From positions 1 through 35,588 of the IMG/VR virus record IMGVR_UViG_3300032278_000049: DNA of 35,588 bases; one strand, 5' to 3'. This document shows positions 1 through 35,588 of this stretch, piece by piece. The stretch comes from a virus. The translations under genes were made by a program, and so were the position numbers. The stretch's first letter is position 1; each line of letters begins with the position of its first letter. The notes under the pieces are model-generated. The model was not told the origin of the DNA and did not search any database. It was given only the letters and a program-made list of their open reading frames with translations.

Positions 1-484
1 ATTAACAGGTACAATTACAGCAGATATAGACACAGTTAATCAATTTACGATTAATACACAAGGACTTAATGCTATATATATTTTTAATATAGCTGAAATT
101 ATCGAAGTTGGTTATTTTTATGATGGTTCAAATTTAAAGTTACCTGGTACCGTTATAGAAGGATGGATAGAAGTTACAACAGATAATTATCAATTAGAAG
201 TTAATAAAAATTATTTTATAGATTCTGGAGCATTAACTGGAATTCCGATGAATTTAATAATGCCTAGTACTGCAAAAATGGGGGATAAAATAGTACTTAT
301 AGATGCAACTGGAACAGCTAGTTCTAATACTTGGATAATAAATCCAAATGGTTTACGCATTGACACTCCGGGTAATGGTACAGGTACATGGGCTATAGGT
401 ACAGGGAAAGTTCAATATGAACTTGTATATTTTGTATCTACTAGAACCTCTAGTGAATGGATAGTTAGAGAGACTGCAACATGA
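1..484 (+). CDS. Virion structural / tail-fibre-associated protein, 5' end outside the window
   Basis: Frame 2 is open from the first bases of the window, so the gene starts upstream; an internal ATG at 248 is not the true start. About 160 codons are visible. The product is rich in Thr, Gly, Asn and Ile, in short beta-strand-like segments, with no Cys and no membrane segment. The C-terminal part, about 80 residues ending in SEWIVRETAT, resembles the fibre-type beta modules that close many T4-like marine phage structural proteins. The same kind of ending recurs in the next gene (TTWRIFA). The stop overlaps the next start as ATGA. Role inferred from composition and context; the missing N-terminus prevents a firmer call. 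Confidence 0.6.
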   Translation, partial: LTGTITADIDTVNQFTINTQGLNAIYIFNIAEIIEVGYFYDGSNLKLPGTVIEGWIEVTTDNYQLEVNKNYFIDSGALTGIPMNLIMPSTAKMGDKIVLIDATGTASSNTWIINPNGLRIDTPGNGTGTWAIGTGKVQYELVYFVSTRTSSEWIVRETAT

Positions 485-1152
485 AATTTTTAAAGAAAAA
501 AATTATTGATACAGCAGAAGTACAACAGGATGTTTTTACTGGAACTGGTGCGGAAACTGAATTTACTCTTACATTTACTGTAATGGATGTAAAACAATTG
601 TTCGTATCTATTGACGGATTAACACAAGAACCTATTGCGGCATATGGTGTTAGTAATGATGGTGCAAAAGTTGTATTTACAGAAGCACCTATTTTAGATG
701 CAAAAATTTTATGCAAATACATTGAAGCATCTCCAATTAATATTACAACTGTAAATCAAAATTCTATAGGAATAGATGAACTTGCTGTAACAGACGGAAC
801 ATATGGACAAGCATTAACTACAGATGGATCAGGCGGATTAAGTTTTGCCGCAGTTGATCCTGGAGGATTCGAATATAAAAATGATGCAGATTCTCCATTT
901 ACATCTTATGCTGGCCAAGCAGTTCAAATTGACACAACAAATGCCCCAGTTACTATGAAATTACCTGCAAGTCCTAACCAAAATGATGCTGTTACTATAG
1001 TAGATGGTGGCGGAAATTTTGGTGGATACCCATTAACTGTTGATCGAAATGGTAGTACAATAATGGATGTAGCAGACGATTTAGTAGTTAATTATGAACG
1101 TACTTATTTTGGTTTAGTATATAATGGTACCACCTGGAGGATATTTGCATAA
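481..1152 (+). CDS. Phage fibre-like structural protein (223 aa)
   Basis: The start ATG overlaps the previous stop by 4 nt, so translation is probably coupled. Residues about 18-85 look like the small beta module found at the start of many phage fibre proteins: a TGTGAETEFTL strand, a region with VSIDGLTQEP, then FTEAPILDAKI. Residues 135-223 form a second beta-rich module containing TMKLPASPNQNDAVTIVDGGG, typical of tail-fibre or adhesin stalks, and the end TTWRIFA matches the style of the neighbouring genes. There is no signal peptide. It is probably a virion fibre or fibre-attachment component, assembled with the proteins on either side. Specific T4 counterpart not recognised. Confidence 0.6.
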   Translation: MKFLKKKIIDTAEVQQDVFTGTGAETEFTLTFTVMDVKQLFVSIDGLTQEPIAAYGVSNDGAKVVFTEAPILDAKILCKYIEASPINITTVNQNSIGIDELAVTDGTYGQALTTDGSGGLSFAAVDPGGFEYKNDADSPFTSYAGQAVQIDTTNAPVTMKLPASPNQNDAVTIVDGGGNFGGYPLTVDRNGSTIMDVADDLVVNYERTYFGLVYNGTTWRIFA

Positions 1153-2969
1153 TGGCGTTAACAAAATTACCAGCAGGATCTATTATTGATGGCACGATAA
1201 CAAGTGCAAAAATTGCTAATGCAACTATACTTGGGGAAGATATAGGAACAGGATCAATTTCAGCAGATAAAATAAACACAACATTAGATATTTCATCGCA
1301 CACAATAACATTACCTCAAGATTTAATAGGTCATAGAGAATTAGATATAACATTTACATCACCAGCAGACGATGATAAATTTTTACAAATATCATCTGCC
1401 GGAGTTCTACAATGGTCCGCACCTGGAACGTATCCTATTACATATGCCGCATTATCAGGTGTTATACCTGCTGGTCATATAGCAAATGAAACTATTACGT
1501 CAGCACACATTGAAAATTTAACTATAGCAGATGAAGATATAGCAGATGGTACAATATCGGGGGTAAAATTAAATGCAACCTTAGATTTATCTACAAAAAC
1601 GATAACTTATCCTACTGATAATTCATTAACCAATTTAACAATAACAGGCGATCTACACATAACAGGCACAACAACCGAAATAGATACCCAAAATTTATTA
1701 GTTAAAGATAACATAATAGTAATTAATGATGAAGAAAGCGGAGTCGGAGTAACTGCCGGAGCCGCAGGTATTGAAATTCATAGAGGCCCAGGTCAAGATA
1801 AAGCCACCATTATGTGGAACGAAACGAATGATAAGTTCGAATTTAAAATAGGTGCCTCAGATGCTGTCTTAGTTTTTGATAATGTTGAACCTCCTGATTC
1901 TTCTGTAGGATATGATCAAATAATAATAAACAATTTAACTGATCCTGGGCCCGGAGTTAATACGTTTTTAGAATCAGATGGAACCGGTAATTTTAATTTA
2001 ACAGAAATACAAATAGGTGGCATTACATTAGATGGCGATGTTACCGGTCCAGTGGATGATAATTCATTAGGAAATTATTCTGTAACTGCAACGCATTTAC
2101 AAGATCATTGTGTTACATCATCTAAAATAGATACAACTCTTTCGTTTGTTGGAAAAACAATTATTTTAAATGCCGGAGATATATTATCTGCAATAAATGG
2201 AGGAGGCTATTTTAATATATCAAATCCCTATTTTAATGTTCCAGATGATTGTATCGATAGTTCAAAAATAAAAGATGGTTCTGTAACTGGTTTTAAATTA
2301 TCCGATACTTTAAATTTATCATCAAAAGCAATTATATGGCCCAACCTTCAAACTTTTAATCATGTTACAATAGAAGATTATTTAACAGTTAATAATATAT
2401 CTGTAATAAACAATACATTAGATGTTAATGATCAAGTAACAATTACCAATAGTGGTCTTAATGATGCATTAATAGTTAATAATTCATCACCTGCTAATAT
2501 TATGAAATTACAAAATAGTTCAACTGATGTTTTTGTAGTAGATAATAGCGGTGATGTATTAATTAAACAAAATCTATTTGTTGAAAAAAATATTCTTAAA
2601 AAATTAGGATTAGTAGTTGTAAATGGCACTACTGCAACTATAGATTTAGCTCTTGGTGACCATTTTGTATTAGAACTTGATGGTCTTACACAAGATATAA
2701 CAACATTGACAATAACCAATACAAGTTCAACTCCTAATATGATAACTACTTTTACTATGAAAGTTATTCAAGGTCCGGTAGACAGAGGGATTACATGGAG
2801 CGGAATATCTCATATTAAATGGCCAGATTCACTTGGAGATGGGTCATTAACAGGAATATTACCTCCTGTTATAACATCAGGAAATAATAAAGAAGATTTA
2901 TTTTCGTTTTTTACTCATGATAATGGAACTAGTTGGTATGGCCAAATACTTGGTATGGGTTATAGTTAA
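1152..2969 (+). CDS. Repeat-containing tail-fibre protein (605 aa)
   Basis: The start shares its A with the previous TAA. The protein carries at least four degenerate copies of a module with the pattern S-A/S-K-I ... G-T/S-I-S/T ... L-N-A/T-T-L-D/S ... K-T-I, for example around residues 10-55, 105-155, 310-345 and 365-400. It has many short beta strands and almost no charged helices. Such modules are typical of trimeric tail-fibre shafts in T4-like marine phages. The central part (TITGDLHITGTTTEID, residues about 160-180) resembles fibre segments preceding receptor-binding regions. The 3' end meets the convergent Nudix gene with overlapping stops and no visible terminator. Likely host-recognition fibre; receptor unknown. 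Confidence 0.7.
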   Translation: MALTKLPAGSIIDGTITSAKIANATILGEDIGTGSISADKINTTLDISSHTITLPQDLIGHRELDITFTSPADDDKFLQISSAGVLQWSAPGTYPITYAALSGVIPAGHIANETITSAHIENLTIADEDIADGTISGVKLNATLDLSTKTITYPTDNSLTNLTITGDLHITGTTTEIDTQNLLVKDNIIVINDEESGVGVTAGAAGIEIHRGPGQDKATIMWNETNDKFEFKIGASDAVLVFDNVEPPDSSVGYDQIIINNLTDPGPGVNTFLESDGTGNFNLTEIQIGGITLDGDVTGPVDDNSLGNYSVTATHLQDHCVTSSKIDTTLSFVGKTIILNAGDILSAINGGGYFNISNPYFNVPDDCIDSSKIKDGSVTGFKLSDTLNLSSKAIIWPNLQTFNHVTIEDYLTVNNISVINNTLDVNDQVTITNSGLNDALIVNNSSPANIMKLQNSSTDVFVVDNSGDVLIKQNLFVEKNILKKLGLVVVNGTTATIDLALGDHFVLELDGLTQDITTLTITNTSSTPNMITTFTMKVIQGPVDRGITWSGISHIKWPDSLGDGSLTGILPPVITSGNNKEDLFSFFTHDNGTSWYGQILGMGYS

Positions 2970-3397
2970 GCGGCTATTTGTTGTATATTTGTTGCTATAA
3001 TTTGTATTTTTTTAATAGCAGATTTATCATAAAAAACTAATTTAGCGCCTGAATGTAATGGCTTAGGCCATGATCCGATGTCTACCCAACAATATCCGCT
3101 AGACTCTTCGTTTAATATTGGGACAAATTCGTCATAACAAGCAATAACAAATGTTTTATAATTAAATCCATTTTCAGATTCAAATATATGTAAGGGATAT
3201 ATTTTATGTGAAACAGGAAGTTTCCCCATTTCTTCTTCTAATTCTCGTTCTAATGTTTCTAATGGCTGTTCGTCTTTTTCTGCTTTACCACCCCAAAATG
3301 CCCAAGTGCCAGAATGACTGACATTTTTTGATCGCATTTGAAGTAATATTCTACCAGTAGGTAAAGACAAAAAGATAGCACCTACTCCGCTAATCAT
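2966..3397 (-). CDS. Nudix hydrolase
   Basis: Hydrolyses nucleoside-diphosphate-linked compounds; the substrate here is unknown. A complete Nudix box (GX5EX7REUXEEXG) lies at residues 37-58: G37, E43, R51-E52-L53, E55-E56, G58. It is preceded by SGTWAFWGGK, which is typical of the family. I place the start at the ATG at 3397, giving 143 aa, because GGAG lies 9 nt upstream and the ATG overlaps the gp15 stop as ATGA. A longer frame starting with TTG at 3412 would destroy that ribosome binding site arrangement. It is coupled downstream of gp15 and convergent with the fibre gene. T4 itself encodes a Nudix enzyme (NudE), so a phage Nudix gene is not surprising. Confidence 0.9.
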   Translation of the reverse strand: MISGVGAIFLSLPTGRILLQMRSKNVSHSGTWAFWGGKAEKDEQPLETLERELEEEMGKLPVSHKIYPLHIFESENGFNYKTFVIACYDEFVPILNEESSGYCWVDIGSWPKPLHSGAKLVFYDKSAIKKIQIIATNIQQIAA

Positions 3398-5658
3398 AAA
3401 TATAATCTCCAATAGCCGGCTGGATAGTTTGCTTCAATTGCACTAATCCATTCTGTACCATTCCATTTCCATTTTTTACTATCTTGTGCATTTTGTGTAA
3501 ATTTTATAGTTCCCCAGGTATGTCCTGCGGTTTCACATGTAGATTTAACAGCATGTTCATTATACGGACAACCTATATATGCGGCACTCGCATTAAAATC
3601 TACAATCCATTCAGAGCCAGTTTGGCTATATTGTATTATATCGTACTTATTGCCATGTGTTCCGTGAACATCTGAAGAAACAATATGTGCATTATGTGCT
3701 ACTCCAATGAATGTATGCCCACCAAATATTAAACCATATATATGTTTTACAGTAGGTGATGTTTGTTGGGTCCAAGATACACCATTATTTGATGAAGTAG
3801 CAATAACTCCATTATTTCCTGCGGTAACAAAAACTCCATTACCAAAAGTAACTTCATAAAACCCGTCTGTTATTCCTGAATTCCTTGAAAACCATGTAAT
3901 TCCATCAGTAGATGTAAGAATAGCATCATTTGCTCCTGTAACAACAAATGTATTATTTCCATATGCTATTCCTCTAAGATGTTCTGATGATCCAGAAGTT
4001 CTTTCAGTCCAGGTAACTGCATCTGGTGAAGTATAAATTTTACCATTCCAAGTTACAAAAACATATAAACTATTTGCATATATAACATCAAATATTGTTA
4101 CCGTAATCGGTGTCGATTGTTCTGTCCATGTTACACCATCTGGAGAAGTAATAAGAGCTCCACCAGCACCTACTACAACATATTGGTTATTGCCCCATGT
4201 AACAGCTCTAAGTTGGTTTGTAAATGCATTTGGAGGCGTTTGAGGAGACCAAGTAATTGCATCAGGTGATGTAAGAATAGTTGCATTATTTCCTACCGCA
4301 ATCCATTGATCATTTCCATATGTAATACCATACATACCTTCGTTTGTACCTGAAGTTCTTTCAGTCCATGCCTCTCCGTGTCCTGGTGAACTTTGGATTT
4401 TACCAGTCATTCCGACACTTACAAATAAACCATTATAGTGAGCAACATCATTTAAATGAGTGCTTGTAGCAGATGTTTCCGAAGCCCACTCTACTCCTAC
4501 AGTTCCGCTTCCTCCACCTCCTGGCCAATACGATCCTGTAGGAATTTCATCTAAAACCAAATATCGTTGACCATCGGCCGCCGCTGGTAATGTACCATCG
4601 CCAGGATAAGCAAGTGTAGGATTTATAATAGCATCAACAGTAGCAGTTTCTGCTGAGTTTGAAGGTAAAGTATCTGTATCTATAGTTGCTGTAAGTTGTG
4701 GACCTGTTGGCTCAGATAAAGTACCATATACTTGAAAATTTGCTTCACTTTCTACTAAAGCATCCATTAATTTAACTTGACTAACTCCTGTTCTAAAGTC
4801 AGCACCTCGTTCTAGGAATAAATCTTCCCAAGTATCGGTTGTAACAGATCCATCTTTATCTAATAATGTTAATAAATTGCCTGTAAAGTTTACAACTTTA
4901 TCACCATATGTTGTTACCATATAACTAGAATCAGCACCTGGAATAGATCCGTCATTTCTAAATTGCGCCATTTCTGCAGATGATTTTGCAGTAACAACAG
5001 AAGAAATAATTTGATGAATAAGTTTTTGTTTTGTAACTCTTGCCGGAACAGTTAAATGTATAGGCATTTTAAACATCAATGTTGCAATGTCTATAGTATC
5101 TTCTACTCCTGTGGGTATGGATCTATTTGTCCATTGTACACTAGTTAATTCTACAATAGACAATCTTGTCCAATCAAATGGATTATCTGTAGCATTAATA
5201 TCAACAGAAGGATTATATAAAGTTAAAATTTGTTCTAATAATTGAAATTTTTGATCACTATTACTTGTCCATATATCTACTTGCATTGTTAAATTATAAG
5301 GAACAGGCATGTGTCGTTCAATTTGATATGTGTTACCCAATTCATTATCATATTCATTAGTTGTATAATTAAACTTTTTTTCAAACACCTGTACTTTATC
5401 TACTTCCATAGGTGCTCGTCTAGATTCTGGACTTATCTCTAATGCTTGAACCCAACAACTAATAAATGGTGCAGAATTTATTACATTTTCTGAATTTTGC
5501 TTTAAAATATGCATTGCCATGCGGTTAGCATCACCGTATCTAACAGGGACAGTTCTATATGTTTCTGTTTCTCTATCTATTTCAATTTGGAAATTAGCAA
5601 ATAATCGCATAAATTGTTGCAAATATCTGCGAGTTTGTTTATCGTAAAAAAAATCCAT
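3394..5658 (-). CDS. 15: gp15-like tail sheath stabiliser fused to a beta-propeller (754 aa)
   Basis: Residues 1-270 resemble T4 gp15, the proximal tail terminator that caps the sheath and joins tail to neck: FFYDKQTRRYLQQFMRLFANF parallels the T4 start, followed by the VPVRYGD and LQVDIWTSN-type strands. T4 gp15 is 272 aa. Here about 480 residues follow. Residues 345-385 form a small Gly-rich phage module (GDGTLPAAADGQRYLVLDEIP). Residues about 388-668 hold seven repeats of about 40 aa with the pattern YGN-x-x-F/W-V-x-V-G-x-x-x-x-I-x-T/S-S-x-D-G-x-x-W-T, which predicts a seven-bladed BNR/sialidase-like propeller. A Trp-rich domain ends the protein. The start shares one base with the gp14 stop. 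The gp15 part is fairly sure; the propeller's role is unknown, perhaps surface display at the neck. Confidence 0.8.
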   Translation of the reverse strand: MDFFYDKQTRRYLQQFMRLFANFQIEIDRETETYRTVPVRYGDANRMAMHILKQNSENVINSAPFISCWVQALEISPESRRAPMEVDKVQVFEKKFNYTTNEYDNELGNTYQIERHMPVPYNLTMQVDIWTSNSDQKFQLLEQILTLYNPSVDINATDNPFDWTRLSIVELTSVQWTNRSIPTGVEDTIDIATLMFKMPIHLTVPARVTKQKLIHQIISSVVTAKSSAEMAQFRNDGSIPGADSSYMVTTYGDKVVNFTGNLLTLLDKDGSVTTDTWEDLFLERGADFRTGVSQVKLMDALVESEANFQVYGTLSEPTGPQLTATIDTDTLPSNSAETATVDAIINPTLAYPGDGTLPAAADGQRYLVLDEIPTGSYWPGGGGSGTVGVEWASETSATSTHLNDVAHYNGLFVSVGMTGKIQSSPGHGEAWTERTSGTNEGMYGITYGNDQWIAVGNNATILTSPDAITWSPQTPPNAFTNQLRAVTWGNNQYVVVGAGGALITSPDGVTWTEQSTPITVTIFDVIYANSLYVFVTWNGKIYTSPDAVTWTERTSGSSEHLRGIAYGNNTFVVTGANDAILTSTDGITWFSRNSGITDGFYEVTFGNGVFVTAGNNGVIATSSNNGVSWTQQTSPTVKHIYGLIFGGHTFIGVAHNAHIVSSDVHGTHGNKYDIIQYSQTGSEWIVDFNASAAYIGCPYNEHAVKSTCETAGHTWGTIKFTQNAQDSKKWKWNGTEWISAIEANYPAGYWRLYL

Positions 5659-6641
5659 TACACATCACTCTTTGGTTTTATTACACTAGATAATCCTTGT
5701 TTCGATTTAACATCTTCACCAGGCATAGATATTGTATCAGGATTGTTTGTGAATCTTCGTTGCGAAAATACTCTTGATTCCCAACTATCATCATTAGGAT
5801 TATGATCTGCTGTATATGTCCACAATGTTCCTACACGTTTATATAATCTATTAGGTGTAAAATCAGTTCGTACAAAGAAATCACCTTCAGTTGGATTAGC
5901 AGGAAATTGTGTTCCGCTTGCAGGTGATATCGAATCATAATCAAATAAATGACCAGTATCTAATATACCTGTATTCTCTTGTTCTGCGGCTTCAATAATA
6001 GTTTCAGATATTTCAATTTCAGATGCATATGTACTAAGCACATCAGTGTCAGTTTCCATAATATCTTGAAATTCTTGTGTGTCGTTCATAGGACCTACTT
6101 TCACACGCCATATATGGGGCCACCAAGATTGAGAAAATCCTTCTGATGCTCTATTAGCATCTTCAACTACATAAAATTTATTAATACCATTTAAACTTGG
6201 ATCTAACAATGTATCATCACGTAAATGTGGTAATTCTAATACATCACCTGACATTAGTTTTCTGCCAAGTTTTGCTATCATATCATTAATGTGAAATGAT
6301 ACAAATAAATTATCTGCTGTTAAAAAGAAACCAAATTGGGAAAGATCAAAATCATTATCACTTACATTATATAAGCCACGTAATTCATAAATATCAGGAT
6401 CATATTTTCTATCCCTATTTTCCATTAATAACATGTCTTGTATTGTTACTTCAGACGCACCATCTGTTGATGCATAGTGATTAGGTTGGGTTGGATCATT
6501 TTGTTCACCAACATTTTCTGGTCCTAAATATTTGTGTACTAAAAAGGCAGTCCCGCCCACTTCAAATTGTTCTCTAATGTTTGAATCAAAAAAGTTATAA
6601 TCGTTGGACTTTTCTTGTCGCCAAAGGCTAAGTCGGGGCAT
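5658..6641 (-). CDS. 14: gp14-like neck protein (327 aa)
   Basis: Neck protein of T4-like phages that joins the head portal to the tail. The N-terminal half has the features I know from cyanophage gp14: YNFFDSNIREQFEVGGT, HKYLGP, ENRDRKYDPDIYELRGLYNV, LSQFGFFL and RKLMSGDVLELPHL. The C-terminal part carries an extra Gly/Pro module (residues about 245-275, FPANPTEGDFFVRTDFTPN) seen in other phage structural proteins. The ribosome binding site AAGGAA lies 8 nt before the ATG, and a late promoter-like GATAAATA lies just upstream. It heads a unit gp14-gp15-Nudix on the minus strand, away from gp13, which is on the plus strand 14 kb off. In T4 these neck genes are adjacent. Confidence 0.85.
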   Translation of the reverse strand: MPRLSLWRQEKSNDYNFFDSNIREQFEVGGTAFLVHKYLGPENVGEQNDPTQPNHYASTDGASEVTIQDMLLMENRDRKYDPDIYELRGLYNVSDNDFDLSQFGFFLTADNLFVSFHINDMIAKLGRKLMSGDVLELPHLRDDTLLDPSLNGINKFYVVEDANRASEGFSQSWWPHIWRVKVGPMNDTQEFQDIMETDTDVLSTYASEIEISETIIEAAEQENTGILDTGHLFDYDSISPASGTQFPANPTEGDFFVRTDFTPNRLYKRVGTLWTYTADHNPNDDSWESRVFSQRRFTNNPDTISMPGEDVKSKQGLSSVIKPKSDV

Positions 6642-6661
6642 ATATCATTCCTTATTCTTAA

Positions 6662-6669
6662 TATTTATC
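6662..6669 (-). promoter_or_regulatory. T4-type late promoter element before gp14
   Basis: On the minus strand the sequence reads CGATAAATATT about 20 nt upstream of the gp14 start. It differs from the T4 late promoter TATAAATA in the first base. The same GATAAATA form occurs before gp18 (24200) and before the acidic-repeat gene (30922). Function inferred from motif and position. Confidence 0.6.
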
Positions 6670-6691
6670 GAAATGTTGTGCCCTGATCAAA

Positions 6692-7648
6692 TTAAACAAT
6701 AGTATCTATAATAACTTTTGTGATATCATATGGATTAGCATTAGATGCAGGTCGTCTATCTTCTAAGTAACCGGTTGTATAATTAGACTCAACTGTCTCA
6801 AGAGGTATTCTTACACTTGCACCTCTATCACCTTCGCCGTAAGTAAACTGATCAATAGATGCTGTCTCGTGTTTACCAGTCAATCTTTGATCATTATCTT
6901 TTCCATATACTGCTATGTGTTCGGCATGTCGGTTTTTCATTTTATCCAATATATCATGAAAAATACCTAACTGAGAATTGTTTCTCATCTCGTCTGTGCT
7001 AAAGTTTGTGTGCATACCAGATCCATTCCAATCGCCCTTAATAGGTTTAGGTTCTATATTAATATCACAGCCATGCTCTTCTGCAACCCTCTCTAATATA
7101 TACCGTGACATCCAAAGATCATCACCAGCATTCTTTGCACCTTTACTAAACACTTGATATTCCCATTGGCCAAGAGCAACTTCGGCATTTGTGCCAGTGA
7201 TATCAATCTCTGCATCAATACATGCATCCATATGATCCGAAACTACTTTTCTTCCTGCAACGTTACTTGCACCTATACCACAATAATACGGTCCTTGAGG
7301 TCCAGGCTCACCATTTTCCCAGCCTAGTGGTTTTCCAGTGCCGTTTGTTATAAAGTATTCTTGTTCAAATCCAAACCAATAATCTTCAGAATCCTCAAAT
7401 GTTATTGCTTCTCTTTTTTCAGTCGAACACATAACAAGCCAACCTGCTGGTTGGAATGGGTTATGATAAAGTTTAACAGGAGTTAAAGTAACATCAGAAT
7501 GATTGCCAGGAGCTTGATCGGTAGATGAACCATCATAACCCCAGATTGGAACTAGTTCTAACTTATTAATATCACCATCGGCGACTTTTGTTTTACTTCG
7601 TAATTGCTCATTAGCATCGAGCCATACGTATTCTAGTACTGTCTTCAT
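6692..7648 (-). CDS. glnII: Glutamine synthetase, type II (GSII)
   Basis: Makes glutamine from glutamate, ammonia and ATP. At 318 aa it is a little shorter than cellular GSII (about 340-370) but looks complete. Signatures in order: EYVWLDANEQLRSKTKV (6-22), WGYDGSSTDQA (36-46), FGFEQEY (92-98) with metal-binding glutamates E95 and E97, GPQGPYYCGIGA (116-127), TGTNAEVALGQWEYQ (151-165), GDWNGSGMHTNFST (205-218) with H213, RLTGKHET (255-262) and GYLEDRRPASNANPY (293-307). All expected catalytic blocks are present, so it is probably active. It stands alone on the minus strand. Its ATG overlaps the stop of a possible leader ORF. It may redirect host nitrogen to nucleotide synthesis during infection (inference). 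GSII is the eukaryote/Rhizobium/actinomycete type, not the common bacterial GlnA. Confidence 0.93.
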   Translation of the reverse strand: MKTVLEYVWLDANEQLRSKTKVADGDINKLELVPIWGYDGSSTDQAPGNHSDVTLTPVKLYHNPFQPAGWLVMCSTEKREAITFEDSEDYWFGFEQEYFITNGTGKPLGWENGEPGPQGPYYCGIGASNVAGRKVVSDHMDACIDAEIDITGTNAEVALGQWEYQVFSKGAKNAGDDLWMSRYILERVAEEHGCDINIEPKPIKGDWNGSGMHTNFSTDEMRNNSQLGIFHDILDKMKNRHAEHIAVYGKDNDQRLTGKHETASIDQFTYGEGDRGASVRIPLETVESNYTTGYLEDRRPASNANPYDITKVIIDTIV

Positions 7649-7716
7649 ATAGTTTTCCTTTTAAAAACGCTTAATTTTATGCTGAAAATATAAGCACCAT
7701 TTCCAAAATTTTCCAT
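7645..7716 (-). CDS. Possible leader peptide of glutamine synthetase (23 aa)
   Basis: A 23-codon frame starts at ATG 7716, preceded by TATAGGAAAAATAG with AGGA well placed as a ribosome binding site. It encodes MENFGNGAYIFSIKLSVFKR followed by KTI, and its TGA overlaps the glutamine synthetase ATG as ATGA. The overlap suggests translational coupling. The second ribosome binding site (AAAAGGAAAA) used by glutamine synthetase lies inside this frame. No run of Gln, Glu or Asn codons is present, so a classical attenuator is not indicated. It may be only the by-product of a duplicated leader. Confidence 0.4.
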   Translation of the reverse strand: MENFGNGAYIFSIKLSVFKRKTI

Positions 7717-7747
7717 CTATTTTTCCTATAAAATGCTTAATTTTATG
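7669..7747. repeat. Duplicated 13-bp leader element upstream of glutamine synthetase
   Basis: GCTTAATTTTATG occurs twice in the same orientation, at 7669-7681 and 7735-7747. Each copy is preceded by a similar TTTTCCT...AAAA stretch. On the minus strand each copy therefore ends in an AGGAAAA ribosome binding site, one in front of the leader ORF and one in front of glutamine synthetase. It looks like a tandem duplication of the 5' leader or a paired binding site. Confidence 0.6.
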
Positions 7748-7800
7748 GCGTTTTTCTCATTGAGTATTTACCTCATTATAATATAATTTAACTAGTTACG

Positions 7801-7818
7801 AGAAATTTAAAAATTTCT
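7801..7818. promoter_or_regulatory. Palindrome in the divergent intergenic region
   Basis: AGAAATTT and AAATTTCT form an inverted repeat with 2 bp between the arms, in the middle of the 264-bp region between the divergent glutamine synthetase and diiron-oxidase operon. It could be an operator. The loop is too short and the stem too AT-rich for a terminator, and chance in AT-rich DNA is possible. Confidence 0.3.
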
Positions 7819-7846
7819 GCTAAAATACATAGCATTGTGTATAAAA

Positions 7847-7854
7847 AATAAATA
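7847..7854 (+). promoter_or_regulatory. Late promoter-like element of the diiron-oxidase operon
   Basis: AATAAATAC lies 58 nt upstream of the first start (7913). The same AATAAATA form occurs before gp13 (20850) and before the last gene of the window (35323), so it fits this phage's late promoter style. No convincing sigma70 -35/-10 pair was seen here. If real, it places this metabolic operon under late control. Confidence 0.45.
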
Positions 7855-7912
7855 CGTATATGGAAGCCCTTTTCTAGGAAACCACGTTAATGATCAAAAA
7901 GCGAGGTAACGT

Positions 7913-8194
7913 ATGTTTCTGACAGATCACTTACAAAATGCGGCTAAGTCAGCAGGCCGACCATGCAACTTATCATATTATTTTTATCATGCATGGATAG
8001 CACTTAAATGTGGAACAATTTATTATTATATAGCATTCTTCTCTCACGTACATGCAATTTTTCCATTTGTTCATGCAGGATTTGGACTTGCGGAAATGAT
8101 TGTTGCTCGGACCAATGTAATTCGTAAAAGTATTCCTGACTGGGAAGGCTGGAAAGAATTAGATAATTGGGACGACGAAAAATATGCCTCTTGA
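7913..8194 (+). CDS. Small membrane protein, first gene of the metabolic operon (93 aa)
   Basis: Begins with a good ribosome binding site (GAGGTA, 5-6 nt before ATG). The sequence has MFLTDHLQNAAKSAGRP, then NLSYYFYHAWIALKCG and one or two hydrophobic segments (residues about 28-65, with HVHAIFPFVHAGFGLA), and ends with a polar WEGWKELDNWDDEKYAS tail. The layout of an F-x-D-H start, a Y-x-x-H-W/A helix and a His-rich hydrophobic helix recalls small bacterial proteins of the DUF6356 type. That is resemblance from memory, not a match I can prove. Its 3' end overlaps the diiron-oxidase gene by 11 nt, which ties it to the operon. Possible membrane partner for the enzymes; function unknown. Confidence 0.7.
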   Translation: MFLTDHLQNAAKSAGRPCNLSYYFYHAWIALKCGTIYYYIAFFSHVHAIFPFVHAGFGLAEMIVARTNVIRKSIPDWEGWKELDNWDDEKYAS

Positions 8195-8933
8195 TAATTT
8201 TTTAGAACGATTAGATAAAGAATTACTTAATCATTCTGTTATAACTGATAACAAATATTGTAATTGGTTTAAGCAAGCAGAACTATCTCCGGTCGATGTA
8301 TTTTATTTTACACAACAATTTTCTGTTTTTTCAAATCAATTTATTATCGCCCAATTGAATAAAGTTATAAATGCTGTAGATTTAGAGGAAGCAAGAGCAG
8401 GAAAAGAAGTATTAGCAAATGAGCTAGGAGTTGCGTTTAACGACGGTTCGGTAGAAGGTGGTACATATAAATTTCATCATGCACATTTCGAATGGTTAGT
8501 TAAATTTGCTAAACATCTAGGTTTATCATTTAATGATATAGGAAAAAGAAAACATGGATCCCCTGCAACATTATTTTATTGTGATGAATTAATTAGAATA
8601 TATGGTAATGAAGATTTTAATGTATCTGCAGGTGCTAGTTTTGCAGTAGAAAATTGGGCGGCGGCTGGTTTTTGGAAAGATTTAATTGCTGGTTTAGAAA
8701 ATTTTAAGGAAAGTCATAACCTTAGCATGTCCTTAGGTTTTTTTACATGGCATGACAAGTTAGAAGAACAACATGCTGAACATACAAGAGAAGAAATGAT
8801 CTCATTGTACAATGAACATAATCTTAATGAAGATTTGTTTATTAAAGCAGGCAATGAAATGTTAGATGGTGTTAAAGCATTTTGGGTAGGGTTAGACCAA
8901 GAACGAATAACAAGGGCATATTATGGACATTAG
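8184..8933 (+). CDS. Heme-oxygenase-like diiron oxidase (iron-containing redox enzyme family, 249 aa)
   Basis: An all-helical protein of the TENA/heme-oxygenase-like fold, with the residue layout of the HDO group (known members UndA, SznF, BesC and CADD). Candidate iron ligands are E80 (in LANELGVAFNDG), H98/H101 (HHAHFEW), E156 (AVENWAAAGFW), and H190, E194 and H197 in FFTWHDKLEEQHAEH. HDO enzymes activate O2 for oxidative C-C or C-N cleavage or N-oxygenation, and UndA-like ones decarboxylate fatty acids. The substrate cannot be read here. This is not the biliverdin-forming heme oxygenase, which is a separate gene at 22329. It overlaps both neighbours (11 nt each), so it is the core of a coupled operon with VOC, dehydrogenase and hydrolase genes. 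Confidence 0.75.
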   Translation: MPLDNFLERLDKELLNHSVITDNKYCNWFKQAELSPVDVFYFTQQFSVFSNQFIIAQLNKVINAVDLEEARAGKEVLANELGVAFNDGSVEGGTYKFHHAHFEWLVKFAKHLGLSFNDIGKRKHGSPATLFYCDELIRIYGNEDFNVSAGASFAVENWAAAGFWKDLIAGLENFKESHNLSMSLGFFTWHDKLEEQHAEHTREEMISLYNEHNLNEDLFIKAGNEMLDGVKAFWVGLDQERITRAYYGH

Positions 8934-9336
8934 AGGGTTGCATCATTATGCATGGAAATGTGCTAATGTCAATGAAACTAAAAAGTTTTATAGTGGTATT
9001 TTAAATCTACCACATGTACATACTATAAAAAAAGATTATGTTCCAAGTACAGGAGAATATGCTCCATATGAACATATATTTTTTAAAATGGATGAAGGTA
9101 GTCATATTGCTTTTTTCGAAACAGGTGACGGAAAAGGGACAACTACCGATTGTGATGATTGGATAGTTCATTTTGCATTCCGTGTTGATACAAAAGAAGA
9201 TGTAGATAAATGGTATGAAAAATTAAAAGATTATAAGATAGATGTTATAGGACCTACAAATCATGACGATTGGATTTATAGCATTTACTTTTTTGATCCA
9301 AATGGTTTAAGACTAGAAATTACAACAGAATTATAG
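8923..9336 (+). CDS. VOC superfamily metalloenzyme (glyoxalase/dioxygenase-like, 137 aa)
   Basis: Two beta-alpha-beta modules of the vicinal oxygen chelate fold. Metal ligand positions are filled: H8 at the end of the first strand (GLHHYAWKC), H83 at the start of the second module (WIVHFAFRV) and E132 (LRLEITTEL). H61 and E66 (HIAFFE) are also candidates. FDPNGLRLEI is a family hallmark. Members isomerise, open or oxidise substrates through a divalent metal. The specific reaction is unknown. The start overlaps the diiron-oxidase gene by 11 nt and the stop is followed at once by the strong AGGAGG of the next gene. It probably acts in the same pathway. Confidence 0.9.
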   Translation: MDIRGLHHYAWKCANVNETKKFYSGILNLPHVHTIKKDYVPSTGEYAPYEHIFFKMDEGSHIAFFETGDGKGTTTDCDDWIVHFAFRVDTKEDVDKWYEKLKDYKIDVIGPTNHDDWIYSIYFFDPNGLRLEITTEL

Positions 9337-9343
9337 GAGGAAA

Positions 9344-10393
9344 ATGATACTTGCTATTATTGGCGCTGGACGAATAGGTCTTGCTGTATACAAATTATTA
9401 AAAGATGATTTTGATATTAAAATGTGTGACACCAGAGTTGCGGCAGAAACTTATGGAACAACGTTACCAGTTATTGATTTTGTAGATGCTTCTGATATTA
9501 AAATGTTAAGTTCGTTTTTAGATTACTCAGATGTTGTTCTTTCGGCAACTAACTACAAATTTAATAAAGATATTTTACAACTTGCTTTAAAAAAAGGAAA
9601 ACATTATGTTGATTTAACTGAAGATGTTGCAACAACAAACTGGATTAGCGAGTATGCAAAAGATTCTAGTGTATCAGTTATTCCTCAATGCGGATTAGCA
9701 CCAGGAGCAATTAATATTATTGGAGGACACTTAGCAAGTCAATTTGAAAAACCTGTATCACTTAAACTTAGAGTAGGTGCTTTGCCTTTGTATCCTACAA
9801 ATAGAATGTCATATTATTTGAGTTGGAATACCGCTGGTTTATTAAATGAATATGTTAATATGTGTGATGCCATTGTTAATAGAGGAAAAGCAAAAGTTAA
9901 GCCACTAGAAGATTTAGAAAAAATAATAATAGATGGTAATGAATACGAAGCATTTAACACATCAGGAGGAGTTGGGACACTAACTGATACATATTGGCTT
10001 AAAATAGATGAGTTAGATTATAAAACCATTAGATATCCTGGACATGTAGATTATTTACGTTTTATGTTTGAAGACTTAGGACTTAAAAATAATATAGAAT
10101 TAGCAAATGATATTTTTAATCAAAATGTACCAACAACAACAGATGATGTAGTAATATTTTTTGTAAAAGCAACAGGATATAACAATGGAGATCTTATAGA
10201 AAAAAATTGGGTATGTAAAATATATGGTAAAGATGGTATGACCGCAATTGAACGTGCAACGGCTAGTGGAGTTGCAGAAGTATTGTGCATGTTAAAAAAT
10301 AAAAAATTAAGCACTGGTTTTGTTAAGCAAGAGGACATACTATTTGATGATTTTATTGAAGGTAAGTTTGGAGGCATTTATGGGACAACATGA
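9344..10393 (+). CDS. Saccharopine dehydrogenase / lysine 6-dehydrogenase-like oxidoreductase (349 aa)
   Basis: The N-terminal NAD(P)-binding Rossmann motif is GAGRIG (residues 7-12) after a hydrophobic strand. Further family marks are HYVDLTED, PQCGLAPGAINI (residues about 123-135), which matches the GxAPG loop of the saccharopine/lysine dehydrogenase family, and TIRYPGH. The length fits the family (about 350-400). Such enzymes oxidise or reduce amino-acid-derived imines, for instance lysine to allysine/piperideine carboxylate, or form saccharopine. A strong AGGAGG ribosome binding site stands 5 nt before the ATG. The 3' end overlaps the next gene by 14 nt. It suggests that the operon modifies an amino acid or polyamine, but the substrate is inferred only at class level. 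Confidence 0.85.
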   Translation: MILAIIGAGRIGLAVYKLLKDDFDIKMCDTRVAAETYGTTLPVIDFVDASDIKMLSSFLDYSDVVLSATNYKFNKDILQLALKKGKHYVDLTEDVATTNWISEYAKDSSVSVIPQCGLAPGAINIIGGHLASQFEKPVSLKLRVGALPLYPTNRMSYYLSWNTAGLLNEYVNMCDAIVNRGKAKVKPLEDLEKIIIDGNEYEAFNTSGGVGTLTDTYWLKIDELDYKTIRYPGHVDYLRFMFEDLGLKNNIELANDIFNQNVPTTTDDVVIFFVKATGYNNGDLIEKNWVCKIYGKDGMTAIERATASGVAEVLCMLKNKKLSTGFVKQEDILFDDFIEGKFGGIYGTT

Positions 10394-11198
10394 AAATTGG
10401 ACAGTAGAATCTCCTACATTTAGAGGCCATCCAAGAATATTACAAATAATACAAGGATCTTGGATGAGTTCAACATTAGAATTAACTCAATTTTGTGATG
10501 GTAGTGCATACCTTAGTCATATGGAACGAATACGAGGTGCAAGAGGACAAGCATTAGACGAATCTATATATACTACCCCGTTAATGTATCAAGGAGTAAG
10601 CGATAAATTTTTAATTTGGTGTGCGAATATTCCTGCGTTTCCTTATGAATATAAAACAGACTTTGAAGCAGAAGTTGGTGTAGTTGTAGATGATGTACCA
10701 ATGGGAATAAAAGCAGAACATGCAGGAAAATATATTAGATATGTTACAATTATTAATGATATTAGTCTTCGTGCGTTTTGTGCCGAAGAAATACAAACCG
10801 GGTTTGGTTTTTTACAAGGAAAACCACATAGTGCATTAGGAAAATGGAGTGTACCAGTTTCAGCATTAGAACAAGATATATGGCACGATAATAAATTTCA
10901 TGGTACTATGATTATTGAACTTAATAGCGAACAAGTAGGTAAAATTCATACAAGTAAAGAAATGCATTTTGATTTTGCACAATTAATAGCTCATGCGGCA
11001 AAAACTAGAGCATTATCAAAAGGTACATTAATTGGAAGTGGAACAGTAAGTTCGAGTGATCTCAATGATGGGTTTGGTTGTTTAATGGAAAGAAATATAG
11101 TTACAGATAATAAAGATTATTTAAAATCAGGAGACAAAGTAAAAATGTATATAGAAGAATTACCTAATCATCTTTTAATAGAACAAGGAGTAGTATAA
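10380..11198 (+). CDS. Fumarylacetoacetate hydrolase (FAH) family enzyme (272 aa)
   Basis: FAH-fold enzyme acting on 2-oxo or 1,3-dicarbonyl acids (hydrolase, hydratase, isomerase or decarboxylase). Candidate metal ligands are E96 and E98 (DFEAEVGVVV) and D127 in TIINDISLR. Further marks are GFLQGKPHS and KGTLIGSGTVSS near the C-terminus, the usual FAH ending. I start at ATG 10380, where GGAGG lies 5 nt upstream. The frame is open back to a TTG at 10320, but that part lies inside the dehydrogenase gene. It may process the product of the upstream oxidative enzymes. The N-terminal 60 residues (GSAYLSHMERIRGARG) resemble FAHs of the fungal/bacterial ring-cleavage type. Confidence 0.88.
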   Translation: MGQHENWTVESPTFRGHPRILQIIQGSWMSSTLELTQFCDGSAYLSHMERIRGARGQALDESIYTTPLMYQGVSDKFLIWCANIPAFPYEYKTDFEAEVGVVVDDVPMGIKAEHAGKYIRYVTIINDISLRAFCAEEIQTGFGFLQGKPHSALGKWSVPVSALEQDIWHDNKFHGTMIIELNSEQVGKIHTSKEMHFDFAQLIAHAAKTRALSKGTLIGSGTVSSSDLNDGFGCLMERNIVTDNKDYLKSGDKVKMYIEELPNHLLIEQGVV

Positions 11199-11503
11199 TG
11201 AACTGGATTGGTATAATATTTCTCATTAATACCGTATGGGTTACCTTACCCCCTACATTTGATTCAAAGGGTCGATTAACAGAACCACCGGGTGTGACAT
11301 TTGGACTTAATGAAAAATATTTTGACAACGAAGAAAAATGTTGGGAATATTTTGATAAACATCCATCCTTTGAACTTTTAGATGTATATAGTCGTAATCA
11401 TTATGATATTGAATCTGAAATGAAAAGATATGTAATAAAACATGTTGGTACTGCTTATGTTACCTGCAAACCTCACCTAAAATGGTATAAAGATGATAAA
11501 TAG
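11198..11503 (+). CDS. Small exported or membrane-anchored protein (101 aa)
   Basis: The ATG shares its A with the TAA of the FAH gene, so it is the last gene of the operon. The first 18 residues (MNWIGIIFLINTVWVTLP) form a hydrophobic segment that may be a signal peptide or anchor. The rest is polar, with two Cys (C48, C95) and many aromatic residues. Many small phage proteins of this kind sit in the cell envelope. No family recognised. It ends 17 nt before the 3' end of the convergent odd tRNA. Confidence 0.7.
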   Translation: MNWIGIIFLINTVWVTLPPTFDSKGRLTEPPGVTFGLNEKYFDNEEKCWEYFDKHPSFELLDVYSRNHYDIESEMKRYVIKHVGTAYVTCKPHLKWYKDDK

Positions 11504-11519
11504 GTTGTCCAAAGAAAAC

Positions 11520-11611
11520 TGGCTCTGGGAGTAGGATTCGAACCTACACGCCCCTCTGCAAAGGGACAATACGCAAACAACGCACCACGTCTACCGTTTC
11601 GTCATCCCAGA
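11520..11611 (-). tRNA. Unusual long-variable-arm tRNA, apparent anticodon GUU (Asn)
   Basis: On the minus strand a full cloverleaf can be drawn: acceptor TCTGGGA/TCCCAGA, U8, three-base-pair D stem ACG/CGT with loop AAACGGTAGA, anticodon stem GTGCG/CGTAT with loop TTGTTTG, a 21-nt variable arm with a six-pair stem GTCCCT/AGGGGC, T arm GTAGG-TTCGAAT-CCTAC, discriminator G73 and an encoded CCA. The D arm is of tRNA-Leu type. The loop puts GUU at 34-36 (bases 11578-11576), which would read Asn codons AAC/AAU. Bacterial tRNA-Asn never has a long variable arm. U37 and U33-G34 context are odd, and the anticodon stem has two G-U pairs. It lies downstream of an AsnRS-like gene on the same strand. 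tRNA or tRNA-like element: sure. Identity: uncertain. Confidence 0.8.
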
Positions 11612-11742
11612 GTCCGTTCTTCTATAAGATGTTCCTCTTGATGTTCTGCAAGTTTATCAAGGTCTGTAAATGTTTCGTCGCATTCAAAGCAACTAGCAAA
11701 TCCATATTTCTTATAAAAATCGTTATCATAATCTTTATTCAA
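11602..11742 (-). CDS. 46-residue C2H2 zinc-finger protein
   Basis: A 47-codon frame follows the aaRS-like gene, starting with TTG at 11742 so that TTGA overlaps that gene's TGA. A weak ribosome binding site (CGGA) stands about 7 nt upstream. Residues 18-38 read CFECDETFTDL then DKLAEHQEEH, which fits the classical finger exactly: C-x2-C-x3-F-x5-L-x2-H-x3-H. Classical C2H2 fingers bind DNA, RNA or protein; the partner here is unknown. The last codons and stop (11604-11602) lie inside the 5' end of the odd tRNA, so RNase P cutting at 11611/11612 would remove the stop codon from this message. The unusual start and short length keep the confidence moderate; the finger itself is a precise match. 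Confidence 0.6.
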   Translation of the reverse strand: MNKDYDNDFYKKYGFASCFECDETFTDLDKLAEHQEEHLIEERTLG

Positions 11743-12617
11743 AGTAATTCCGCTTTTTTCATTCCTGCAATCAAACGTGTTATTCCTATTCCGCCTCCAT
11801 AACGAGGTTTAAAATCATAAGATAAAAATTCTTCAAGTTCTGCTTCTACTCTTTCTTTACCAAAGAGATCATACAATAAACTGGCATACCCACCATCTGA
11901 TATTGTATGGAATTGATGTTTCATTTCTTCTACATCACTAGATCGTTCAGCACTACCTATTGTTTCCATGCCACCTATGATGACATCGCATTTGTTAGCC
12001 TGTCGGTCTTTTCCTGTACTTGTCATTCCATCCATTTTCATGTTCCAAAATGGACTTGTTGATTCAGGAAAATGAGTTAAGAAAAATACGTCACCGTATT
12101 CCGCATACATTCTACCTTCGTGGAAATCTGTTAATTCATTATTTTCGGCCGCATAATGTGCAACCATACTCATATAATTTCCACCCGGGAAATCTAATCC
12201 TTCGTATGGTGCTCTACCGTGATCGGTTTTAAAGCCTAAATGTGTTAATAAATCACTTTCCATTTTAAGTAAGTTTGGAAACTCACCTGGTGCCTCAAAT
12301 TCGAACATTGGAAAAATAAGTTCGTGTCTACCTTCTGTGGGATTTTGTTCTTGTCTATAACTTGTACTAACACAATAACAACCTGGTAAATCAGGTTTTG
12401 TTAGTAATTCGTATTCAAGCCACATTTGACCTGTTTGAGGTAGTGGCCATATCTTGCCGTTGTAATTGTAAGTCGCAACTGTAGTTGGATCCTCACAAGC
12501 GGCTAATATGCTTAATCTGTTTTGGGTATGTACTTCTTGAAAATTTAGATTATCGAAAAAGGAACGAAGACGCTTAACCACTGTTGAAAATTCCGTCGGG
12601 TCAATTAATTGTGTCAT
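11739..12617 (-). CDS. AsnRS/AspRS-like class II synthetase core without anticodon domain (292 aa)
   Basis: Class II aminoacyl-tRNA-synthetase fold of the Asp/Asn/Lys group. Motif 1 region is at residues 10-35; LPQTGQMWLEYELL (58-71) equals the QSPQxYKQ-like block; motif 2 is YRQEQNPTEGRHELIFPMFE (87-106) with ATP-contacting R88; DVIIGGMETIGSAERSSD (211-228) is the amino-acid end of the pocket; motif 3 is GGGIGITRLIAGM (274-286) with R281. The OB-fold anticodon-binding domain is absent, so the protein is half the size of AsnRS. The best known parallel is the archaeal AsnRS paralogue that acts as asparagine synthetase (AS-AR, about 290 aa). It may make asparagine, or charge the odd tRNA next to it. 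It starts at ATG 12617; CGGAG lies 13 nt upstream, a rather long spacing. Confidence 0.85.
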   Translation of the reverse strand: MTQLIDPTEFSTVVKRLRSFFDNLNFQEVHTQNRLSILAACEDPTTVATYNYNGKIWPLPQTGQMWLEYELLTKPDLPGCYCVSTSYRQEQNPTEGRHELIFPMFEFEAPGEFPNLLKMESDLLTHLGFKTDHGRAPYEGLDFPGGNYMSMVAHYAAENNELTDFHEGRMYAEYGDVFFLTHFPESTSPFWNMKMDGMTSTGKDRQANKCDVIIGGMETIGSAERSSDVEEMKHQFHTISDGGYASLLYDLFGKERVEAELEEFLSYDFKPRYGGGIGITRLIAGMKKAELL

Positions 12618-12671
12618 ATCGTTTTGGTACTCCGCCTAAACCTTTGTATTTAGTCAAGAAGTAAAAAAAAC

Positions 12672-12700
12672 TTGACTTTAGAAATAATAAGTAGTATAGT
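12672..12700 (+). promoter_or_regulatory. Sigma70-type promoter of the lipoprotein gene
   Basis: TTGACT (12672-12677), 17 bp spacer, TATAGT (12695-12700), 21 nt upstream of the ATG at 12722, with AAGGGA before the start. It would also serve the following tRNA-Cys and hemF. Matches host-type early promoter consensus. Confidence 0.7.
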
Positions 12701-12721
12701 AAATATAAACAAGGGAAAAAA

Positions 12722-12943
12722 ATGAAACGACTATTAATAATTTTTATAATGGCGACATGGATCGTTTCTATTGGATGCGAAACAATACGACAAAAAACAA
12801 CTTGTTTCGGACATTGGGTTAAGGGCCCGGGCCCTCAAAGAGGTACTAGAGAACTTAATCGAGATGGCAGTTTACCTTATTATCAATGTGTAGATGAAAA
12901 TAATAAAGGCAGTAATTTAGAAAAAATAAAACAATATAATTGA
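12722..12943 (+). CDS. Small lipoprotein (73 aa)
   Basis: A short basic start (MKRLL), a hydrophobic stretch and the lipobox VSIGC at residues 15-19 predict a lipid-modified Cys19 after signal peptidase II cleavage. The mature part (about 55 aa) is polar and has two further Cys. It follows a clear sigma70-like promoter and a ribosome binding site AAGGGA. Phage lipoproteins often act in superinfection exclusion or as outer spanins; nothing in the sequence decides between these. Located directly before tRNA-Cys. Confidence 0.75.
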   Translation: MKRLLIIFIMATWIVSIGCETIRQKTTCFGHWVKGPGPQRGTRELNRDGSLPYYQCVDENNKGSNLEKIKQYN

Positions 12944-12946
12944 AAT

Positions 12947-13021
12947 GTGGATGTGGCTGAACGGCTAGGCAACAGTTTGCAAAACTGTTTTATGCAGGTT
13001 CAACTCCTGTCGTCCACTCCA
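12947..13021 (+). tRNA. tRNA-Cys (GCA)
   Basis: Acceptor GTGGATG/CGTCCAC, D arm with GCT/GGC, anticodon stem ACAGT/ACTGT with loop TTGCAAA (anticodon GCA), T arm GCAGG-TTCAACT-CCTGT, discriminator U73 as expected for Cys, and encoded CCA (13019-13021). All arms pair. hemF starts only 4 nt after the CCA end. Confidence 0.95.
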
Positions 13022-13025
13022 ACTT

Positions 13026-13958
13026 ATGAAACAAAGCACACAATTTAAAACATTTGAAAATTTTGTAAAAAAATTACAAAATAAAATATGTTATGCCTTA
13101 GAAAACATAAACGTAGAACAAGACGGAGCTGGCAAATTTATAGAAGATAGATGGCTTCGCCCCGAAGGCGGTGGAGGTATAACTAGAGTTATGCAACCAG
13201 AAAAATCTTCTTTTGCTGTTTCAACAATTTTTGAAAAAGCGGCTGTTAACTTTTCTAATGTAACAGGTCCTATTATACCTGGCATGACAAAAGCAGTTGA
13301 AATGGAAGGCGATGAGTTTAGTGCATGTGGTTGTTCTCTTATACTACACCCAACTCATCCCAAAGTTCCTACTGTTCATATGAATATTAGGTATTTTGAA
13401 ACTAATGCAGGACAAAGTTGGTATGGAGGAGGAATAGATCTAACACCATTTTATCCATATCCTGAAGACTTTGTATTTTTTCATAAAACATTAGCAAAAG
13501 CATGTAACAAAGCAATACCAAATAGTTATGCACCTTTTAAAACTTGGTGTGATGAATACTTTACTATTAAACATAGAAATGAAATGCGAGGTATTGGAGG
13601 AGTCTTTTTTGATTATTTAGATGGTACAGATAAAGCCAATTTTAAATTAACTAAGTCTGTCGGCAATGCATTTCTTAAAGCATATCTACCTATAGTTGAA
13701 AATAGATCACAAGAATCTTATACTAGTTATGATATGGAGTTTATGAAAATTCGCAGAGGTAGATATATAGAATTTAATCTTGTATATGATAGAGGTACTC
13801 TTTTTGGATTAAAATCAAATGCTAGAGCAGAGTCTATATTGTGTTCGATGCCACCTTACGCAGATTTTATATATAATTGGACTCCTAAGATGGACGGCCC
13901 GCATCAAGAAATGATTCAATATTATCAGCCAAAAGATTGGTTGACATTAGATCTGTAG
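13026..13958 (+). CDS. hemF: Oxygen-dependent coproporphyrinogen III oxidase
   Basis: Converts coproporphyrinogen III to protoporphyrinogen IX with O2 in heme synthesis. The 310 residues match the HemF family end to end: WLRPEGGGGITRVMQ (residues 43-57), FEKAAVNFSNVTG, LILHPTHPKVPTVHMNIRYF, WYGGGIDLTPFYP, WCDEYFTIKHRNEMRGIGG, RRGRYIEFNLVYDRGT and SILCSMPPYADFIYNW. It looks complete and active. The ATG stands 4 nt after the tRNA-Cys CCA and has no ribosome binding site in the window before it except tRNA sequence, so translation may begin on a nearly leaderless message after tRNA processing. It probably supplies heme for the phage heme oxygenase at 22329 (inference). Confidence 0.95.
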   Translation: MKQSTQFKTFENFVKKLQNKICYALENINVEQDGAGKFIEDRWLRPEGGGGITRVMQPEKSSFAVSTIFEKAAVNFSNVTGPIIPGMTKAVEMEGDEFSACGCSLILHPTHPKVPTVHMNIRYFETNAGQSWYGGGIDLTPFYPYPEDFVFFHKTLAKACNKAIPNSYAPFKTWCDEYFTIKHRNEMRGIGGVFFDYLDGTDKANFKLTKSVGNAFLKAYLPIVENRSQESYTSYDMEFMKIRRGRYIEFNLVYDRGTLFGLKSNARAESILCSMPPYADFIYNWTPKMDGPHQEMIQYYQPKDWLTLDL

Positions 13959-13968
13959 AGTGTATAAT
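13941..13968 (+). promoter_or_regulatory. Consensus sigma70 promoter inside the hemF 3' end
   Basis: TTGACA (13941-13946), 16 bp, TATAAT (13963-13968): both hexamers are perfect. It overlaps the last codons of hemF and lies 41 nt before the ATG of the next gene (14009). It should drive the cluster of small genes and tRNA-Leu strongly and early. Confidence 0.8.
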
Positions 13969-14008
13969 ATATGTATAACAGTTAAACATTTGTCCAGGAG
14001 ACCGACAT

Positions 14009-14227
14009 ATGACACAGGAACACATCAACGACAGGTTAAAATTGCAAATTGCAATTAATGCACTTCTTGAACTTAGAGAAGAAGCAACATCTGGATCATT
14101 AGAAATGTGTACAATTGATGCTACACTTGGTAATTTAGGTGTAGGTAAAAAATATATACATACATCACCGGGATTGATTTTTCAATTTCCAACTGAAAAC
14201 GTAATAGAGCTAGAAGGCAAGGAATGA
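14009..14227 (+). CDS. Small protein of unknown function (72 aa)
   Basis: Ribosome binding site AGGAG 10 nt before ATG, under the consensus promoter at 13941. Residues 1-30 are a likely amphipathic helix (INDRLKLQIAINALLELREEA), followed by a short mixed part with GNLGVGKKYIHTSPG. No transmembrane part and a single Cys. Early-expressed small phage proteins of this sort often modify host functions, but the sequence shows no known family. Its TGA is followed at once by the next start. Confidence 0.7.
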   Translation: MTQEHINDRLKLQIAINALLELREEATSGSLEMCTIDATLGNLGVGKKYIHTSPGLIFQFPTENVIELEGKE

Positions 14228-14386
14228 ATGGGATTAGTGATACCTTTTTTACCATGGCTTACTGAAGGATGGCTATGGGCCAATTCAGTTTATATTGCTA
14301 TAGTTACTTCGACCATTTACCATTGGGATAAACCGCATGGATTTTGTACCGAAGCAATAAAAGCGTCACAAGGATATTGTTTTTAA
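14228..14386 (+). CDS. Small membrane protein, IPFLP type (52 aa)
   Basis: The ATG at 14228 directly follows the previous stop and has AGGAA 5 nt upstream. The product starts MGLVIPFLPWLTEGWLW, has one hydrophobic segment (about residues 3-30, including VYIAIVTSTIY) and ends with a polar tail with two Cys. It resembles the next gene product, which also opens with IPFLP and a single membrane segment, so the two are probably diverged duplicates. Function unknown. Confidence 0.6.
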   Translation: MGLVIPFLPWLTEGWLWANSVYIAIVTSTIYHWDKPHGFCTEAIKASQGYCF

Positions 14387-14390
14387 TATT

Positions 14391-14630
14391 ATGATGATAC
14401 CTTTTCTTCCTGGTGCAGTAACTATAATTGGAATAACAATATATAGTGCATTTTTTTATGATCCTTTATATTGTCCTAAAGAATGGATGTTTCCAAATTC
14501 CGAATTAAAAGTACAAATAGCAAACTGTGAACCTGAAAAAATTGGGTGGATTATTAAAGATTCTGCTATGGAAAAATATGAGCAGTTACAAATAGAAAAA
14601 CGACTCCAAATAATTAAGGATAACGAATGA
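14391..14630 (+). CDS. Small membrane protein, IPFLP type (79 aa)
   Basis: Two consecutive ATGs (14391, 14394) open the frame; no clear ribosome binding site is visible, and coupling to the gene ending at 14386 is likely. MMIPFLPGAV leads into one hydrophobic segment (residues about 7-28), then a Cys/Trp-containing part and a charged helical tail (MEKYEQLQIEKRLQIIKDNE). The start matches the preceding small protein. Its TGA overlaps the next ATG (ATGA). No family recognised; membrane location inferred. Confidence 0.65.
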   Translation: MMIPFLPGAVTIIGITIYSAFFYDPLYCPKEWMFPNSELKVQIANCEPEKIGWIIKDSAMEKYEQLQIEKRLQIIKDNE

Positions 14631-14806
14631 CTAGAAGTAGAATGCACGGTAAACGAGAACGGCAAGAAGGTGCCATAGAACGCACCGAAGCCCAACTTGC
14701 AGTTCACGAGCAACAACTTGTTAATGATAAGGATAATAAAGATCTTAAAAAGAAGATTGAACGGGCTAAAAAAGTTATTGAGAACACTAAAAAGAATTTA
14801 AAATAA
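14627..14806 (+). CDS. Small charged coiled-coil protein (59 aa)
   Basis: Starts with ATGA overlap on the previous gene and stops 1 nt before tRNA-Leu. The sequence is almost all helix-forming and highly charged (EGAIERTEAQLAVHEQQL, then NDKDNKDLKKKIERAKKVIE) with a basic start MTRSRMHGKRER. Heptad-like spacing of Leu, Ile and Val suggests a coiled coil. It may bind nucleic acid or a partner protein. Function unknown. Confidence 0.65.
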   Translation: MTRSRMHGKRERQEGAIERTEAQLAVHEQQLVNDKDNKDLKKKIERAKKVIENTKKNLK

Positions 14807-14807
14807 C

Positions 14808-14894
14808 GCCACTGTGGCGGAACTGGTAGACGCCTTGGACTTAAAATCCAATGTTCGTAAGAGCGTGCCGGTTCGAGTCCGGCCAGTGGTACCA
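14808..14894 (+). tRNA. tRNA-Leu (UAA)
   Basis: Acceptor GCCACTG/CAGTGGT, D stem GCG/CGC, anticodon stem TTGGA/TCCAA with loop CTTAAAA (anticodon UAA), long variable arm, T arm GCCGG-TTCGAGT-CCGGC, A73 and encoded CCA (14892-14894). A normal class II tRNA, useful for comparison with the odd tRNA at 11520. UUA is a favoured Leu codon in this AT-rich genome. Confidence 0.95.
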
Positions 14895-14896
14895 AG

Positions 14897-15450
14897 ATAT
14901 ACTACACCCAATCGAGAGTCGCAGACGTATCGTCCTTCTTTCGAGGAACTGTAATCATTTTACGGAGCTTCTAATGATTTATCATTATTGATGGCCGGGT
15001 AGGCAATTGATTATTGGTGATTTGGGTGTAGTATTTTGTTTGTGGGACTAATGCGTGACCGTGTTAGGTTTAAGAAATATGCCATTCGTGAGCACAATGG
15101 AGGTAGACCGGCGGGCGAGGGAACAAAAACCGAATGAACTACTATAGGGACATTTAAGGGGACCATGTGGGGACTCAATGGTAAATGCTACCACCGAGCG
15201 AAGCATGGCTGAGTTTGAAAGCATGCCTCTCAAAGATGTGTGTGGAAGGGCGGAACCTATAGCAGGCTTAACATGCCCACATTAAGTTAGACTAAGCACT
15301 TCGAGGGAAGGAGGCGATCGAGGGCTGAGATAGACGTTAAAGAAGCAATTTAATGATCTAGGGGTTGCACCCCCCAATGAGTGGCTCGGCGGTAGAAGTG
15401 TTATGGGAGAGTAGAGCGATTGCAACCTCTGCTCTCCTGTCTTCTTTTGT
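14897..15450 (+). ncRNA. Large structured RNA candidate next to tRNA genes (about 550 nt)
   Basis: This stretch has no plausible gene on either strand and is clearly richer in G+C (about 43-52% per 60-nt line by hand count between 15061 and 15300) than the coding DNA around it. Many inverted repeats are visible: ATACTACACCCA (14899)/TGGGTGTAGTAT (15023) closing a 136-nt domain; AATCATT/AATGATT inside it; CCATT/AATGG around GTGAGCAC (15083-15101); CATTT...ACCAT/ATGGTAAATG (15151-15187); CTTAA/TTAAG (15267-15286); GGGG/CCCC (15361-15373); and an 11-pair terminator stem at 15406. Position between tRNA-Leu and tRNA-Ala recalls the large phage RNAs GOLLD and ROOL, which lie near tRNAs. I cannot tell whether this is one of them or a new class. 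Strand is inferred from the terminator and from the flanking tRNAs. Confidence 0.7.
15406..15450 (+). terminator. Intrinsic terminator ending the structured RNA
   Basis: GGAGAGTAGAG (15406-15416) pairs with CTCTGCTCTCC (15427-15437) in 11 pairs including one U-G, with a 10-nt loop, followed by the pyrimidine/T-rich tail TGTCTTCTTTTGT. It gives the 3' end and direction of the RNA candidate. Confidence 0.75.
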
Positions 15451-15465
15451 ACTAAATATTACACA

Positions 15466-15744
15466 ATGAAATATTTAATTATTTTAATTACATGTATATT
15501 ACTGCATGGATGTGCAGATTATGAAGTTGAAGAATACCCACCTAAATGGGTAATTGCTTCTCAATATCTACCTAAGGAAAAATTAAAAGGATTAACAGGT
15601 GCAGGATTTTTTACAATAGGAGATTCTATATACTCACATCATTGTGATAGGCATGGTAATATGATACGATTAAAATATGATGAAGAAGGTAAGCTCTGGA
15701 AACAGATAAAATACGAGACACACGGATGCAAAACGGATTCTTAG
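15466..15744 (+). CDS. Small lipoprotein (92 aa)
   Basis: MKYLIILITCILLHGC is a compact signal peptide with lipobox LLHGC, giving a lipidated Cys16. The mature part has acidic Tyr/Glu residues, then KWVIASQYLP, a GAGFFTIGDSIYSHHCDRHG loop with His and Cys, and ends in a short polar tail. No strong ribosome binding site is seen, and it begins 16 nt after the terminator tail of the RNA. It overlaps the next gene by 19 nt. Envelope protein of unknown role; with the two-segment membrane protein that follows it could act in lysis or exclusion (speculative). Confidence 0.7.
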   Translation: MKYLIILITCILLHGCADYEVEEYPPKWVIASQYLPKEKLKGLTGAGFFTIGDSIYSHHCDRHGNMIRLKYDEEGKLWKQIKYETHGCKTDS

Positions 15745-15977
15745 AACAACTCGATACATGGCTATACAAATATAAAGAACAACAACTACATTTTTTCTGG
15801 GCCTTTAGTGTTACTACTCTTGCAGTATTTTGGCAACCTTTATTAATATCAGGATTAGTAATTACAATCGGAAAAGAACTTTGGGACTGGAAAAGTTATA
15901 GTCATAGTTTTTCATGGAAAGACTTGCAATGGGGCTTTATAGGCTGGATTGCAGGATTATTAATCGTGGGGGCGTAG
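15726..15977 (+). CDS. Small two-segment membrane protein (83 aa)
   Basis: Residues about 22-47 (FFWAFSVTTLAVFWQPLLISGLVITIG) and 67-83 are hydrophobic, with KELWDWKSYSHSFSWKDLQW between them. The KE-x-x-D...DL...G-x-x-x-G layout resembles the YfiM/DUF2279 type of small membrane proteins; this is resemblance only. The gene overlaps the lipoprotein by 19 nt, and its stop codon (15975-15977) lies inside tRNA-Ala, so RNase P processing would cut the message near its 3' end. Confidence 0.65.
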   Translation: MQNGFLEQLDTWLYKYKEQQLHFFWAFSVTTLAVFWQPLLISGLVITIGKELWDWKSYSHSFSWKDLQWGFIGWIAGLLIVGA

Positions 15978-16043
15978 CTCATCTGGGAGAGCGTATCCCT
16001 TGCACGGATAAGGTAGCTGGTTCGACCCCAGTCGCCTCCACCA
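15968..16043 (+). tRNA. tRNA-Ala (UGC)
   Basis: Acceptor GGGGGCG/CGCCTCC includes the G3-U70 pair that defines Ala identity. Anticodon stem TATCC/GGATA with loop CTTGCAC gives UGC. T arm GCTGG-TTCGACC-CCAGT, A73 and encoded CCA (16041-16043). The 5' end contains the stop of the preceding membrane protein gene. Confidence 0.95.
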
Positions 16044-16044
16044 T

Positions 16045-16118
16045 GCGAGTGTCGTATAATGGTATTACCTTAGCCTTCCAAGCTAATGACACTGGTTCGA
16101 TTCCTGTCACTCGCTCCA
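16045..16118 (+). tRNA. tRNA-Gly (UCC)
   Basis: Acceptor GCGAGTG/CACTCGC, anticodon stem TTAGC/GCTAA with loop CTTCCAA (anticodon UCC), T arm CTGG-TTCGATT-CCTG, U73 and encoded CCA (16116-16118). It lies 1 nt after tRNA-Ala, so the two are cut from one transcript. Confidence 0.94.
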
Positions 16119-16124
16119 ACAAAT

Positions 16125-16268
16125 ATGATGTATAGAATCAAAATAGGCCAACAAACAGTTTTCAAAACAAATGATCTCAAAGAAGCATTTAAGGTTATCA
16201 AAGATATCTTTAATAAAGGTCATGAAGATGTTTATTTGTATGGTGGTAGGTTAGGTTCATGGAGATAA
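16125..16268 (+). CDS. Small protein upstream of the radical SAM gene (47 aa)
   Basis: The frame is open further up, but that part lies within tRNA-Gly, so I start at ATG 16125 (a second ATG follows). The product reads MMYRIKIGQQTVFKTNDL, then an amphipathic helix EAFKVIKDIFNKG, and ends DVYLYGGRLGSWR. No ribosome binding site stands between the tRNA CCA end and the ATG, only 6 nt. It overlaps the radical SAM gene by 10 nt, so the two are coupled. It could be a small substrate or partner of that enzyme, or an unrelated small phage protein. Confidence 0.55.
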   Translation: MMYRIKIGQQTVFKTNDLKEAFKVIKDIFNKGHEDVYLYGGRLGSWR

Positions 16269-17137
16269 CATTTAACATACCCTTAGGTATAGATATAGAA
16301 TTTAATGAAGCATGTAATGCTAGTTGTGTATACTGTCCTGTTAGCATTAATCCTCGACGTAAAAATAAACATATGTCGTTAGAAGATAGCGATAGTATTT
16401 TTAAAAAATTAGAAAAACAAACTATAGAATTTATTTCGTTTTCACTTTTTAACGAACCGTTATTAGATCCATTTTTTAATCAAAGGATAGAACAGTTACG
16501 AAAATACAAATTATATAAAACACTATCTCTTCATACAAACGGTATATTATTAACACCAAAAATATTAGATTTTTTAAAAGAATCTGATTTAAAACATATG
16601 GTTTTTAATTTTCCTTCAGCAATAGAAGAAGAATGGTCAACCCAAATGGGTATGCATAAAAAGCATTTTTTACCTACATTAGATAATATACTTTCATTTT
16701 GCGAGTCCTTTAAAAACGTGCAAGTTACAATAGAAATGAACCAAAAATTATTCTATGATAAGCCAAAAGAATACAGAGAAGGACTTACAAAAATGTTCGA
16801 TGAAAGGGTGTATTTTGATTTAGCCCCTTTAGTTAATCAAGCAGGTAATATTGTTAATGAACATGTTGCTTCTCCGCCTGTTAAAAGAACATTTAAACAT
16901 GCTTTTTGCAGAGATGGCAAATTATTAAATAGTTTAACAATAAACCATAACGGCGATTGTCGTTTATGTTGTAAAGACTATCATAAAAAATATACAGTCG
17001 GAAACATACTTACTGATAGTGTTAAAGACATTTTAACATCAAAGGAATCTAAAAGATTAATATCACAAATATATGGTAGTAAACCAAAAGATAAAGATCT
17101 TTTATGTAAATCTTGTACAAACTTTTTAACTATATAA
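16259..17137 (+). CDS. Radical SAM / SPASM-type enzyme (292 aa)
   Basis: The radical SAM cluster motif CNASCVYC (C19, C23, C26) follows IDIEFNEA, typical for this family. Next come FNEPLLDP and TNGILLTP, standard barrel motifs. The C-terminal part has FCRDGK, GDCRLCCKDY, GNILTD and a last CKSC, the Cys layout of a SPASM domain binding extra Fe-S clusters. Such enzymes modify peptides or proteins or act on small molecules through the 5'-deoxyadenosyl radical. GGTTCATGG gives no strong ribosome binding site; coupling to the preceding small gene is likely. It is followed by a small acidic gene and a 2OG oxygenase. Substrate unknown. Confidence 0.88.
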   Translation: MEITFNIPLGIDIEFNEACNASCVYCPVSINPRRKNKHMSLEDSDSIFKKLEKQTIEFISFSLFNEPLLDPFFNQRIEQLRKYKLYKTLSLHTNGILLTPKILDFLKESDLKHMVFNFPSAIEEEWSTQMGMHKKHFLPTLDNILSFCESFKNVQVTIEMNQKLFYDKPKEYREGLTKMFDERVYFDLAPLVNQAGNIVNEHVASPPVKRTFKHAFCRDGKLLNSLTINHNGDCRLCCKDYHKKYTVGNILTDSVKDILTSKESKRLISQIYGSKPKDKDLLCKSCTNFLTI

Positions 17138-17141
17138 AATA

Positions 17142-17279
17142 ATGAAAGAAAATTTTAGTATAACCAAAACACTTGTTGAAAATGAAGACGGCGAGTTAGT
17201 CATTGAATTTACAGAAGACGAATTAGATGACTTAGGTTTAGAAAACGCAGAAGACATATTCGATGATAAAGATAATTGA
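17142..17279 (+). CDS. Small acidic protein (45 aa)
   Basis: Starts 4 nt after the radical SAM stop and overlaps the 2OG oxygenase start by 17 nt. It is strongly acidic (MKENFSITKTLVENEDGE, then LVIEFTEDELDDLGLENA). The pattern DGELVIEF-TEDELDDLGL resembles small AbrB/SpoVT-like proteins common in T4-like marine phages. I considered a RiPP precursor, but it lacks a Cys-, Gly- or Ser-rich core. Function unknown. Confidence 0.65.
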   Translation: MKENFSITKTLVENEDGELVIEFTEDELDDLGLENAEDIFDDKDN

Positions 17280-17829
17280 TGATATATTTGAGGAGCAATT
17301 CCTTGATTATTTAAATCATACATTTAAATATTTGCATTATAAATTTTATTTAGATCATAATAATGTTTTTGAAGAGCATCATAATGAAACACCCTTGATG
17401 TTAAGTAATTCTGGACCTAAACAATTTGATAGTCCCCCATATGAATATATGTTCAAAACGTTCTTAGAGGCAGACAAATCTATTAATAAAAACATAACAG
17501 TAAATGATAGATATATTCATTTAAGTCCTTATGGAGCAACAGGTCCCTTGCATCATGATACACATATTCAAAACGATTTAAGTTTTCTATTTTATCCTTC
17601 TATTTGGGATCCTAAATATGAAGGAAGTACACTTATTAGGCCAGACGAAGGGGACGATCAAATTATAGAATATAAACAAAATCGTCTTGTTATATTTGAT
17701 GGAAGTTTTTGGCACCAAGCAATGCATCATACCAATCCTAATCATAGATTTACTGTAGTTTTTCTTACACATTTTATTACGAGACAAAATTACGAAGGAA
17801 CATATCCCCAATATGATATAGTGGACTAA
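17263..17829 (+). CDS. 2OG-Fe(II) oxygenase, prolyl-4-hydroxylase-like (188 aa)
   Basis: Small double-stranded beta-helix oxygenase using Fe(II), O2 and 2-oxoglutarate. Iron ligands: H97-x-D99 in GPLHHDTH and a distal His (H151 in DGSFWHQAMHH), with R162 in NPNHRFTVVFL as 2OG anchor. The strand ending VVFLTHF fits the family. Such genes are common in marine T4-like phages and may hydroxylate proteins or nucleic acid. The start lies inside the preceding acidic gene, and the stop overlaps the stop of the convergent membrane protein gene by 3 nt. Confidence 0.85.
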   Translation: MIKIIDDIFEEQFLDYLNHTFKYLHYKFYLDHNNVFEEHHNETPLMLSNSGPKQFDSPPYEYMFKTFLEADKSINKNITVNDRYIHLSPYGATGPLHHDTHIQNDLSFLFYPSIWDPKYEGSTLIRPDEGDDQIIEYKQNRLVIFDGSFWHQAMHHTNPNHRFTVVFLTHFITRQNYEGTYPQYDIVD

Positions 17830-18497
17830 GCCATAAAAATATGGTACTTGATAATGGTATAAATGAATCCTACAAAAAAGATTCCCATACCAATTTCATG
17901 TATTCTCCTATTGGCACTTATTACCATAGGGAACATAACACAAAGCATAATAACTCTGCCTAAAACTTTCGTAGAATAAAGCTCGCCTTGAAAGAACACA
18001 AAAAGGTTTCCTATGAGTGCAACTTGTAATAACCATGCTAATCCTAATATGACTCTATGATATTGGTAGTAATAATCTTTTAAATCAAGAGACTTCCCGT
18101 CATGATTTCGCGGAGTTAATATTTCAGATATCATGTACATTAAAAAAGGAACGAGGCAAAAAAGAACATACGTGCCTAAGTTCCATCCGTCATTTGGAAA
18201 ATAGTTTAAATCGGTTAGTGGATAGCAAGTCCACCAAAATAACATGATTGTAAAAAGAGTGATGAAACAAAAGGCTGTATGTGGCCAGTAAAAGAAAACA
18301 TCATCATCGGGATCACTGTTATAGTTTTTGGCTAATAATTCAACAAGATTTGTCATTAATTTTACCATAGCCAAACCTAATACCATGAAGGCCACGGCGC
18401 CAATATGCGAAAATACCATTTTTTGTCCCCGTAAATAGGAGAGAAATTTATGGTATATGCATTTTTTTGTCTCCTGTGTATTTATTTTATTTTGCAT
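17826..18497 (-). CDS. Multi-pass membrane protein of unknown function (about 223 aa)
   Basis: About five or six hydrophobic segments: residues about 33-57, 70-92, 103-125, 150-172, 178-197 and 205-221. Soluble loops contain DPDDD and TPRNHDGKSLDLKDYYYQYHR. No family recognised. The ATG at 18497 gives 223 aa; a second in-frame ATG at 18419 (MVFSHIG) with GGGG 6-7 nt upstream would give 197 aa and begins just before the first membrane segment, so the start is open. It is the only minus-strand gene between 12.6 kb and the window end. It is convergent with the 2OG oxygenase and divergent from the gene at 18584. Confidence 0.7.
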   Translation of the reverse strand: MQNKINTQETKKCIYHKFLSYLRGQKMVFSHIGAVAFMVLGLAMVKLMTNLVELLAKNYNSDPDDDVFFYWPHTAFCFITLFTIMLFWWTCYPLTDLNYFPNDGWNLGTYVLFCLVPFLMYMISEILTPRNHDGKSLDLKDYYYQYHRVILGLAWLLQVALIGNLFVFFQGELYSTKVLGRVIMLCVMFPMVISANRRIHEIGMGIFFVGFIYTIIKYHIFMA

Positions 18498-18513
18498 TAT
18501 TGACTCTTTTTGG

Positions 18514-18542
18514 TTGACCTTTTTGGTTTAAGAACGTATAAT
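18514..18542 (+). promoter_or_regulatory. Sigma70-type promoter
   Basis: TTGACC (18514-18519), 17 bp, TATAAT (18537-18542), 42 nt before the ATG at 18584. A near-consensus host-type promoter for the group of small plus-strand genes 18584-19247. Confidence 0.75.
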
Positions 18543-18567
18543 AGTTGTTATAGTAATTAAGTTAACT

Positions 18568-18582
18568 TTAGCAAGGAGCTAA
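18568..18582 (+). promoter_or_regulatory. Small hairpin presenting the ribosome binding site
   Basis: TTAGC (18568-18572) and GCTAA (18578-18582) pair around the loop AAGGA, which holds the Shine-Dalgarno core, directly before ATG 18584. The stem may expose the site rather than hide it, as the GGA is in the loop. Five base pairs only. Confidence 0.4.
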
Positions 18583-18583
18583 G

Positions 18584-18829
18584 ATGGCACTTAAATTCGA
18601 AAACACATTTAAAGTTGGTGATAAGATTAAATCACAGGATTTTTTTGGAAAACCTGAATATTACATTGCAGGTGAAATCATTAGAACTGAAACAGTTAGA
18701 GGTGCAAAGGTATATTCAATAGACATTGTCGAAGATACATTAGGTGATGGTGAAAGAGTTGGAGATGTAGGTTATGTTCCGATGGAAGTTTCTTTTATGG
18801 AATTTGATAACAGAGTGACACTTTATTAG
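18584..18829 (+). CDS. Small beta-rich protein of unknown function (81 aa)
   Basis: First gene behind a strong sigma70-like promoter, with AAGGAG before the ATG. The protein looks like a small beta-barrel: FKVGDKIKSQDFFGKPEYYI, then strands AGEIIRTETV and GAKVYSIDIVED, and an acidic GDGERVGDVGYVPM part. No Cys, no membrane segment. Probably early expressed. No family recognised. Confidence 0.7.
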   Translation: MALKFENTFKVGDKIKSQDFFGKPEYYIAGEIIRTETVRGAKVYSIDIVEDTLGDGERVGDVGYVPMEVSFMEFDNRVTLY

Positions 18830-18837
18830 GAGACACA

Positions 18838-18993
18838 ATGACTAGGCAGGAATTTAATGAACTAGCAGAAGATTACGGTACTGATAAAGCCAAAAAGGCG
18901 ATGACTTGGTTATATAATAACACAACCGCTGATTTCCGAAAATGTGTATACATTGTAGGATTTCTTAAATCAAACGAATTACTTTGGAACTAG
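18838..18993 (+). CDS. Small helical protein (51 aa)
   Basis: Begins 9 nt after the previous stop with AGGAG 6 nt before ATG 18838. The product MTRQEFNELAEDYGTDKAKK followed by AMTWLYNN and FRKCVYIVGFLKSNELLWN is mostly helical with one Cys. Tight spacing on both sides (8 nt to the next start) marks it as part of the same operon. Unknown function. Confidence 0.7.
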   Translation: MTRQEFNELAEDYGTDKAKKAMTWLYNNTTADFRKCVYIVGFLKSNELLWN

Positions 18994-19001
18994 GAGAATT
19001 T

Positions 19002-19247
19002 ATGTTTATTTTTGCGTCAATTAACAATGCTAAGTTTAATATTAATGTAGACACGAAATTTGCAACGTACAAAAAAGATTTTAAATTAGATGACGTTAGT
19101 GCAATGGCACGTTTCCTTAAACAATTCAAAAAACAATCCCACATAGCAACTTCCTCCAGTATTGACTTTCCAGAAGAAGACGGAGCACCAGAAGGTTTTG
19201 ATGCTCGTGAAAAACTTGGACAAGCAATGCAACTTGCATGGTCCTAA
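19002..19247 (+). CDS. Small protein of unknown function (81 aa)
   Basis: ATG at 19002 has GGAG 6 nt upstream; a TTG at 18984 opens the same frame but lies within the previous gene. The product begins MFIFASINNAKFNINVDTKF, continues with a basic helix (MARFLKQFKKQ) and an acidic part DFPEEDGAPEGFD, and ends REKLGQAMQLAWS. No signature recognised. It ends 1 nt before the HNH gene. Confidence 0.65.
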   Translation: MFIFASINNAKFNINVDTKFATYKKDFKLDDVSAMARFLKQFKKQSHIATSSSIDFPEEDGAPEGFDAREKLGQAMQLAWS

Positions 19248-19248
19248 T

Positions 19249-19647
19249 ATGTCTATAAGACCAACATGTTGTAATCACGGGTGCGAAAAACCTGTAATAC
19301 CAATGACAGGAAAAATTTCAGATCCATCACCTAGGTGGAGGCCTGTATGCGGTCATTGTCAAGCCGCAAATTATGGTAAACATCCCTATGCAAAAGGAGT
19401 CACACCATTTGTTACAGGAACTTGTAGTAATAAAGATGGACACTTAGGATTTACTTGCTGGACTGACTTTGTTAGTATGCCAAAGGACTATAAAGGCAGA
19501 ACACAAATTGATCATGTTGATGGTAATCCTAATCATAATGATCTTTCCAATCTAGATGAACTTTGCCAATCTTGTCATTCTTATAAAGGACAACGAAGTG
19601 GTGATCATAATGGTTGGAAAGGATCTTCACGTAGGTTTAATAAATAG
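19249..19647 (+). CDS. HNH endonuclease-like zinc protein (132 aa)
   Basis: The HNH core is QIDHVDGNPNHNDLSNLDEL (residues 86-105) followed by CQSCHSYKGQ: D88-H89 in the first position, N101, and H110 in the last. Two CxxC pairs (C34/C37 in VCGHC and C106/C109) give a structural zinc site. I use ATG 19249, just after the previous stop; the open frame extends back to 19162 inside the upstream gene, but no ribosome binding site supports that. It may be a homing-type nuclease or one used in DNA processing. It sits just before the structural genes. Confidence 0.8.
   Translation: MSIRPTCCNHGCEKPVIPMTGKISDPSPRWRPVCGHCQAANYGKHPYAKGVTPFVTGTCSNKDGHLGFTCWTDFVSMPKDYKGRTQIDHVDGNPNHNDLSNLDELCQSCHSYKGQRSGDHNGWKGSSRRFNK
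19639..19646 (+). promoter_or_regulatory. Possible late promoter element
   Basis: AATAAATA overlaps the end of the HNH gene, 17 nt before the ATG at 19663, which has CGGAG upstream. Same form as before gp13, but in AT-rich DNA and next to a stop codon it could be chance. Confidence 0.35.
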
Positions 19648-19662
19648 AAACACGGAGATAAC

Positions 19663-20835
19663 ATGGCTACAAAAAGTAATTTGCTTAAAAAAGTACCAAA
19701 GAAAAAACGTCGAGTAACCAAATTAGAAGTAGACGAAAAGTATACAGGGGCTGAACAAGAATTTGTTGGCGATATACTTACTCGAGACCAAATTCAAAAC
19801 GGGTTCAATTATTACTGTTACCATAAAGGTGTTAAAGATGCTAAGACATTTATTGCAGATTTTCTAATTGCCGAAGGGCGTAAGGATGAAGCAAAGCAAG
19901 TTAAGGCATGTCCTGATGTGTTTGTTATTTCTACATACGGATGGCTTGCACGAATGAAAACTAAAGGTGCAACGTTTGATGTAGAAATGGATATCGAAGA
20001 TAGGCTTGAACAACATGTTCAATATCTTTGCAAACAAGGTAGTCTTAAAAAAGAAGTAGTTGCAGAAAAGAAAGAACTACGATCTCAAGGACCAACTATA
20101 CAAGACAGGATTAAAGAACAATCAAATGATATGGATGGACAATTCCAAGAATGGGTAGATTTATATGTAGGAAGTCCTAATTTGTTTAATCCTGTTATTT
20201 TAGATCCTTATGCACATTTACAAACTAGTAATTGTACTCAAGCTCATGCAAGACGTATTAAAAAGGATTGGGAGAATGAACTTGTTGAATTTGAAGAAGT
20301 AGTAAAAGGTGTTGATGAAGATCTTAAAGAAGGATATTCGCATTTACTTAAAAATAAGCGAATGGAAGGCCTTATTGAACTTGTAAATAGGTTTATTGAT
20401 GCCTGCGATGTTATTATAGGTGAATCAAAAGCAACACGAAAGCAACGTAAGAAGAAGCCGGTAAGTGTTGATAAACAAATTGCAAAACTCAAATTTAAAC
20501 AAACAGATGCTGGATTGGGAATTACTAGTGTTAATCCTGTTAACATTGTTGGTGCTACCATGGCTGTTATATACCAGTGCAAGTATCGTAAACTTGGTGT
20601 TTATGTAGCCGATGATGACAGAGGATTTAAGGTTAAAGGGACCACAATACTTAATTTTAGTGAGAAAAATTCAACTAAAAAGACCCTCAGGAAGCCTAAA
20701 GAGCAATTAAGTTTTGCTAAAAAGGCAACCAAACATAAGTTTGGTAAATGGTTTGAAGCAGACGTTAAAACCACAGAAACTAAACTTACTGGCCGGTTTT
20801 CCGACGATACAGTCATCCTGCAAGTCTTTAAGTAA
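19663..20835 (+). CDS. Conserved marine-myovirus protein of unknown function (390 aa)
   Basis: A basic start (KKVPKKKRRV), a mixed helical domain to about residue 135, a helical middle with acidic stretches (ELVEFEEVVKGVDEDLKEGY, residues about 205-225), a very basic linker (ESKATRKQRKKKPVSVDK), and a C-terminal domain about residues 275-390 with YQCKYRKLGVYVADDDRG, KGTTILNF, KKTLRKP and a closing GRFSDDTVILQVFK. I recall a similar C-terminal domain in cyanophage proteins of unknown function, unverified. It sits immediately upstream of gp13. Possibly DNA-binding or virion-associated; no catalytic motif seen. Confidence 0.7.
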   Translation: MATKSNLLKKVPKKKRRVTKLEVDEKYTGAEQEFVGDILTRDQIQNGFNYYCYHKGVKDAKTFIADFLIAEGRKDEAKQVKACPDVFVISTYGWLARMKTKGATFDVEMDIEDRLEQHVQYLCKQGSLKKEVVAEKKELRSQGPTIQDRIKEQSNDMDGQFQEWVDLYVGSPNLFNPVILDPYAHLQTSNCTQAHARRIKKDWENELVEFEEVVKGVDEDLKEGYSHLLKNKRMEGLIELVNRFIDACDVIIGESKATRKQRKKKPVSVDKQIAKLKFKQTDAGLGITSVNPVNIVGATMAVIYQCKYRKLGVYVADDDRGFKVKGTTILNFSEKNSTKKTLRKPKEQLSFAKKATKHKFGKWFEADVKTTETKLTGRFSDDTVILQVFK

Positions 20836-20839
20836 CATA

Positions 20840-20872
20840 CTGGTCTCCGAATAAATACTATACGGAGACCAG
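20840..20872 (+). promoter_or_regulatory. Hairpin enclosing a late promoter and hiding the gp13 ribosome binding site
   Basis: CTGGTCTCCG (20840-20849) and CGGAGACCAG (20863-20872) are perfect 10-bp arms. The 13-nt loop holds AATAAATA (20850-20857), the late promoter form of this phage. The 3' arm contains GGAG (20864-20867), the ribosome binding site of gp13 (ATG 20877). Transcripts from upstream would fold and hide the site; transcripts starting at the late promoter would begin near 20864 and lack the 5' arm. T4 genes e, soc and 49 are controlled this way. Confidence 0.8.
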
Positions 20873-20876
20873 AGTT

Positions 20877-21620
20877 ATGGCAAAGACCCGACAAGAGCTT
20901 ACCAAAGAAATAGAAATATCCCTCGGTGGAGGGATGATAGATGTTGAGTTAGATCCTGAACATTACGATCTAGCAATAGACAAAGCATTAGCAAAATATA
21001 GACAACGTAGTTCTAGAGCTACAGAAGAATCTTTTATTGCAGTTACATTAAAACCAGAGGTAAACAACTATGTTTTACCAACAGAAGTATTAGAAGTAAA
21101 AGATATATATAGAAGACAAACTGGATCTTTTGGATCAGGCCAAGGCGCAGATATAGAACCATTTGAAGCGGCATATCTAAATACATATATGTTGCATTCA
21201 GGTAGGGCAGGTGGCCTAGCAACATTTGAAGCATACCATGAAATGCGAGAGCATTTAGGTAAAATGTTTGGTTCAGAATATATGTTTACTTGGAAGCCTT
21301 GGAATAATACATTGTTTATTCATAGAAAAGTTAAGTCCGATGATGATGTATTTGTTCATTGTTATAACTATAAACCAGATTTAATTCTTATTGCAGATAC
21401 ATATTCTGCATCATGGATACGAGAATGGTCAATATCAGAATCTAAAATGATGTTGGCAGAAGCAAGAGGCAAATTTGTAACTATTGCCGGTCCACAAGGT
21501 GGCACCGCCCTTAATGCAGAAACATTAAGAGCAGATGCTACTGCAAGTTTTCAAGCACTAGAGGAAGAACTAAAAACATATGTAGATGGTGGTGATCCTC
21601 TAGGTTTCGTTATAGGATAA
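20877..21620 (+). CDS. 13: gp13-like neck protein (247 aa)
   Basis: Resembles the gp13 neck proteins of marine T4-like phages: MAKTRQELTKEIEISLGGGM, an acidic LDPEHYDLAIDKALAKYRQR helix, NYVLPTEVLEVKDIYRR, then a C-terminal part with WIREWSISESKMMLAEARGK that is characteristic of the family. T4 gp13 is 309 aa; marine versions are shorter. gp13 joins the portal vertex with gp14 (here on the other strand at 5658). Expression is probably late and controlled by the leader hairpin. It is followed after 1 nt by the 2OG oxygenase gene, so the bilin genes may be read through from its promoter. Confidence 0.75.
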   Translation: MAKTRQELTKEIEISLGGGMIDVELDPEHYDLAIDKALAKYRQRSSRATEESFIAVTLKPEVNNYVLPTEVLEVKDIYRRQTGSFGSGQGADIEPFEAAYLNTYMLHSGRAGGLATFEAYHEMREHLGKMFGSEYMFTWKPWNNTLFIHRKVKSDDDVFVHCYNYKPDLILIADTYSASWIREWSISESKMMLAEARGKFVTIAGPQGGTALNAETLRADATASFQALEEELKTYVDGGDPLGFVIG

Positions 21621-21621
21621 A

Positions 21622-22332
21622 ATGGAAGAACAAGAAACCGAATTGCAAATCATAGAAGATAGTTATGACATGGCAACCAGTGCATCTAAGGATGGTTTTT
21701 CTGAATCGTTTATTTTAGAATATCCTGAATTTTTCGATGAAGATTACTGTCAAACAATTATAGATAAATTTAATATATTAGATAAAGAAGGATTTTCAGA
21801 TATATCTGCGGCAGGACATAAAGCAGATAGACCGTCAGTCGATGCACAATTTTTTAGATCTAAAGGTAAGCATGTATGGTTAAATCATATTGCAAGAGGA
21901 TTAGATTTTAATCATGTAGTACACACAACAAACGAAACAGCATTCTTTTTTGAGCAATTAAAAAGGGCTGTTAGAATTTACAAATCAAAATTTAGAGTAG
22001 GATTAACGATGCCTCTTACTTGTAACGATATGAAAGTACAACGTGTCAATGCAGGTGGTGGATTTCATGCATGGCATTCTGAATGGAGTAAAGAATCTAA
22101 TTCAAGAATGCTTGTATATCAATTATTCTTAAATACCTTACCTGAAGGCGAAGGTGAAACAGAATTTTTCCATTTAGGAGTTCGTTGTAAACCACAAGCA
22201 GGTAAATTAGTTATATGGCCAGCAGGATGGACCCATGTTCATAGAGGAAACCCTAATTATACTACAGATAAGTATATTATAACAGGTTGGTTTCATATCA
22301 ACGATCTAACATTAAATTATAACATCGAATGA
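21622..22332 (+). CDS. 2OG-Fe(II) oxygenase (236 aa)
   Basis: The jelly-roll oxygenase core starts around residue 135: VQRVNAGGGFHAWHSEW with iron ligands H152-x-E154 (an HxE variant of HxD), LPEGEGETEFFHLG, then AGKLVIWPAGWTHVHRGN with distal H205/H207, and KYIITGWFHI with K217 as a possible 2OG anchor. Many cyanophages carry similar enzymes. The N-terminal part is acidic and helical. It follows gp13 by 1 nt and overlaps heme oxygenase as ATGA, so it belongs to the bilin island operon. Substrate unknown. Confidence 0.85.
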   Translation: MEEQETELQIIEDSYDMATSASKDGFSESFILEYPEFFDEDYCQTIIDKFNILDKEGFSDISAAGHKADRPSVDAQFFRSKGKHVWLNHIARGLDFNHVVHTTNETAFFFEQLKRAVRIYKSKFRVGLTMPLTCNDMKVQRVNAGGGFHAWHSEWSKESNSRMLVYQLFLNTLPEGEGETEFFHLGVRCKPQAGKLVIWPAGWTHVHRGNPNYTTDKYIITGWFHINDLTLNYNIE

Positions 22333-22883
22333 GTTTAAAAGAATTAACATTAAAAGAACATAGATTTGCCGAAGAACAAGATTTTGCACATTTAATGATG
22401 AGTGGAAATATAGAAATTCCTGTATATTTTCATTACTTAATGAATCAATATTTTATATATAGTGTATTAGAAAACACACATTATAATTTGCCTGATTCTC
22501 GATTAGCACGAGCAGACGCAATAAATGAAGATATGGAAGAATTAAAATCGCAAGATCAAATACCTATGGCGTGTCACGACTTAACGCCAAGTACTGAAGA
22601 ATATATACAGTATGTAAAAGAAAAGATACATACAGAACAACAATACCTAGCTCACATTTATGTCCGCTATTTAGGCGATTTGCGTGGTGGACAAATGATA
22701 TCAAAAAAAATTCCTGGTGAAGGCAAATATTATAAATTCGAAAAACCAAAAGTATTAGCAGAATCAATTTATACTAAATTAGACGATAGCATGGCAGATG
22801 AAGCAAAAATAGTATTTGAATTTGCTACAAAACAATTTCAAGAATTATATGCAGGACATTTTCAAAACCCTAAAAAAGTGTGA
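22329..22883 (+). CDS. ho1: Heme oxygenase (biliverdin-forming, 184 aa)
   Basis: Opens heme to biliverdin, CO and Fe2+ with electrons from ferredoxin or another reductant. The start LKEHRFAEEQDFAHLMMSG holds the proximal heme ligand H11 in the usual context, and YVRYLGDLRGGQMI (residues about 113-126) is the distal helix signature (GD, GG). It is shorter than plant/cyanobacterial HO1 (about 240 aa), as is usual for phage forms. ATGA overlap with the upstream oxygenase and a 35-nt overlap with the bilin reductase imply coupled translation. Acts before the bilin reductase in the same pathway. Confidence 0.93.
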   Translation: MSLKELTLKEHRFAEEQDFAHLMMSGNIEIPVYFHYLMNQYFIYSVLENTHYNLPDSRLARADAINEDMEELKSQDQIPMACHDLTPSTEEYIQYVKEKIHTEQQYLAHIYVRYLGDLRGGQMISKKIPGEGKYYKFEKPKVLAESIYTKLDDSMADEAKIVFEFATKQFQELYAGHFQNPKKV

Positions 22884-23517
22884 AAATAACTTACTTAACT
22901 TATTATCAGATACAGGCACTGACGTCCCTGATCATCATGAATGGCCATGGCGTAATTATGTATTTGAATCTAAATTTTATCGTAGAGCCCACCTAGATGC
23001 TGTAGAAACTGACAAGTTATACATGTTTCATTTGTGTATCTTTCCTCAAGTATATAATCCTGCTCCTATATATGGTGTTGATGTTATTGCTGGCAAAAAT
23101 ATTGTTAGCGGTGCATTTCACGATTTTAGTAAAGCAGGAAACGATAATCATCCTATGATGCAATGGTTTGCAGAAAAAGTAAAGCCATATAATTGGACTA
23201 GCACACGAGAATTACCAGAATGGGCACAAAATATTTTTAGTCCTAGTATGATAGCAGTAAGTAGGAGTAAAGAACCCCAAGACTATACAAACTTTTGTGA
23301 TTTAGCAGTTGAAAATTTAGAATACTATCTTACTGAACTAGATAAATGTAATGCATATGAGTTAGATAATAGCCAACATTTTACAGTTAAAAATCAAAAT
23401 TGGTATTGTAAAAATCAGAAAGAAAATCCCCACACACCAAGAGTAATGAGTAATTTTTGCGATGACGAAGAAACGGTTCGCAAGTTTATCCATGAATGTT
23501 TATTTCCGGAGATATAA
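22849..23517 (+). CDS. pcyX: Ferredoxin-dependent bilin reductase, PcyX-type (222 aa)
   Basis: Reduces biliverdin to a phycobilin with electrons from ferredoxin. Family marks: HLCIFPQVYNPAPIYGVDVI, then ELPEWAQNIFSPSMIA, and NPHTPRVMSNF near the C-terminus. Counting from ATG 22849, H61 and D78 are 17 residues apart and match PcyA H88 and D105. PebS has Asn at the His position, so the protein is closer to PcyA/PcyX. PcyX has been described from oceanic phage contigs of probable alphaproteobacterial hosts and makes phycoerythrobilin. The frame is open to a TTG at 22816; I prefer the ATG, although its ribosome binding site is weak. It ends sharing its last A with the next ATG. Confidence 0.85.
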   Translation: MQDIFKTLKKCENNLLNLLSDTGTDVPDHHEWPWRNYVFESKFYRRAHLDAVETDKLYMFHLCIFPQVYNPAPIYGVDVIAGKNIVSGAFHDFSKAGNDNHPMMQWFAEKVKPYNWTSTRELPEWAQNIFSPSMIAVSRSKEPQDYTNFCDLAVENLEYYLTELDKCNAYELDNSQHFTVKNQNWYCKNQKENPHTPRVMSNFCDDEETVRKFIHECLFPEI

Positions 23518-24176
23518 TGGATTTTATATACCCTTTTCAACCTCCTGCACTATTGCATGATACAATTAGTAAAGAGTTATTAGATGATACTAATAAAATA
23601 TGTGATGAATTGTTACCAGATAAAGAAGCTCTTGAAGCAACATCACAATTACTAGATACAATTTATCATGGTTATGCAACTAGAATTACAAACCCAGGAC
23701 ACGAATTAAGAGATAAGATATTTTCGATGGCATATAGTTATATTAAATCATTTGAGCAATCAACTCATGCAAATATTTTTGATGATGATGCTGATAGATT
23801 AATAATTTCCAAAATGTGGTTTTTAGATTTAGATGACAAAGATTATTTACAAGCTCATCACCATGGAGAACATAATATTTTGTCTGGTATTATATATTTA
23901 AAAGTACCAGAATCATTAAACAAAAATTATGATACAGAATTTCCTAAAAATTGGGTACGAAGAGGTAAAACACCATTTGCAAATGGTTGTATAGAATTTA
24001 CATATAATCCTATGATACTACCTGACAAGTTATTATCCTCCGACACGTATATAGTACGCCCCGAAGTAGGCCACATGTATTTGTGGCCTGCATGGCTGTT
24101 TCATACTGTTTATCCTTTTTATAGTTCAGAACACCGCCGTTCTTTATCATTTAACGTAGCGATCGCCCCCTTATAA
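23517..24176 (+). CDS. 2OG-Fe(II) oxygenase (219 aa)
   Basis: Fits the putative 2OG-Fe(II) oxygenase family common in cyanophages: MWFLDLDDKDYLQAHHHGEH (residues 100-119), ILSGIIYLKVP, then GHMYLWPAWLFHTVYPF (residues 185-201) with distal H196 and RRSLSFNVA with R207 or R208 as 2OG anchor. I choose ATG 23517 because GGAG lies 6 nt upstream and the ATG shares its A with the bilin reductase TAA; an earlier frame start at 23496 lies inside that gene. Last gene of the bilin island. Substrate unknown. Confidence 0.85.
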   Translation: MDFIYPFQPPALLHDTISKELLDDTNKICDELLPDKEALEATSQLLDTIYHGYATRITNPGHELRDKIFSMAYSYIKSFEQSTHANIFDDDADRLIISKMWFLDLDDKDYLQAHHHGEHNILSGIIYLKVPESLNKNYDTEFPKNWVRRGKTPFANGCIEFTYNPMILPDKLLSSDTYIVRPEVGHMYLWPAWLFHTVYPFYSSEHRRSLSFNVAIAPL

Positions 24177-24199
24177 CCACCTGGTTTTGCTCAGATCAC

Positions 24200-24207
24200 G
24201 ATAAATA
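24200..24207 (+). promoter_or_regulatory. Late promoter element before gp18
   Basis: GATAAATA in CACGATAAATAATT, 42 nt before the gp18 ATG. A short inverted repeat TAATGA/TCATTA (24214-24231) follows. The GAGG ribosome binding site (24237) remains free. Confidence 0.6.
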
Positions 24208-24248
24208 ATTTAAATAATGAAATTAGTCATTAATAGTGAGGAATTAAT

Positions 24249-26945
24249 ATGGCAACTTTAGTATCACCAGGTGTTGCGGTTTCTGTAATAGACGAGAGTT
24301 TTTACGGGACGGCCGGAGCAGGAACTGTTCCTTTGATTGTATGTGCTACAGGACAAGATAAAGCACATGTAAGTGGAACAGGATATGCATCAGGAACTGT
24401 TTCGTCTATGGCAGGGAAACCACAACTAATTACAAGTCAAAGAGAACTTGTTCAAACTTTTGGAACACCGTATTTTAGAACGGTATCAGGCACAGCATCA
24501 AACGGAGACGAAGTAAACGAATATGGTTTACTTGCGGCTTATAGTTATTTAGGTGCGGCAAATAGAGCATATATTGTAAGAGCAGATGTAAACACAACAG
24601 AATTATTACCAGCAACTGCTGAACCTACAGGACCTCCGACAACTGGAGCCTTGTGGTGGGATACTGCCAATTCAGTATATGGTTTATTTCAATTTTCAAC
24701 AGCCCAAGGAGCATGGGTTAAACAGACAGTAACTCCATTTACTGCGGCACAAATGACAGTTAATGCACCAACTGCAAGTGCAGGCGGAGCGGCAACAGGC
24801 GATTTTAGAATTTCAGTTGAAAGTGCAACAGGTAAGGCATTAGGAACAGATGTTGCGGATGCTCAAGTTTACGAATGGGATGCGTCAGCATGGCAACCAG
24901 TGAGTACAGCAAATGTAAGTAATTTGACTGCAACAACAGTTACAGTAGGACCTTCATCAGCACAACCGGCAAGTCCAGTAGACAAAGATGTATGGTTTAA
25001 AACATCTGGAGATGGTTTAGGCACAAGTCTTGTTGTTAAGAGTTACAATTCTTCAACTACTTCCTTTGATACTAAAGCAGTTAAATTTTATGTAAACGAT
25101 GCTACTGCGGCACAACCAGGTAACTTTGATTCAGGTCGTCCTGCTGATATTATTGTTACATCATTAGATTCGGGAGCACTTTTTGCAGGCGCGGCATCAA
25201 CTTCAACTACATCATTTGTAATTTTAGATGGTGGTTCAGGATATACTGTGGCGCCAACTCTTACTGTATCTGGAAATGGTACAGCAGAAGCAGTAATATC
25301 AGGCGGAGCAGTAACAGATGTTGTAGTTACAGCAGTAGGTTCTGGTTATACTTCAAATCCATCAGTAACAGCAACAGGCGGAGTTAATCCACCAGCAGGT
25401 TCAATTTATGCAACAGAAGATACAGCAAACGATGTTGCTTCAATTGGATTGAATTTATTTGATGGGACTTCAGCCACTTCGACAGCGGTTGCCGATGCAA
25501 CAAGTACATATGCCGCGGCAAATGAATTAGAAGTAAGTGCAACAGAAATTTATGGTACGGTAGCAGACGGAACATTTTGGTATAATACCGCAACAGCATT
25601 AGATATGTATATTAATACATCAGGAATATGGATTCCACAAGCAATATCGGCTTATGGAACGGTTGCACCAACATCACCATCCAACAATGATGTATGGGTT
25701 GATACAAACGATTTAGAAAATTATCCATTAGTTAAAGTTTACAATAACACAACTTCAACGTGGATAGCAAGAGATAATACAGACCAATCAACAGCAAATG
25801 GAGTTGTATTTGCAGATCTAACTGCAACGGCGGCAGATACTTCTTATAATAGTGGTGCTACAAGATTACCTAATGCACCTAATGGAGCATTATATCCAGA
25901 AGGTATTTTCTGTGTTAATATGGCACATTCTTCTTATCAAGTAAGAAAATATGTATCAGCAGAAGTAACAACTCATAAGTGGCGTACAGCGGCTGGTAAT
26001 AAAGCCAGTGGCGCAGGATATTTTGGAAGAAAATCACAAAGAGCAACCATTGTTAAAGCAATGCAAGCATCAATTGTTACAAATGATGATTTACGTGGTG
26101 ATAGTACAGTATTAACATTACTTTCTGCTCCAGGTTATCCAGAATGTGCAGATGAGTTAATAGCATTAAATGTAGATAGAAAAGAAACTGCATTCTGTGT
26201 TTTAGATACTCCATTTAGACTTGCTCCTAATGGAGTTGTAGCATGGCAAGCAGGAACAAATGCTACAGAAAATGGTGAGGATGGATTAATAACATCTACA
26301 TCACAAGCGGCAGTTTATTATCCAAGTGGTTTAGCAACAAACACCGATGGTACATCGGTTGTAGTTCCGGCATCACATATGGCATTAAGGACTATTGCTT
26401 ATAATGACTCTGTTGCTTATCCTTGGTTTGCACCAGCAGGATTAACAAGAGGCGGAATAACTAATGCAACTAATGTTGGTTATATAGATAGCGAAGGCGA
26501 ATTTGTTGCTACCGCACTTAATCAAGGACAACGTGATACTTTGTATCTATCAAAAGTTAATCCTATTACAAATTTCCCAGGACAAGGATTATTTGTATAT
26601 GGACAAAAAACATTGTATGCGGCATCAAGTGCATTAGATAGAATTAATGTTGCAAGACTAGTAGCATATATAAGAGATGGATTAGATCCGCTTGCTAGAC
26701 CGTTTGCGTTTGAACCAAATGATGGAGCAACTAGAGCGGCGGCACAAGATTCTGTAGAAAGATTCTTAGGAGACATAATGGCAAAACGTGGTTTATATGA
26801 TTTTGCTGTTGTTTGCGACGGAACTAATAATACAGCGGCTAGAATTGATAAAAATGAAATGTGGATTGATGTTGCAGTAGAACCAACAAAAGCCGCAGAA
26901 TTTATTTACATTCCTGTAAGAATTGTAAATACTGGTACATTATAA
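24249..26945 (+). CDS. 18: Tail sheath protein gp18 (898 aa)
   Basis: The contractile sheath subunit. The start LVSPGVAVSVIDESFY is the classic phage sheath N-terminus. The C-terminal 350 residues (SGAGYFGRKSQRATIVKAM, NVDRKETAFCVLDTP, YPWFAPAGLTRGGI, LNQGQRDTLYLSKVNPI, PGQGLFVYGQKTL, DRINVARLVAYIRDG) are the conserved polymerisation core. The C-terminal end AEFIYIPVRIVNTGTL is also typical. At 898 aa it is longer than T4 gp18 (659). The extra length lies in beta-rich, surface-exposed domains with repeated D/G-type modules (residues about 120-560, such as GALWWDTANSVYGLF and DGTFWYNTATALDMY). Strong terminator follows. Confidence 0.95.
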   Translation: MATLVSPGVAVSVIDESFYGTAGAGTVPLIVCATGQDKAHVSGTGYASGTVSSMAGKPQLITSQRELVQTFGTPYFRTVSGTASNGDEVNEYGLLAAYSYLGAANRAYIVRADVNTTELLPATAEPTGPPTTGALWWDTANSVYGLFQFSTAQGAWVKQTVTPFTAAQMTVNAPTASAGGAATGDFRISVESATGKALGTDVADAQVYEWDASAWQPVSTANVSNLTATTVTVGPSSAQPASPVDKDVWFKTSGDGLGTSLVVKSYNSSTTSFDTKAVKFYVNDATAAQPGNFDSGRPADIIVTSLDSGALFAGAASTSTTSFVILDGGSGYTVAPTLTVSGNGTAEAVISGGAVTDVVVTAVGSGYTSNPSVTATGGVNPPAGSIYATEDTANDVASIGLNLFDGTSATSTAVADATSTYAAANELEVSATEIYGTVADGTFWYNTATALDMYINTSGIWIPQAISAYGTVAPTSPSNNDVWVDTNDLENYPLVKVYNNTTSTWIARDNTDQSTANGVVFADLTATAADTSYNSGATRLPNAPNGALYPEGIFCVNMAHSSYQVRKYVSAEVTTHKWRTAAGNKASGAGYFGRKSQRATIVKAMQASIVTNDDLRGDSTVLTLLSAPGYPECADELIALNVDRKETAFCVLDTPFRLAPNGVVAWQAGTNATENGEDGLITSTSQAAVYYPSGLATNTDGTSVVVPASHMALRTIAYNDSVAYPWFAPAGLTRGGITNATNVGYIDSEGEFVATALNQGQRDTLYLSKVNPITNFPGQGLFVYGQKTLYAASSALDRINVARLVAYIRDGLDPLARPFAFEPNDGATRAAAQDSVERFLGDIMAKRGLYDFAVVCDGTNNTAARIDKNEMWIDVAVEPTKAAEFIYIPVRIVNTGTL

Positions 26946-26955
26946 GTTTTTAACC

Positions 26956-26987
26956 AAAGGCAGTGGCATTTTTGTTACTGCCTTTTT
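26956..26987 (+). terminator. Intrinsic terminator after gp18
   Basis: AAAGGCAGT (26956-26964) and ACTGCCTTT (26977-26985) form a perfect 9-bp stem with a 12-nt loop, followed by TT and CC. It separates gp18 from gp19, which has its own late promoter. Confidence 0.85.
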
Positions 26988-27013
26988 CCATGGTCAAAAT
27001 TTCTGACAAATCT

Positions 27014-27021
27014 TATAAATA
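27014..27021 (+). promoter_or_regulatory. T4 consensus late promoter before gp19
   Basis: TATAAATA is the exact T4 late promoter element, 35 nt before the ATG at 27057; TAGGAG provides the ribosome binding site. Confidence 0.8.
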
Positions 27022-27056
27022 CATATAATAAGAACACGGCATAGGAGATAAGTAAA

Positions 27057-27677
27057 ATGGCGGAATTAACAAAATTTGGAGTACCAATAGGCGGGAACCC
27101 GACTACTTCGTTATTGATGCCTAAACTACAATATAGATTTAGGGTGACATTTACGCAACTCGGTGGAGATAATACATCGGATACGGTAACTCATCAAGTA
27201 GTTAGTGTAACTAGGCCTACATTGACTCATGAAGAAATAACTTTAGATGTTTATAATTCTAGAATATTTTTAGCAGGAAAACACACATGGGAACCAATTA
27301 CCATTGTAGTTAGAGATGATATAAGCAATAATGTAATAACAGCAGTCGACAAACAAATGCAAAATCAAATTGATCACCATAATCAATCTGCGCCTATTGC
27401 CGGTGCTCAATATAAATTTTCTACTGTAATTGATACATTAGATGGTAACAATGATGAAGACCCAGGTCCAAAAGTATTAGATAAATGGAAATTGGCTGGT
27501 TGTTGGATTACATCAACTGCATATAATGAATCAGCGTATGCAACAAGTGATGCAATGACTATTAATATGACCATAAGATACGATAATGCTATTCATATGG
27601 ATGGGCAAGGTACAACAAGATTAGCGGTCCAATCTATTAGTGATGCCGCATCTAAATATACAGGTGCAACTGTATAA
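27057..27677 (+). CDS. 19: Tail tube protein gp19 (206 aa)
   Basis: Major tail tube subunit, about the length of cyanophage gp19. The tube fold signs are PKLQYRFRVTFTQLG, VVSVTRPTLTHEEITLDVYN, HTWEPITIVVRDDISNNV, and KWKLAGCWITSTAYNESAYA, with a final NMTIRYDNAIHMD strand. Adjacent to gp18 as in T4 and preceded by a perfect late promoter. Confidence 0.92.
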   Translation: MAELTKFGVPIGGNPTTSLLMPKLQYRFRVTFTQLGGDNTSDTVTHQVVSVTRPTLTHEEITLDVYNSRIFLAGKHTWEPITIVVRDDISNNVITAVDKQMQNQIDHHNQSAPIAGAQYKFSTVIDTLDGNNDEDPGPKVLDKWKLAGCWITSTAYNESAYATSDAMTINMTIRYDNAIHMDGQGTTRLAVQSISDAASKYTGATV

Positions 27678-27695
27678 TCATAAAAGGTCGGTATA

Positions 27696-28631
27696 ATGGC
27701 ATACTTTGGCAAAATACTTCGTAATTATGCCGATCATTCCTTTGGCACAGTTACTGAGTATGGTCGACAACTCGGTAAAATTCCTAGATCAAAACATGCA
27801 TTTATTGTGGAATTTTATACAACAAGAAATACTGGCAATAAACCTTGGCGAGATATGCTTAAAGGTTTAACAGATATAGTTCAATCCTGTGATTTGCCTT
27901 CCTTTCAATTTGATACTCAAACATTAAACCAATATAATAGAAAACGAATAATCCAAACAAAAGTAAATTGGAATCCTATTACTATTAGATTTTGGGATAC
28001 TAGAGATAACAAATTTCAAACAGTAATGGATGAATATTTTAGGTGGTATTACAAAGATGGAAGAGAAAAAGGATATCAATTTGGTAGCGGAGGATTTGTC
28101 CCAGATACGGTAGACGCAAATCCTGGTATAGATAGATTTGGTTTCCAACCACCTTTTTCTAAAAAAAGTCGAGCAAGAGAAAATAGATTTACATCAACAG
28201 TTCCATATGGTTCAACTAATACTGCTTCAAAAGGTGACTTAAATGGAGACGAACCTGCTATTGATTTTGAAAAATATTTTTTTAGTAAAATTATTATTAC
28301 TAGAATGTCTGGAGGTAGAAACGAACCTATAAAATCTCCTATAATACTTTTTAATCCAACAATAACAAGTATTCAACATGATAATTTAGATTATAGTACT
28401 GCACAACCAATTACATGGCAAGTACAATTTGCATATGAAGGTGTACAACATCTAGATCAAGATCCGGCTCCATCCGGCGGACCAGATTGGATTTCACGAG
28501 GAGCAGAAGCCGCCGGCGAATGGTATGATTCTTGGGGAGCTCAAGGTAGTGGAGATAAAGGTGATCCCAGTAATAAAGCAGGAAATAATTATACTACTAC
28601 CGCCCTTACTGAAGAAGGCGGGATTCAATAA
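27696..28631 (+). CDS. 54: Tail tube-like baseplate protein, gp54-like tube initiator (311 aa)
   Basis: Has the tube fold like gp19: FIVEFYTTRN, DIVQSCDLPSFQFDTQTL, NQYNRKRIIQTKVNWNPITI, FWDTRDNKFQTVMDEYFRWY, and the final strand QVQFAYEGVQHL. T4 gp54, which starts the tube on the baseplate, is 320 aa and ends its fold with a similar YDxxQ...VxFAY segment, so gp54 is the best guess; gp48 is an alternative. The C-terminal 50 residues are Gly/Ser-rich and probably flexible. It follows gp19 by 18 nt. Confidence 0.6.
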   Translation: MAYFGKILRNYADHSFGTVTEYGRQLGKIPRSKHAFIVEFYTTRNTGNKPWRDMLKGLTDIVQSCDLPSFQFDTQTLNQYNRKRIIQTKVNWNPITIRFWDTRDNKFQTVMDEYFRWYYKDGREKGYQFGSGGFVPDTVDANPGIDRFGFQPPFSKKSRARENRFTSTVPYGSTNTASKGDLNGDEPAIDFEKYFFSKIIITRMSGGRNEPIKSPIILFNPTITSIQHDNLDYSTAQPITWQVQFAYEGVQHLDQDPAPSGGPDWISRGAEAAGEWYDSWGAQGSGDKGDPSNKAGNNYTTTALTEEGGIQ

Positions 28632-29104
28632 TGGCATATGGATCATCATCGGTTAGTAGTACAGCGGTAGCAGTAGAAAAAGAATCAGCATCATCTGCTA
28701 CAACAACTACCTATAATAAAAATAGTTCCCTTGGTGTTCAAGATGCTATAGAGTTACGTCGTAGATTAGGTAAAGTAAAAGAATATTTTGATCAACGATT
28801 ATTAGGTAATTCAATAACACCTTATTTTCAATTTAATCCACAAGAATATGATTTAATTTATGGTGAACTTTTATCAAAAAATGTAAGTAAATTGGCGGCA
28901 GAAGTTTTTGCATATGAAATATTAGCATTATCTAAATGGTACAATGAAGGATATGATAAAATATTACCTTCGGTTGTAAGTGGAAAATTAACTTTAACTA
29001 ATGATATATTAAAACGATTAAATTTTACTAGACCAGCAAATAATAAATTAGGAATTACTTCAAATATAGCTACCGCAGAAATGTTAAAAGAACAGGTAGA
29101 TTAA
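28631..29104 (+). CDS. Probable structural protein of unknown function (157 aa)
   Basis: The ATG shares one base with the previous TAA, and the end shares one with gp4, so expression is coupled to the tail/head genes. A Ser/Thr/Ala-rich N-terminal 30 residues (SSSVSSTAVAVEKESASS) look disordered. The rest is helical: DAIELRRRLGKVKEYFDQRL, FNPQEYDLIYGELLSKNV, FAYEILALSKWYNEGYDKIL. Family not recognised; position suggests a head or baseplate accessory. Confidence 0.65.
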   Translation: MAYGSSSVSSTAVAVEKESASSATTTTYNKNSSLGVQDAIELRRRLGKVKEYFDQRLLGNSITPYFQFNPQEYDLIYGELLSKNVSKLAAEVFAYEILALSKWYNEGYDKILPSVVSGKLTLTNDILKRLNFTRPANNKLGITSNIATAEMLKEQVD

Positions 29105-29538
29105 TGGCCCGTAAGGTAAAATTTAAACAAGGATACTTTCAACCAAAAAATCCTAATAAATACAGAGGTAAGCATGTTCCTATTTATAGATCAGGATGGG
29201 AATTAGCATTTATGAAATTGTGTGATGGCCACCCTAATGTAGAATGTTGGGCTTCAGAAAGTCATGCAATACCTTATCGTAATCCGTTTACAGGCAAATT
29301 AACAAGATACATACCTGATTTTTTATTATCTTATGCTGACAAAACTGGTAAAAAACATATAGAACTTGTAGAAGTTAAACCTAGTAAACAAGCAGGTCTT
29401 ACTGAATCTAAAAGTAGAAGAGACAAGGCCGCAGTTATATTAAATAAAGCAAAGTGGACAGCCGCCCAAGAATGGTGCAAGCGCCGAGGAATTAAATTCA
29501 GAATAGTAACCGAAAACGAAATATACCACAAACCATAA
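29104..29538 (+). CDS. 4: Head completion protein gp4 (144 aa)
   Basis: T4 gp4 (150 aa) finishes the DNA-filled head before tail joining and has a TnsA-like nuclease fold. Here YRSGWELAFMKLCDGHPNVE carries E33, RYIPDFLLSY carries D72, and HIELVEVKPSKQ carries E90 and K92. This is a PD-(D/E)xK style active site in the expected order. WTAAQEWCKRRGIKF follows as in the family. It overlaps its upstream neighbour by 1 nt. Confidence 0.9.
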   Translation: MARKVKFKQGYFQPKNPNKYRGKHVPIYRSGWELAFMKLCDGHPNVECWASESHAIPYRNPFTGKLTRYIPDFLLSYADKTGKKHIELVEVKPSKQAGLTESKSRRDKAAVILNKAKWTAAQEWCKRRGIKFRIVTENEIYHKP

Positions 29539-29539
29539 C

Positions 29540-30412
29540 ATGCCTAATTGGACAGACAAAGTCAAACAAATTTGGAATTCTACCAAAGATATAGACGACA
29601 ATATAGAAGATTTAATCAAAGCATCAATTAAACGAACCGCAATAGCCACACACACAGACTTTGATCCTTGGGATCCTAGATTACAAAAACCAGAAGATAT
29701 TGGTCATGAAAATAATGTCGAAACTAGACGACCGCCTAACCTTGCAATAATTAAAAAATATAAGCACGAAGGCGAAGAAGTAGAATGGCGAGCAGATCAT
29801 AATAATTATGGTTTTCGTTGTGAAGATATCGAAGAAAAAACAGATAATGATTTAGTTATAGTTTCATTAGGATGTAGTTTTACATATGGTGCAGGAACTC
29901 ATGTTGAAGATAGATGGACTGATGTATTTTGTAAAAAAATACAAGAAACAACAACATTAAAAGTACGAAATTATAATTTAGCATTAGAAGGTCATAGTAA
30001 TGATTATTGTTCTAGAATGGTTTTTAAAACTATAGAAAAGTTAAAACCTGATTTATATTGTTTTTTATTTACGTATAGAAATAGAATGGAATGGGTTACT
30101 AATGAAGAACATAAAGTAACAAATATAATTCCAGGGCACGATGATGTATTTGTTAATGTTATGAATGACGGTATAGCAATGTATAATTTTCATAAAAATT
30201 ATGCATTTATAAATGCCCTATGTAATTTACATAAAATTCCTTTTTTGTTTAGTACAATTGATCCGAGAATACATAGTTCTGTAGAACTAGTGCCTAATTA
30301 TGTAGGAAAATTTGATAGAGATATAAAAGGCATAGATGGTGAACATCCTAGTGCAGAAAAACAACATGAATTAGGGGAACGCTTTTTCAATAAGTATAAA
30401 GAGCTATTATGA
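29540..30412 (+). CDS. SGNH/GDSL-family hydrolase (290 aa)
   Basis: The esterase blocks are in order: block I VSLGCSFTYGAG with nucleophile S113, block III EGHSND with N154, and block V GIDGEHPS with D266 and H269. The fold extends from about residue 105 to the end; the first 100 residues are helical and specific to phage. SGNH enzymes cleave acyl esters, so it may deacetylate surface polysaccharides, or act on lipids or sugars; no signal peptide is present. It starts 1 nt after gp4 and overlaps gp16 (ATGA), an unusual place for an enzyme. Confidence 0.8.
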   Translation: MPNWTDKVKQIWNSTKDIDDNIEDLIKASIKRTAIATHTDFDPWDPRLQKPEDIGHENNVETRRPPNLAIIKKYKHEGEEVEWRADHNNYGFRCEDIEEKTDNDLVIVSLGCSFTYGAGTHVEDRWTDVFCKKIQETTTLKVRNYNLALEGHSNDYCSRMVFKTIEKLKPDLYCFLFTYRNRMEWVTNEEHKVTNIIPGHDDVFVNVMNDGIAMYNFHKNYAFINALCNLHKIPFLFSTIDPRIHSSVELVPNYVGKFDRDIKGIDGEHPSAEKQHELGERFFNKYKELL

Positions 30413-30930
30413 CTAAGAAACTAGAAGAAACATTTAACTTACCAGATATTGGAGATATTGCTCCAGAAGATCAATTAGATGAAGTACATGATCCGTCGGG
30501 AGAAATAGCCCCACCTCTTGATGTGATTCAAACAAAAAAAGCATTATCGTTGGCAGAAAAAATAGATAATGCATTACCAGAAGTAAAAGATATAAACACA
30601 AGTGATGTTGATATGGATCGTTATGCAGATAAAGCCGAAAAAGCATTTGAAGATTTAATGGATCTAGGATTTAATGTAGAAGATAGAAATGCAGGGCATG
30701 TTTTTAATGCCGCACAAACTATGTTAAAAAATGCAATAGAAGCAAAAAACGCCAAAGCAGATAGAAAATTGCGAGCAATTGAATTACAACTTAAAAAGAT
30801 GCGAGTAGACCAAACCGAACAAAAAAATGCGGGATACGTTACAAATGACGTTATAGATGTTGATTATGTAGTCAGTGATCGAAATTCCCTTATAAACGAG
30901 CTAACTAAAAAGCTAATTAATGATAAATAA
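30409..30930 (+). CDS. 16: Small terminase subunit gp16 (173 aa)
   Basis: Recognises DNA for packaging and stimulates gp17. The length fits T4 gp16 (164 aa). The central helical domain (residues about 70-140: RYADKAEKAFEDLMDLGFNV, AGHVFNAAQTMLKNAIEAKN, KLRAIELQLKKMRVD) matches the coiled-coil oligomerisation core of T4-type small terminases. The ends are acidic and probably flexible. The start overlaps the hydrolase stop. Confidence 0.85.
   Translation: MTKKLEETFNLPDIGDIAPEDQLDEVHDPSGEIAPPLDVIQTKKALSLAEKIDNALPEVKDINTSDVDMDRYADKAEKAFEDLMDLGFNVEDRNAGHVFNAAQTMLKNAIEAKNAKADRKLRAIELQLKKMRVDQTEQKNAGYVTNDVIDVDYVVSDRNSLINELTKKLINDK
30922..30929 (+). promoter_or_regulatory. Late promoter element before the acidic-repeat gene
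   Basis: GATAAATA overlaps the last codons of gp16, 21 nt before ATG 30951, with AAGGAG as ribosome binding site. Same form as before gp14 and gp18. Confidence 0.5.
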
Positions 30931-30950
30931 AATAATAGTAAGGAGTTACC

Positions 30951-31409
30951 ATGGACACACCTAAATATGAAAATGCTCATAAAACATCCGCTGATATGCT
31001 TAGAAAATATCAGGATATGATTCTTGAAAACCAAGAAGAAATTGACGAGGATGACGAGCAAGTAGAAGAAGGCACATTGCCTCCAGGATTACAAGCACAT
31101 ATTGATGCTAAAAATGAGTCTAAAGACGAAGAAATTGACGAAGCCAAAGATGAAGAAGTCGACGAGTCTAAAGACGAAGAAATTGACGAAGCCAAAGATG
31201 AAGAAGTCGACGAGTCTAAAGACGAAGAAGTTGAAGAATCAGTTGTACAAGCAAAAGTTATTCCTTCTACAGAAACCCTTCGATCTTATCAAGACATGAT
31301 TAAAGAAATGTCAGATGAACCAGTTGAAGAAGCAAAAGACGAAGAAATTGACGAAGACAAAGAAGAAGTAGAAGAAGCAAAAGACGAAGACCAAGACGAC
31401 AAGGAATAA
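30951..31409 (+). CDS. Acidic repeat protein between the terminase genes (152 aa)
   Basis: More than half of the residues are Glu, Asp or Lys. The core is a repeat of KDEE(I/V)(D/E)E(A/S) units (residues about 56-100 and 122-150). Two copies of a short helix motif flank the first repeat: ADMLRKYQDMI at residues 14-24 and TLRSYQDMIKEM at 106-117. The acidic repeats look disordered and DNA-mimic-like. It may act in the prohead core or bind capsid or DNA-packaging proteins; T4-like proheads hold acidic internal proteins. Function not known. Confidence 0.7.
   Translation: MDTPKYENAHKTSADMLRKYQDMILENQEEIDEDDEQVEEGTLPPGLQAHIDAKNESKDEEIDEAKDEEVDESKDEEIDEAKDEEVDESKDEEVEESVVQAKVIPSTETLRSYQDMIKEMSDEPVEEAKDEEIDEDKEEVEEAKDEDQDDKE
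31116..31232 (+). repeat. 48-bp tandem repeat in the acidic gene
   Basis: A 48-bp unit starts at 31116, repeats identically at 31164 and partially at 31212. Each unit is two 24-bp half repeats (GAGTCTAAAGACGAAGAAAT and GAAGCCAAAGATGAAGAAGT). Identity of the first two copies at the DNA level points to recent expansion. Confidence 0.85.
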
Positions 31410-31412
31410 AGC

Positions 31413-31967
31413 ATGAAAGCATTTGATCAATACTTAGTTGAAGCAGAAAAAGAATATGCTTTTAGACTGAGAGTAGCAACAGACCTTGAAGAAGGTGCGA
31501 TAGATAGAATTGAAAATAGGCTTAAAAAATACGAAGCATTTTCAATTTCATCTCCTAAGAAAACAATGTTTCAAGCATCTCCTCCGGGCTTTTCCCATTT
31601 ACCGGGTGCAGAATTAAACATTATAGATTTTAAAACCCGTCAAGCAGTAGCCCCACATGTATTACAACAAGATATTATTGAGGCTTCAGATTTACCTGAA
31701 TCACATGTACGGGTAAACAATGCTAACGAACCTTTAATTGAAGAAACACCTGAAGGAAGTGATCAAACTGATGAGAATGCTAAATCATTATTAGAAGAAC
31801 CTTATGAAAAAACAGATAATTCATCTGCTTATGGTCCAAAATTAATAGGTAACTTATTAGGTGATCTTGCAAAAGTATCACGTAAAAATGAATTTGCAGG
31901 ATCTGTATCGGCAGGTAAACCTGTAGAAGCAAAAGAAGACGGCACTAAAAGTCCAATAGGAAGTTAA
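31413..31967 (+). CDS. Protein of unknown function between the terminase genes (184 aa)
   Basis: Starts 3 nt after the acidic gene. MKAFDQYLVEAEKEYAFRLR is an amphipathic opening seen in several T4-like head-core proteins of marine phages. Residues 15-110 look like a compact alpha/beta domain (TDLEEGAIDRIENRLKKYEA, MFQASPPGFSHLPGAELNI). The C-terminal 70 residues are polar and probably flexible. Possible scaffold or head component; family not recognised. Confidence 0.65.
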   Translation: MKAFDQYLVEAEKEYAFRLRVATDLEEGAIDRIENRLKKYEAFSISSPKKTMFQASPPGFSHLPGAELNIIDFKTRQAVAPHVLQQDIIEASDLPESHVRVNNANEPLIEETPEGSDQTDENAKSLLEEPYEKTDNSSAYGPKLIGNLLGDLAKVSRKNEFAGSVSAGKPVEAKEDGTKSPIGS

Positions 31968-31968
31968 A

Positions 31969-33765
31969 ATGGAAGTAGCACCACAAGAATTAGCACAATT
32001 ATTAAAATTAGCAGGCGTAGGCGTAAGTCCCGAACCTGATATGCCAGAACCAGAAATGGCTTCAGAGCCTGAAGTTAGTGTAATGGCAATACCATCCGAT
32101 GATGGAGCACCAGTAGGTGGTGGGTGTGGTGCACCTGAGCCCAAGCATGATCATGGCGACATGCGTAGCATAATTGATATGCTACAAGGTGGCGGAGAAG
32201 AACCAATTGAAGAAGCTCCACCAAAAGATGATTATGAAAATGCTTCCAATGAATTTACAGGACATCCAGTAGATGTAGTCGGCACATATGATCAATATTC
32301 ATATGAACCTGCAAAAAATAGTGGTATGCAACGTAGAACAAATAGTTACGGTGACAATCCACTCCGTGAAGAAGATTTAATTAAAGAATATACTGAATTT
32401 AAAAAGTTTCCCCTTTTTGAAGTTGATTGGAGTAAACCCAACGAAGTCGAAGCAGAGTATAAAAGATTAGGACTTGATCAAGGTGACGATCCATTAGGTG
32501 GTTGGTGGGACACACAAGGTATGTCCGATTTACAAATTCGTAAGGCAAGAGAAGACCGAATTAAACAAGCATACAAAGATAACGAAGTAGATAAACAACA
32601 AGCAGATTTTGGTCGTGGTTCTGAAGGTGAAGATGAAGGTGCGGCCGCGGCTTATGGAATTAATACAAAGGAACCAGGATGGGAAGATAAATTAGCCTCA
32701 GCAAAACAGGCAGAACGAGAACAAAGTGATGCAAATGTAGCGGCACAGAAGCTGAAGGCAAGGCAGCAGGCAGAGTATGATGAGAAACATGCAGGTGAAG
32801 GCGAGGCCTACGCACAATTACAAGATCCTTCAAGTAAGGCGGCCCAGCAACAACATAAACAAGCACTAGACAATCTCGACCAAACAACAGTAGCACAATC
32901 AAGATCAGGTGAAAACTCGCCAGCAGTAGTAGGCGCAAAAGACAGGGCCGCAAAACAGGCCGCAAGGGTAGCATCGTTGGATAGGCAAAAATTGAATGAT
33001 CCAAATGAAATTAGAAATATAGGAGGAGTAGTGGCAGGAGCAGGAGATATTGAACCAAAACCTGCAGAATTGACAAATATAACTCCTCCGGTAGCCGACC
33101 AAATTCAAAATCAAAATCAAAAGACGTATCAAGGCCATTCACAAGGTCAACACAAGAGCGTAAAATATATGGGACCGGCAACTCAAACAAAAACAGCAAC
33201 TCCGGTAACAACAGGAACAACAGGAACAAACACCCAAGGCGGAGCAGATCAACTTGCAAGAAGCGGTAACTATAGAAATCCACCTGCGGTATCAGCAGGT
33301 ACCACTATTCAACCTACCCAAGATGACGGAATGACAGACGCTGAAAGAGGATCTGGAGCGGGCCAAGTAACAACACCAGTAGTACCAAAGGCAAAGGCCC
33401 CATTAGCCAAGGTAGTGCAACAGAGTACCAACTCTTTGCCTCCGCGAACACAACAGCAAATTGCTACCCAAGCCAGGATCGATGGTGATAATAGTCAATT
33501 AGCCACGCCACCTGAAAACGAAATTAAAGGTTGGAAAGCAGTTTCAGATTTTAAGGCTCGGAAAAATGCACAAAAACCAGTAGTACCAAAGGTAGCAACA
33601 CCAGACCTAACAGGCGTTGATCGCGGGTTTAGACAAGAGTTACAAAAACAAGCATTACCAGCAGTAAAACCAGTGGCCAAAAAAACAGTACTGAAGCCGC
33701 CACAATTAAGGTCTAGTAAGTATGGCGACGGACTAGACAGGCTAAAAATTCTAGCAGGAATATGA
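31969..33765 (+). CDS. Large disordered Gln/Ala-rich protein (598 aa)
   Basis: Begins 1 nt after the previous gene. Most of the sequence from residue 60 to 560 is low complexity, rich in Gln, Ala, Lys and Pro, with long helical charged stretches (AKQAEREQSDANVAAQKLKA) and PxxP segments. Only the ends look structured: APQELAQLLKLAGVGV at the start and DGLDRLKILAGI at the end share an LxxLAG(V/I) motif. It may be an internal head or scaffold protein carried into the capsid. The stop overlaps gp17 as ATGA. Confidence 0.65.
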   Translation: MEVAPQELAQLLKLAGVGVSPEPDMPEPEMASEPEVSVMAIPSDDGAPVGGGCGAPEPKHDHGDMRSIIDMLQGGGEEPIEEAPPKDDYENASNEFTGHPVDVVGTYDQYSYEPAKNSGMQRRTNSYGDNPLREEDLIKEYTEFKKFPLFEVDWSKPNEVEAEYKRLGLDQGDDPLGGWWDTQGMSDLQIRKAREDRIKQAYKDNEVDKQQADFGRGSEGEDEGAAAAYGINTKEPGWEDKLASAKQAEREQSDANVAAQKLKARQQAEYDEKHAGEGEAYAQLQDPSSKAAQQQHKQALDNLDQTTVAQSRSGENSPAVVGAKDRAAKQAARVASLDRQKLNDPNEIRNIGGVVAGAGDIEPKPAELTNITPPVADQIQNQNQKTYQGHSQGQHKSVKYMGPATQTKTATPVTTGTTGTNTQGGADQLARSGNYRNPPAVSAGTTIQPTQDDGMTDAERGSGAGQVTTPVVPKAKAPLAKVVQQSTNSLPPRTQQQIATQARIDGDNSQLATPPENEIKGWKAVSDFKARKNAQKPVVPKVATPDLTGVDRGFRQELQKQALPAVKPVAKKTVLKPPQLRSSKYGDGLDRLKILAGI

Positions 33766-35324
33766 ACGGCAAATTTGATACAACTCTAGTAAAAAGGCCA
33801 CATCAATCTGAAAAATACACTACAGATCAAATTGAAGAAATTACCAAATGTATACAGGATCCTGTATATTTTATAGGTGAATATTGTAGTATCCAACATC
33901 CAGTAAACGGTCGAGTAAAATTTGATTTATTTGATTTCCAAAAAAAATTAATAGAAACATACAATAATTATAGATATGCAATAGCACTTCTTCCTAGACA
34001 AACAGGAAAGTCTACTGCGGCCGCGGCATACTTATTATGGTATGCAATGTATAAACCAGATTCTGTTATATTAATTGCGGCACACAAATACGCTGGTGCC
34101 CAAGAAATAATGCAGAGATTGCGTTTTATATATGAAACATTACCTAATTTTGTACGGTCTGGATGTACCAGTTATAATAGAGGATCTATTGAATTTGAAA
34201 ATGGATCACGTATAGTTTCACAAGCAACTACCGAAACTACTGGTCGAGGTATGAGTTTAACACTCATTTATTTAGACGAGTTTGCATATGTACAACCACG
34301 TATGGCAGAAGAGTTTTGGACTGCATTATCACCTACATTGTCAACAGGTGGTAAATGTATTATTACAAGCACACCTAATCAAGATGATGATCAATTTGCA
34401 CGTATATGGAAAGATTCTGCAAATACAGTAGATGAATTTGGTAATGAAAACGAGGTAGGTAAAAATGGTTTTAAAAGTTTTACAGCTCATTGGAGCGAAC
34501 ATCCAGATAGAGATCAAAAATGGGCAGATGAAGAACGAAGTAAAATAGGCGAAGAAAAATTTAGACGTGAACATTTATGCGAATTTATTACAGCAGACGA
34601 AACATTAATTAATCCACTTAAATTAACATTACTAGAAACAAAACAACCTATACGTAAACAAGGGCAAATTCGTTGGTATAAACCTATTGAAAAAAATAAA
34701 ATATACTTAGTGGGATTAGATCCTAGTTTAGGTACAGGAGGAGATAATTCTGCAATAGAAGTATACGAATTGCCTAGTTTAACCCAAGTAGCTGAATGGC
34801 AACATAATAAAACTGCTGTAGAAGGACAAATAAGAACATTACATGCGATAGTAGAAGAGCTATATGCAGTAACACAAAATGAAGAAAGTATATTTTGGTC
34901 AGTAGAAAATAACTCATTAGGTGAAGCCGCATTAGTAGTGATACGAGAAATGGGCGAAGAACGATTCCACGGTACATTTTTACATGAACCTAAACGTAGA
35001 GGGCATGGTCGAATGTATAGACAAGGATTTACTACTACACAAAAATCAAAATTACAAGCCTGTGCAAAATACAAACATTACGTTGAAAATGATAAATTAA
35101 TTATTAATAGTGTTAATTTATTACGAGAAACTAAGAATTTTATAGCAAAAGGTCCTTCTTTTTCTGCAAAAGAAGGCGAAACTGACGATTTAGTTAGTGC
35201 AACATTACTGGTTATGCGAATGACACAAGTAATGATTAGTTTTGACGAAGGAACATTCGATACTTTACGTGAAACGCTAGACGTGGATGAAATTCTTACC
35301 CCCATGCCAATTGGCATAATCTAA
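33762..35324 (+). CDS. 17: Large terminase subunit gp17 (520 aa)
   Basis: ATPase and nuclease that pumps DNA into the head. Walker A LPRQTGKST (residues 77-85), Walker B LIYLDEFA (168-175), coupling motif ITSTPN (201-206). Nuclease domain: GLDPSLGTGGDNSA with D320, SVENNSLGEA, and DDLVSATLLVMR near the C-terminus. Close in style to T4 gp17 (610 aa) but shorter, as in marine phages. Three genes separate it from gp16; in T4 the two subunits are adjacent. Confidence 0.97.
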   Translation: MNGKFDTTLVKRPHQSEKYTTDQIEEITKCIQDPVYFIGEYCSIQHPVNGRVKFDLFDFQKKLIETYNNYRYAIALLPRQTGKSTAAAAYLLWYAMYKPDSVILIAAHKYAGAQEIMQRLRFIYETLPNFVRSGCTSYNRGSIEFENGSRIVSQATTETTGRGMSLTLIYLDEFAYVQPRMAEEFWTALSPTLSTGGKCIITSTPNQDDDQFARIWKDSANTVDEFGNENEVGKNGFKSFTAHWSEHPDRDQKWADEERSKIGEEKFRREHLCEFITADETLINPLKLTLLETKQPIRKQGQIRWYKPIEKNKIYLVGLDPSLGTGGDNSAIEVYELPSLTQVAEWQHNKTAVEGQIRTLHAIVEELYAVTQNEESIFWSVENNSLGEAALVVIREMGEERFHGTFLHEPKRRGHGRMYRQGFTTTQKSKLQACAKYKHYVENDKLIINSVNLLRETKNFIAKGPSFSAKEGETDDLVSATLLVMRMTQVMISFDEGTFDTLRETLDVDEILTPMPIGII

Positions 35325-35330
35325 TAAATA
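35323..35330 (+). promoter_or_regulatory. Late promoter element after gp17
   Basis: AATAAATA in CTAATAAATATATAG overlaps the gp17 stop, 24 nt before the next ATG. Confidence 0.5.
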
Positions 35331-35353
35331 TATAGAATAACGGATGTAATCTT

Positions 35354-35588
35354 ATGGCAGTAAATACAGATATTATTGCAAATGACTTGTTTAAAACAAT
35401 TAAAGGGTTCAATTTAAATGTTCAATTGTTTAATGAAGATGGAAAACGTGTAATTGATCCCGCCGAAGCAAGAAAGTTTTATGCTACTGATAAAAAGTTT
35501 ATGGTTACTTATGAATCTGATGAAGATCCACAAAGTATTAAACTTTATTTTGGTAATAATTTTACACTTGACGAAGACAGCGATTTCA
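35354..35588 (+). CDS. Partial gene, truncated by the window end
   Basis: ATG 35354 follows a weak ribosome binding site (GGATG). The 78 visible codons begin MAVNTDIIANDLFKTIKGFN and continue with beta-type sequence (KKFMVTYESDEDPQSIKLYF). It probably encodes a virion structural protein, since large structural genes often follow gp17 in marine T4-like phages. No family can be given from this fragment. Confidence 0.65.
   Translation, partial: MAVNTDIIANDLFKTIKGFNLNVQLFNEDGKRVIDPAEARKFYATDKKFMVTYESDEDPQSIKLYFGNNFTLDEDSDF

Follow-up and report, generated by a model that had tools for sequence, protein, structure and literature searches.

A phage gene cassette with relatives of homogentisate-pathway enzymes

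Introduction

The 35,588-nucleotide stretch of viral DNA analyzed here (the window) raises the question of what a compact group of enzyme genes at positions 7913-11503 might do for a phage. The stretch is a 35.6-kb fragment of a marine myovirus that encodes a terminase and the proteins of the tail sheath and tail tube, and the nearest named tail sheaths are those of jumbo phages. A first-pass annotation had described the group as an operon whose enzymes look like a complete pathway acting on an amino acid or a relative of one, with lysine among the candidates. We examined the gene layout, the family membership and predicted fold of each product, and the neighborhoods of related genes in phages and bacteria.

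A six-gene cassette in a myovirus fragment

Six open reading frames are tightly packed on one strand in this region, with a glutamine synthetase gene diverging from them.

7913..8194, + strand: small membrane-like protein, weakly DUF6356-like (93 aa; Pfam PF19883 at 14.8 bits, under the cut-off of 24.4)
8184..8933, + strand: HDO-like protein (249 aa; candidate ligands E80, H101, E156, H190, E194 and H197)
8923..9336, + strand: ring-cleaving dioxygenase of VOC type, homogentisate 1,2-dioxygenase family (137 aa; match to PDB 9u42)
9344..10393, + strand: saccharopine-dehydrogenase-superfamily enzyme (SDH), lysine 6-dehydrogenase type (349 aa; NAD-binding GAGRIG; PDB 3abi)
10380..11198, + strand: FAH-type C-C hydrolase, N-terminal domain absent (272 aa; match to PDB 3lzk)
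11198..11503, + strand: small ORF with a hydrophobic N terminus (101 aa; kept in the related phage contigs L002 and L003)
6692..7648, - strand: GlnII-type glutamine synthetase, divergent neighbor (NF041605 at 326 bits, under the cut-off of 500)

The genes overlap by 1-14 nt at four of the five junctions, with a gap of 7 nt at the remaining one, and for this reason the six genes are almost certainly co-transcribed, in agreement with the operon first proposed. For the FAH gene, the list of open reading frames gives a TTG start at 10320; we prefer the ATG at 10380, which has GGAGG immediately 5′ and agrees with the relatives. Homologs of the leader gene open the cassette in five other phage contigs (L002, L003, L006, L007 and L073). 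The whole cassette is under purifying selection across related phages (dN/dS 0.03-0.44), with values of 0.04-0.12 for the leader gene. Searches of Pfam, PHROGs and curated models with the last small ORF gave no match.

The late-type promoter once assigned to this unit is not borne out. Sites resembling TATAAATA occur at chance level (143 found, 147 expected in shuffles), those upstream of 7913 carry one mismatch at best, and sigma-70-like sites are equally unremarkable (23 found, 22.4 expected). A late promoter for the cassette was rejected because site counts are not above chance. The family calls made for the four enzymes are upheld by domain models and, for the HDO-like protein, by its fold.

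A ring-cleaving dioxygenase and a trimmed hydrolase

The VOC protein scores above the cut-off for PF00903 (52.8 bits), and its closest solved relative is an Acinetobacter protein whose PDB entry, 9u42, is titled homogentisate 1,2-dioxygenase (phmmer E 2.4e-25, 36% identity). Comparison of folds leads to the same entry, with a VIA Z of 16.1 across 135 residues; the next row scores lower by about two units. The two proteins share this fold and matching His/His/Glu residues, whereas the phage form is shorter (137 versus 182 aa) and belongs to a sister sub-clade. In an alignment of 25 phage and bacterial rows H8, H83 and E132 are invariant, and by VOC convention we take them to be the 2-His-1-Glu metal triad; H51 and H114 are invariant as well. 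Assignment as a ring-cleaving dioxygenase of the 9u42-type family is well supported. A role as a glutathione or fosfomycin enzyme was considered and rejected, since the FosA/B/X models score far under their cut-offs and 9u42 clearly ranks first.

Cellular relatives, which offer evidence independent of the 9u42 title, were drawn from 398 Pseudomonadota genomes, a phylum judged from a Methylophilaceae centre. HPPD lies within 1.5 kb of the VOC relative in 10 of 29 cellular loci, and FAH in six of them. Gene orders include HPPD-VOC-FAH-MaiA (L107), FAH-VOC-HPPD (L108, L109, L112 and L120) and VOC-FAH (L122), while an Enterobacter plasmid carries VOC-MFS-FAH-MaiA. Other plasmid relatives, which are nearer to the phage VOC and alike in their identity to it, adjoin FAH (Variovorax RA8), fahA (Paraburkholderia) or alpha/beta hydrolases. 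The family tree splits into two halves with full support (100/100), and the phage copies form one clade (100/99), sharing their half with the copies of Variovorax SRS16 and Sagittula. They fall outside the sub-clade of HPPD operons, in its sister sub-clade, where the Variovorax and Sagittula enzymes lie beside alpha/beta hydrolases or a semialdehyde dehydrogenase. Because of this placement, the substrate of the phage enzyme may be another dihydroxy-aromatic; that it is homogentisate we infer from the company of HDO, FAH and HPPD genes.

The FAH protein matches PF01557 (100.7 bits) and the bacterial FAH structure 3lzk, with E 3.4e-44 as a single sequence and 6.9e-84 as a profile. It shares 41% identity and a cluster with the FAH encoded in an operon of SAR324 bacteria, where the gene order is HDO-HPPD-HGD-FAH. 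Residues D40, H47, E96, E98, D127 and R131 are invariant in seven rows and K148 is conserved; their spacing matches D126/H133/E199/E201/D233/R237, which we take to be the equivalent positions of mouse FAH. Judged by its sequence, the protein comes nearest to the fumarylacetoacetases of bacteria; the catalytic set is kept and the N-terminal domain is absent. It scores 32.8 bits against the fumarylacetoacetase model TIGR01266 (cut-off 375), and the SAR324 operon FAH, of the short 3lzk-like bacterial type, is likewise under this cut-off at 31 bits. These family matches agree with the earlier proposal that the VOC and FAH enzymes would open and hydrolyze an oxidized product.

An HDO sub-family linked by gene neighborhood to tyrosine catabolism

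Sequence models place the HDO-like protein below their thresholds, with 20.6 bits for PF14518 (cut-off 28.9) and 24 bits for the CADD model TIGR04305, also under its cut-off, and a phmmer search of the PDB gave zero matches up to E 1. An AlphaFold model (pLDDT 89), built like our other structure models from phage sequence rows only, has a clear heme-oxygenase-like all-helical fold. Its best fold matches include FlcD, HrmI, BesC, PqqC and CADD (Z 18-20.6), with VIA Z values of 20.6 for 3bjd, 20.4 for FlcD, 20.1 for BesC and 18.5 for CADD. The predicted fold is therefore like that of the HDO superfamily (FlcD, BesC, HrmI, PolF, CADD and UndA; Z 18-20), but no sequence-level relative in the PDB and no assigned reaction for the sub-family were found. 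Among the candidate ligands, E156, H190, E194 and H197 align with BesC and are invariant, so that an H-x3-E-x2-H motif and a helix glutamate are common to both proteins. E80 is also invariant, and H101 is kept in 19 of 20 rows. Passages of a review of HDO enzymes (PMC13108848) that treat a 3H/3C motif and tyrosine-related HDO chemistry contained no link to homogentisate.

A scan of one genome per species yielded 42 matches, one of them on a phage contig in a metagenome-assembled genome (L016). For the tally of neighborhoods this copy and a short locus (L038) were left out and two plasmid copies were added, making 42 cellular loci. Within about 9 kb of the HDO gene, HPPD is present in 38 of these loci and a divergent homogentisate-dioxygenase-like cupin in 36. 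Many also contain fumarylacetoacetase, and a Kovacikia plasmid locus has an acetoacetate-CoA-ligase-like gene and an aminotransferase in addition. In cyanobacteria and SAR324, HDO genes lie in homogentisate operons. The HDO tree calls for one or two origins of its seven phage copies, near SAR324.

Our leading guess is that the HDO enzyme carries out an oxidative step on phenylalanine, tyrosine or an aryl-pyruvate, perhaps as a pterin-free phenylalanine hydroxylase, which would fit an operon that otherwise begins at tyrosine. The classical hydroxylase (PF00351) occurs in none of 35 HDO genomes, although its base rates of 7/194 in cyanobacteria, 17/199 in Planctomycetota and 0/52 in SAR324 show that it is rare in these phyla, and hence this co-occurrence test has no power. 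A bolder proposal, which we hold only tentatively and regard as somewhat doubtful, is that the sub-family represents an unrecognized pterin-free aromatic amino-acid oxygenase (for example, converting phenylalanine to tyrosine) supplying the homogentisate pathway of cyanobacteria, SAR324 and Planctomycetota. Phages would have acquired HDO along with the VOC-type homogentisate dioxygenase and a FAH in trimmed form, the three making up a portable kit for catabolism of aromatic amino acids.

A second context for the HDO family is seen in Gloeothece (L008, 6896-9791), where genes for a 2OG-Fe dioxygenase and for a PLP enzyme of cysteine-desulfurase-like type adjoin it and HPPD is not near. A relative of this PLP enzyme is encoded at 11583-12848 of L041.

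The dehydrogenase and nitrogen genes

SDH matches PF16653 and PF03435, both above cut-off, and aligns with PDB 3abi (E 1.7e-21) over NAD-binding and saccharopine-C domains; we take 3abi (file name PH1688) to be a lysine 6-dehydrogenase. The two-domain architecture is alike in both, whereas the sequences are distant and the phage gene sits in a context of aromatic and nitrogen metabolism. Cellular relatives are proteobacterial proteins of the lysine-6-dehydrogenase type (40-45% identical), with Lrp/AsnC regulators adjoining them in most loci and an aldehyde dehydrogenase in several, a context known for lysine 6-dehydrogenases. A genome scan using an alignment of phage SDH sequences only gave no match.

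The enzyme probably releases ammonium and makes NADH, a yield that suits the glutamine synthetase or ammonium transporter gene found at the edge of the cassette. In L003 a transporter of the marine subtype replaces glutamine synthetase (5850-7064, - strand; TIGR03644 at 553 bits, above the cut-off of 514). SDH is nevertheless the odd part of the cassette and the least certain member of a pathway, and we know of no place for lysine 6-dehydrogenase relatives in the homogentisate pathway, which counts against reading the cassette in that way.

Recurrence in other phages

The same genes were sought in other viromes, and further viral contigs were found to carry the set. Among the close relatives, L002 and L005 have the full gene set and L003 lacks HDO. 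L006 carries the DUF6356-like gene, HDO and VOC followed by an AsnRS-like gene, with SDH and FAH absent, and L007 is cut inside HDO. SDH stands alone between purC and purF in L004, a phage-like contig in which GMP reductase, purC-like and purF genes surround it (5754-10547).

More distant arrangements add other enzymes. A T4-like phage (L073) has the DUF6356-like gene, indolepyruvate oxidoreductase, VOC and FAH in that order, followed by neck and tail-sheath genes, and L077 has the oxidoreductase, VOC and FAH before the contig end cuts it. This oxidoreductase is a fused indolepyruvate:ferredoxin form of about 1100 aa (L073, 4651-8004, NF009589 at 1142 bits; L077, 4708-8004). L059 begins with the tail of FAH and continues with HDO and HPPD, the latter above its equivalog cut-off (298 versus 277 bits), and then with the same neck and sheath genes as L073. 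Because the last 269 bp of L077 and the first 269 bp of L059 are 100% identical, the oxidoreductase, VOC, FAH, HDO and HPPD genes probably follow one another in a single phage type; the pieces were kept separate in our analysis. A jumbo phage, represented by a 322-kb contig, encodes VOC, FAH and a class III aminotransferase together, with HDO about 54 kb away.

Whether these genes are scattered in related phages thus receives a mixed answer. Membership varies, as L003, L004, L006 and the jumbo phage demonstrate, but genomes from at least two distinct phage lineages, and probably from a third, combine HDO, VOC and FAH. Searches of named phages with blastn and tblastn gave nothing useful beyond one weak SDH match, and PHROGs has no informative family for any of the four enzymes.

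One further HDO copy, on a contig of phage genes in a Methylophilaceae metagenome-assembled genome (L016; CAJIZS010000002.1), was considered as a host copy and rejected. Its neighbors match phage contig L006, and hence the contig is of phage origin and supplies no host gene; its presence in the bin may hint at the host or be a binning error.

A model for homogentisate-type catabolism

Our best reading is that the cassette is a phage auxiliary metabolic set, variable in content, for breakdown of phenylalanine and tyrosine by a homogentisate-type route, and we place its probability at roughly 0.7. Sequence, structure comparison and genomic context support the family identity of VOC and FAH, the fold of HDO and its link to HPPD and HGD; the substrates, the order of steps, the use of ammonium and the exact reactions of HDO and SDH are what we infer. 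In the proposed scheme, HDO would perform an O2-dependent step on phenylalanine, tyrosine or an aryl-pyruvate, ahead of homogentisate, which would be formed by HPPD of the host or of the phage, as in L059. The VOC enzyme would open the ring to give maleylacetoacetate, and FAH would convert the ring-opening product to fumarate and acetoacetate. SDH would remove the amino group as ammonium with formation of NADH, and the glutamine synthetase (or ammonium transporter) encoded at the cassette edge could direct this nitrogen to glutamine for nucleotide synthesis.

Compared with the bacterial pathway (HPPD, homogentisate dioxygenase, MaiA and FahA), the phage VOC and FAH proteins match the ring-cleavage and hydrolase steps, while the set is phage-borne and has two extra members, HDO and a gene of the lysine-dehydrogenase type. 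The cassette cannot be the complete pathway once supposed, in that HPPD, aminotransferase and isomerase genes are absent from the window. HPPD is also missing from the 322-kb jumbo contig and the 60-kb contig of L003, and L059 is the sole match to the HPPD model among 19 related records. In the phages without this gene, homogentisate would therefore come from the host or from another route. The phage cassettes also showed no maleylacetoacetate isomerase. Differences in gene content among close relatives also weigh against a homogentisate cassette.

A rival substrate is lysine or a lysine derivative, which SDH would convert to allysine for processing by HDO, VOC and FAH. The 40-45% identity of SDH to proteins encoded beside Lrp regulators and aldehyde dehydrogenase is consistent with this route, as is the action of BesC and HrmI, known HDOs, on lysine derivatives, although the likeness of these enzymes to the phage HDO is one of fold only. 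However, each of VOC, FAH and HDO has relatives and neighbors from aromatic pathways, and SDH is absent in L006, was not seen in the HDO/VOC/FAH cassettes of L059, L073 and L074, and is solitary among the purine genes of L004. We consider the lysine route improbable; the earlier view of an amino-acid catabolic operon stands with regard to an amino acid or relative as substrate, but the evidence favors phenylalanine and tyrosine via homogentisate over lysine.

Cleavage of a different ring, such as gentisate or a hydroquinone derived from hydroxybenzoate or hydroxyphenylacetate, is unlikely as well, if less so than the lysine route. In its favor, the phage VOC groups with proteins whose genes have flavin monooxygenase, alpha/beta hydrolase and semialdehyde dehydrogenase genes as neighbors, and members of the FAH family act on several acylpyruvates. 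Against it stand the tie between HPPD and HDO in cellular loci and in phage L059, and the fact that no aromatic-ring hydroxylase gene was recognized in the phage cassettes. The least probable view, marginally behind even the lysine route, is that the region is a hot-spot of unrelated metabolic genes that each aid the host separately, with adjacency meaning little. Gene swaps between relatives (glnII for amt, or loss of HDO or of SDH and FAH), the purine-gene setting of SDH in L004 and the many further metabolic genes in the window are all in keeping with such a hot-spot. Yet HDO, VOC and FAH occur together in separate phages with differing flanks, where HPPD, indolepyruvate oxidoreductase or aminotransferase genes are added.

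Precedent and other metabolic genes

If the homogentisate-type reading is true, it suggests that marine phages convert host aromatic amino acids to fumarate, acetoacetate and ammonium. Like other phage auxiliary metabolic gene cassettes, this one places host-type metabolic genes among tailed-phage structural genes and is swapped between relatives. Unlike them, it would represent a homogentisate pathway, for which we found no published report in phages among openly licensed papers. This agrees with the statement of the first-pass annotation that no phage pathway of this make-up was known, and the cassette would be the first phage-encoded catabolism of this type in that literature. Moreover, an uncharacterized HDO sub-family, widespread in cyanobacteria, becomes linked to tyrosine catabolism by gene neighborhoods in both cells and phages, which offers a candidate enzyme function that is directly testable.

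Several other metabolic genes are carried on the fragment. Two concern heme metabolism, namely a heme oxygenase (22329-22883; PF01126 at 65.6 bits) and an oxygen-dependent coproporphyrinogen III oxidase, hemF (13026-13958; NF003727 at 359.5 bits, above the cut-off of 297), which is 99.7% identical in L002. A class II AsnRS/AspRS-like catalytic core of 292 aa (11739-12617; phrog_29758) adjoins a tRNA-Asn gene at 11520-11611 and may be a tRNA-linked enzyme or one resembling asparagine synthetase; in L006 such a gene directly follows VOC. The window also encodes a radical SAM/SPASM protein (16259-17137), two 2OG-Fe oxygenase-like proteins (17263-17829 and 21622-22332) and a NUDIX protein (2966-3412).

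Follow-up and report, generated by a model that had tools for sequence, protein, structure and literature searches.

A late promoter box lies inside the hairpin in front of gp13

The region upstream of gp13 in the window, by which we mean the whole 35,588-nucleotide stretch of viral DNA analyzed here, raises the question of why a late promoter box should lie within a hairpin that also contains the gene's ribosome binding site (RBS). A preliminary description had proposed a switch that leaves gp13 silent in early read-through RNA and translatable in late RNA. The elements concerned are as follows.

18514-18542, + strand: sigma-70-like promoter (TTGACC-17-TATAAT), from which early read-through RNA may originate
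19162-19647, + strand: HNH endonuclease-like open reading frame (phrog_333, E 1.3e-6), between the sigma-70-like promoter and phrog_11903
19639-19646, + strand: late box AATAAATA of phrog_11903, possible source of a late dicistronic RNA
19663-20835, + strand: phrog_11903, 390 aa, function unknown, kept upstream of gp13 in relatives
20840-20849, + strand: 5′ arm of the hairpin, CTGGTCTCCG, the anti-Shine-Dalgarno (anti-SD) strand, predicted to be missing in late RNA
20850-20857, + strand: T4-type late promoter box within the hairpin loop, AATAAATA, assigned by motif
20863-20872, + strand: 3′ arm of the hairpin, CGGAGACCAG, with the predicted late start at its first or second base
20864-20867, + strand: GGAG, the gp13 SD in the 3′ arm, predicted to be sequestered in read-through RNA
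20877-21620, + strand: gp13, neck protein/head-tail adaptor Ad2, 247 aa (phrog_211, E 1.4e-36)

A comparison of gp13 with Pfam gave zero matches, and the named-phage gp13 proteins closest to it belong to jumbo phages, with at most 44.7% identity by tblastn (Atu_ph07). In the window, gp13 is separated from the tail sheath gene by 2OG-Fe(II) oxygenase-like genes and a ferredoxin oxidoreductase-like gene (positions 21622-24176).

Direct reading of the sequence bears out the perfect 10-bp arms, the late box in the loop and the GGAG in the 3′ arm that the preliminary description had reported: the hairpin at 20840-20872 consists of CTGGTCTCCG, AATAAATACTATA and CGGAGACCAG, followed by AGTT and the ATG, with 9 nt from GGAG to the ATG at 20877. 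A repeat finder listed the same inverted repeat with 14-nt arms that are 93% complementary. The hairpin alone has a predicted folding energy of -18.3 kcal/mol, with a z score of -8.0 relative to 200 dinucleotide-shuffled sequences; within a 101-nt context, the z score is -5.1. An Rfam scan of 20600-21100 returned only a sub-threshold chance match.

The AATAAATACTATA segment has the features of a gp55-dependent late promoter, namely a TATAAATA-like box and AT-rich sequence downstream. In T4, the 8-bp late box occupies -13 to -6, and an A at -13 is a known variant (PMC2988020). The ATAAATA motif occurs 14 times in the window against 28 expected by chance and so is avoided overall; 11 of the 14 copies are on the + strand, and several immediately precede gene starts. 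T4 numbering would place +1 at 20863, where the 3′ arm begins, within one base of the 20864 given previously. The predicted late RNA would have a 14-nt leader with GGAG at its 5′ end and would lack the entire 5′ arm, which ends at 20849, as does the late RNA of T4-type switches. A gp55-like factor (phrog_234) is present in the contigs of the relatives L305 and L239; it was not found in the 65.7-kb contig of L006.

Predicted silencing of gp13 in read-through RNA

We compared the predicted accessibility of the SD in the two RNAs. Exposing GGAG is predicted to require 14.9 kcal/mol in the read-through RNA, compared to 0.8 kcal/mol in the late RNA. With the upstream sequence shuffled, the opening cost was 2.6 ± 1.6 kcal/mol, and none of 300 shuffles reached 14.9 kcal/mol. 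The pairing of the RBS and/or AUG in read-through RNA that characterizes T4-type switches is thus predicted for gp13 by its opening cost.

Genes with T4-type switches lie downstream of early or middle transcription, and for gp13 such read-through RNA could come from the sigma-70-like promoter at 18514; the scan returned no terminator-like sites on the + strand between this promoter and gp13. Of the 64 loci that offered 2.5 kb of sequence before gp13, 30 have a sigma-70-like site (11 or 12 of 12 positions) there on the gp13 strand and 11 have one on the opposite strand, and twelve-of-twelve sites of a shared sigma-70 type occur upstream in relatives. More generally, sigma-70-type promoters and early-type genes are often found upstream of gp13. 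We note that the strong promoters of the shared type (window 18514-18542, L004, L006, L090, L095 and L288) resemble an early promoter family belonging to these phages, and that several are followed by TTAAGTTAAC.

Taken together, these data make a translational timing switch the best explanation of the gp13 hairpin, and one that we consider probable. The sequence, the fold, the accessibility difference, the recurring layout with unrelated arms (see below) and the upstream sigma-70-like promoters were obtained by computation; the silence of read-through RNA, the use of gp55 and the late start site are parts of a mechanism that we infer. Read-through RNA from upstream promoters would fold the 10-bp hairpin, which would hide GGAG and leave gp13 silent. 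Late in infection, a gp55-type polymerase would use the AATAAATA box of the loop as its promoter, and the resulting RNA, starting at about 20863-20864 and lacking the 5′ arm, would expose GGAG and allow gp13 to be translated. The promoter-in-loop, SD-in-3′-arm switch of the preliminary description is upheld by the predicted SD accessibility and by hairpins with unrelated arms at related and distant gp13 loci, and further by the specificity for gp13 in marine loci and the same-strand sigma-70-type promoters upstream; as a predicted switch, it is well supported by comparison, all of it computational.

One part of that description needs amending. Early RNA probably is silent for gp13, as it had stated, but if the late box of phrog_11903 works, a late dicistronic RNA must also exist, and the silent read-through RNA may comprise both the early RNA and this late dicistronic RNA from the 19639-19646 box. 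Among the points against the switch, only 4 nt separate the phrog_11903 stop codon (20833-20835) from the hairpin, so that terminating ribosomes might open the 5′ arm.

The layout recurs with unrelated arms

Among close relatives, the hairpin is kept in loci whose gp13 is 79 to 100% identical to that of the window. Conservation covers the inner 7 bp, where group 3 has one wobble or mismatch, and does not extend to the outer two or three pairs. Group 2 keeps GGTCTCCG/CGGAGACC, with two extra loop bases and the AUG nearer. In group 3 (gp13 about 61 to 63% identical), the stem is 7 bp long and includes one wobble; part of this group, L090 and similar loci, carries a mismatch that weakens the stem (opening cost of 6.1 kcal/mol and z 1.9 for L090). 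The preliminary description had made its reading depend on conservation of the stem, and the core of the stem is indeed kept in these relatives, in line with the maintenance of structure in relatives seen for T4-type switches. Its other suggestion, a search for compensatory changes, proved uninformative in the close clade: in pair counts on the cut-out arms of groups 1 to 3, a single pair had changed on both sides (from G-C to A-U in L003), and covariation did not exceed that in shuffles. Because MAFFT had put the two loop bases inserted in group 2 at the wrong place in the group alignment, the arms used for this count were excised by eye and aligned afresh. With its outer pairs not conserved and no covariation excess, the close clade alone is no proof of the stem.

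More telling are loci in which the arms differ and the layout stays. In the neighboring clade, L129 has the arms GTTACCTCTT/AAGAGGTAAC, unrelated to those of the window and in the same layout, and L302-L308 have CAACTACCTT/AAGGTAGTTG, with the L302 stem reaching across the AUG. In two further loci, L142 and L148, short CAAGTA/TACTTG arms flank the late box upstream of gp13, with AGGAG just outside and the RBS uncovered.

We also examined gp13 of 13 RaK2-type records (RaK2, K64-1, RCIP0023, 121Q, SD-2_S15, GAP32, CBB, XbC2, pEa_SNUABM_19, XaC1, Munch, fENko-Kae01 and Hallingskeid). In all 13, the late box lies in a hairpin or overlaps its 5′ arm, and the RBS lies in the 3′ arm. The arms are AGCACCTC/GAGGTGCT in RaK2 and 121Q, GCACCCCTAT/ATAGGGGTGC in Munch, ACCCCTAAAT/GTTTAGGGGT in CBB and AATCCTCTAAA/TTTAGAGGATT in XaC1, and the read-through opening costs, where computed, are 13.4 to 17.3 kcal/mol. 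For RaK2 and 121Q, we chose to replace the first annotated gp13 start with a downstream in-frame ATG that has an RBS. The annotated starts (L325:2941 for RaK2 and L336:1435 for 121Q) precede the 3′ arm of the hairpin, and the in-frame ATG 12 to 15 nt downstream, with GAGGT in front, looks like the better start. The hairpin is missing or weak at gp13 of PA5oct, Atu_ph07, Phosso, SCTP-2 and Vibrio 2.275. In the gp13 tree, strong hairpins occupy two regions, marine and RaK2-type. A wide gap in this tree divides the RaK2-type phages from the marine clade, which makes convergent evolution of the RaK2-type hairpins possible; either descent or convergence may account for the two sets.

Confinement to gp13 and RaK2-type tail sheath genes

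To compare gp13 with other late genes, we surveyed 232 box-gene pairs in 108 marine loci. Nine box-enclosing stems scored at least 22, the threshold used, with 0.3 expected, and all nine were at gp13; at the non-gp13 late boxes of this survey, box-enclosing hairpins were not above chance. Most of the remaining hits in the pattern scan were at further late genes and had no stem.

When 38 promoter-gene pairs taken from the window, CBB, 121Q and RaK2 were ranked by the difference between their read-through and late RNAs, the top six places all went to gp13 (window, RaK2 and 121Q) or to the tail sheath gene (CBB, 121Q and RaK2). CBB gp13 is not among the 38 pairs, as the set of ribosome binding sites used did not include its AGGGG. 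High opening costs of 11.0 to 14.6 kcal/mol were obtained for all nine RaK2-type sheath genes tested (hairpin sites L345:8798, L346:7852 and L347:10450; sheath genes of L327, L329, L330, L331, L333 and L334), and those of PA5oct and the window were not high. In RaK2-type phages, the sheath gene has the same kind of late-box hairpin, AATCCTCC/GGAGGATT, directly after a dNMP kinase gene, and gp13 comes after a run of nudix, glutaredoxin and macro-domain genes. This RaK2-type gene order suggests that the putative switch sits at junctions where late genes follow early-type genes. The sheath gene of the window is a counterexample, as it has no hairpin although it too lies behind non-virion genes.

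Alternative explanations

The hairpin might have no role in early/late timing and instead serve translational coupling or insulation, either by tying gp13 translation on a dicistronic RNA to ribosomes finishing phrog_11903 or by making gp13 output independent of upstream transcription. The short distance from the phrog_11903 stop (20833-20835) to the arm at 20840 and the late box that phrog_11903 has of its own in the window would suit such a role. This distance varies, however, from about 7 in group 2 to 9 in L129, 14 in L302 and more in RaK2, and the promoter falls within the hairpin every time, a placement that coupling does not need; we regard this explanation as unlikely.

It is quite improbable that the hairpin acts mainly as a terminator, RNase barrier or processing site for upstream RNA with SD pairing as a by-product. 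A T run follows the hairpin in XaC1, GAP32, CBB, Munch and 121Q, and the T-run hairpins of several RaK2-type phages may also end upstream RNA. Neither the window nor the marine clade has such a T run, though, and the SD in the 3′ arm and the late box inside persist despite differing arm sequences. An intrinsic terminator at the window hairpin was rejected: the stem is followed by AGTTATGG, and the site was uncalled in the terminator scan. A chance inverted repeat conserved merely through recent common descent would fit the invariant core stem and the lack of covariation excess in the close clade but is hardly credible against a z score of -8.0, unrelated arms with the same layout in other clades and a survey enrichment confined to gp13.

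Relation to T4 switches

The timing switch has well-described counterparts. Early read-through RNA of the T4 lysozyme gene e hides the RBS in a stem, and the late RNA, which starts inside the structure and lacks the 5′ strand, is translated (PMC3014915). For T4 soc, 49, I-TevI, I-TevII, I-TevIII and segB and for Aeh1 mobE, the RBS is likewise sequestered by RNA structure and freed in late RNA (PMC3014915, PMC2988022). To judge from the sequence-level features that it shows, the gp13 switch would work like those of e, soc, 49 and I-TevI (PMC3014915, PMC2988022). The logic matches that of gene e, but here it is predicted for a neck protein gene of unrelated sequence in a distant lineage; the T4-type cases include a capsid decoration gene, a nuclease gene and homing endonucleases, whereas ours are gp13 and the RaK2-type tail sheath gene. 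The published account of CBB describes a gp55-like sigma factor and an ATAAATA late motif before structural genes, the same motif as in the window; its passages on promoters and terminators make no mention of RBS-hiding hairpins (PMC5259590). Our comparison suggests that a device of a few T4 genes recurs at gp13 of marine and jumbo phages and at the RaK2-type sheath gene. As the arms change in sequence and the layout stays, the layout offers a simple predictor of late genes lying in early RNA.

A sister clade with predicted leaderless late mRNA

A sister clade of 27 gp13 sequences lacks the hairpin and almost entirely lacks ribosome binding sites. In 28 gp13 sequences, 27 of them in this one clade of the tree, the late box ends exactly 5 nt before the ATG, and nearly all are without an RBS. 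With T4 spacing, a box at this distance puts +1 at the A of the AUG, which predicts a leaderless late mRNA. Across loci, 52 box-gene pairs have the 5-nt spacing (22 at gp13 and 30 at other genes), compared to 0 or 1 for control motifs. We tentatively suggest that late-only gp13 translation has two routes in the sister marine clades, one being the promoter-in-hairpin switch and the other leaderless late mRNA. In the second, the RBS would have been dropped and the late box set 5 nt before the AUG, so that only late RNA would begin with AUG and read-through RNA would offer no ribosome binding site. A search of the open-access literature returned nothing on point for leaderless late RNA in such phages. 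The clade provides a natural comparison for the hairpin, and with it the possibility of leaderless late mRNA in T4-related phages becomes testable. Examples of the 5-nt spacing at gp13 are found in L023-L081 and others, which are marine T4-related contigs; the leaderless mRNAs predicted there, for gp13 and for the roughly 30 other genes, mostly lack an RBS. In the leaderless clade, a sigma-70-like site lies directly before phrog_11903, which has an RBS in the examples read.
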